Part shown: positions 1 to 41,586 of the stretch, in pieces
Position numbering within the stretch: the first letter of the stretch is position 1
How the letters are laid out: each line of letters opens with the position of its first letter
NCBI GenBank assembly: GCA_900314565.1
Contig: OMVU01000036.1
Location: 1 to 41,586, forward strand
From: an uncultured Eubacteriales bacterium
Lineage (GTDB): Bacteria; Bacillota; Clostridia; Lachnospirales; Lachnospiraceae
Direction: 5' to 3'
Length of the DNA: 41,586 nucleotides
Notes under the pieces: model-generated
The model's input: the letters and a program-made list of their open reading frames with translations, nothing else
Told to the model about the DNA's origin: nothing
The model's database searches: none
Position numbers and translations under genes: made by a program

Positions 1-110
1 CTGATAATACCCACCTCCTCTCAGGGAGGTTTAGAATACCACTTTTTCGGGACATTTTCATCTGTGGTTTAATAGGACATTATCAAAAATGGCTTACAGT
101 CTTTACTACT
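1..110. mobile_element. Possible terminal repeats of another IS21-like element running off the left edge
   Basis: No gene is visible here. The stretch has a short hairpin (ACCTCC at 13-18 pairing with GGAGGT at 25-30). It also has two spaced GGACATT-type motifs, GGGACATTTTC near 51 and AGGACATTATC near 82. Spaced, repeated short motifs of this kind are typical of the ends of some IS21-family elements, but no matching transposase is inside the window. This is a pattern-based guess; the repeats could equally be chance or part of a gene lying to the left. Confidence 0.25.
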
Positions 111-125
111 TTACAGCCATTTCAT

Positions 126-154
126 TTGACACCGTTTTCCCCGGGTGTTATAAT
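126..154 (+). promoter_or_regulatory. Consensus sigma-70/SigA promoter for the vanZ-like gene
   Basis: TTGACA at 126-131 and TATAAT at 149-154 are separated by 17 bases, a perfect match to the vegetative promoter consensus. Transcription would start about 160-165, giving an approximately 80-base leader to the vanZ-like start at 245. This is the strongest promoter readable in the window. Confidence 0.85.
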
Positions 155-244
155 CAGGCACTTGAAATATTAAAGACATCTGAATAGCACCAGATCCGTA
201 TATTCGTCTGGTGATCTTCATCCATTATACGAAAGGATTTTTCA

Positions 245-760
245 ATGTTTGTCCTTAACGAAGTACGATTCATTCTTGTGATCACGATCATCTGGATCCT
301 GATCCGCCTCTTCTTTGCGCGGATACATAAGCCGGATGTAAAGCGCGAGCTCATGCTTCTCCTTGTCTACATATGCATCATCGTCGTCTTCCACTTCACG
401 ATGGCCGGAAGCACTGTCTGCCTGACCGACCCGGAGCTCCACCGATTCGCCCCCAAGCTGAACCTGAAAGCATTTAACTTCCTCACTGACAGGTATGACG
501 GCTGGCAGCGAAACATCATCGGCAACTTCGCCATGTTCATACCCGTAGGATTCGTATGGCCGCTCGTATTCAGAAAGCTGAATACATACGTCAAAGCGGT
601 CGGAGCCTGCTTTCTCTACACCCTCGTCATTGAGATCCTGCAGATTTTTCTCTATGAGCGCACATCCGATGTGGACGATCTTATTCTGAATACTGCCGGA
701 GCGGCAATCGGAGCAGGAATCTGGTTCCTGATAAAGAAGTCAAGACCGGATGATCGATAA
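245..760 (+). CDS. VanZ-like family membrane protein
   Basis: This 171-residue protein has about five hydrophobic segments (roughly residues 5-25, 38-55, 95-112, 120-138 and 148-163). It has the VanZ-like pattern: the N-I-I-G-N-F-A-M-F-I-P-V-G stretch near residue 95, then an E-I-L-Q helix and a D-V-D-D-L-I-L-N-T-x-G motif near residues 140-150. VanZ proteins give low-level teicoplanin or lipoglycopeptide resistance in some enterococci, but most chromosomal Clostridia homologues have no proven role. The ATG at 245 is preceded by AAAGGA seven bases upstream. The gene appears monocistronic, between its own consensus promoter and a strong terminator, and is the only host-type gene on the plus strand. 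The family assignment is good; the substrate is unknown. Confidence 0.88.
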   Translation: MFVLNEVRFILVITIIWILIRLFFARIHKPDVKRELMLLLVYICIIVVFHFTMAGSTVCLTDPELHRFAPKLNLKAFNFLTDRYDGWQRNIIGNFAMFIPVGFVWPLVFRKLNTYVKAVGACFLYTLVIEILQIFLYERTSDVDDLILNTAGAAIGAGIWFLIKKSRPDDR

Positions 761-787
761 ACGGCGACGTTCTGTTTTCCATCATCG

Positions 788-837
788 AAAAAGCGGGGCC
801 GTCTCATTTGTTTAGTGCGACAGCCCCGCTGCTTTTT
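788..837 (+). terminator. Intrinsic terminator of the vanZ-like gene
   Basis: The stem GCGGGGCCGTC (793-803) pairs with GACAGCCCCGC (819-829) with one mismatch. It is flanked by an A-run on the left and CTTTTT on the right, so it could work in both directions. About 27 bases of its left half recur at 4937-4966 in a second terminator beyond the interrupted nuclease gene. Confidence 0.85.
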
Positions 838-1065
838 AGAAAACTCTGAATATTCTTCCTGTATTCATCAAAGATACTCACTCAGTATTGCAAGGTCTTC
901 CAGAATGCCCTTCTTAAGAAATCCTTGTCCTGGTCACCGTTGTATTTTATGCGGGCAGGAAGTTTTAGTCAGTTACTATTTTCCTGCAATTTACGAATAA
1001 GCTCTTGCTGCTCAGCCAGTTGCTTTTCAAGCATATCAATTTTTGCAGAGAGTTCATTGTTCTTA

Positions 1066-1160
1066 CTCTGAAGCCCGTCCTTCTGGCTCTGAAACTCGTC
1101 CTTCTGGCTCTGAAGCTCGTCCTTCTGGCTCTGAAGCTCGTCCTTCTGGCTCTGAAGTTC
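1066..1160 (-). repeat. 21-bp tandem repeat encoding LQSQKDE heptads
   Basis: Four complete 21-base units (starting at 1066, 1087, 1108 and 1129) and a partial fifth differ by only a few bases. On the minus strand they encode repeats of the heptad L-Q-S-Q-K-D-E/G/F, giving a continuous coiled coil at the tail of the Rpn-like pseudogene. The near-identity of the units points to recent slippage-type expansion. Confidence 0.9.
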
Positions 1161-1276
1161 TTTATTCTTTTTCTTGAGCTCCTCATTCTCGCGGTTTCTC
1201 TCATCGATCATATATTGGACAGTGTTTCGGTCCATCTCCAAAAGTGCTTCTGAAAAAAATCCCATGACATCCTCCG

Positions 1277-1374
1277 TATTAAGAGAACTGCTTCGCGGTT
1301 CTCTTAATCATAATTCGGCCGATAAATCGGCCTTTTTATCGGGATCTGCTTCGCAGCTTCCGATAAGATCTATT
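1277..1374. repeat. Small triple-hairpin insertion element with possible TATT target duplication
   Basis: Inserted into the 3' part of the Rpn-like gene. TATT occurs at both 1277-1280 and 1371-1374; removing one copy plus the 90 bases between restores the reading frame (…C-R-N-T-E-D-V-M…). The insert is almost entirely three hairpins: AAGAGAAC/GTTCTCTT, GGCCGAT/ATCGGCC, and TTATCGG/CCGATAA with an inner CTGC/GCAG. It has no coding capacity. This is a MITE- or REP-like element. A palindrome of similar design (TTATCG…CCGATAA) lies at 4844-4873, just upstream of the same gene. Confidence 0.75.
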
Positions 1375-1806
1375 CCTGCAAATCTCATATATATGTCTGT
1401 ACATTGTCTCGAACTCAGGATACCTGTCACAAAGATCCATGATCTGCTCCGGATCTTCCGTGCTAAGGAACATGAGCCACGCTTCCAGTTCATCCTTTAT
1501 GATTTCATTCTGATGAGTTTTTCTAAAGATGTCAAGCGCCACGAAGATGTAATGATGTACCAGGTTCATCTGCATACCTGTGTCGGACTTCTGTATAAAT
1601 CTGTGAATATACCTGTCAGGAAACCTTGCAAATTCCTTTCCGGATCGCTCAATTGCAAATTGCGCCACAGACCGGACGGTTTTGCGGAGCAAAACGGACG
1701 CGGAGCGGAGCGAGCGGACACCTTAACCTTATGATCTAAAAGCCATTCTCCTATACTGATGATAACCATCAATAGTGGTGGGAATTCATTTTATAGGAGG
1801 TAGGCT

Positions 1807-3423
1807 ATGTTAGACTACAAGGACATTCTAACCAAGCGGTACGTACTGCGGCTTTCTCTCCGTGAGATCGCGGAGCAGACTGGAGCGGGAAAATCAGGAG
1901 TACATGATTTCCTGAAAGCATTCGAAAAGTGTGATGCACTGGAGTTCCCACTCCCGCCCGGGATCACAAACGCCGGGATTGCCATGAAGGTGTATGGCAA
2001 GGTGCCGGGTGAAGGCGGCCGGGACGAAAGCTACGAGTATCCCGATTACCAGCAGGTTCTGAAGCTCATGAACGAGAGAAAGAACATGACGCTTCAGGTA
2101 TGCTGGGACCGGTATGTAAAGCGCTGCAAGGCAGAAGAGAAGAAACCTTACCAGTATCGGCAGTTCTGCGAACTCTTCGGCAAGTGGTGCGAAGAGAACT
2201 ACGAGACCGCCCACTTCACAGCAGTGATCGCCCAGACAATGGAGGTTGATTTTGCGGGCAAAACCTTTGACCTTATCAACCGTTTTACCGGCGAGATCAC
2301 ACCGATCGTTGTGTTTGTTGCAATCCTTCCGTATTCCCAATACATCTACGCTGAGGGTATGGAATCCACGAAGGAGATGCAATGGATCGAGGTCAACAAC
2401 AACGCACTGAAGGCCTTCGGCGGCGTTCCGGCAATCGTTGTATGCGACAACTGCAAGCAGGCCGTGATTGCGAACAAGGACTGGATCCAGCCGGAGTTGA
2501 ATCAGGACTATGCAGAATGGGCTGAACACAACCACACGGTGATTCTTCCCGCCAAGGTTCGGAAACCCCGTTTCAAATCCTCTGTGGAAAACGCGGTCGG
2601 CATTCTCGAGAAGGGGTTCTTCCATGATCTGGAAGAACGCAGGTATTTCTCGCTTGAGCAGTTCAACGAAGACCTCTGGGAGAAGCTGGAAGAGCTGAAT
2701 GACGCTCCGTTTAAGAAGAAGGAGCATTGCCGCTCCTACTATTGGGCAGAAGAAAAGGAAGAGTTGATGCCGCTCCCCTCCACGCAATACCACTACATGG
2801 AGAGGGCAACGGCAAAGGTATCAAGCGACTTCCACGTACGCTTTGACAATGCTTATTATAGCGTAGACAAAGCATACCTGCACAAAAAAGTTGTCATTCG
2901 TGCCACCGCATCCGTTGTCAAGATCTTCAGCCTCGAAGGCGAACTGATCATTGAATGGCCCAGAGCCACTTACAGAGGCGAATGGAAAACGGACACAAGC
3001 CGCCTCCCGAAAAACTATGAAGATTTCTCAGAATGGAACAGCACCTACTTTATCCGGAAGGCATCCACGGTTGGCAGCAACACTACGGAAGTGATCAAGC
3101 GGATCCTGAAGAGCCGGAAGCTGGAGGTCCAGACCTACAGACTCTGTGTGGGCGTTCTTGGCTTCACAAAGAAGTACAGCAGCCCTGCCCTGGAGGAATG
3201 CTGCAGGCGTGCTCTCACTGCTGAGAGGACAACATACACCTATATCAAGAATACCATTGGCGCAGTAGCTGAAGAGCTTGGTGCCGAAGGCTACAATACT
3301 GATAAGAATAAAAAGCGGAACGAAGGCTCCTACATCATGGACAGCAGCTACTCCGATATGGAAAAACTGCTGAATCGCAGCCGTACTCTCGCGGATCAGT
3401 CCGGAAAGGAGGCACAGCGATGA
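1807..3423 (+). CDS. istA: IS21 family transposase IstA
   Basis: This 538-residue transposase catalyses cut/strand-transfer of the element. The N-terminal ~45 residues form a helix-turn-helix (L-S-L-R-E-I-A-E-Q-T-G-A-G-K-S-G-V) for end binding. The rve/DDE integrase core spans about residues 140-270, with likely catalytic D148 (MEVDFAGK), D214 (VVCDNCKQ) and E261 (SSVENAVG). A C-terminal beta-rich domain follows (Y-Y-S-V-D-K-A-Y-L). The start at 1807 has TAGGAGG seven bases upstream. Length is near the family's usual ~500 residues and there is no frameshift. It overlaps istB by four bases, implying translational coupling. Confidence 0.95.
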   Translation: MLDYKDILTKRYVLRLSLREIAEQTGAGKSGVHDFLKAFEKCDALEFPLPPGITNAGIAMKVYGKVPGEGGRDESYEYPDYQQVLKLMNERKNMTLQVCWDRYVKRCKAEEKKPYQYRQFCELFGKWCEENYETAHFTAVIAQTMEVDFAGKTFDLINRFTGEITPIVVFVAILPYSQYIYAEGMESTKEMQWIEVNNNALKAFGGVPAIVVCDNCKQAVIANKDWIQPELNQDYAEWAEHNHTVILPAKVRKPRFKSSVENAVGILEKGFFHDLEERRYFSLEQFNEDLWEKLEELNDAPFKKKEHCRSYYWAEEKEELMPLPSTQYHYMERATAKVSSDFHVRFDNAYYSVDKAYLHKKVVIRATASVVKIFSLEGELIIEWPRATYRGEWKTDTSRLPKNYEDFSEWNSTYFIRKASTVGSNTTEVIKRILKSRKLEVQTYRLCVGVLGFTKKYSSPALEECCRRALTAERTTYTYIKNTIGAVAEELGAEGYNTDKNKKRNEGSYIMDSSYSDMEKLLNRSRTLADQSGKEAQR

Positions 3424-4166
3424 ATACAGGAACAAAGGAGCTGAAGTCGATCCTGGAGGAACTGGATGAGTTAAGACTGCCGCATATGGCTGCAGAGCTT
3501 GAAACTCTCTATAAGCAACCGGCTTTTGTCAATACAGGCCGTCTGGAGCTGATCAGTTCCATCATCCACGCCGAATACATCGTATCGATTACAAACCGCT
3601 ATACATCGCGCTTAAAGAAGGCAAAGCTGAAAGGCAGCGACAGTTGCCTTGACCAGTGTGTTGATTCCAAAGAACGCCAGTACCAGCCACTGGATATCGT
3701 CCAGACGCTCTCATCGCTGGATTTCATACGAACTGGCATGAACCTTTGCATCTTCGGGGCTTCTGACAGCGGAAAAACTTATCTTGCAAGAGCGCTTGGC
3801 GCTGAAGCATGCAGAGAGTATCGTGTAGGCTACTACCACTGCGAAGAACTGGCAAGTGAGCTGGCCGCCATCCGAAAGATTGATTTCAAGCAGTATCAGA
3901 AGAAAGTAAAGTCAGTCATAAACCTTGATCTTGTGATTCTGGACGACTTTCTTCTGCACCCTATCACGGAAGATGATGAAGTCAAGGCTCTGTATGATGT
4001 CCTGGAAAAACGGAATGAATTGTCAAGGAGCTGTATTATCTGCTCACAGCGTGAGCCAAAGGCATGGCCTTCTATGCTGATGGAGGATGAGGTCTCATCC
4101 AACTCGCTACTCAAGCGAGTGACGAAACATTACATCGTTATGATTGAACGCAAAGTGACTGATTAA
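3420..4166 (+). CDS. istB: IS21 helper ATPase IstB
   Basis: This 248-residue AAA+ ATPase of the IstB/DnaC type assembles on target DNA and stimulates IstA. Walker A is GASDSGKT at residues 113-120 and Walker B is LVILDDF around residues 171-177. The C-terminal part carries a Q-R-E-P sensor-like stretch (CSQREPKAWP). The usual family signature is G-P-x-G-x-G-K-T/S; here the P is replaced by S and the middle G by a D-S pair, a mild variant that keeps the essential GKT. It starts in the ATGA overlap with istA and ends 72 bases before the right end of the element. Confidence 0.95.
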   Translation: MNTGTKELKSILEELDELRLPHMAAELETLYKQPAFVNTGRLELISSIIHAEYIVSITNRYTSRLKKAKLKGSDSCLDQCVDSKERQYQPLDIVQTLSSLDFIRTGMNLCIFGASDSGKTYLARALGAEACREYRVGYYHCEELASELAAIRKIDFKQYQKKVKSVINLDLVILDDFLLHPITEDDEVKALYDVLEKRNELSRSCIICSQREPKAWPSMLMEDEVSSNSLLKRVTKHYIVMIERKVTD

Positions 4167-4822
4167 AGTGCTGTCCGTTGTCGCCGCCGAGTGTCCGCTG
4201 GCAAACGCACCGGTGTCCGCTCGGCGGCGCAAAACGCACTCAATCAGTACGATTGTATAAACAGGACGAATCGAACGATAGCTGAAGGTCTTGTCCGGAT
4301 CCTGAGAAGCCTCATTTCTTGCCCGGGCATATTGGCGGATTGCCAGGTCTGAGGCATAGCAGGCAGCTCTCTCGCCGGGGAAGTCATACCCGATTTTCTG
4401 AACCTCGAGGTTGATGATCTCTCCCCCTGCGATTTCCACGACAATATCCATGATCACTAAGGACTTGTCGTCTCCGATGGAAAATGAAGACCTCTGCATG
4501 ACACTGAACGAAGTGACTTCCTTTCCGAGAAGTGCACTGATCAAGTGCCGCACCCGCTCAGGGTAGATATCAGGATTCATGACCGCATTAAAAAAGCTGT
4601 CATATAATATTTTGACACCTCTTTCGCCTGTGCAGAAATCCAGAAATTCCTTCTTCCTGTCTTCTGTAAAACTCTCAAATTTCGCTTTCAGTACTATATC
4701 CGACTCAATATCCTGCAGAATTTGTTCTCGTGTACGGATCATCGGAAAATAATCTTTTAGCTTTCTTCCGGACATGTCAGCTCCTTTATCAACAGATGTC
4801 ATCGCTTCCGGGAAATGAAAAC

Positions 4823-4895
4823 GGATTGGATGGTACAATAGCGTTATCGAAGTTCCTCAAGGAGCTCCGATAAAAACTACTTTACCAACCAATCC
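4823..4895. repeat. Nested palindrome upstream of the interrupted Rpn-like gene
   Basis: Outer arms GGATTGGATGGTA (4823-4835) and TACCAACCAATCC (4883-4895) pair with one mismatch. Inside is a second hairpin, 4844-4873, with TTATCG…CCGATAA arms and an inner TCC/GGA stem. The inner hairpin resembles the last hairpin of the 90-bp insert at 1281-1370. It may be a related small repeat element or a structured leader or regulatory site for the gene that starts at 4775. Confidence 0.65.
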
Positions 4896-4947
4896 AACGC
4901 GAATTCTATTGACGAGTGCGACTAAATATTCCCAATTTCCACCATCG

Positions 4948-4995
4948 AAAAAGCGGGGCTGTCGCATATCAGCCCAATGCGGCAACTCCGTTTTT
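4948..4995 (-). terminator. Bidirectional-type intrinsic terminator after the glycosyltransferase remnant
   Basis: An A-run at 4948-4952 is followed by a long stem (GCGGGGCTGTCGCAT against ATGCGGCAACTCCG, with mismatches) and TTTTT at 4991-4995. On the minus strand it immediately follows the stop of the decayed glycosyltransferase remnant (5000). Its left arm closely matches the vanZ terminator at 788-837. Confidence 0.7.
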
Positions 4996-4999
4996 ACGA

Positions 5000-5306
5000 C
5001 TATCTTTTCATTAGTCTTCTCTTCAATTTCCCCAGATGTCCTCGCAGCTTCCTGTATTTCTGATATAGCTTCGTTCCCGTCTCCAACTCAGAAAATGCAG
5101 ATGCATAGAACCATCTTAAACCCGGATATACTGTAAACCATGTCACCACATATCACCGCTACTTCTTACTTTTCTGACCAGCAAAGCTTCATTTATAGGC
5201 TTCCTGGAACTGGCCTTCACTATGACATTGTCAATTTTATAATCAGAACAGACTTCTTCCAGATGCAAACCACTCTCTGACCTCACGCACCTTAGCAGGA
5301 CTGATT
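5000..5306 (-). pseudogene. Decayed 3' remnant of a glycosyltransferase-like gene
   Basis: Two short minus-strand reading stretches in different frames join into one coherent protein tail. One, about 5306-5155, reads SGLHLEEVCSDYKIDNVIVK… and ends …VRSSGDMW-stop. The other, about 5148-5000, reads WFTVYPGLRWFYASAFSEL… and ends in a K/R-rich tail with GKLKRRLMKR. A frameshift separates them and the 5' part of the gene is missing. The flavour suits the C-terminus of a polysaccharide glycosyltransferase, and the neighbours are glycosylation-type genes, but no catalytic motif remains, so the family is uncertain. Confidence 0.4.
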
Positions 5307-5314
5307 GCTCCGAC

Positions 5315-6592
5315 TTATGTTATCTTCTTCGAATTCTTCTCTATAAGCTCCCGCACCACAAAACATAAAGCGAGAACGGTCACTGCCTGTGCTCTATGCA
5401 TAAAAAAGTAGTGATGGGACGTATGTGTGGGAAGCAACATATATCGAATATATGGGATAACTCCAATTACAAGATAAAGTCGAATACATTTCCAATCGAT
5501 CTTACTTCTGACCCTCACACGATTACTCCAAACCGGAATTACCATAAAGAACATGATGAATAAGAACAATACAATACTTCCGTAAATCCCATACTCAAAC
5601 GGCGCCAATGCAAAGAAATTCTTGAGCCAGCCACGCAATATCAATTCAGGTCTTGAAATATGACTCTGAAGTCCAAGATGCAGCATCGTATTATCTTTTA
5701 AATACGGCACAACGCTTTGGCCTGTATAAACAGCTGCCAACAGCCACTTCAACACCCACATGGTCACAAATCCAAATCCCCATAAGAATAACCACTTGAG
5801 CATTATTTTCCAGGAATCTTCAAACTGTCCTTTACGTCTGCGGATGCTTAGAACCAATAATAATGGAACGAGTGCAGTAATTATTTCAATCGTTAGAAAA
5901 TCGAGGAAGGCAGCGACAATACCTGTAATCAGGAACAAATAATCCAGAAAAGCATCCTTTCCTGTTGCAACAAATTTCACAGCGACGATAGAGCTCAGAA
6001 ACATGACCAGAAACATCCAGTAATACTCCAGACATAACGGAACAAACCAGACATTTACCATCACCAGAGCTATGGACAGCGCTACTATTTCCATGCGATA
6101 TTTGTTTTTCAGGAGCAAATACATAAGCGCCGCTAATAGTATAATCAGTATGACCACATGCAGGATGTAAATCTGATCAATACTCAGAAAAACAAGCAGA
6201 GGCCTTACAATTGTAAGTGACCCATGCCAGTACCGAAGATACTCTTTATCAGCCGGGGGATTTTCCTTTACGGCTTTTAAGAAGCTTTCATTTGCTGTCA
6301 GATCATCTCCCAAATAATAGTAATCCCAGACAATTGATTTCAGAGGATGCTCCGGATCAAAATAATAAGCAATATTCAGCAGATTCGCATCAGCATACTG
6401 GTCCCGGATGCTGGCAGGAGCATTTTCAACCTGATAATGAAATACAGCCGGATCAGCGGCCAGAAACTCTGCAGAAGCAATTGCATTCTCTTCTATTGCC
6501 GATTTCGGAATAGAAGCAGCTGCAAGCAAACAACAGAGCAGCAGTATAGCTGTTATAGAATAAGCGTAAATATATCGGAATAGTTTCCGCAT
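5315..6592 (-). CDS. Polytopic membrane protein, GT-C-like, paralogue A
   Basis: This 425-residue protein has about 10-11 membrane segments. I do not recognise a named family, but it is clearly homologous to three others in the window. Shared motifs are YADANLLNIAYYF near residue 68, EYLRYWHGSLTIVRP near 118, WFVPLCLEYYWMF near 182, FLDFLTIEIIT near 230 and a C-terminal RAQA segment. An N-terminal hydrophobic helix followed by a large conserved loop, then many helices, suits a GT-C-fold transferase that uses a polyprenyl-linked sugar; the Asp in YAD is a candidate catalytic residue. This is inference. It is the last gene of an operon, six bases downstream of a GtrB-like gene, with GAGG before its ATG. 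Confidence 0.7.
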   Translation of the reverse strand: MRKLFRYIYAYSITAILLLCCLLAAASIPKSAIEENAIASAEFLAADPAVFHYQVENAPASIRDQYADANLLNIAYYFDPEHPLKSIVWDYYYLGDDLTANESFLKAVKENPPADKEYLRYWHGSLTIVRPLLVFLSIDQIYILHVVILIILLAALMYLLLKNKYRMEIVALSIALVMVNVWFVPLCLEYYWMFLVMFLSSIVAVKFVATGKDAFLDYLFLITGIVAAFLDFLTIEIITALVPLLLVLSIRRRKGQFEDSWKIMLKWLFLWGFGFVTMWVLKWLLAAVYTGQSVVPYLKDNTMLHLGLQSHISRPELILRGWLKNFFALAPFEYGIYGSIVLFLFIMFFMVIPVWSNRVRVRSKIDWKCIRLYLVIGVIPYIRYMLLPTHTSHHYFFMHRAQAVTVLALCFVVRELIEKNSKKIT

Positions 6593-6598
6593 AGCCGT

Positions 6599-7315
6599 TC
6601 AACCTCGCATGATATACCACAGATGCCGGAACCCATCCCGTATCGTTCGAAGTTTTTCCTCTCTCTCTGTTTTCGCCTTTCTGAGCGGCACACTAACTTC
6701 GCCGATACGCAGTCCTTTTCGGCGCGCTTCTGCAATCATCTCCGTCGCGAACTCCATCCCTGTGGTTATGAACTTGCATTTCTCCAGCGCATCCTTTCGA
6801 ATCCCACGTACACCACAATGCCAGTCATGTATCTTGACTCCGAATTTAACTCTCCCACACCACGACAGAAATGGTACACCAAGTTTGTGGGACCAGCTCA
6901 TTGCACCGTCTTCCATCTGTCCCGCAAAGCGATCTCCTGTGATGAAGTCGTATTTGTTGTCTGCGAGCGGTAGGTAGATCGAATCAAGATCTGAGAAATC
7001 ATAGGTGCTGTCTGCATCGCCAAAGATGATCACCTCTCCATAAGCTTCCTGAAGACCGGTTCGAAGCGCGCGGCCATACCCTGGGCGCAATTCAGAGATA
7101 ACACGGGCACCACAGTCTTTTGCTATTGCAGCTGAATTATCCGTGCTATTGTTGTCGACAATCAGGATTTCGCCTGTGTGATGGAACCTGGCACTAATGG
7201 AGGACAGATAACTCTGTGCCTGCCGGATAGAAAAGGCGATATTCTCTTCCTCGTTCAGACAGGGCATGAGTATAGTCAGGTTTACTTTATCTTCAAATAT
7301 ATTCTGAGTACTCAT
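6599..7315 (-). CDS. GtrB/DPM1-type family 2 glycosyltransferase
   Basis: This 238-residue GT-A enzyme probably transfers a nucleotide sugar to a polyprenyl phosphate on the cytoplasmic face. The N-terminus has the family hallmark LTILMPCLNEEENIAFSI. IVDNNSTDNSAAIA (~50-63), RPGYGRALRTGL (~77-88) and the DxD-type FGDADSTYDF (~97-106) follow, then DWHCGVRGIRKDA with the H-C-G-x-R-x-x-R signature. Unlike bacterial GtrB it shows no C-terminal transmembrane pair, so it is DPM1-like in length. It begins in an ATGA overlap with the upstream membrane paralogue B and ends six bases before paralogue A. A near-duplicate is at 33941-34636. Confidence 0.9.
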   Translation of the reverse strand: MSTQNIFEDKVNLTILMPCLNEEENIAFSIRQAQSYLSSISARFHHTGEILIVDNNSTDNSAAIAKDCGARVISELRPGYGRALRTGLQEAYGEVIIFGDADSTYDFSDLDSIYLPLADNKYDFITGDRFAGQMEDGAMSWSHKLGVPFLSWCGRVKFGVKIHDWHCGVRGIRKDALEKCKFITTGMEFATEMIAEARRKGLRIGEVSVPLRKAKTEREEKLRTIRDGFRHLWYIMRG

Positions 7316-8622
7316 TTCTCACCTATGCGTTTCCGTTTGAAATTAAAATCGACAAGTTCATAAAATGCAAATATGAAAGCCATAATGCTGGCCGCTTGGG
7401 CTCTGTACGTGAAACACGAATGAACAGCCGAATGCCCGGACAACACAATAAATCGCAGATAAGGAATCATTCCGATCAGCAAATATAACATCCCCCACTC
7501 TTTTTGAATATGCTTTTTTAAAGTGATCTTATTCAATACAACCGGTAAAAAGATCAGGCAAAAGAACAGAAGAATCGTCAGGGCAGCCCCTATCATCCCA
7601 TAATTGAGCGTGGAAAGTGTATGTATATTATTGCGTATGCTTTTGCACCATAACTGTACTAGTGAAAGTCTGTTGTCTGTCCCTAGATGCTCAGTAATGC
7701 TGTTTCTTACAAACGGCATTACATCTTGTTTTAAAACGACGGTCGCAAATATCCATTTAGTCATCCACATGGCGATATACCCTGTTCCCCAAAGAGCGGA
7801 ACAGTGTACAACGGAAATCCAATGTGGAGGATCGCTATTCTGCTTGTGCCGGATAGCACTCATGAACAATAACGGAATTAGAAGCGTAATCGTCTCAGTC
7901 GTAAAAAAATCCAGAAAAACGGTGATCATTCCTACACATAAGAATAGGCCTGGCATCTTATCAAACTCCTGCTTTAGCGAGAGACGAATTACAATCAATG
8001 TAGTGATCGCCATAACCAGAAACATCCATGTATATTCCAGACACACGGGGACAAACCAAACACTAACAGCGATCATAGCCAGTATGAAAGCCACCGCCTC
8101 TTTTCTAAAGCCCTTCCGAATTAAGAGAATGACAATGCTTCCGAGCAGAATCCATAAGAGCCCTCCCAGCAGTTTATAGATTGCGCTTATACTAAGCCAA
8201 ATCAGGAGCGGTCTCACGATCACGAGAGAACCGTGCCAATACCTGAGGTATTGTTGATTTGGTTCGGGTTGGTTTTTGACAGCAAACGACAAATAGTCTG
8301 TAACCATACCGTTCCAGTCATATTTATCTTCGCTGTAAAAATGTGCCCACGAGACAGACTCTGCCGGATGTTCACGTTCAAAATAAAAAGCAACGTTCAG
8401 GAGCACGGCATCGGCATAATAATCGGCATGGCTGCAGCCTACACCTATTACAGTAAAAGGGAATGCCGCGCCCTTCTGTTGCAGATATGCTGCGGACTTT
8501 TCCATGTTCTTTTGTATTTTCTCCCGCGGTATCAACGACACAAGTAAAAGGGATGAAATCAACACTGCCGCTGTGATTATGAAAATGGCAATATACCGCA
8601 AGAATAACTTAAGTGTGCCCAT
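7312..8622 (-). CDS. Polytopic membrane protein, GT-C-like, paralogue B
   Basis: 436 residues with about 10-11 hydrophobic helices. It shares all the paralogue motifs: YADAVLLNVAFYF (~66-78), QYLRYWHGSLVIVRPLL (~123-139), WFVPVCLEYTWMF (~188-200), FLDFFTTETITLLIP (~237-251), a W-M-T-K-W-I segment, and a C-terminal FTYRAQA near residue 408. Its start lies inside the end of paralogue C (14-base overlap) and its stop overlaps the GtrB-like start (ATGA), so translation is tightly coupled. Role inferred: transfer of a lipid-linked sugar on the outer face of the membrane, partnered with the adjacent GtrB-like enzyme. A Wzy-like polymerase or another integral membrane role is not excluded. Confidence 0.7.
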   Translation of the reverse strand: MGTLKLFLRYIAIFIITAAVLISSLLLVSLIPREKIQKNMEKSAAYLQQKGAAFPFTVIGVGCSHADYYADAVLLNVAFYFEREHPAESVSWAHFYSEDKYDWNGMVTDYLSFAVKNQPEPNQQYLRYWHGSLVIVRPLLIWLSISAIYKLLGGLLWILLGSIVILLIRKGFRKEAVAFILAMIAVSVWFVPVCLEYTWMFLVMAITTLIVIRLSLKQEFDKMPGLFLCVGMITVFLDFFTTETITLLIPLLFMSAIRHKQNSDPPHWISVVHCSALWGTGYIAMWMTKWIFATVVLKQDVMPFVRNSITEHLGTDNRLSLVQLWCKSIRNNIHTLSTLNYGMIGAALTILLFFCLIFLPVVLNKITLKKHIQKEWGMLYLLIGMIPYLRFIVLSGHSAVHSCFTYRAQAASIMAFIFAFYELVDFNFKRKRIGEK

Positions 8623-9910
8623 TGATTCTTTTCCATTCTATGAGTTCAGTTATGATGAAGCACAAGGCAAGAAGAGTCCCTGCCAATGCACGGAAAGTAA
8701 AGGATCTGTGATACCAGGAATGATTGCGGAGCACAGCAAACCTGAGAATTGGAATTCCCCCAATGAGGAAATACAGTGCGATTATCTTTTTATCGATATT
8801 GCTCCTTACAGTCACTTTATCCATGACAACCGGCAGAACGATAAAGACAGCAATCGTCACCAGAAGAATAGCAGCTCCTATCATTCCATAATCAAAGGGA
8901 AGCAGGCACTTAAGATTCCTGATGATCGAACCAGCGATATAACCGAACAGGGATCCAACGGGATTGACGCCTCCGATCCGGTCTCCAATATGACTTCTTA
9001 CATATGGCATGACATTTTCATGGAGAACCGCTGAAGCAATCAGCCATTTCGAGACCCACATGCCAACATATCCAATAGCCCACAAAACAGAACCTTTCAT
9101 GGTAAAGATCCATGGCTTGTCGTGCTCTGCAGAATTTCCCTCCAGTTTTTCCGTCACGCGTAAAATCAGGAGAAGCGGGATCACCAACGTGAGAGTCTCT
9201 GTAGAAAGAAAATCCAGATAAACGGTTACAATTCCTGTGATCAGGAACAGATATCCGAGTAAGTTTCGTTTGCCTTTCAGAACCAGCCTAACACCGATGA
9301 GGGTAGATACCAGCATGCACAGAAATGTCCACGTGTATTCCAGACAAAATGGCACAAACCAGATGCTCACCATGATCATGGAAAATCCCAACATTACAGC
9401 CTCTGCAAGCATGTGATTTTTGCAAAGCATCGCCAGTAAGGCACTGAGAAGCCCCAGGATGACGACAGCATGCAGCCAGTAAATCTGCCTGATATTAAAA
9501 AATAAATGCAGCAGACGGACGACGGCAGCAGAGCCATGCCAGTAGCGAAGATACTGAGTTTCAGCTCCTAAGTGATTCTGCACGGCTGTCCAAAATGATG
9601 TGTTTACGTCACCATCCTGCCAGTAATATCTGGCCCACATCACAGATTCCAGCGGTTTGTCATTTGAGAAATGGTAGGCAATATTGGCCGTAATGGCATC
9701 AGCATACAAATGATTCTGGCTGCTCTCCACACCGGGAATCATGTACCAGATCCTGTTATGCTCACATAGGATGCCTGCCGATTCTTCCATATGCTTCTGA
9801 ATCAGGCTCTGTGGTATATGAGCAGACGCAAGGAGAAAGCCCATCAGAAGTGCGACAGTAGTGACAAATATTAAAATGTACGATGTAAGGGTTTTGATTT
9901 TCTTATTCAT
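8609..9910 (-). CDS. Polytopic membrane protein, GT-C-like, paralogue C
   Basis: 433 residues, first gene of the operon C-B-GtrB-A. It has an N-terminal hydrophobic helix (~10-30), then an extracytoplasmic-looking loop with YADAITANIAYHF (~69-81) and QYLRYWHGSAAVVR (~116-129). Many helices follow, with WFVPFCLEYTWTF and YLDFLSTETLTLVIP. The segment HIPQSLIQKHMEESAGIL after the first helix closely matches paralogue D at the far side of the pilus locus (IPQDAIQKHMEESAGIL), so C and D are each other's closest relatives here. The ribosome site is weak (AAGGA, 13 bases upstream). A terminator for the pilin gene stands directly before it, so it may be read partly by readthrough. Confidence 0.7.
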   Translation of the reverse strand: MNKKIKTLTSYILIFVTTVALLMGFLLASAHIPQSLIQKHMEESAGILCEHNRIWYMIPGVESSQNHLYADAITANIAYHFSNDKPLESVMWARYYWQDGDVNTSFWTAVQNHLGAETQYLRYWHGSAAVVRLLHLFFNIRQIYWLHAVVILGLLSALLAMLCKNHMLAEAVMLGFSMIMVSIWFVPFCLEYTWTFLCMLVSTLIGVRLVLKGKRNLLGYLFLITGIVTVYLDFLSTETLTLVIPLLLILRVTEKLEGNSAEHDKPWIFTMKGSVLWAIGYVGMWVSKWLIASAVLHENVMPYVRSHIGDRIGGVNPVGSLFGYIAGSIIRNLKCLLPFDYGMIGAAILLVTIAVFIVLPVVMDKVTVRSNIDKKIIALYFLIGGIPILRFAVLRNHSWYHRSFTFRALAGTLLALCFIITELIEWKRINGHT

Positions 9911-9928
9911 GAAACGTTCGTAATCCTT

Positions 9929-9958
9929 AAAAAGGCTGGCCTCTTGCGAGACCAGCCT
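9929..9958 (-). terminator. Intrinsic terminator of the major pilin gene
   Basis: On the minus strand AGGCTGG pairs with CCAGCCT across a 12-base loop and is followed by TTTTT (A-run at 9929-9933). It lies between the pilin stop (9995) and the start of the membrane paralogue C operon (9910), separating the two transcripts. Confidence 0.85.
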
Positions 9959-9994
9959 CCATGAGGTTAGTACTTATTCATTCGAATATGTATA

Positions 9995-11749
9995 TTAGTT
10001 TGCGCTCATGCGGCGGCGGGTAACAAGAACGATGCCGGCGCCAAGAACAAGGATTGCACCGAGGATGTAAAAGATTGTGGTGCCGATACCACCAGTGCTC
10101 GGAAGGACTGCACCGGACTTGTTCTCAACATTTCCGGTCAGGGTACCAGCATCAGCTGCTCCAGTAAGTCTGTTTCCACCAGTAAGTGCAGTAAGCTGAG
10201 GATCATCAGATTCTGCACTATGTGTAGCTGTTACTTCAAATTCTTCAGCAACGAATGCATTATATCCTTCAGGAATGGTTGTCTCGACGAGCACATATTT
10301 GCCATCATCGATACCCTTGAATTCGAAAGATGTCTGGCTTCCAGTTACAAGCGTCATTGCCTTAGCGACATAATTGCTTGCATCTTTGAGTGCTGCTGCA
10401 TTAATGGAAGAATTCTGCGCTGCAAGGGCTGTTTTAATGGCAGCACCGGTCTGTACCGTCTCACCCTCCTGTGCCACATAGCCAGCAGCAACTTCTTTGT
10501 AAAGCGTAAATCCAGCGCCAGTAAGAGGCTCATTATTCTCGTCTACCTTATTGATTACAGGCTTGTAAGTGAAGACAATAACTTTATCCTTCGGAGTTTC
10601 GCCTTCATCAGTATCACTGTCATCAGTGCTGTTCGGGTTGTTGCTGTATTTCAGCTTGACTTCATTCGGGTTACCAGTTGCACCAAGTTCTGCAGAACTA
10701 TTGAGAACAGAGGTATAAGAAACAACTATCGGTGCGCTGTCTGCTCCGTCGCCAAGTTTTACAAGGTTCTCTGTCTTTCCAGCGTTATCAGTGTTCTCAA
10801 ATGTTACTTTGATCTGGAAATCAGCACCTTCAGTAATAACTGTAGCAGTTACTTTAATCTTTCCAACAGTCTTTGTCGCAGTAGCATTAGCTGTATTAGC
10901 AACAGTAAGCGGATCACCTGTCAGTACAGCAATAGAGAACCCTTCCGGAGCATCAAGTCCTGCAGACTGATCATCAACAATAGTTACATGATACTTGACG
11001 TAGTCATGAACTGTGCTCGCAGTTGTAGCAGTAATCTTGAACGGTACAGCATCGCCGATATCATAGTCAGCAGAATCCTGGTATACAGCATCTCCACCAT
11101 CAGTATCGTTTACATCGCCGACTTTCTTAACTACGGACGGAACAGATGCTTTTTCTGCAATAGTAACAGTTCCAACAACCTGAAGGATATATCTTGTCTT
11201 TGCGCCACTGTTGTGTTCATTATCCGGAGCAGTAGGAGCGGCAGCATCCTGAATAAGATAATAACCAGGCTGAAGTCCGGATACTCCAGTAGCGGTTCCT
11301 TCGATCACATTTGCAGAATTCAGCGCTGCACCAATAGCTGCAGCAACAGCCTGAGCAGTTGCACTATCATGTCTTGCATTCAACTCAGCAATAGCATCAG
11401 CAAAAGCTGCTGCAGAGGATGTAGTTGTAAGTGCAACATAGCCATCAGCCGTAGAATCCCTGAGAGCTTCAATTGCAGCAACAAAATCACCATCTACTGT
11501 AATACCATCTCCCCAACCGATATTGGACAGGATCTTATTTCCGCTTTCATCCTGTACAAGATCACCTGTAAAAATCTGGTATGCTTCATAAGAATGTGTA
11601 CCTTCATCAGTCGGATCGGGTGTAACTGTTACTGTAAAACCGCCATCCGGCGTTGCGACTGGTGTGTTTGCAGCAAACACTGCCATGCTCATTGAGAGCA
11701 TCATTATCATGGCAATTGCTAAAGCCATAATCTTTTTGAACTTCTTCAT
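9995..11749 (-). CDS. Sortase-anchored SpaA-type major pilin (LPSTG)
   Basis: 584 residues. A Sec signal peptide (MKKFKKIMALAIAMIMMLS…AVFAA, ~1-27) leads into a region with a likely pilin-linking lysine in AEKASVPSVVKKVGDV (~200). An isopeptide-type domain follows (Y-D-I-G-D-A-V-P-F-K-I-T). From ~390 there is a Cna_B/SpaA domain (INKVDENNEPLTGAGFTLYK) with the E-box YVLVETTIPEGYN. The sorting signal is VLPSTGGIGT (LPSTG at 549-553), then a hydrophobic helix and an RRR tail. Known logic: a class C sortase joins LPxTG Thr to the pilin-motif Lys of the next subunit. The ATG at 11749 is preceded by AAAGGA. It is the last gene of the pilus locus, with its own terminator, and probably its own promoter in the long upstream gap. 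Being monocistronic fits the most abundant subunit. Confidence 0.9.
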   Translation of the reverse strand: MKKFKKIMALAIAMIMMLSMSMAVFAANTPVATPDGGFTVTVTPDPTDEGTHSYEAYQIFTGDLVQDESGNKILSNIGWGDGITVDGDFVAAIEALRDSTADGYVALTTTSSAAAFADAIAELNARHDSATAQAVAAAIGAALNSANVIEGTATGVSGLQPGYYLIQDAAAPTAPDNEHNSGAKTRYILQVVGTVTIAEKASVPSVVKKVGDVNDTDGGDAVYQDSADYDIGDAVPFKITATTASTVHDYVKYHVTIVDDQSAGLDAPEGFSIAVLTGDPLTVANTANATATKTVGKIKVTATVITEGADFQIKVTFENTDNAGKTENLVKLGDGADSAPIVVSYTSVLNSSAELGATGNPNEVKLKYSNNPNSTDDSDTDEGETPKDKVIVFTYKPVINKVDENNEPLTGAGFTLYKEVAAGYVAQEGETVQTGAAIKTALAAQNSSINAAALKDASNYVAKAMTLVTGSQTSFEFKGIDDGKYVLVETTIPEGYNAFVAEEFEVTATHSAESDDPQLTALTGGNRLTGAADAGTLTGNVENKSGAVLPSTGGIGTTIFYILGAILVLGAGIVLVTRRRMSAN

Positions 11750-11785
11750 AATGTTGTCCTTTCCTGAGTTTATAATTTGCTCTAA

Positions 11786-11851
11786 GGTGATTACCGTATT
11801 TTTAAAATGCTTGCTGAAGTTCCCTGTTCACATTTCCTGTCGGTAATCGCC
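11786..11851. promoter_or_regulatory. Long-spaced inverted repeat in the pilin upstream region
   Basis: GGTGATTACCG (11786-11796) and CGGTAATCGCC (11841-11851) pair at 10 of 11 positions across 44 bases. It sits 37-102 bases before the pilin start, where a promoter or mRNA leader would be. It could be a pair of operator half-sites or a leader stem-loop. No protein partner can be named. Confidence 0.5.
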
Positions 11852-12351
11852 AGTCTGCACGTTCAAATGATTCCGTTTGCGCTTCACTCTATCCGGCAGC
11901 ATCACCTTCTCTGCCCGGGCATCGAGTCCCACAAACAAAACTATTTATTTCGATGTCTCCGGCTCTGATTTCACCTCGACATCGCTGCCTGCCAGAACAC
12001 AGGTCTATCATCCGGACCACTCTTCTGCTTAGCGATACAGTGACTTGAAGATTCGACCCCCTGATCCGATGGTCGGATCTGTACCCCCGCGTCCCAGGAT
12101 AATCATGGTTCTGTCGGGATACAGACCGAGTCGGATCGATTACTGCTACAGTTGGTTCACGTCCTCGTCTTGCAATATCTTGCCGAGCTTCGAGGTTCAA
12201 TCCTCTCTTCAGGTTGAATCGCTGCTCCTCCGTCTGCAGAACAACTTTTTTTCGCTCTTCTGCTTCTGTCGGGCCCCGATTCGGAGGCAGCGGTGTGAGC
12301 CATGTTGCCGGCTTTCCCCTGATGTGAGGAACGATCCGCGCGTTCGGCGCT
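11852..12351. other. Gene-poor, palindrome-rich 0.5-kb stretch between the truncated adhesin and the pilin
   Basis: I see no recognisable gene. The only long minus-strand frame (11889-12365) is arginine-rich, starts with GTG and resembles nothing I know; I treat it as non-coding. The base composition is more GC-rich than the flanks, with small palindromes such as GATCCGATGGTCGGATC (~12065) and CTGTCGGGATACAG (~12111). It may be decayed sequence of the lost body of the truncated adhesin, or a structured leader for the pilin transcript. Confidence 0.4.
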
Positions 12352-12978
12352 TTAGTCCTCGTCACCGGGAATCACCACCTCCCCTCGAAGAGATCTCATT
12401 TCTTTTCTTTTGATGACCACTTCCTCGTCTGCAATCCCTCGAACAGAGAGAACCGTTCCGTCAGCCACCCCCACGGAAAGGTCGCCGCTGACCACGAGGT
12501 CAAAGTCCTCGTCCGTAAGGATCATAACTCTTTTGTCACCGATAGTCTGGACTTCACCGTTGGCAGGCACTTTCACCTCGGGAACGACAGCAGGCGTACT
12601 CTCGGCAGGCTTCGCTGTCTCGCTTGCAGAAGAAGTGTCTGCCGCAGAATAAGAATCCTCTGCGGGGGCCGACTCTTCGTACGCAGCGGGAGCCTCCTCG
12701 GCTGCGGCGTCTTCCGGAGTTTCATTTTCCGCTTCCACGGTCACGACGTCAGCCGACACTTCCGCCCCGGTCCCCGTGCTTCCCGGATCAGCTTCCTGCA
12801 CGACAAGACCGCCCACGCTGTCCGTCGCACTTGATTCGACGGTGATCGCAGGCAGGATCAGCGAATAGGTCGTCGTGAAGACGACAATCGCCGCAAGGCA
12901 GGAAACAAATGTCCTCCACGCTCTTGATTTTTTCTGTGCCCGAAGCAGGTTCTCTAGCCATTTCACCAGCTTATCCAT
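12352..12978 (-). pseudogene. Truncated third copy of the large adhesin N-terminus
   Basis: 208 residues that match the first ~210 residues of the two giant adhesins: charged start, SRAWRTFVSCLAAIVVFTTTY, SLILPAITVE, GGLVVQEADPGSTG, an A/E/S-rich stretch, then NGEVQTIGDKRVMIL and VADGTVLSVRGIADEEVV. After that the paralogues continue RSFSDRI…, but here the sequence switches to IKRKEMRSLRGEV… and stops 22 residues later. No sorting signal, Cna_B domain or anchor remains. The ATG has AGGGGCGG just upstream and may still be expressed behind signal peptidase I. Likely a deletion remnant; a short secreted or membrane-tethered decoy is possible but unsupported. Confidence 0.75.
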
Positions 12979-13166
12979 ACGCCGCCCCTATGTTAATAAA
13001 ATCCCTCTGTCTCCACTGCTGCCTTCCACAGCCTTCCGATCATTCCCGCGGCAGGCCATACAGGCGGTCCGGTTCACTACGTGTTTTTAAGGAACCTTAC
13101 TTCTTCAAATCTCCTGATCCGTCAGGGTCATCTCTGATTTTCCGAAGTCTCCTGGATCTATATGAA

Positions 13167-13754
13167 CTACTTCAGATTTCCAACGTCCTTCAGCGGCCAA
13201 AGCCGGTAGACGACCTTCCCTACGATCTGTTCCTCTGCAACACATCCGACTGCTGTATTACGCGAGTCAACAGATACGCTTCGGTTGTCTCCCATGACAA
13301 AGACCTTGGACTCCGGCACCTGGTAAGGAAGCTCGATGTTGCACTCTCCAAATGCCTTCTCATCCAAATACGGCTCATCAATCAGATTTCCATTAACATA
13401 TACGTTGCCGTCCTGATCGATATCTACCCAGTCACCTGCCTTGCCAATGACCCTCTTGATCAGAATTTTGTTGTTGTAATAAAACGCAATGATATCGCCT
13501 GTCTTAAAATCGCTCCCCTTAAGGGATACCACTATGTCCCCCTCATCCAACGTGTCATTCATCGAATGTCCGTATATTCGGAGAATCGGGAGCAGCAGGA
13601 CTGCGACCAGGACAGCAACGGCTGCAACGACGACCAGTGAATAAATCGTGTTGACCATGACTCTCGAAAAATCTCTTCGATAGTGCACCCGGTCGACCTC
13701 CTTTTGGAGCTGGTCAGTCGTCGGCATATCCAGTTTCTTAGTATTCTCGCTCAT
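13167..13754 (-). CDS. lepB: Signal peptidase I of the pilus locus
   Basis: 195 residues. One membrane helix (~32-57) anchors an extracytoplasmic S26 peptidase domain with nucleophile S64 in the GHSMNDTL box, general base K100 in KILIKRVIG, and the GDNRSVSVDSR box near residue 156. Pilus loci in Gram-positives often carry a dedicated signal peptidase (SipA type) needed for pilin assembly. Its position 57 bases after a small coiled-coil gene and between adhesin genes supports such a role, but it retains the catalytic dyad, unlike some SipA pseudo-enzymes. It could process the atypical N-termini of the local adhesins. Confidence 0.92.
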   Translation of the reverse strand: MSENTKKLDMPTTDQLQKEVDRVHYRRDFSRVMVNTIYSLVVVAAVAVLVAVLLLPILRIYGHSMNDTLDEGDIVVSLKGSDFKTGDIIAFYYNNKILIKRVIGKAGDWVDIDQDGNVYVNGNLIDEPYLDEKAFGECNIELPYQVPESKVFVMGDNRSVSVDSRNTAVGCVAEEQIVGKVVYRLWPLKDVGNLK

Positions 13755-13810
13755 TCGTTGAAAGCTCTCCTGTCACTTTTTCTTCTCTTCCCACCTTTAG
13801 CACCAGTATC

Positions 13811-14086
13811 TTACGATTTTCTCTGCTGCATTTCGTCCGTCTCTTTGGCTGCGCCGATACTGTAGAGATACTGGTCTGCCGCCTGCTGAGCGGCCTCGAA
13901 GATTCCGTTCAGCTTCAGTGCCGCCTCTGCAATCGAACCGGATTTTTCCAGGACTATTTTTCGCTCCGCCAATTGTTCTTTTGCCTCTGCGAGCTCTTTC
14001 TTCAGGGAATCGATCTGCTTCTGCTGGGCAAGAAGGATCTCGAGAAGTTCGGAGCGCCGAAGGTGCTGAAGTTCCTTATCTGTCAT
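13811..14086 (-). CDS. Small cytoplasmic coiled-coil protein of unknown function
   Basis: 91 residues, no signal peptide or membrane helix. It opens with MTDKELQHLRRSELLEILL, then a coiled coil (~20-50: QKQIDSLKKELAEAKEQL). A conserved-looking SGSIAEAALKLNGIFEAAQQAADQ helix (~50-75) follows. I recall small proteins of this build beside signal peptidases and sortases in Lachnospiraceae, sometimes loosely labelled DNA-repair proteins. No function is established. No clear ribosome site precedes the ATG. It is the first gene of the unit leading to signal peptidase I, with the conserved leader-like element about 370 bases upstream. Confidence 0.72.
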   Translation of the reverse strand: MTDKELQHLRRSELLEILLAQQKQIDSLKKELAEAKEQLAERKIVLEKSGSIAEAALKLNGIFEAAQQAADQYLYSIGAAKETDEMQQRKS

Positions 14087-14277
14087 AACTATTAACGGGA
14101 CACGCGTAAAAACAGAATTTTCTGCTGTCTGTCGGAACGCAATATCCCCCTTTCTTTATAATTGCGCAATATTTGTTAATTATAAATATAAAACATGCAC
14201 TTTTTATTTTCAATGTTTTTTTTGAATGTATACAAATATTAAGTTTTTCGTATCTCTCCATCCTTTGCAATTCTCCA

Positions 14278-14740
14278 AAGCGGGAAAAGCAGCACCCGCT
14301 TCTGTTCTTCCCGGAAACTCCCTTTCATTAAGAAGAGCCTTCTTTTTTTAGAGAGTATTTCCATACATTGATTCGGAAAATGCATGGAATATGTCGCCGG
14401 GAAATCCAATAACATCTTTTTTAATCCGACATTTTATTTCTTTTTATTGGGTAGCACTGTATTCTTGTCGGTACACATTATTTGCCTGGCAAAATCCTTT
14501 TGCTGCAGTCGAATCGAATTTTATTCTGACATTTTTTCCGTCAAATTGATCGTCTTAGGAACATTTGCCTGACTTTACAGACTCATCACTTCAAAGAATC
14601 AACCCGATTCCGGTATTCAAGAACGCCTCGGCGTTCTTGCCGCGACGTGCGCGGCGCGTAAGCGCCTTCCATTGCGCACGTCTGCGATCCGCCGGAGGCT
14701 TTTATTCTTCATCAGTCGCGAGTATTGCGCGATGAAGAAT
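14278..14740. repeat. Cluster of strong hairpins between the 2515-aa adhesin and the signal-peptidase unit
   Basis: This 0.75-kb gap (14087-14844) has no credible gene. It contains several stems: AAGCGGG/CCCGCTT (~14278-14303), AAGAAG/CTTCTT followed by a T-run on the plus strand (~14330), ATTCCATxCATT/AATGxATGGAAT (~14359-14391), CAAGAACGC/GCGTTCTTG (~14618-14639), GACGTGCGC/GCGCACGTC with an inner GGCGC/GCGCC (~14642-14680), and TTATTCTTCATC/GATGAAGAATAA (14702-14742). The last ones lead directly into a terminator. AT-rich DNA at ~14150-14230 could hold a promoter for the gene at 14086. Confidence 0.65.
14458..14530 (-). promoter_or_regulatory. Conserved pilus-locus promoter/leader element, copy A
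   Basis: On the minus strand an AATAAAAT -10-like box, with TTTGACG upstream as a possible -35, is followed by CGATTCGACTGCAGC and AAAAGGATTTTGCCAGG. The GCAAAA-TCC-TTTTGC dyad lies just after the -10. About 70 bases match copy B (22517-22586) at roughly 80%, and the core matches copy C (29325-29370). It lies upstream of the coiled-coil/signal-peptidase unit. Confidence 0.6.
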
Positions 14741-14783
14741 AAAAATAGTGCTAAACCACAGCTTCTGAGCCATGGTTTAGCAC
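14741..14783 (-). terminator. Intrinsic terminator of the 2515-aa adhesin gene
   Basis: GTGCTAAACCA (from 14748) pairs with TGGTTTAGCAC (to 14783), with extra pairing inside the loop. On the minus strand it is followed by TATTTTT (A-run 14741-14745), about 60 bases after the adhesin stop. Confidence 0.9.
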
Positions 14784-14844
14784 TGCTTTTCCAATTCGAG
14801 TCTGAAAGACAGGGTAGAATTCTACCGGCCTGTTAATGAGTTCT

Positions 14845-17800
14845 TCACACTCTTCTTCTCCGCCGTATCACCAAAACCACTCCCTCCAGGGCAGTAAGCA
14901 TGGTGCCGAAAAGATAGATGAGGTTGGTGCCGGGGCCTCCGGTGTTCGGAAGGGCTGCGCCGGTAGTGTTCTCTACTGTCGCCTGTGCATTTGCGTACTC
15001 TGTAGCTGCTTTGAATGTCTTTACATTGCCATAGGTCACAGCGTCCTTTGGCCAACTGTCCGGAGTACCTTCACCCTTTGTCAGGAGATTGACTCCCTCA
15101 TCTGTCACTTCGATGAAGAACTCGGCGTCGCCAGTAATAACATATTCTTCTGGAGGTGTTTTCTCTGTAATCCTGTAGTACCCGGCAGCAAGGTTGGAAA
15201 ATGTTGCTTTCCCCTGGTCAGCTCCTTCACCAGCCGTGGTCACCGTCTGTTCTGACCCGATTATACTGATCGTGGCATTGGTTCCGTCGATTTGGATCAG
15301 GCCGAACACGGCGCCGTTCAATTTCCTTGAATCATTCTTATCAACTTTCAGAATATCCAGAGAAACCGACGTTTCTTTTTTGACATTCTTTACCGTAACA
15401 CTGGAAGCAGGATTGCTCGCGGGAATTTCGTGCTCGGTATCCGCAGCATTCGAACCTGCCGTGATGTAACTATCAAACGCAAAGCCCGTCGGATTGCTGA
15501 CTTCACGGACGCCATAGGTGTAAACGTATGTCTTACCGTCATCGCTGCCCTTTCCTGTTGTCAGCAATCTGGTAAAGACATGTGAGAAGCTGTTGCCGTT
15601 ATTCAAAGTTACCCGATTTGAATCGGAATTAAAAGTCGGATCAAGTGCAGCATCACCAACGGCATTCTGAGAAGTTGTAGATGCGGTCATCTGATTTACT
15701 TCTCCATTGCCGAAAACCACATAGATATCAGAACTGTCTGGTGTGTCAATCGTCCTGGTTGCCGGTGCAGTTGTCCATCCCCAGTATGCTATATCGGAAG
15801 GTACCTGCCAAAACTCTTTTCCGCTTGGATCAACGATGGTAACTTTAGCAGTCGCTCCGTTATCCATGCTGTCGATAGTGATATCTACACCGCTTTGGTA
15901 TCTCGGTACCAGTAACGTATAAAGTTCACTGCCGCCGCACTGCACAAAGTGCACCGTTGTGCCCGTTGGCTCGGAGCGATACCTCACCAGTTCTACTGTC
16001 GCTTCCAGGTCCTTGATTGCATCACCTGTAAGCTCTGTCTCTCCATTACTGTCATACCACTTTTTCTCTACAGAAATCCGGGTAAAGTCAGGCTCCTGCT
16101 GATTTGAGATGGTTACAGAAACCTTTCCGGGTTCAGTAGTGGTATCATAATCATAAGTGGTCCCATAACCGGTTACTTCAACTTCATCGACGTAGTAAGC
16201 ATAATAGGTAGCCCTGCCTCTTGCATCAAAGGTCACCTCCGGGAGACCGGTAAAGGTAACGCCTGTTCTGTCAACATTGAGTTCATATGTGCCCTCTTCG
16301 ACACGCGCAGGATGATAATTATCCTGATTCTTTACATCATACAGCGTGCCGCCACTGTCAGGCCGGGTATTAAATGGAGTTTTCCCGGTCACCTGATAGA
16401 GCTTGAACCGTACCGTCATGCCGGAGGGCCAGCTCTTGTTGTTGCCTGCCTTGTCCTTCCAGACCTTCTGAACGCTGAGGTCAGTCGTACGTTCATCCGG
16501 CTTCTTCGTGTTCTTCATCGTCTGGATGACCGTCGTATAATTTGTTCCTTCCTCGACTTCATTGACTTCCTGCTGCAGAGACGAATTATATCCCGGTACC
16601 GGCAGTTCTTTTACATAATATGAATAGTAATACCATATCCCGTCTATTTCCTCGACGGAAACGAGCTGGTTATTGGTGCCTTCTCCCAGAACAATTCCTT
16701 TCTCATACAGAGCTTTTTCTATCCTGTAGGTGCCCTCCTTCTCCGCATTTGGCTGATAATACCGGCTGCTTTCGATAATGTAAGGATTTCCTCCTGAAGT
16801 CGGTCTGACAGCATAGGGCTCTCTGCTGACGACACGGAACAGTTGGAAATCAACATAGTCCGGCAGATTTTCGTTTTCATCATCAGTAAGAGGCGTTTCT
16901 CCGTCCTCGTCATACCATGCCTTCGTCACCTTAAAAGCGATTTTGGTTTCTGCAGCTCTGTAATTTCCAATACGATAGACTTTTTCGTTTTCCGTTTCTT
17001 TTACGTCGGTAGCGGAAACGAATCCATCCTGTACCTTTGTTTCTTCCAATTTGTACGCGTACTTATTTCCTTCTGTATCGACACGCGGAAGATTGTTCCA
17101 GTTGTATACCCACGAAATCGAATCATCGTCCTGCCGTATGGGCAGCGTGATCTTGCCCTGAAGAACCTCTCCGTCGGAATTCGTAATCGTGTCGACCGCG
17201 GCATAGTCCTCATTATTCTTCTTTTGATATAGCTGGAACTCGGCCTCATAATTGCTGTTTATTAGAGTTTCATCGCTGATCAACGTACCATCGGCCTCAT
17301 ACCATTTCTTGTCCACCCTGACACTGATCGGTTCCTCTGTCTCGGTATTGTTCATTTTGAGCACATCATTGTAGTAGAAATAAATCCACTTACGATTGTT
17401 ATACTCGTCACGCTCCGTGCCGTAGCAAACCTCATCCGGATCCGTTGTCAGAGTGAATTCCCAGAACTCAACGGAACTGTCGATCTGATATCCCGGAGGA
17501 GATTCTATCTCTTTCAAATAGTAATGTACGCCCTCTTCCAGTTCCGCGCCATGATTTGTCTGGTTCAGCGCAATTAAAACACAGCCGTCCGGATTATCGT
17601 CAGCTCCGGTCGTGAACGTGATGGGCATACCGACTTTCCCAGCTGTATCTGTTCCAATCCCCCAGGTCATGGCCTCTTTCTCTTCCACTCCCCAGGTGTA
17701 TTCACCCTCGGTGACCCATTCATAATTCCCTGTTCCGCGGAAAAGCTGGAATGTTGCTCCGTTCAGTCTCTCGCTGGTCATGCCATTTTTATACTTGATC

Positions 17801-20800
17801 AACTGAATCTGGTATACGTTTGCTCCGGCATTGATTTCCGTACCGAAGTCACGGCTGTCATGTTTCTCCGAGTGGTATCCTTCCATTTCGGCATAGTTGG
17901 AGAACTCCTGCTTAGCAGAACCGATAACAAGGCAGCTATACTCAATCGTATAATGTGTTTCATCCTCGAGATTATAGAACGTACCTATATTGCCATTGAA
18001 ATTCCACTGAATCGTAGGATCCTCTGTTTTTCTTCCATCCTCATCATACCTGTATACCTTGATTGTCGTGTAATCGACAGTCAGATTATCCGTATGCGTA
18101 TCCGTCAGATCCATCGGCTCGCCTTCATTGAGACGGAGCTTATCTTTATTGATGTCAATGACAAAATCATACAACCGATCGTTACCGCCTTGCCCCTGTG
18201 CTACTCTGAAGGAGCCGGTCTTTTCCACTGTCGGCACAGTATACTCTATATCATGATGGTCTTCCGCGCCATTCCACACAGCAGTATTTCCGATTTTATA
18301 AGTACCGCCGTTCTCAATGGCTTTTTGGGTAAAGGAATCCAGGGCAGCCTGGTCTTTCACCCGCATCGTATAATATATTTTGTAGTATTCGTAGAAGGAG
18401 CCGTCCGCTTTCCTGGGCAGATCTGTTGCTGTAATGGTCAGTGTACCGGAACCGTTATCACTAAACTCCGCAGTATATCCATCAACTCCGTTGTTCAGTA
18501 AATGCATCTGAGATGCTGCCGCAATATTATCATGTCCTGTCCAGTCGGTAGCAAATCCCTTTCCAACAAACACCAGGTCATCCGGATTATAAGTATCCGT
18601 TATAACTACGGGCACCTCAGTCACATTAGATAAGATAATATAGTATTCATAATGCGGAAGCTGGACACCATCTACGTAACGAAGATCACTTCCCTGCAAA
18701 TCCTTGATTACCTTCGTGCTGAGCGGAATCCCAACTGCCGTGAAGGGGGATGCATTGTTCACCTTCGCAGTATTCGTATGGTTATACGCCGGGTCTCCGC
18801 CGCCGCGTGTTTCTGCATAAGCGATCCAATCCTGATCATTCCTGGTGCGGATTGTTACCGTGATCGTCCGTGCCTGATCGTCAAGACCCGGGTCTTGTTT
18901 TGCTTCATCCTGATAGAATGTCAACGTTACAACATCACGGGTCTTTCCAACATCATCCAGTTCATATGTGTGCGCCTGGGTCGTTTCAACCGTATAAGTT
19001 TCATGATTGACAAGACCCGTTACTTTTACAATGCTGTCAAAGGTATCCCGGAATTGATGCTGATAAGGAATGTCATCCACAATCGTGAATCCATCAGGGA
19101 AGCCCTCAGGAGGAACCACAACAACGATGTCCCAGTCAATGTATTCCGTGGTAACTGACGTTGCCGTCTTGCCGCCGACAATATCATCTTCTCCCGGATC
19201 ACCGGAGCCGGGGCCAACGCCGGGAACGATACCTGTCCCGGTATCACTGTCGTCGCCTTCGTTGTACGTGTTATTTTTCACTATGGCATTGCCGCTGGCA
19301 TCCCCGGTAAGCCTGGTCTTGTCCACCTCCGTGGTATACGTAATCTCATAGGAGAGGATTTCGTTCTCGTCATCGCCAAGCTGTGGAATCGTATACGCCC
19401 AGGACTGTATGCCATTGCTGTCTTCGATAACCGCAGCTGTGACATCCCGGCTGTAGGTCTTCGTACCATCTTGATTTCTTGCAGTCAGGTGAAGCGTAAC
19501 GTTACCGTTCGCATCAACAGTGTACTTCATCGCGTCCTTGCTGTACCAGTCGATGGAGTCCCTGACCTGATCACCAACAATGGAACCACGGTAGTTGTCA
19601 TTCAGAACGATCTTCCAGCCAATGGTAGCCGTTTCATTGGTCGGATCCTCTGCCTCGTGATCTGTCACCGTTGTGCTGGACTTCGACGTACTGGAGTATT
19701 TGATCCGATTGGTATAGGTATTGGTGTCGTCATCGCCCTGATGATCGTCATTATCAACGATAACCGAATTCGTCCCATCCTCCGACACTTTGATATTTCC
19801 CTTATGATCCAGGGCAGAAGTATCCACATCTGCAGAATAAGTAATCGTGACAGTCTCGTTATGCGTCATTCTGGGGATTGTAAGATTAAAGCCGCCCTCA
19901 TTCGCGGAATCAATGGTATAGGAAGTGCCGGAAGGAGAAACCGTAATAGTGCTTGTGTCAATCTTAAGCAAATTCGTATTTGCGAGGGCATCTCTCACCG
20001 TTACATTGTTACTGTTTCCGGTAGACTGCACAACAACGGTGTAATCCATTTTTCCGGTTGCGGAGTTGTAAGAGGCGCTCTTGGATACGGAAACACTGCC
20101 TTCCGTATCTATATCAACGTTCGGTTTAACTTTATCATTAAACGGCAGCTCAGTGGTCCCTTCGTCGAACTCAGCCGTAAAGTCCAGGTCGAAATGGGCA
20201 TTGGAAGATCTGGTCAGGATATCATCAGGATCCTCACCGAATTTGATATACAGCTTTCCATTCTCCACCCAGTACTCATTCCCTGTGATGGTACCGGCAA
20301 GACCGGCTGGGATATTAAACGTATGGTGCTCGTTCTCAACCAGAGTGAGCCCGGCCGGCAGATCTACAGCGATCGTATCTCCGCCCTTCGGGAATTGGTT
20401 TTGACCCTTTTCATTGAACGAGAGCTTCAGGGCATATCCGACATCCGGGTATACATGCCAGGTATCGTTCTTGCCATAAGTCACGCCGTCAATCGTCAGC
20501 TGTGCGTCTGTTATGAACTTGTTGCCCTCAACGGTCTGCGCGTCAAGAACAGAGATAACAAACCTGCTGCCATTGTCCATCGTGATCGTCAAAGACTCTT
20601 CTGTGCTGAAGGGAGCCAGAGAAGTCAAAAGCCACTCGCCTGCTTCGAGTTCCCGCGTGCTGCGCGGTTCGATTTCGGCATCCTCAAAGACAATGTCAAA
20701 GATTCTGTCCTCCACCACCGCCACAGTAGTCGGAACATCGATACGGGTCACGCGGAGCAGCTTCTCATCGCTGAATTCAACATTTTCCACTCTGCCGATG

Positions 20801-22392
20801 AACGCAGACTCATCGTCGGCGATGCGGAGCGCTTTGATCAGTTCGGAAAGAAGCATTGATGTGCCGCCCTCTATGGTATAGCTGTACTCCCCATAGAAGA
20901 AGTCCACAGTATAGATGACGCCGTAAATCGAGAAGCTCTCCGCTTCGAACTCTACACTGCTGGCATCCGTGTCACTGACTTCGACAACTTCAGCACCCTC
21001 TTTTCCAAAATGCACCGCACTCGCATCGATCTGCGTATCGGCGGGAGAATCCGTCTCTACCACCGGCTGATCGAAAGTGATATTGACACTTACATTTGCC
21101 GCCGGCTGAACTTCCTTCCCGTCAACCATGATCCTGATATCGAAGAATCTTGCCAGCTCCTTCGGAAGCACCCGATCCTTATCAAGACCCATAGCGGCTT
21201 TCGCCTGTTCAAGATATTTCTCGTATGCGCTCGTGCCACTTTTAATTTCGGTAACTTCAAGAACCGCATTTGCCGGAATCTTTGCCTCTGCACCATATGC
21301 GAGCGTAACAGTATAATCGCTGCCCCTTACAGTTAGAGTACCGCTTTCGGTTTTACTGTCTGCCGCAGCGCTGTCTGCTTCCTTCTCAGCGGCGAGCTTC
21401 AGCTCCTCATTGACCGGCCCCGCAACGAGCGTAATAATATCGGAATATTCTTCAAAATTCAGGCTCTTCAGAGTGATGCCCGTGATAACGCCGTTTTTAT
21501 TGAGTGAGATGACAGGTGTCTCATACTTGTCACCGTTCTTCTCCGCCAGGACCATCTCATCGGTAAGATAATCGTAGATGGCTGCACAGATCTTCTCGCC
21601 GGTATGACTGACTGTATTGCTGTGGAAAATGAACTGCACGTCAAAATTGCCTGCCGGCGTATACTCGACAAGGTCCTCATCCGTGAAGACAAGCTGATAC
21701 AGGATCTCCGTCGTCTTTGTATCGACGAAGCTCTTAAGGAGCTCATCCGAAATACGGTCACTGAAGCTCCTGACAACCTCGGGATCCGGAATTCCGCGGA
21801 CCGAGAGGACCGTTCCGTCAGACACGCCCACGGAAAGCTCACCGCTGACCACAACATCAAAATCTTTTCCCTTAAGGGTCATGATCCTTCTGTCACCGAT
21901 GGTACGGACTTCGCCGTTGACGGGCTCTTCTGCATATTCTGTGGCAGTGCTCTCAGCAGTCTGTCCATCTTCTGTCCCTGCGGCAGTGCCTTCAGCCTTC
22001 TGTTCTGTCTCCGCCCTTGCGGAAGTTCCTGCAGCAATCTGTCCAGCCTCCGCCTTTGCAGACACAGCTTTCTCTTCGTCCGCAGCAGGCGCTTCTTCCT
22101 GCTGAGCTTCGTCCTGCAGAGCTTCGCCCGAGTTCTCGCTTTCCGCATGCACGGCCGCAATATCTCCCGGCGCTTCCACCCCTGCCTCTGTGCTTCCCTG
22201 AGATGTCTCCTCCATGACAAGTCCACCAATATCCTCTGTTGCGCTCTTCTCGACAGTGATCGCAGGAAGGATCATTGAATACGTCGTTGTAAAGACGACG
22301 ATTGCTGCAAGGCAGAAGACAAATGCACTCCATTCTCTCGATTTTCTTGAGACTACATAAAATTTTTGGAATATTTTTTTCAGTCTGTCCAT
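14845..22392 (-). CDS. Giant sortase-anchored multidomain adhesin (2515 aa, LPNTG)
   Basis: It starts with the atypical secretion region KSREWSAFVFCLAAIVVFTT and TYSMILPAITVEKS (~15-50), then an A/E-rich low-complexity stretch (~60-165). A domain shared with its neighbour follows (~165-510: MTLKGKDFDVVVSGELSVGV, LTVRGSDYTVTLAYGAEA, FFDIRIMVDGKEV, FSIYGVIYTVDF). A long array of beta-rich isopeptide-type domains fills ~600-1500. A SpaA-like domain begins ~1526 (YQIQLIKYKNGM), and Cna_B stalk repeats begin about 1691 (VRVDKKWYEADG), 1818 (FKVTKAWYDEDGE), 1970 (LSVQKVWKDK) and 2105 (ISVEKKWYDSNG). A last SpaA domain is at ~2341. The anchor is ALPNTGGPGTN (LPNTG 2481-2485), then a helix and RRRRRV. 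It is likely a tip or stalk adhesin covalently fixed by a sortase. AGAAGG precedes the ATG; a terminator follows the gene. Confidence 0.9.
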   Translation of the reverse strand: MDRLKKIFQKFYVVSRKSREWSAFVFCLAAIVVFTTTYSMILPAITVEKSATEDIGGLVMEETSQGSTEAGVEAPGDIAAVHAESENSGEALQDEAQQEEAPAADEEKAVSAKAEAGQIAAGTSARAETEQKAEGTAAGTEDGQTAESTATEYAEEPVNGEVRTIGDRRIMTLKGKDFDVVVSGELSVGVSDGTVLSVRGIPDPEVVRSFSDRISDELLKSFVDTKTTEILYQLVFTDEDLVEYTPAGNFDVQFIFHSNTVSHTGEKICAAIYDYLTDEMVLAEKNGDKYETPVISLNKNGVITGITLKSLNFEEYSDIITLVAGPVNEELKLAAEKEADSAAADSKTESGTLTVRGSDYTVTLAYGAEAKIPANAVLEVTEIKSGTSAYEKYLEQAKAAMGLDKDRVLPKELARFFDIRIMVDGKEVQPAANVSVNITFDQPVVETDSPADTQIDASAVHFGKEGAEVVEVSDTDASSVEFEAESFSIYGVIYTVDFFYGEYSYTIEGGTSMLLSELIKALRIADDESAFIGRVENVEFSDEKLLRVTRIDVPTTVAVVEDRIFDIVFEDAEIEPRSTRELEAGEWLLTSLAPFSTEESLTITMDNGSRFVISVLDAQTVEGNKFITDAQLTIDGVTYGKNDTWHVYPDVGYALKLSFNEKGQNQFPKGGDTIAVDLPAGLTLVENEHHTFNIPAGLAGTITGNEYWVENGKLYIKFGEDPDDILTRSSNAHFDLDFTAEFDEGTTELPFNDKVKPNVDIDTEGSVSVSKSASYNSATGKMDYTVVVQSTGNSNNVTVRDALANTNLLKIDTSTITVSPSGTSYTIDSANEGGFNLTIPRMTHNETVTITYSADVDTSALDHKGNIKVSEDGTNSVIVDNDDHQGDDDTNTYTNRIKYSSTSKSSTTVTDHEAEDPTNETATIGWKIVLNDNYRGSIVGDQVRDSIDWYSKDAMKYTVDANGNVTLHLTARNQDGTKTYSRDVTAAVIEDSNGIQSWAYTIPQLGDDENEILSYEITYTTEVDKTRLTGDASGNAIVKNNTYNEGDDSDTGTGIVPGVGPGSGDPGEDDIVGGKTATSVTTEYIDWDIVVVVPPEGFPDGFTIVDDIPYQHQFRDTFDSIVKVTGLVNHETYTVETTQAHTYELDDVGKTRDVVTLTFYQDEAKQDPGLDDQARTITVTIRTRNDQDWIAYAETRGGGDPAYNHTNTAKVNNASPFTAVGIPLSTKVIKDLQGSDLRYVDGVQLPHYEYYIILSNVTEVPVVITDTYNPDDLVFVGKGFATDWTGHDNIAAASQMHLLNNGVDGYTAEFSDNGSGTLTITATDLPRKADGSFYEYYKIYYTMRVKDQAALDSFTQKAIENGGTYKIGNTAVWNGAEDHHDIEYTVPTVEKTGSFRVAQGQGGNDRLYDFVIDINKDKLRLNEGEPMDLTDTHTDNLTVDYTTIKVYRYDEDGRKTEDPTIQWNFNGNIGTFYNLEDETHYTIEYSCLVIGSAKQEFSNYAEMEGYHSEKHDSRDFGTEINAGANVYQIQLIKYKNGMTSERLNGATFQLFRGTGNYEWVTEGEYTWGVEEKEAMTWGIGTDTAGKVGMPITFTTGADDNPDGCVLIALNQTNHGAELEEGVHYYLKEIESPPGYQIDSSVEFWEFTLTTDPDEVCYGTERDEYNNRKWIYFYYNDVLKMNNTETEEPISVRVDKKWYEADGTLISDETLINSNYEAEFQLYQKKNNEDYAAVDTITNSDGEVLQGKITLPIRQDDDSISWVYNWNNLPRVDTEGNKYAYKLEETKVQDGFVSATDVKETENEKVYRIGNYRAAETKIAFKVTKAWYDEDGETPLTDDENENLPDYVDFQLFRVVSREPYAVRPTSGGNPYIIESSRYYQPNAEKEGTYRIEKALYEKGIVLGEGTNNQLVSVEEIDGIWYYYSYYVKELPVPGYNSSLQQEVNEVEEGTNYTTVIQTMKNTKKPDERTTDLSVQKVWKDKAGNNKSWPSGMTVRFKLYQVTGKTPFNTRPDSGGTLYDVKNQDNYHPARVEEGTYELNVDRTGVTFTGLPEVTFDARGRATYYAYYVDEVEVTGYGTTYDYDTTTEPGKVSVTISNQQEPDFTRISVEKKWYDSNGETELTGDAIKDLEATVELVRYRSEPTGTTVHFVQCGGSELYTLLVPRYQSGVDITIDSMDNGATAKVTIVDPSGKEFWQVPSDIAYWGWTTAPATRTIDTPDSSDIYVVFGNGEVNQMTASTTSQNAVGDAALDPTFNSDSNRVTLNNGNSFSHVFTRLLTTGKGSDDGKTYVYTYGVREVSNPTGFAFDSYITAGSNAADTEHEIPASNPASSVTVKNVKKETSVSLDILKVDKNDSRKLNGAVFGLIQIDGTNATISIIGSEQTVTTAGEGADQGKATFSNLAAGYYRITEKTPPEEYVITGDAEFFIEVTDEGVNLLTKGEGTPDSWPKDAVTYGNVKTFKAATEYANAQATVENTTGAALPNTGGPGTNLIYLFGTMLTALEGVVLVIRRRRRV

Positions 22393-22516
22393 AGGCTGCC
22401 TTCTTTCATTTTTTTATTGCCCATAATCATTATCCAACCATCCGTATATGTTATTAGAAAGTCTGACAGCATCGTCTTCTTATTCCGATACCGTTTTTCT
22501 TCACGTCGGGCAACGT

Positions 22517-22586
22517 TGTATTCTTGGTGGTACACATTATTAACCTGGCAAAATCCTTTCGCTGCAGGTGAACCTGATTTTATAGG
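22517..22586 (-). promoter_or_regulatory. Conserved pilus-locus promoter/leader element, copy B
   Basis: On the minus strand TATAAAAT (-10-like) is followed by CAGGTTCACCTGCAGC, then GAAAGGATTTTGCCAGG and TTAATAATGTGTACC. It lies 125-195 bases upstream of the 2515-aa adhesin start, giving a leader of roughly 170 bases. It shares the GCAAAATCCTTT(T/C)GC dyad and the downstream GGTACACATTATT block with copy A. Confidence 0.65.
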
Positions 22587-22587
22587 A

Positions 22588-22938
22588 TTTTTATATGTTA
22601 AATTATTGTTCTGAAAATTGTCCGTCTGACTCTGCAGACCCGTTCTTCAAAGGATCAATCCGTCTCTTTCGGAAAGGGAGAATCCGGGAAAATGCCGCTT
22701 TCCGAAGGCGTTGATCTCATCAAGTCAAATGTCCATTAATCCATTTTTCTTATGTATTATATTGTTTACAATTTCAATATGTATTTATATTTAATATATT
22801 ATTTATGTTTTAAGTATTTCTGATCAGCCTTTCCATTTTTCTGAAACTGCCCGCATGCCTACCGTAACTGCCAGGATCCAGGAACGCCTCGGTGATCTCA
22901 TCACATTACCCAGATCACGAGAATTCTTCGTCAGAAAG
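22588..22938. other. Gene-free, AT-rich spacer between the two giant adhesin genes
   Basis: No gene is visible. The stretch includes a CTTTCGGAAAG…CTTTCCGAAG inverted repeat (~22664-22710) and very AT-rich DNA at ~22740-22815, either of which may contribute upstream promoter elements. AGGAACGCCTCGG near 22882 repeats a short piece of the hairpin cluster at ~14620 (AAGAACGCCTCGG), suggesting that the two intergenic regions share ancestry beyond the leader element. Confidence 0.5.
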
Positions 22939-22987
22939 AAAAAGCATCCCACAGAAGACCCAAGGGTCTCCCATGAGATGCCTTTTT
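22939..22987 (-). terminator. Intrinsic terminator of the 2058-aa adhesin gene
   Basis: On the minus strand GGCATC…GAGACCC TT GGGTCT…GATGC forms a long stem with small bulges, flanked by an A-run and followed by TTTTT. It lies about 120 bases past the adhesin stop at 23105. Confidence 0.88.
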
Positions 22988-23104
22988 GAATTCGCCTGCT
23001 GCAAATAACAGCATGCTTCTGATCATCAGTGAAGCTCCGCAGCTCTTGAGATCTGACTTTTCATTCTTCACAGTTCTTACACTTACTGTATATCTGTACG
23101 CCTA

Positions 23105-26100
23105 TTATCCGACATACATTCTGCGTCGTGTCACTAAGAGGACGCCTGCACCAATCAGAAGGACTGCACCAACGATATAGAAGATCGTGGTACCCATGCC
23201 GCCGGATTCAGGAAGTTCATAGGACTCTTCTGCAGTATTAATAATCGCTTCTCCATCCTTCGCACCACCCTGCGTCTCACTCTCTCCCGCTTTATAGACC
23301 GGATCCTTATATTTATCAACCCTCTCTTCTGTCACTTTATAAGAATCGCCATTATTATATGGCAGCCCCTTGATCTCAAATTTATACTCATAAGTCTCAT
23401 TGTTAACAGTTTTAACGGTTAAGATCGGGGCTCCCTCTTCTTGTCCGAAAATCTCTTTTCCTTCTATAAGGTCTCCTTTGGAAATCGTATACGTTCTTGA
23501 GTAAGTTTGATTTACTCCGCTTACGGTAACAATGATAGATGTGTTATCTGCCCACGCCATCCGTTCACCATTGTTCATCCAGATCTTCTCAAAGTCGATC
23601 TTCGTCGCATTATTCGTGAAAGAGACGACCGGAGCTTCCCTCGCCACCTTTCCGGCAGCTACCACGACCTCTACAGATCGTGAAGTGATTGTCGCAGGTG
23701 TGTTATCAATGGTCGCTCCAATCAGTTCCGTCCCTGTTTGAGAAGCCTCAGTGATGACGTATGTTCCCGCCGGCAGGTCTTTGATTTCTTCCGACTCAGC
23801 AACATTGCTGCCGTCAATGGTCAGTTCTATCGTTCTGGGCTCAAATTCTTCATCATCCTTTTTCGCGATTTTGAATGTGTATGTACCGTTCACCAGTGAA
23901 TATGTCTCCGCTGTCGGATCAATACCATTCACTTTTACTATCTTTTTGATTTTCAGGGAGCCTTTCGATTCCTTCTTATTCGTGAACACGATCGTCTCCG
24001 TTTCCTGCGTAAGTTCGCCGGTATGCGATCTTCCATTCTCTGTTATGTGCCCTGTTACGTTCCCATCTTCGTCAAATGTATCGTATCTGACAGTCGTCGT
24101 GAATTCGTTCCCTTCCTCATCTGTCAGAATCTCTTCGACCTTGTACTTTGTTCCCCTTTCAAAGCCCCAGAACATTTTCTGTTCCCTGTTCTTCAAAATG
24201 AACTCGAACACGCCGTTTTCAAACTGATCATTGCCGTACTTCTCGTTATACGAAGTATCAACTCCTCCGCTGTCATCAAGAATCGAGATTTTAAAATGAT
24301 AATTCGCCTCCAGATCCGCTTCTTCCGTACTCTCGACATTCTTCTCAATGACCAGGCCTTCAAGCGGCCAGTTCTTGATCTGCATCGAATCAGAATAGTA
24401 ATAAACGAAATGATTATAATCGATCTGTGCCATATCCGTGACTAAGGTAAACAGATAGTCAAATGATATCGTTCCGTACCCATCCAGCGGCTCTATCTCC
24501 TGAAGATGATACACTTCGCCATAAAAAATCTCAAACTCGTCACCGTCAATGAGCACTTCGCCGTTCTCATCACTTGTCAGGATCAGTTCCTTTGTTCCTT
24601 TGGAATCAAAACTAAGATCAGCATTTTCCGCAAAAAATTTGAACTGTACTCCCTCAAGTTTTTTGCTTGCATCATATCCGTCAACTTTTACAATTTTGAA
24701 GCTGGCTAATGCACTTTCTCCTTCTCCTGTAACTTTGTATATTTTTGTGCTTTCCGTGTGCTCCTCTCTTCCGTTAATTTCTGCATCGTTTTTAATCGTG
24801 ACCTCTCCGTTGCCAACGACCAGCGCCTCGTAGGTAATCGTCACGGCAGTAGAATCAGGAATGGTATATTTGACGACGGTCGAGCCGTCATCCCGACCGG
24901 TTGCGGAATATGGAACCGGCATTCCTTCCGGATCGGTGGTAATGGATACCGAACTGTAATCAAGACTGAGATTCGGACTCATCTTATCTGTCAGCGTCAT
25001 CGGTTCGCCCTGATTCAGCATTGCCTTTGCCTGATTGAAAGTGATCTGATATCTTGCTGTACGGTTGGTGCCGCCCAGTTCATTTTCATTCAGCAGCTTC
25101 TTATCAAAATAGTCATAAACCGTCTTATATGTATAAGAAGATTCATGATCTCCCCATTTAGCGGTATTTGTGAGATCATGCTCACCGCCGTTCGCGATGG
25201 CCAGGGCATCCAAATCAACACCATCCTTGAGCTTCAGAAAATACTGTATCTTGTAATGAGAATAGAACGGCCCATTTCCCATCCTGGGCACAGTGTTCGC
25301 AGTGATAATGACCCCATCGCTTGTCTCTGAATATGAGACAGGTGTCTCTCCGAATCTCTGATCCCATTGGTTTCCTCCCCATATTTTCATATGCCGGTAA
25401 TCGGTACTCCCGGTATCGATTTCAAGAAGGCTTGTATCAAACGTATCTTTTATACTCACCGGGGTATCTGAAACTCCGGATAATGTAAGAGTATATAGTA
25501 TGGATTTTACTTTCCCTGTCTGTTCATCTGTTTGTACCTCTCCTGTCTTTTTTATATCAGGTTTATCAAAAGTAACGGTTGCTTCAGCTTTTTCGGGTCC
25601 AATGGCAATCGTATTAATATGATTCATCAAATATTTATACTCATCAGATTCGACAGCATAACCAGCTGAAAGCCATTCCTGATTAACTTTCGTTGTAAGC
25701 CTGATTTTTATAGTATGTCCTCCCGGAGTACCCAGAAGCCCCGTGGTCTTATACTCACCCTCGCCTTTATAGAAAGTAATAGTCAACATGTTCGAGGCAT
25801 AAGAAACTTCATAGGATTCACCGTCCAGAAAATCCGAAATAACCAGAGTCCCTTCCTTATAATTATCAACCATCATCTTGCCATCCCAAAAGCGGGCAGG
25901 AAAAGTATCTACTACAACTGCTTGTGACAGACCTCCTTCCGGAACATAGAGGCTAGCTATCCAATTGATTTCCTCTGTAGAATATGACTCAATATCTTTT
26001 GTGATTTTTGTCTTATCCTTCGGCGTAATTTGAATCCCACCGCTGTCTCCGTTTGCAATATTATTCAGCGTGATAGCTACTCCGCCGTCATTGACCTTCT

Positions 26101-29100
26101 TCATATCTACCACTGTCTGATAGACAATCTGATAATGATATGGCTCCGTATCTGTCCCAGGAATCGTATAGGTCCAGGACGAATCGCTGTGTGAAGTCAG
26201 TGACGTATAGGGAACTTGCCTGGTATCAACAAGATTTCCGCTGTGGTCATAGACATTTACCGTAATTTCAGTCCCGTAATACTTCATGTAGCCTGTTGAA
26301 TCAGCGGAAATCGTGTCCGTAATGGTATCGCCCTTAACAGACGCCAGGGACAGCTCGTTATAGTCGATCGTCCATTCGATGATCTTATCGCCGCTTTCTG
26401 TAAGGCCTGCTTCCGTTCCGTCACTCTTCGTCGTCCATTTATACCGGATCTCTCTCGAGTATTCTCCTTTGTGCGGATCCCCTCCTTCAGGCTGTGCCGT
26501 CACTGTGTTCTTCGTCTGGTCGACAGTCAGCTTTCCGTCATTATCCATGTCTTTCGAAAAATCCGCTATGCCGGTATACGTGATCGTGATCTCCTCGCCA
26601 TCCGCCATGGATGCGAATGTATAATCAAAACCGTTTGGCGCCCCATTGTCCGTATAAGAGCTGCTGTTCCCGCTGACCTGCACATCGTTATTGAAAATGA
26701 CCGCATTTCCGGAGATGACGTCTCTCACATTTACATTCGTACAACCCCCATCTGCAGTAACCGTTATCGTGTAGTGGAAAATCCCGGTATGCTCGTCATA
26801 TTCAGCATACTTTGTCGCGTATGCCTGACCGCCCTTCGGTTCTTCAAATACAATATGCCGTACAACATCTTCGCTGAACTCGATTCTGGTCGTATCGTCA
26901 TCGAATACAGCATCAAATATGAATCGAAAACTTACATTTGTGGATGCTGCAAGTCTGTGGTAATCACTGTCGCTCTGATTGAATTGTATTTCCAGAAGGC
27001 CGTCTGTTCCCAGATGGTAGCGGGCTCCGACCTGATACGTCTTTCCTTTATACACGACATTGATATTCATAGTGTCTGACTGTTCGGCTAATACTTCAAC
27101 TCCGTCAGGCAACTGGTATGTCAATGTCCCGTCATTTTTGAACTGATAAGCAGAATCCTCCGTGAACGTTGCGATCAGATCGTAATGCACACCCTTTTCA
27201 ACAATATACGCTCCCGTACTGTCCTGTACTGCGCCGGCTATGACAACATTTTTCAGGAAGTCTGAGAGATTGGTGCTCTCCACCGGGTCCGTTACTTTTA
27301 TAACATAGCGGGACGAGTCCTTCATTGTGATCGTCAGCGTCTCTTCCGTCACAAAGGATTCCTTTGTCTTAAGGATCCAGTCATCGCTGAACAGGCCGAA
27401 AAATCCCGCCTTTGTGACTTCAAGAAGATCCGGATTTGAGAACTCTGCATCCAGGACGTCTGCGACAAAGGCACTCCCTGATGTGTACTTCTGTCCGTCT
27501 CCGGCAATTCCGAGAGCCTCAGCCAGTTCACTCAGCATCATTTCTCCGCCGCCGGGAAGCTTATAGAAGTAGCCGTTATACTCAAAATCGACAGTATAGA
27601 TGACGCCGTAAACAGAGAAACTCTCTGCTTCGAACTCTACTCTGCTGGCATCCGCATCGCTGACTTCAACAACTTCAGCGCCCTCTTTTCCAAAATGCAC
27701 TGCGCTCGCATCGATCTGCGCTTCCGCACCGGGATCTGCCTCTGCCACCGGCTGATCATAAGTAATATTGACACTTACATTCGCCGCCGGCTGAACTTCC
27801 TTCCCGTCAGCCATGATCCTGATATCGAAGAATCTTGCCTGCTCCTTCGGAAGCACCTGGTCCTTATCAAGGCCCATCGCCGCCTTCGCCTGTGCAAGAT
27901 ATTTCTTATATGCAGCCGTGCCATTCTCAATTTCTGTGACTTCAAGGACCACATTTGCCGGAATTTCTGCCTCTGCACTATATGCGAGCGTGACAGTATA
28001 ATCACTGCCCCTTACAGTAAGGGTGCCGCTTCCGGCTATTCCGCTTTCCTTCGATGTCTCCGCCTTTTCAGACGTTCTCTCCGACCTGCTGTCTGCAGAA
28101 TCAGTCTTTGTACCGGTGCTCTCAGTATTCTCTGTCTCGCTTTTCGAGGATTCTGAACTGCTTTCGGTTTTGCTGTCACTATCTGCGGACTCTTTCCCGC
28201 TTTCTGTTCTACTGTCACTTTCTGCGGACTCTGTACTGCTTTCATTCTTGCTGCCGCTCTCTGCGGACTCTGCACTGCTTTCGTTGCTGCTGTCTGTCGC
28301 AGCACTGTCTGCTTCCTGCTCAGCAACAAGCTTCCGCTCTTCATTCACCGGTCCTGCGACAAGCGTGATAATATCGGAATACTCCCCGAAGTTCAGGCTC
28401 TTCAGAGTGATTCCCGTGATGATACCGTATTCATTGAGCGAGATGACCGGCGTCTCATACGCATCGCCGTTCTTTTCTGTCAGAACCATTTCATCGGTAA
28501 GGTAATCGTAGATGGCAGCATAGACCACTTCATCCGTATGGCTGACTGTATTATTGTGGAAAATGAACTGCACATCAAAGTTCCCTGCCGGTGAATACTC
28601 GACAAGGTCCTTATCCGTGAAGACAAGCTGATACAGTACCTCCGTAGTCTTTGTGTCCACGAAGTTTTTGTAAAGTTCATCTGTAATACGGTCGCTGAAA
28701 CTCCTGACAACATCGGCGTCAGAAATTCCGCGGACCGAAAGAACCGTTCCGTCTGATACGCCAACGGAAAGGTCTCCGCTTACCACAACATCATAATCCT
28801 CACCCGTGAGGGTCATGATTCTTCTGTCACCGACAGTCTGAACTTCACCGTTGACGGGCTCTTTCACTTCTTCATCGACAACTGCTGTGCTCTCAGCAAT
28901 CTGTGCTGTCTCTGTCTGTGAGGACTCCGGCTGTGCTGTCCCATTTTCAGAAGAATCATCTCCTGGAGATGCCGTCTGCGATGATGCATCCGGAACTTTC
29001 TCCTGCAGGGTTTCGTCCGGGGTCTCATTTTCCGCATCCGCAGTCATGACCTCTCCCGGCGCTTCCGCCTCAGCTCCCGTGCTTCCGGGATCTGCCTCCT

Positions 29101-29281
29101 CCATGACAAGTCCGCCTACATTCTCTGTCCCGCTCTTCTCGACGGTGATCGCAGGCAGGATCAACGAATAGGTCGTTGTAAAAACTATGATCACCGCAAG
29201 ACAATATACAAATGTCCTCCATAGTCTCGATTTTTTCGAGACTTTAATAAAATTTTCCAGTATTTTTTCCAGTCTCTTCAT
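23105..29281 (-). CDS. Giant sortase-anchored multidomain adhesin (2058 aa, LPESG)
   Basis: Paralogue of the 2515-aa protein. It has the same N-terminal secretion region (KKSRLWRTFVYCLAVIIVFTT, TYSLILPAITVEKS), the same MTLTGEDYDVVVSGDLSVGV domain, and the same LTVRGSDYTVTLAYSAEAE…FSVYGVIYTVDF domain. Between them is a Ser/Glu/Asp-rich insert (~324-414, repeating units such as ESAESDSRTESGKESADSDS) that the paralogue lacks. Isopeptide-type beta domains fill ~650-1500. SpaA/Cna_B-type domains begin at ~1524 (ASFKIVKVDGYDASKKLEG), ~1640 (LVIEKNVESTEEADLEANYH), ~1774 (GSLKIKKIVKVNG) and ~1894 (IDFEKIWMNNGER). The anchor is YELPESGGMGTT (LPESG 2023-2027), then a helix and RRRM. GAGGGG precedes the ATG. 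It is probably a pilus-tip or stand-alone adhesin with a separate terminator and leader element. Confidence 0.9.
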   Translation of the reverse strand: MKRLEKILENFIKVSKKSRLWRTFVYCLAVIIVFTTTYSLILPAITVEKSGTENVGGLVMEEADPGSTGAEAEAPGEVMTADAENETPDETLQEKVPDASSQTASPGDDSSENGTAQPESSQTETAQIAESTAVVDEEVKEPVNGEVQTVGDRRIMTLTGEDYDVVVSGDLSVGVSDGTVLSVRGISDADVVRSFSDRITDELYKNFVDTKTTEVLYQLVFTDKDLVEYSPAGNFDVQFIFHNNTVSHTDEVVYAAIYDYLTDEMVLTEKNGDAYETPVISLNEYGIITGITLKSLNFGEYSDIITLVAGPVNEERKLVAEQEADSAATDSSNESSAESAESGSKNESSTESAESDSRTESGKESADSDSKTESSSESSKSETENTESTGTKTDSADSRSERTSEKAETSKESGIAGSGTLTVRGSDYTVTLAYSAEAEIPANVVLEVTEIENGTAAYKKYLAQAKAAMGLDKDQVLPKEQARFFDIRIMADGKEVQPAANVSVNITYDQPVAEADPGAEAQIDASAVHFGKEGAEVVEVSDADASRVEFEAESFSVYGVIYTVDFEYNGYFYKLPGGGEMMLSELAEALGIAGDGQKYTSGSAFVADVLDAEFSNPDLLEVTKAGFFGLFSDDWILKTKESFVTEETLTITMKDSSRYVIKVTDPVESTNLSDFLKNVVIAGAVQDSTGAYIVEKGVHYDLIATFTEDSAYQFKNDGTLTYQLPDGVEVLAEQSDTMNINVVYKGKTYQVGARYHLGTDGLLEIQFNQSDSDYHRLAASTNVSFRFIFDAVFDDDTTRIEFSEDVVRHIVFEEPKGGQAYATKYAEYDEHTGIFHYTITVTADGGCTNVNVRDVISGNAVIFNNDVQVSGNSSSYTDNGAPNGFDYTFASMADGEEITITYTGIADFSKDMDNDGKLTVDQTKNTVTAQPEGGDPHKGEYSREIRYKWTTKSDGTEAGLTESGDKIIEWTIDYNELSLASVKGDTITDTISADSTGYMKYYGTEITVNVYDHSGNLVDTRQVPYTSLTSHSDSSWTYTIPGTDTEPYHYQIVYQTVVDMKKVNDGGVAITLNNIANGDSGGIQITPKDKTKITKDIESYSTEEINWIASLYVPEGGLSQAVVVDTFPARFWDGKMMVDNYKEGTLVISDFLDGESYEVSYASNMLTITFYKGEGEYKTTGLLGTPGGHTIKIRLTTKVNQEWLSAGYAVESDEYKYLMNHINTIAIGPEKAEATVTFDKPDIKKTGEVQTDEQTGKVKSILYTLTLSGVSDTPVSIKDTFDTSLLEIDTGSTDYRHMKIWGGNQWDQRFGETPVSYSETSDGVIITANTVPRMGNGPFYSHYKIQYFLKLKDGVDLDALAIANGGEHDLTNTAKWGDHESSYTYKTVYDYFDKKLLNENELGGTNRTARYQITFNQAKAMLNQGEPMTLTDKMSPNLSLDYSSVSITTDPEGMPVPYSATGRDDGSTVVKYTIPDSTAVTITYEALVVGNGEVTIKNDAEINGREEHTESTKIYKVTGEGESALASFKIVKVDGYDASKKLEGVQFKFFAENADLSFDSKGTKELILTSDENGEVLIDGDEFEIFYGEVYHLQEIEPLDGYGTISFDYLFTLVTDMAQIDYNHFVYYYSDSMQIKNWPLEGLVIEKNVESTEEADLEANYHFKISILDDSGGVDTSYNEKYGNDQFENGVFEFILKNREQKMFWGFERGTKYKVEEILTDEEGNEFTTTVRYDTFDEDGNVTGHITENGRSHTGELTQETETIVFTNKKESKGSLKIKKIVKVNGIDPTAETYSLVNGTYTFKIAKKDDEEFEPRTIELTIDGSNVAESEEIKDLPAGTYVITEASQTGTELIGATIDNTPATITSRSVEVVVAAGKVAREAPVVSFTNNATKIDFEKIWMNNGERMAWADNTSIIVTVSGVNQTYSRTYTISKGDLIEGKEIFGQEEGAPILTVKTVNNETYEYKFEIKGLPYNNGDSYKVTEERVDKYKDPVYKAGESETQGGAKDGEAIINTAEESYELPESGGMGTTIFYIVGAVLLIGAGVLLVTRRRMYVG

Positions 29282-29324
29282 AAGCTACCCCTCTTCCGCT
29301 TATTATGCTGCCCATAAACAGGTT

Positions 29325-29370
29325 CTGTCCGGCAAATTCTTATGCTGCAAGCGAATCGGATTATGCCGGG
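29325..29370 (-). promoter_or_regulatory. Conserved pilus-locus promoter/leader element, copy C
   Basis: A shorter, more diverged copy directly before the 2058-aa adhesin. On the minus strand GGCATAAT is followed by CCGATTCGCTTGCAGCATAAG and AATTTGCCGGACAG. It aligns with the -10/CGATTCG/CTGCAGC/TTTGCC core of copies A and B. The predicted transcript start is about 70 bases from the ATG. Confidence 0.5.
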
Positions 29371-29764
29371 AATTTTCCAGGAATATTTTTTGTGCCGATG
29401 TTTGCTCATTTCCTTCTGCAAGCTCTTTCTTAGAAAATTGATCTGCTTCCGTTGGACAAAAAAGCTCCCGGGAAATACCGCGAGCCAAAGTCATTGAAGT
29501 TTCCTATATGTCATAAATGTTAATGGAGGGGGGTAAAAAATCTCCGGTATCCATTCATGCGCAAGTATCCCCCGTCCTATCAATAACATGCATACTATTT
29601 CCCAATTTGTATTATACACTATAGGTATTTCAATTTCAATAACTAATACATAAGTATTAAATTATTATGTTTTTAGTTCCTATGCTTTTTTATGTTTTTC
29701 TCAGTAAAGAAAAACCCTGCTTCTATAAAGTGAGATGTAATAAAAAATTCCGTCCATTTTGCTT
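29371..29764. other. Gene-free spacer upstream of the 2058-aa adhesin
   Basis: No gene is visible. An AT-rich segment at ~29590-29700 (with TATTATACACTATAGG) could hold promoter elements. A G-run (GGAGGGGGG, ~29525) resembles a ribosome site on the plus strand, but no supported plus-strand gene follows it. Confidence 0.4.
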
Positions 29765-29768
29765 TCAA

Positions 29769-29802
29769 AATGAATGAGAGGGCTCCCGCCCTCTCATTCA
29801 TT
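29769..29802 (-). terminator. Perfect 15-bp stem terminator overlapping the sortase stop
   Basis: AATGAATGAGAGGGC (29769-29783) pairs perfectly with GCCCTCTCATTCATT (29788-29802) around a four-base loop. On the minus strand a short TTTT run follows. The right arm includes the stop codon of the sortase gene (29798-29800). Confidence 0.85.
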
Positions 29803-30454
29803 TGTCCATTCTTATGCATCTCACCGCACACCGCGTCTGCCCGCCCGTATTACATGTGAACAGTGTCATATCCCAGTCGTTCGAAACATTTTTGTCATTA
29901 TGCGAATTTTTGATCATTTGGTCGACCGCCATCGGTTGCACTGTCTCGATGTTGCTGACTTTATATGAATACATCACGCCGTCCACCGTCGTCAGATATA
30001 CATCCGCGCCCAGATCGATCCATTTGACCGGGCTGAAATGTCTCGCGTAATTGTGCGCACAGATCACCAGGTCATTCGTCTTATAGCTGCCGGAAAATAC
30101 GCATGGACTGATCTTCAGTCTCGTATAATCACAGTCCGCCATGACCGGCAGATTCAGTCCGAGGCTGGGGATCTTCAGCGTTCCTATATATGCATATCCA
30201 TCGATCATCTCCGTCGGCATGGTCGGGTCGATCTCAGGCTCCAGACCTTCCGGTACGATCACCTCCTCCGGAGTTTCAATGTCATCAGGAATCACTTCCT
30301 CCAGCTTTTCCACGATTGCTGTGCTCGCGTGCTCCGCGCGCTTGCCGTCCCATACATTATATATGACCAGGGTAAGGGCCGCGGCGAAGAGAAGCAGTCC
30401 CATGACGATCAATATATTCCCGATAACACTGCGATACTTCTTCTTTTGTTTCAT
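29798..30454 (-). CDS. Sortase (second pilus-locus sortase, not class C)
   Basis: 218 residues from the ATG at 30454, chosen because a GGGGTTAG ribosome-like site precedes it and the protein then opens with a basic MKQKKKYRS and a membrane helix (~11-31). The sortase fold has IGTLKIPSLGLNLPV, H134 in VICAHNYARHF, C201 in TLFTCNTGG and R208 in QTRCAVR, the complete catalytic triad. It has no C-terminal membrane helix, so it is not class C. The TLxTC and short size fit a class D/E- or B-like housekeeping or basal-anchoring sortase. It follows the small LPQTGQ pilin after a strong terminator, so it has its own promoter or depends on readthrough. It may anchor the finished pilus or the giant adhesins to the wall. 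Confidence 0.88.
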   Translation of the reverse strand: MKQKKKYRSVIGNILIVMGLLLFAAALTLVIYNVWDGKRAEHASTAIVEKLEEVIPDDIETPEEVIVPEGLEPEIDPTMPTEMIDGYAYIGTLKIPSLGLNLPVMADCDYTRLKISPCVFSGSYKTNDLVICAHNYARHFSPVKWIDLGADVYLTTVDGVMYSYKVSNIETVQPMAVDQMIKNSHNDKNVSNDWDMTLFTCNTGGQTRCAVRCIRMDK

Positions 30455-30683
30455 TTTTCTAACCCCATGGCAGTAATAATCTGAAGTCCATATAATAAAG
30501 TCCAAACGGCATCCCGAATAGACCGCAATAATCGTCTGCGCTTCAATACCGCCCGATTATTAATACAGCCTTCCATATCGAAGTTAATAACCCCATTATA
30601 TTCATAATATTGCAGTTTACCAGCAATAAACTTGTGAAGATATTATGAAACAATCGATACATCACAAGGTTTTCGCCTTCTTT
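30455..30683. other. Gene-free leader region of the second sortase
   Basis: No gene is visible. The AT-rich DNA contains TTTATTATATGG about 30 bases before the sortase start on the minus strand, a weak -10 candidate without a clear -35. A CAATATTATGAATATAATG stretch lies near 30600. Confidence 0.4.
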
Positions 30684-30685
30684 AC

Positions 30686-30724
30686 AAAAAAACGCATAGA
30701 TTTCTGTGATTGGAAATCTATGCG
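30686..30724 (-). terminator. Intrinsic terminator of the small pilin operon
   Basis: CGCATAGATTTC (30693-30704) pairs perfectly with GAAATCTATGCG (30713-30724). On the minus strand TTTTTTT follows (A-run 30686-30692). This ends the unknown protein / class C sortase / small pilin transcript. Confidence 0.92.
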
Positions 30725-30815
30725 TCCTCAAGAATCTACATATTTAGATTTCTTCTGCCTTCTTATTCTTCAAGGAAAAACAAGGTACTTTCCGGTTTCG
30801 CTTTCTTCAACGAGA

Positions 30816-31577
30816 TCAAGCTGTCTTCTTCCTCTTCAGCGCAATCCCGCCAACCAGCAGTGCAAGCCCGATTCCGCACAGTACCGGAACCGGCCACCAC
30901 AGCTGACCTGTCTGCGGAAGAACCGTCTTAGATCCTGAGGACGGTGTACCCGGTGTGCCCGGCTTACCAGGAGTCGGTGTAGGTGTAGTCTTCGGCGTTG
31001 TTGTCGGCGGAACCTCTATACCCTTCTTCGGTGTTGCAACAATATCATAGCTTCCGTTTTCTCCTGGAATGGATACAAGGAACGGATTAATCTTAACGCC
31101 GCCATCCGAAGGCTTCGACTGAAGGACAAGGTAGAGTCCCGGCGTAAGATTCTCGAACTTGCAGGCTCCATCCGCAACATCCACTGTTTTCCCCTCAACA
31201 CCTGCGATGTTTTTCTCAAGTGCCTCCGCAATCGTCGCGTTATTCTTATCCAGTTCATCTGAATTCATGTCCGGAATATCTTTGACAACTTCGGAACTGG
31301 CAAAACTACCACCGGAGATATCAAATTTATATCCATTCTCCTCCTTCACAGTCGCTACCGTGTAGATAGACAGACTTCCACCTGACATGTTTTTTTCCGT
31401 CTTTGTCCCATTATCCGTATACGTTAGTGTCAGGGTGATTGAGCAGTCTGTCTTCCCTGTATCAACCGGCCAATTCCCTGATGCTTTTGACTCAGTTGCG
31501 CAGACGGGCACTGCTGCGCCCATCATGAGGACTGCGGATGCAAAGATTGCTGTGAATTTTCCAATCCATTTTTTCAT
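30816..31577 (-). CDS. Small LPQTGQLWW-type pilin
   Basis: 253 residues from the ATG at 31577, preferred over the in-frame ATG at 31592 because GAGGGG stands just before it and the protein then begins with a normal signal peptide (MKKWIGKFTAIFASAVLMMGAAVPVCA). One compact Ig-like/Cna_B domain (~35-180) has NLTPGLYLVLQSKPSDGG as an E-box-like segment. A Pro/Thr spacer (TTTPKTTPTPTPGKPGTPG) follows, then the sorting signal LPQTGQLWWPVP, a helix and KRKKTA. The Q-L-W-W-P after LPQTG differs from the G-G of the other substrates here, suggesting a different sortase preference. It is likely a backbone or basal subunit of a second pilus type, directly downstream of the class C sortase. Confidence 0.9.
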   Translation of the reverse strand: MKKWIGKFTAIFASAVLMMGAAVPVCATESKASGNWPVDTGKTDCSITLTLTYTDNGTKTEKNMSGGSLSIYTVATVKEENGYKFDISGGSFASSEVVKDIPDMNSDELDKNNATIAEALEKNIAGVEGKTVDVADGACKFENLTPGLYLVLQSKPSDGGVKINPFLVSIPGENGSYDIVATPKKGIEVPPTTTPKTTPTPTPGKPGTPGTPSSGSKTVLPQTGQLWWPVPVLCGIGLALLVGGIALKRKKTA

Positions 31578-31667
31578 ATCTTTTCCCCTCATATTATTAT
31601 AAAAGTTGTTGTTTCAACCATATCCTACAGAATATGAGTTGCATCTCCTTTGATACCTGCCTGTAAA

Positions 31668-32540
31668 TCATCCATGCCAGTCAAACTCGTTCTCCGCCTT
31701 CTGGCGAATTTTCTTCCGCCTCTTCATATACTCTGTCGATACCATCATAATGATGAGCAGCACCACAATGAACGGTATTGCAAGGAAAGGCGCTATGTAC
31801 ACCGGTTCGATCTGGAGTGCATCAGCTATGACATTGGCTTCGCCCTGCGCATTATCCACACGGTGCCCTCTTACAAGAAGTCTGTGTGTATTAATTCCGT
31901 AAGGTGTGCAGGTGACCAGTGTGAAGTAATCCTTCCCCTGCTCGATCTGCAGATTGCTCAGGTCTGTCGGTTCAACGACCCGGATCTGATCGACCTCATA
32001 AGTCAGTGTCTTATTCAGAACATTGACCGTCCATGTATCGCCCTCGACCAGCTTATCGATATCTGTAAAAAGTTTCGCTGACGGAAGTCCCCGATGTCCG
32101 GATACAACGCAGTGTGCTGATGGTCCGCCAACCGGCAGCGACGTCTCTGAAAGATGTCCTATCGCGATCTGCAGAACCGCATCGTCAATCCCATGATAGA
32201 TAGGAAGCTCCACATGAATCTTCGGAATAGTGATATATCCCATAATTCCGGTTCCGGTGATATCCAGCTCCTTCTCATAGACTGCAAGCTCTTCCTTGCT
32301 CATCTTCCAATTAATGCCATTGATTGCCAGATTGTTATTGTATGCCTCCGCTTCCGCCAGGATCCTTTCATATTCTGAAGTGTCCATGTTCGCGACCTTT
32401 TGAGCGTAACTTGCAACAGCTCTCGATTGATGAAAACTGTTCCACCAGTCCGCAACACTCGGATACAGGATAAGTCCAAGTCCAAAAAGTCCTACTGCAA
32501 CAATTATGAGCGTAACGCGGTTCTCTTTAATCCATCTCAT
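31668..32540 (-). CDS. Class C (pilus-polymerising) sortase
   Basis: 290 residues with an N-terminal membrane helix (~9-28) and a C-terminal one (~252-272), the topology of class C sortases. The core has GYITIPKIHVELPIYHG, the class C signature IGHLSETSLPVGG, H149 in VVSGHRGLP, LFTDIDKLVEGD, C211 in TLVTCTPYG, and R220 in NTHRLLVRGHR. It polymerises pilins by joining the sorting-signal Thr to a subunit Lys. A typical DPW/DPF lid motif is not evident. It is 90 bases upstream of the small pilin in the same transcript and is the only class C enzyme here, so it may also polymerise the LPSTG major pilin. The ribosome site is poor. Confidence 0.93.
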   Translation of the reverse strand: MRWIKENRVTLIIVAVGLFGLGLILYPSVADWWNSFHQSRAVASYAQKVANMDTSEYERILAEAEAYNNNLAINGINWKMSKEELAVYEKELDITGTGIMGYITIPKIHVELPIYHGIDDAVLQIAIGHLSETSLPVGGPSAHCVVSGHRGLPSAKLFTDIDKLVEGDTWTVNVLNKTLTYEVDQIRVVEPTDLSNLQIEQGKDYFTLVTCTPYGINTHRLLVRGHRVDNAQGEANVIADALQIEPVYIAPFLAIPFIVVLLIIMMVSTEYMKRRKKIRQKAENEFDWHG

Positions 32541-32682
32541 TTGAAATATTAGTAACCTATCACTTTTTCAGTCCCAAATTGCCTGTTATCACAATTGACT
32601 CTATCTGTGTATAGCAGAAAAACCCCTTTAAATTCTGCCTTAATTCCTTTGAATCATCGTTCCGGAATTTTGTAACCGAATC

Positions 32683-33366
32683 TCAGAAAAATCCCGGCAG
32701 AAGCTTCCACAGTCCGCCGTCGCTCTCCATCATGTAATCCTGCCCTTCGATTTCAATAATCGAAACAGTATCAAAATTGAAAATGCAATCTGTTCCATCC
32801 TGCAGTACCATCGTGATCCGGCATCGAGTCGCATTGTCTCTCATAGCGGTCTGCCCAATCACGATCATGTCGGTCATCTCCTGATAGACCTTAGTTATAA
32901 AATCACGGTCTTCCGTCTCGATCGTTGCGTTCTCATCGATCCTCTCGGCGACTGTTCCGTCATCTTCAAGGATGTACTCAATTTTTTCACATGTGAGCTT
33001 CTGTGGAACAAGACCTTTCTTCATATCATCGACAAGCCTCTGCTGCGCGGATCTCCTGTCGAATATGAACATAAACCCATTGATATTATCCTTTTGCCCG
33101 GCAGACACCTCCGCCGCTTCGGCGCCCCTCCTTGTTCCCTGAGAAAATATGAGCGCCACGAGCAATATTACAATTGTAACACCGCCGATGATATATGGGC
33201 GGGGAACGCGTTCAGTCGCCGTCGTCCAAAAGCGAGAAATCAGTTGAATAAAGCTCTTTCCAAATTCACTGACCTTTCTATACTTTATACTTTTTCCGGC
33301 TGCGATGCCCTTTCGAGATACACCTTCGCTTCTTTTTCGCCCTTTGCTGTTCTGCCTCTCTGCCAA
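32683..33366 (-). CDS. Single-pass membrane protein of unknown function, pilus operon
   Basis: 227 residues starting at TTG (33366), supported by AAGGAGAGGGAC immediately upstream. A very basic N-terminal ~50 residues (K/R/S-rich) precede one membrane helix (~64-80: IIGGVTIVILLVALIFS). An extracytoplasmic domain of ~145 residues follows (VPQKLTCEKIEYILEDDG, TMVLQDGTDCIFNFDTVS, ending GGLWKLLPGFF). I do not recognise the family. It is the first gene of the unit with the class C sortase and small pilin, so an assembly-accessory or sensing role is plausible but unproven. Confidence 0.75.
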   Translation of the reverse strand: MAERQNSKGRKRSEGVSRKGIAAGKSIKYRKVSEFGKSFIQLISRFWTTATERVPRPYIIGGVTIVILLVALIFSQGTRRGAEAAEVSAGQKDNINGFMFIFDRRSAQQRLVDDMKKGLVPQKLTCEKIEYILEDDGTVAERIDENATIETEDRDFITKVYQEMTDMIVIGQTAMRDNATRCRITMVLQDGTDCIFNFDTVSIIEIEGQDYMMESDGGLWKLLPGFF

Positions 33367-33485
33367 GTCCCTCTCCTTGAGATTTCTGGATTTCTTGTAA
33401 AATCAGGCTCTGAACACAACTCAAGCATATGTGCCCACAGATTGATTTTACAATCAGCATCCCTATGTTCACTCCCAGTTACAGT

Positions 33486-33500
33486 AATATTAGTAATATT
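33486..33500. promoter_or_regulatory. Perfect AT palindrome upstream of the sortase C operon
   Basis: AATATTA-G-TAATATT is a perfect 7+1+7 palindrome about 120 bases before the TTG start of the operon's first gene. Its position suits a regulator-binding site. AT-rich palindromes can also arise by chance, so support is modest. The rest of 33367-33914 shows no gene. Confidence 0.4.
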
Positions 33501-33914
33501 AACCATATTTTTTACATAAATCAGAATTTCCGATTCAGCACCGTCCAACAGCTGAAAACTCTGTCATCTTTCTTGCCAGTACCACTACCATAGCTGCAAT
33601 TAACGCCAACATCTTTGCAGCCACAACCAGACGGATACTTTTGATACCCTTTATTATATCACGTGTTTACTGGGATTTGTACCAAAATTTAACTTTTCTG
33701 CCTCTGCTGACCGGGAGATTATCCACCAATGTCCGGAAACCTCTTTCTTTCCTTCTAACAAACATTGCGGAAGTATCAATATTACAGCTCTTCCTTTAAA
33801 TTCTCCCTTATGAATACATATTAATTCTGCAGAATAAACGCAAATCTGAAAAAAGAATTATCGATGACATATTTATGGAGAAAACCGACCCAAAGTATAG
33901 TGTAAAACGATACT

Positions 33915-33939
33915 GTCAGAAAGAAAAGCGCTCTCTGAC
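33915..33939 (-). terminator. Likely terminator after the second GtrB-like gene
   Basis: On the minus strand GTCAGAGAG pairs with CTTTCTGAC (one mismatch) directly after the stop at 33941. Only a late, short T-run (CGTTTTAC) follows, so termination strength is uncertain. Confidence 0.5.
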
Positions 33940-33940
33940 T

Positions 33941-34636
33941 TCACGCCGTTATTATATACCATAAATGCCGAAAACCATCCCGCACCGTCCTCAGTTTCTC
34001 TGTCCGCACTCTCTGTGCCTTCTTAAGCGGCACGCTGACCTCTCCGATCCTTAGGTCTTTCCGGCTTGCTTCCGCGATCATTTCTGTGGCAAACTCCATA
34101 CCTGTGGTTTTGAATTCACATTTCTCCGATGCATCCTTCCGGATACCTCGAATGCCACAGTGCCAGTCATGGATCTTTACTCCAAATTTCACTCTGCCAC
34201 ACCACGAAAGGAATGGCACCCCCAGCTTATGTGACCAGCTCATAGCGCCGTCCTCCATCTGTCCGGCAAAGCGATCGCCTGTAACGAAGTCATACCTGTT
34301 TTCTGCAAGCGGCGAGTAAATAGGATCCAGATTGGAAAAATCGTATGTGCTGTCACAATCTCCAAAGATGATCACCTCACCTCTTGCTTTCCGAAGGCCT
34401 GTGCGCAGGGCACGGCCATAGCCGGGACGCAGTTCAGAGACGACACGTGCGCCGCAGCCCTTAGCAATTGCAGCCGAATTATCCGTGCTATTATTATCGA
34501 CAATCAGGATTTCCCCGATTTGATTGAAGCGGTCGTTAATGGAAGACAGGTAGCTCTGAGCCTGTCCGATGGAAAAGGCGATGTTTCCTTCTTCGTTCAG
34601 ACAAGGCATGAGGATAGTGAGATTAAGATTATTCAT
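33941..34636 (-). CDS. GtrB/DPM1-type family 2 glycosyltransferase, second copy
   Basis: 231 residues starting MNNLNLTILMPCLNEEGN at the ATG at 34636, which overlaps the upstream stop as ATGA, exactly like the copy at 6599-7315. It shares nearly all motifs with that copy: IVDNNSTDNSAAIAKGCGA, RPGYGRALRTGL, DxD-type FGDCDSTYDF (the middle A replaced by C), VKIHDWHCGIRGIRKDA, and a C-terminus without membrane helices. It probably makes a polyprenyl-phosphate sugar for the membrane paralogue D encoded just upstream. The high similarity suggests recent duplication or gene conversion. Confidence 0.9.
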   Translation of the reverse strand: MNNLNLTILMPCLNEEGNIAFSIGQAQSYLSSINDRFNQIGEILIVDNNSTDNSAAIAKGCGARVVSELRPGYGRALRTGLRKARGEVIIFGDCDSTYDFSNLDPIYSPLAENRYDFVTGDRFAGQMEDGAMSWSHKLGVPFLSWCGRVKFGVKIHDWHCGIRGIRKDASEKCEFKTTGMEFATEMIAEASRKDLRIGEVSVPLKKAQRVRTEKLRTVRDGFRHLWYIITA

Positions 34637-36057
34637 TCTCCTGTTCCCCCTGTCACACATAGACTGTGATCGGCATTTCGCTGATTATTTTGTTCCCTGA
34701 ACAGTTCAGCAAGTACAAAACACAATGCCAGAATACTTCCTGCCAAAGCCCTGTATGTAAAACTCCTATGGTACCAGGCATGGTTATGAAGGACCAAATA
34801 TCTAACCATGGGAATACAACCGATGACAAAGTATCCCGCCAACAATTGTCTGTTTGCAGTCTTATTAAGTTTTATCCTGCGAACCGCTATCAGAGTAATG
34901 ACGATTCCAACCATTAATCCCAGGATGAAATATCCGAATCGCCCATAATCAAATGGCAGAAGACATCTCAGATTCCTTCCAATCGCTCCAACAGCATACG
35001 CCAGTTGCGACTTGCCATTCGGGTCTCCTCCGATACGCTCTTCAATATGTGCAGTTACATAAGGCATGACATTTTCCTGAAGAATGAGCGATGCCAGAAT
35101 CCATTTTGAAAGCCACATCAGACTGAATCCGGCCAGCCATGAAAAACAAGATGACGCGATCATCTTTACAAACATGGTAAGTCCTTGGATATCTCCTTCC
35201 GCATCGGAATTGACGACGCTCTGTTTATTTCTCCACCGGATACTCACCATAAGAAGCAGAGGGATCACCAGTGTAATTGTCTCTGTTGTCAGGAAATCCA
35301 GATATGCAATGAAAATGCCGGTAAAGAAAAACAAGGGTGTCGCTTTCTCCCACGCCCCCGTTTGAGCGATTTTCACACTAATAATGGAAGCAATCAGCAT
35401 TACAAAAAAGCACCAGTAATATTCCAGACAGATAGGAACAAACCAGATGCTGACCATGACAAGCGATATGATCAAAGAAATGGCTTCCAATACATAATGC
35501 CCTTTTATCAAAAGCAGCAGCAAAAATGCCAGCAGCATCGCCAGAATAAAAGAATGCAGAACATAAATCTGCCGGATATTTGCGAAAATGTGCATGAACC
35601 TGATGATTCCGGCTGACCCGTGCCAATAGCGAAGATATTCTTTGTTCGCATGCAGTCGATTATCGACCGATTGCTGAAACAGTTTTATCGATTCATCCGT
35701 ATCTTTCGGGGTGCCGTAATACTTGGCCCACATCACTGCTTTCAGCTTTTCGGCATTTGTAAATCGAAATTGATCAAAGGCCCTGTCAAAATTGTGAGGG
35801 GCTATTTCGTCTCCCAAGTGGTACGCGATATTCAGCGTCAACATGTCTGCATACGGATGCACTTTACTGCTGTTGATCCCCGGGAGAATCTGCCATGTCG
35901 TCGGGCGTTCAGCCAGGATTCCGGCAGACTCTTCCATATGTTTTTGAATGGCATCCTGCGGGATATAGGCAGTTGCAAGCATCACACAGGTGAGAAGGAA
36001 TATCAGGGCTCCCAGATATATTATGTAGGTGGTCAAATTTTGAATATTTCGTCTCAT
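34633..36057 (-). CDS. Polytopic membrane protein, GT-C-like, paralogue D
   Basis: 474 residues, the longest of the four paralogues; the extra length includes an insert after the YADMLTLNIAYHL motif (GDEIAPHNFDRAFDQFRF) and an insert near residue 285 (SDAEGDIQGLTMFVK). It keeps EYLRYWHGSAGIIR, WFVPICLEYYWCF, YLDFLTTETITLVIP and a C-terminal HRSFTYRALAGSILAL. About 11 hydrophobic helices. AAGGA precedes its ATG and its stop overlaps the GtrB-like start by four bases. This two-gene D-GtrB module lies immediately upstream of the pilus locus, mirroring the C-B-GtrB-A module downstream of it. The inferred role is outer-face sugar transfer. Confidence 0.7.
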   Translation of the reverse strand: MRRNIQNLTTYIIYLGALIFLLTCVMLATAYIPQDAIQKHMEESAGILAERPTTWQILPGINSSKVHPYADMLTLNIAYHLGDEIAPHNFDRAFDQFRFTNAEKLKAVMWAKYYGTPKDTDESIKLFQQSVDNRLHANKEYLRYWHGSAGIIRFMHIFANIRQIYVLHSFILAMLLAFLLLLLIKGHYVLEAISLIISLVMVSIWFVPICLEYYWCFFVMLIASIISVKIAQTGAWEKATPLFFFTGIFIAYLDFLTTETITLVIPLLLMVSIRWRNKQSVVNSDAEGDIQGLTMFVKMIASSCFSWLAGFSLMWLSKWILASLILQENVMPYVTAHIEERIGGDPNGKSQLAYAVGAIGRNLRCLLPFDYGRFGYFILGLMVGIVITLIAVRRIKLNKTANRQLLAGYFVIGCIPMVRYLVLHNHAWYHRSFTYRALAGSILALCFVLAELFREQNNQRNADHSLCVTGGTGE

Positions 36058-36117
36058 TTTTCCTTATTTGTCATCGCACACATCATACAGGATATTGCAA
36101 CTGCATTGTCTACGATC

Positions 36118-36840
36118 TCAAAACTTTCGTATAATGTGCCGCGCGACTATCAAAATTGTGAACTGCAAAGGATAAAAACAACTATACATCCAGCCGAACC
36201 ATTTACTAAGGTAGCCAAGATTCCGGTTGTAGAAAGCAAGTGGAACAACCGCCACCAGAGTACCAACTAAACGGCGATTAAAAGATTTAGCCGATTCCAT
36301 CAGCGCTTCTCCACCACTGAATCCAGCACTACCCCAAATGTACACGCAGATATATATGACGTCGATCAGCAGAAGCACACATAAGCGCTGTATGAAGTTT
36401 AAACTATCCGCCCGCTGGAGATACACGTAGAAAAGTACAATCAGAACCACACCTCCAAATCCATATCCTGCTCGCAGGAAATGCGCGGAAAAAGCGGCTA
36501 TGAATCAGATTACCACAGCGCCCGTTCGTGCTATCACTTGATTTTGAGCATGTCTACCTTCCCACCAGCCCACAAGAATTAGGGCAACAAATCCTATCAG
36601 CAACATAGGAATTGTATTCTGCGTTTTCCAGTTCATCCACTTCAGGAGAATATACTGATCGTGGAGCGGCTCGCTCCACGTAGATAAAATCAAAAGTTTA
36701 AGCACATGGCTTCGAAGGCGATCAGGCTTCTCCCTCAAATGATAGTAACTCTCTGCAATAAGAAAAGCGTAGACGATGAATGCGACACGGCCAATATTAC
36801 GCATTACGTTGTTATTGTTAACAAGCCAGAATATGCTCTG
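36118..36840 (-). pseudogene. TraX-family membrane protein, 5'-truncated with an in-frame stop
   Basis: Reading begins around 36840 inside the chimeric ORF with NNNNVMRNIGRVAFIVYAFLI, the TraX pattern of G-R-x-A-F-P-x-F-A-F. It continues through SEPLHDQYIL and several helices, meets TGA at 36505, then carries on in the same frame (AAFSAHFLRAGYGFGG… to LSKWFGWMYSCFYPLQFTIL) to the stop at 36118. K-W-x-F-Y-x-F-Y-P-x-H/Q near the end is the TraX C-terminal signature. TraX acetylates F pilin in plasmid systems; chromosomal homologues in Firmicutes are of unknown use. The first helices are missing because a phage fragment is joined to the gene. Confidence 0.78.
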
Positions 36841-38208
36841 TCCTTTTCGCTCTCCGACGCACCCATCGGAATCCATGAGGCCCTGCAGCAGCGCCCATCT
36901 CTGTTTCTCCGATGCTCTCAGGTACTCAGCCCGGATTGCCTTATCCCGAAAAGACTTTAAAAGGATGGGCTTCAGTTCCGTATAGTTCAGAACTTCGCTC
37001 CCACCGCACTTCTGCGGATAACGATTGTGAAGCTGATAAGGTATGAATGAGATAATATCCTCTACATCTTCATCCCTTACTGTGATCTCCGGCTTCATGG
37101 CGTTTCCATTCCCAAGCCAATACCCATAAAGATACGGATCAACTGGAAGATCGGTATCTGGAATTTTCAGCGGAGCAGCTACCGGGATTCTAATAAGAGA
37201 GCGCCGTGCTTCTTTCGGATCATCCCTATGACGGTCTCTGAATGCTTGTGTCCTTCGAAATATTTCTCCCGTTGTCCACAGCACAGAGCGCGGTTTCCCA
37301 TAAATATAATCGCAGTTCCACAAATGTCGTTCCCCAGCAATAATGCTGCTCCCATCGCGAAACGTCAGTTTATAAGCCTGCTCGGTATCATCCACTTCAC
37401 TCTTAGCCATCACATGGCAGGGCTTGCCATTCTCGTCAAAAACGGTATCGCCCACCTTCAGATCCCCCATTGCCTTAAAGCCAGCAGGCGTCGGGATTGG
37501 TGTGTCCAGCGCTAATTGCTTTCCATTCTTCTTTGGTATCTCCACATAAGCCGTCCGGAACTGCCGGTGACCATTCTCATCGACGATCCCAAACACATCC
37601 CGGATGATCTGCTCCTGCCATGGCAGAAGCCAGAAGCGCTTCCCGGCCCAGCGGCCTTTCGTATGCTTCAGGTTCTCAATAAACCGGACAGCACGGTTAG
37701 CGCGATCCTCATCGTAATGGGAAGTCGGCAGCATGAACTTCGTCGGAATGCCAACATTCCGAGCCTGCACGGCTTCCTCGAAATCATCATAATACCCGAG
37801 ATGGATTTCCTGCTGGGATACCTTAATCCGTGCACGGTATTTTTCATTTCGCGGATAAAAATCAACGCCGGATACGCCGCTGCTGTTGTTGCACTGCAGG
37901 CTGTGGTTGATCTGGTTCTGCTGATGCGTCACGACCCGCAGGTTTTCTGACCGGTTGTCCAGCGTATCGAGACTGATATGGTCGACCTCGTATCCCGGCG
38001 GACAGTCACAGAGCACCCGGTGCAAGTAATTGCCGTGCCGGTCAATGAGATACAGCTTCCTGTGACCCGGCTTTCGGTAATTCCGGTACCATTTCGTATC
38101 CCGGATGCGGTCAAACCGGTTTTTATCAAACAGGAACCGAGTTCCATCCGGCAACGTGCCTATCCCGGTGTTCCCTTCAAAGCGGTAACTGACATTACTC
38201 ACTGCCAT
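36505..38208 (-). pseudogene. Chimeric ORF: HNH/AP2 nuclease + large terminase start + truncated intein + TraX fragment
   Basis: One open frame of 567 codons from the ATG at 38208 (GGAAGG upstream, inside the end of the methyltransferase gene). Residues ~1-150 are an HNH homing nuclease with an AP2-like tail (CPPGYEVDHISLDTLDNRSE, NLRVVTHQQNQ, SSGVSGVDFYP). Residues ~154-230 are the N-terminus of an HK97-type large terminase (RANRAVRFIENLKHTKGRWA, LLPWQEQIIRDVFG), reaching Walker A as IPKKNGK. There an intein begins (QLALDTPIPTPAGFKAMGDL). It has a block-B His (AGERHLW) and both LAGLIDADG motifs (YLYGYWLGNG, LQGLMDSDG), but no C-terminal splicing motifs. At about residue 457 the frame passes into TraX (NNNNVMRNIGRVAF). 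The terminase ATPase and nuclease domains are gone, so neither splicing nor packaging can work. Confidence 0.85.
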
Positions 38209-39460
38209 CACCGCCTTCCGGCTCGAAGGAAGCGACCTCCTCAAACTTCAGTTTCTGACCGTCGCGAATCACATACACATCCGCGTAATTACCGTAATGA
38301 CTCTGGATATACCGCTTCACGACTACATCGACGAACTTTTCTTCGATCTCGATACCCATCGCCACACGATCCGTTTCATCGCAGGCAATCAGTGTGCTGC
38401 CGCTACCGAGAAACGGATCAAGAACAACACCGTTTGTCATGGTACTATTCTTAATGGGATATGCCATCAGTGCCACCGGTTTCATAGTCAGATGATCCTT
38501 GTTCGATTTCGGGCGGTCATACTCCCAGATCGTTGTCTGTTTCCGGTCGGAATACCACTGGTGCTTCCCATCTTTTTTCCAACCATAGAGACAGGGCTCA
38601 TGCATCCACTGATACGGAGACCGGCCCAGCACCAGCGCATTCTTCTTCCAAATGCAACAGCCAGACAGATAGAATCCGGCCTCATCAAAAGCCCTGCGGA
38701 AGATCAGACCTTTCGTATCTGCATGGAAAATATAGATGCTGCCGTCATCGGCAAGCACATCCGCCATGCATTTCATCGCCTTCAGCGTGAAGTCATAGGC
38801 ATCGGCATCGTTCAGGTCATCGTTCTGAATGGTTCCCGCCGTCCCATGGTAAGCTACAAAGTACGGAAGATCGGAAAGCACCATGTTGACTTTCACATCA
38901 CCAAGCAGGGCCTTGTAAGAATCCGGCAGGGTCGAATCCCCGCACAGGACTTTGTGCCTGCCAAGAAGCCACACATCGCCTTTCTTTGAAAAAACCGGCT
39001 GTTTCAGTTCCGACTCCACATCGAAGTCATCTTCCTTCACGGCCTTGTCGTGTACCTTGTTGAACAGGGTCTCAATCTCCGGCGGATCGAAGCCAGTCTT
39101 GTCCAGGTCAAAATCGGAATCCTGAATATCCTGCAGCAGATCCGCCAGCAGGTTTTCATCCCACGCTCCGGTGATTTTATTGAGCGCGATGTTCAGTGCC
39201 TTCTCTCTGACTTTATCGATATCCACAACGGCGCAGGGAACCTCGGTGTACCCAAGATCCATCGCAACCGTCAGCCTCTGGTGACCGCCGATAATGGTCA
39301 TATCCGCATTTACCACAAGAGGGTCGGCAAAACCAAATTCCTCGATGCTGTTTTTGATCTTTTCGTATTCCTTATCACCCGGCTTCAGCTTTTTACGCGG
39401 ATTGTATTCCGCAGGCTTCAGCTCACTTACCGCGATCACTTTCAGTATTGCTGTTTTCAT
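38195..39460 (-). CDS. Phage ParB-domain DNA methyltransferase
   Basis: 421 residues. An N-terminal ParB/Srx-like domain (~5-110: PAEYNPRKKLKPGDKEY, IIGGHQRLTVAMDLGY) is fused to an N4/N6 amino-methyltransferase (~160-400). Motif IV is SDLPY near residue 194, a variant of D/S-P-P-Y with L for the first P. Motif I is DPFLGSGST near residue 346, and the order IV-before-I indicates the beta class. Such enzymes sit beside terminase genes in Clostridia prophages and probably protect phage DNA from host restriction. It overlaps the zinc-finger gene by 38 bases upstream and the chimeric ORF by 14 bases downstream. The nearby metK would supply S-adenosylmethionine. Confidence 0.92.
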   Translation of the reverse strand: MKTAILKVIAVSELKPAEYNPRKKLKPGDKEYEKIKNSIEEFGFADPLVVNADMTIIGGHQRLTVAMDLGYTEVPCAVVDIDKVREKALNIALNKITGAWDENLLADLLQDIQDSDFDLDKTGFDPPEIETLFNKVHDKAVKEDDFDVESELKQPVFSKKGDVWLLGRHKVLCGDSTLPDSYKALLGDVKVNMVLSDLPYFVAYHGTAGTIQNDDLNDADAYDFTLKAMKCMADVLADDGSIYIFHADTKGLIFRRAFDEAGFYLSGCCIWKKNALVLGRSPYQWMHEPCLYGWKKDGKHQWYSDRKQTTIWEYDRPKSNKDHLTMKPVALMAYPIKNSTMTNGVVLDPFLGSGSTLIACDETDRVAMGIEIEEKFVDVVVKRYIQSHYGNYADVYVIRDGQKLKFEEVASFEPEGGDGSE

Positions 39461-39764
39461 ACCCTTCTCCTTTCAGCGTCCGGCCCCGGTTGGCACAAGC
39501 CCGGCTGCAATATCTTCTCTGCCTTTTGTTTTCATGCTGGGCAAAAAACGTCCGGCCACAGACCGGGCAGACCTGCTCATGGTAGGAATCCCACTGCTTC
39601 GGTTTCGGATGGGCCTTCCAGTACCTGCGCCTGCAGGGATCGGAGCAGAACTTCCGGGGCCTGCCGGTTTCCTTCTGCCGGATCTGTGTCCCGCACACCG
39701 GGCAGAAACGCTGCACGCATCCGGCGATGAATTCATCCATATCCACTTTTTCAAATTCGACCAC
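39423..39764 (-). CDS. Small phage double zinc-ribbon protein
   Basis: 113 residues with two Cys4-type knuckles: CPVCGTQIRQKETG…RKFCSDPCRRRYW (~21-48) and CPVCGRTFFAQHENKRQRRY…CSRAC (~66-90). It has no membrane segment. Similar small zinc-finger proteins are encoded directly before ParB-methyltransferases in phage packaging modules; they may bind DNA, but no activity is known to me. The large overlap with the methyltransferase start implies translational coupling. Confidence 0.8.
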   Translation of the reverse strand: MVEFEKVDMDEFIAGCVQRFCPVCGTQIRQKETGRPRKFCSDPCRRRYWKAHPKPKQWDSYHEQVCPVCGRTFFAQHENKRQRRYCSRACANRGRTLKGEGYENSNTESDRGK

Positions 39765-40150
39765 CGGATACGCCCCCTTTCATGTGGCAATGAAAGCCCT
39801 GTGGATTTTGCGATTTTCTGTAAAAAGGCATGAAAAAAGCGGAGGCATTTTCGTCCCCGCATGGCTTGCTTTCCCTGTCGTTTCAAATGTCCTCCCGGAC
39901 ATATAAAAAGGCGTAAAATCTGCTGTTTTCCCATGGAATCACAGGTGTTTACGCAGATTTACGCCCTTTGATCTGAAGAGGAGGATCTTGGAAATATCTA
40001 TGTTTTGTTACCGTATGGGACAGCCTTACCCCCGCCCTATGAATTTCGCGGAAATGCACGCGAGAGGGGGCGGCGGTCTGTGGGGGCTGGCCTTTTAGAG
40101 ATTCATACCCGGCCCCCGGGGCCGCGCTTTGACTTTCGTCCCGCATGGAA
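39765..40150. other. Non-coding phage spacer where the small terminase gene would be expected; possible cos region
   Basis: No credible gene is seen; minus-strand frames here are shadows. It contains the inverted repeat GGCGTAAAATCTGC (39910-39923) / GCAGATTTACGCC (39953-39965). It also has a GC-rich block at ~40050-40135 with G- and C-runs. In HNH-encoding cos phages the HNH nuclease gene, the cohesive-end site and the terminase genes are adjacent, so this spacer could contain cos. The small terminase normally found in this area is absent. Confidence 0.45.
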
Positions 40151-40516
40151 TCAGTAATGGTAGGTCGGATGGCTGTCTTCCCGACCGGTCTTTTTGTCAT
40201 GACAGCTCTTACAAAGGCCGCGCCAGTTGCTCCGATCCCAGAAGAGAACCGGATCTCCCCGGTGCGGTTTGATGTGGTCGACCACGGTTGCCTTGACGTA
40301 GCGTCCGTCCTTCAGGCATTCCTCACAGAGCCTGTGCTCCGGCATGGACAGGAAGCGTTTGCTCTCCCGCTGCCACGCCGCACCATAGCCACGGCTGCTG
40401 GCCGAGCGCGTCGCTTCCGGGTGGAGCTTCTTATGCTCCTCGCAGTACTTCTGCCCGTATGGGATAAGGGCTGGACAGCCCGGGTGCCTGCAGGGGACGT
40501 TGACACGGGACGGCAT
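40151..40516 (-). CDS. Phage HNH endonuclease, packaging-associated
   Basis: 121 residues from the ATG at 40516, which shares one base with the metK stop (TGATG). Zinc-binding Cys pairs (CRHPGCPALIPYGQKYCEEH; CEECLKDGR; LCKSCHDKK) frame the HNH core VVDHIKPHRGDPVLFWDRSN, with the metal-binding D-H and N. This is the type that works with the large terminase in cleaving DNA at cos. Length and layout are normal, and the gene appears intact although the terminase downstream is broken. Confidence 0.93.
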   Translation of the reverse strand: MPSRVNVPCRHPGCPALIPYGQKYCEEHKKLHPEATRSASSRGYGAAWQRESKRFLSMPEHRLCEECLKDGRYVKATVVDHIKPHRGDPVLFWDRSNWRGLCKSCHDKKTGREDSHPTYHY

Positions 40517-41528
40517 CACATCTCCCAGGGAAGGCCCTGCTTCCCGAAATGCCCGTAACTGCTCACCTTGTTGTAATCAACGGAGAGCAGATCCAGATCC
40601 CTTATAATGCCCTTTGGTGTCAGGTCATAGTTCTCACGGACATACCGGTTTATGAATTCCGGGTTCTGGTATTCCGTGCCGAAACAGTCGATATACACAG
40701 CTACCGGCTGCAGGACGCCAATGGCATAAGCCAGCTGCACCTCACACTTATCGGCATACCCGGAGAGCACGATATCCCGCGCTATCTTCCGGGCCATGTA
40801 GGCAGCCGAGCGGTCAACCTTCGTCGGGTCTTTTCCGGACAGCGCACCGCCGCCGATATGCCCAATCCCGCCATAGGTATCACAGGCCAGCTTCCTGCCG
40901 GTAACCCCGCAGTCCGCATAAGGGCCGCCGATCACAAACCTGCCGGTCGGATTGACCAGCTTTTCAAAGTCCGTATTCAGTACATACTCGGATGCGGCCA
41001 GTACCATGATCGACTCAATGATATGCCGGAAATCTGCTACCTCCACATCCGGGCTATGCTGGACGCTGCAGAGGAAGGTCGTAATTCGTCCGGTATCATA
41101 ATCGTAGGAAACCTGGGCCTTGGCATCGGCCCGGAACATCCTGCTCGGGTGGTTACGCAGGATCTGCAGGAAGCGTGTCGCCACCATAAAGGGAATCGGC
41201 ATGAGCTCCGGTGTTTCATTCGTCGCATAGCCGTACATGATTCCCTGATCACCGGCACCGCCCTTATCAACGCCAAGCGCGATATCCAGCCCATCTTCTC
41301 CCATCCGATCTTGGTAAAGACGCTGACCACAAGAGCCCGGTAATCCGGCTTATGGGTGCTAGTCAGCTCCCCGGCAATGATCACATGGTTATCTTTGAGC
41401 AGGCATTCGATGGCAGCTCTCGATTTCGGATCGTACTTCAGGCAGTCCGTTACGATCGCATCGGCGATCTGGTCACAGATCTTATCGGGATGCCCGTCCG
41501 ATATCTGTTCGCAGGTAAGTACTCTCAT
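40516..41528 (-). pseudogene. metK: Phage S-adenosylmethionine synthetase with a frameshift
   Basis: The start is the ATG at 41528 (MRVLTCEQISDGHPDKICDQ) with AAAGGA seven bases upstream. The first ~78 codons include the ATP-binding GHPDKICDQIADAI and end normally at SVFTKIGW. The frame must then shift near 41290-41305 to continue DGLDIALGVDKGGAGDQGIM…, the conserved GGGALSGKDPTKVDRSAAYM and the end KQGLPWEM at 40516. Combined length (~337 residues) is a little below bacterial MetK (~390), as expected for phage versions. One missing base in GGATGGGAGAAGATGG explains the break. It is either a true inactivating mutation or a sequencing error. In context it would provide methyl donor for the ParB-methyltransferase. 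Confidence 0.82.
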
Positions 41529-41546
41529 AATCGTTCCTTTCATGAT

Positions 41547-41576
41547 AAAAGCCCCGATGGATTTCTCCACCGAGGC
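41547..41576 (-). terminator. Intrinsic terminator of an upstream gene beyond the window
   Basis: On the minus strand GCCTCGGTGGA pairs with TCCATCGGGGC (two wobble pairs) around a GAAA tetraloop, followed by TTTT. It lies just before the metK ribosome site, so it closes the transcript coming from the right or attenuates metK. Confidence 0.8.
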
Positions 41577-41586
41577 CCTGTTCATT

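Follow-up and report, generated by a model that had tools for sequence, protein, structure and literature searches.

How a single open frame comes to run through a phage nuclease, the start of a phage terminase (TerL), part of an intein and part of a host membrane-protein gene is the question raised by this locus, which lies in a 41,586-nucleotide stretch of DNA (the window) that makes up the whole of contig C87 (G000:C87) in a 4.2-Mb genome assembled into 191 contigs. The frame lies on the minus strand, where it is open from an ATG at 38208 to 36505 and encodes 567 aa (P0001); it extends 5' to a TTG start at 38244 (38244..36505 open), stops at a TGA at 36507-36505 and then resumes, in the same frame, as far as 36118. 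The modules follow one another in the order AP2-type HNH nuclease, TerL start, cut intein and TraX fragment, with borders, set by relatives, at residues 1-153, 154-230, 231-459 and approximately 460-567.

Pfam recognized HNH_3 (residues 69-99, E = 4 × 10−10, above cut-off), TraX (residues 462-559, E = 2 × 10−7) and, below its cut-off, TerL_ATPase (residues 196-232, E = 0.03, 36 of 178 profile positions), and the PHROG profiles matched an HNH endonuclease (residues 68-151, E = 2 × 10−33) and TerL (residues 202-451, E = 4 × 10−30); the NCBIfam search gave no match above a cut-off. The modules are true homologies rather than chance resemblances. The initial annotation of one open frame through four unrelated modules, with TraX continuing in frame past one TGA, is thus borne out. 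The AP2 label on the HNH module was given in the initial annotation and is likewise presumed by us, and no AP2 family matched in the Pfam search of the fused product.

Table 1 Features of the fused frame and its surroundings (positions are those of the window).
Feature	Positions	Strand	Evidence
Host 474-aa membrane-type protein (no Pfam match) and GT2 glycosyltransferase	33941..36057	-	Homologous pair in G028
traX fragment 2, same frame after TGA, profile 135-215	36118..36504	-	E 0.056 alone, below cut-off
traX fragment 1, profile 22-112 of 217, ends at TGA	36505..36830	-	Pfam; complete C89 paralogue
Joint J2, phage intein to host traX	36830..36831	-	Phage match ends at 36831 in L128, L129 and L130; Pfam TraX from residue 462
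Intein, first 229 residues, class-3-like, LAGLIDADG-like motifs	36831..37518	-	Relatives L128-L130; PHROG TerL models
TerL N-terminal 76-77 residues up to Walker A lysine	37519..37749	-	Inside 98% block to L128; viral relatives
Joint J1, AP2-HNH to TerL, in frame	37747..37750	-	blastn blocks against L128, L129 and L130
AP2-type HNH endonuclease, residues 1-153	37750..38208	-	Pfam HNH_3; 95% DNA and protein identity to separate, longer L128 gene
Phage ParB-N / N6-N4 DNA methyltransferase, open	38195..39460	-	Pfam, PHROG; same neighbours in L173, L172 and L075
Phage metK, frameshifted	40516..41585	-	Two frames; Pfam parts; phrog_1569 positions 2-78 and 89-345

Close phage segments in three MAGs, namely a Parasporobacterium MAG from roe deer jejunum (L128) and the Lachnospiraceae MAGs RUG14439 (L129) and UBA7729 (L130), give the exact base of both joints on the phage side. 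Over window positions 36831-37746 or 36831-37750, DNA identity was 97.9% for L128, 96.7% for L129 and 95.7% for L130, and L128 also matched window positions 37748-38287 at 95.0%. In the blastn comparison, window positions 37748-38287 correspond to L128 594-55 and positions 36831-37746 to L128 5241-4326, such that 3,731 bp of L128 (595-4325) are absent from the window between AP2-HNH codon 153 and the TerL start; L129 and L130 match positions 36831-37750. At this joint (J1), the HNH homology, seen in L128, runs to 37748 and the TerL homology, seen in L129 and L130, begins at 37750, with a 3-bp overlap, CAT. The segment of L128 that is missing from the window contains the end of AP2-HNH, several small ORFs, a putative small-terminase-like ORF, a second HNH ORF and the pre-TerL region. 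The window AP2-HNH ends 44 residues short of the L128 protein, and the TerL piece lacks its first 15 codons with reference to the L129 and L130 starts. The comparison indicates that HNH and TerL are not natively joined at 37750-37747 and that this joint, too, is a deletion joint. At the second joint (J2), all three relatives (3/3) continue beyond 36831 into the intein, whereas the window continues into traX; the frame is open through this phage/host junction, as had been annotated, but its position is 36831/36830 rather than near 36840.

Between the joints, residues 154/155-460 are 96-98% identical to the proteins of L128-L130, and residues 155-230 are up to 89% identical in viral loci (L059); L129 and L130 read DYIPTKFMLP where the window reads NVGIPTKFMLP. 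Intein-free relatives read KKNGKSELAAA, and the window has, at the same place, KKNGK followed by the intein. TerL in the window is incomplete: it goes no further than the Walker A lysine, with the nuclease domain and the remainder of the ATPase gone. The intein is complete in L129 and L130; the window copy is cut after its second LAGLIDADG-like motif, in agreement with the initial annotation, and lacks the C-terminal splicing blocks. Its position 1 is a non-nucleophile (Gln231 in the window; Q, E or A in relatives). Class 3 inteins, as characterized for mycobacteriophage TerL, have no nucleophile at position 1 and carry W, C and T in blocks B, F and G (PMC5050341). The L130 intein starts with Gln and contains HLW, MQCIQVD and VPTHN before Ser (blocks assigned by eye); in the window, the W-C-T triplet is incomplete, with HLW present and the F/G blocks (MQCIQVD, VPTHN) absent, likewise as assigned by eye. 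Because W is kept but C and T are lost, the window intein should not splice, and because it has no catalytic C-terminal blocks, the Walker A site would never be rebuilt; neither splicing nor packaging can be expected of the fused product, and the HNH catalytic motif might be the sole module with remaining activity.

TerL is one open frame with its own start in both L129 (857 aa) and L130 (883 aa); that of L128 is absent from the list of closed frames, probably owing to the contig end there. The L129 TerL (399-2972) is 26 residues shorter than that of L130, in frame, approximately 15 residues past the splice site, and is possibly another broken TerL of the same phage group. Viral contigs contained at least 600 stretches encoding relatives; among the best 80 of these, long TerL/intein matches end at residue 460, TerL matches mostly start at residues 154-156, with some at 142-144 or 160-166, and AP2-HNH matches are separate genes.

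On the other side of J2, the TraX domain (PF05857) is neither continuous nor full-length: the N-terminus is lost and a TGA lies inside, although, read as one match across the TGA, the two fragments score 57 bits, above cut-off. Four other TraX matches without stops are present in the same genome (C59, C115, C89 and C65), and compared with the complete C89 paralogue, of 257 aa, the window traX lacks approximately 22 N-terminal codons (the extension past the aligned block is ungapped, by eye). An intact allele of the window traX, sought through host-side DNA in 42 genus genomes with matches in 4 (including the genome itself), was found in none, and no empty site for J2 was found; J2 is therefore mapped from the phage side alone. 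The initial annotation had suggested seeking intact traX and intact terminase in relatives; genes of both kinds occur intact elsewhere, but in the genomes examined this particular traX had no intact allele next to the junction. One genome, G028, has the homologous membrane-protein/GT2 pair and gave no TraX match; there, the pair adjoins ORFs read as putatively sortase-like and pilin-like.

The contig ends at 41586 inside the phage segment, the other end of which is J2, and no tRNA genes were found in the window. The phage genes are ordered metK, HNH, zinc ORF, DNA methyltransferase, AP2-HNH and TerL. From metK to AP2-HNH, this order matches L173 and L172, and from HNH to TerL it matches L075 and also L079, apart from the zinc ORF, for which L079 gave no match. 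In the five genomes of L128-L132, all matches to window positions 33941-41586 fall on the phage side; megablast against phage records gave no match. The methyltransferase gene overlaps the HNH ATG by 14 bp. At approximately 41287, metK lacks 61 bp that L172 and L173 both contain, and the frame is lost; the gene is open in L173 and in the examined part of L172. Directly upstream of TerL, different HNH genes are found in L128 (3739-4278), L087 (859-1203) and L096 (4001-4255), and HNH genes seem to come and go at this site.

Conservation of the entire chimera would have pointed to a real gene family, as the initial annotation recognized. In a frame test of 177 loci, each module was searched separately (E ≤ 10−3) and assigned to a stop-to-stop frame. 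Matches were obtained at 158 of the 177 loci; the multi-module frames comprised either TerL and intein (33) or all four modules (6), and all 6 of the latter are copies of the window itself. HNH and TerL in one frame were found at none of the 177 loci besides the window. Some part of the fused product was matched in 61 of 145 genomes (own genome included); own genome aside, TraX matches extend no further than 8 residues into the intein side (the lowest start being 453), and no TerL/intein match goes beyond residue 460. At E ≤ 10−6, the fused product was matched in 72 of 397 genomes (own genome included). One match, in G262 (residues 436-545, 33% identity), nominally crosses J2, but its open frame, of 230 aa, is of ordinary TraX length. 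Several TerL matches start before J1, at residues 141-153, and two weak ones span more across it (G001, residues 97-231 at 27%; G064, residues 81-182 at 29%). Viral contigs contained no exact match (0) to J1 or J2. Among 26 candidate stretches from named-genome contigs, 7 encode a relative, all 7 on the intein side only (query residues 1-81 of 188). The genome, viral-contig and 177-locus searches thus yielded no conserved family of HNH-TerL or intein-TraX fusions; no relative examined carries the chimera, and nothing in these comparisons suggests a conserved one.

Nor was the missing phage DNA recovered in the same genome. The TerL ATPase and TerL nuclease families had no matches there, with matches in 3 of 14 control genomes each time; the ATPase search also missed the window's own short piece and bears on longer copies only. 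The L128 query returned the two window blocks and one 86-bp match in C43 (74% identity), and nothing else. This match falls in the segment deleted at J1 (L128 2119-2207), and is, from its length and divergence, too short and too divergent to be the lost piece. The L130 segment 4251-9252, comprising the rest of the intein and TerL and the following ORFs, had no match in this genome, in a search run without a positive control; beyond TerL, its ORFs were read as putative portal and protease.

Taken together, these results argue that the locus is what remains of one end of a prophage that decayed recently and in which the deletions stayed in frame by luck, a reading to which we assign a probability of roughly 0.88. 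The phage-type genes follow the order of known phage segments, and essential genes are lost or broken (TerL, J1, J2, metK). The two in-frame joints, for which we calculate a chance of approximately 1 in 9 that both keep the frame, are a modest coincidence that counts against this reading, as do the one-sided mapping of J2 and the end of the contig at 41586, short of the far end of the element and of any integrase or attachment site. A phage fragment and a host contig might have been falsely joined at J2, and perhaps at J1, during assembly or library preparation, but this appears unlikely. The phage part does sit at a contig end, G+C content is 53% on the phage side vs. 46% on the host side, and the joints occur in no second genome or viral contig; however, only about 3 bp are common to both sides of J1, leaving a k-mer assembler without a basis for a misjoin, and metK and traX are broken too, as in decay. 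The expected leftovers, i.e. the rest of TerL and the J1 segment, were not found in the assembly, bar the 86-bp match at 74% identity, although a phage piece from another organism would not be expected to leave its remainder here.

The view that HNH-TerL is a natural phage gene fusion, with J2 as the sole break, is the least probable of those considered: other HNH genes do occur just upstream of TerL in L087, L096 and L128 (the second HNH), but in no other examined locus do HNH and TerL share a frame, AP2-HNH is a complete gene in the nearest relatives, L128 (where it is 44 residues longer) and L173, and TerL in L129 and L130 has its own start. Only slightly less improbable would be an expressed, useful protein, such as a membrane-bound HNH nuclease. 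The 567 open codons, a start that falls where the frame overlaps the methyltransferase gene, and an HNH motif above the family cut-off are compatible with it; against it, among the 177 loci, the frame occurs only in the window's own six copies, AP2-HNH is truncated, and the intein, without its C-terminal blocks, is predicted to be splice-dead. TraX is cut at both ends and carries a nonsense codon, and a single hydrophobic segment (residues 529-551) passes a simple hydropathy threshold. The earlier proposal of an HNH protein with a membrane tail, drawn from the open frame, is not supported. It would be similarly surprising if transcription of the deletion-born frame yielded a stable HNH nuclease, attached to the membrane, that the host had begun to keep; if true, this would be the birth of a gene through prophage decay, caught in progress.

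Returning to prophage decay, its age can be gauged from the TerL/intein stretch. Over 916 bp compared with L128, L129 and L130, the window has 15 private changes, of which 12 are silent and 3 are not, against a random expectation of 71-77% non-silent (p = 4 × 10−6 to 6 × 10−5). The preponderance of silent changes suggests that, for most of the period after the split, the stretch was under selection within a functioning phage gene, and that the loss of function was recent. Most probably, a loss of 3.7 kb from the prophage fused AP2-HNH to TerL at J1, and another loss, from the intein to inside traX, fused the TerL intein to the truncated traX at J2, with smaller lesions being the 61-bp frameshifting loss in metK and the traX nonsense codon. 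Both joints probably arose by illegitimate deletion, through end-joining or short homology, and the product, if made, would not work as a terminase or as TraX. The annotated deletion or illegitimate recombination joining phage packaging DNA to host traX is supported, with two in-frame joints in place of one.

Cryptic (defective) prophages with deletion joints are well established; the window resembles them in its usual phage gene order, its losses and the truncated neighbouring host gene, and differs in that two joints are in frame. The mycobacteriophage TerL1-a/b inteins are inserted at Walker A (PMC5050341), and the intein of the window group likewise follows the P-loop lysine; the complete L129 and L130 copies share with the class 3 inteins described there the non-nucleophile first residue and W, C and T (by eye), whereas the window copy is cut after 229 residues. 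The Arth_1007 intein of Arthrobacter FB24, described as a pseudogene (PMC3196547), is similarly a phage-related intein left in a non-working gene; in the window, the break lies within the intein, which is joined to a host gene. The TraX fragments match the family profile (PF05857) and differ from the family in the lost N-terminus and the internal TGA. The locus looks like an ordinary genetic relic of low novelty, a prophage in decay whose fusion frame is fortuitous, rather than a new protein family. It is a clean case of recent prophage decay because near-identical relatives place the phage side of the joints to the base, and it is a warning for automated annotation, which could give an HNH nuclease, terminase or TraX label, each wrong.

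The host side (5315-11749, 14845-32540 and 33941-36057) is a sortase/pilin region, with a protein carrying SpaA, pilin-backbone and cell-wall-anchor domains, two sortases and two very large ORFs of 2515 aa (SpaA matches) and 2058 aa (no Pfam match). It also has paralogous membrane-protein/GT2 sets, with 77% DNA identity between the GT2 genes at 6609-7290 and in the 34-kb copy. On the phage side, metK is a phage-borne S-adenosylmethionine synthetase gene upstream of a phage DNA methyltransferase gene. The latter is mosaic: it matches L172 in pieces at 69-74% and is approximately 85% identical to the L173/L174 alleles, and the DNA flanking it on both sides is approximately 95% identical to L172/L128.
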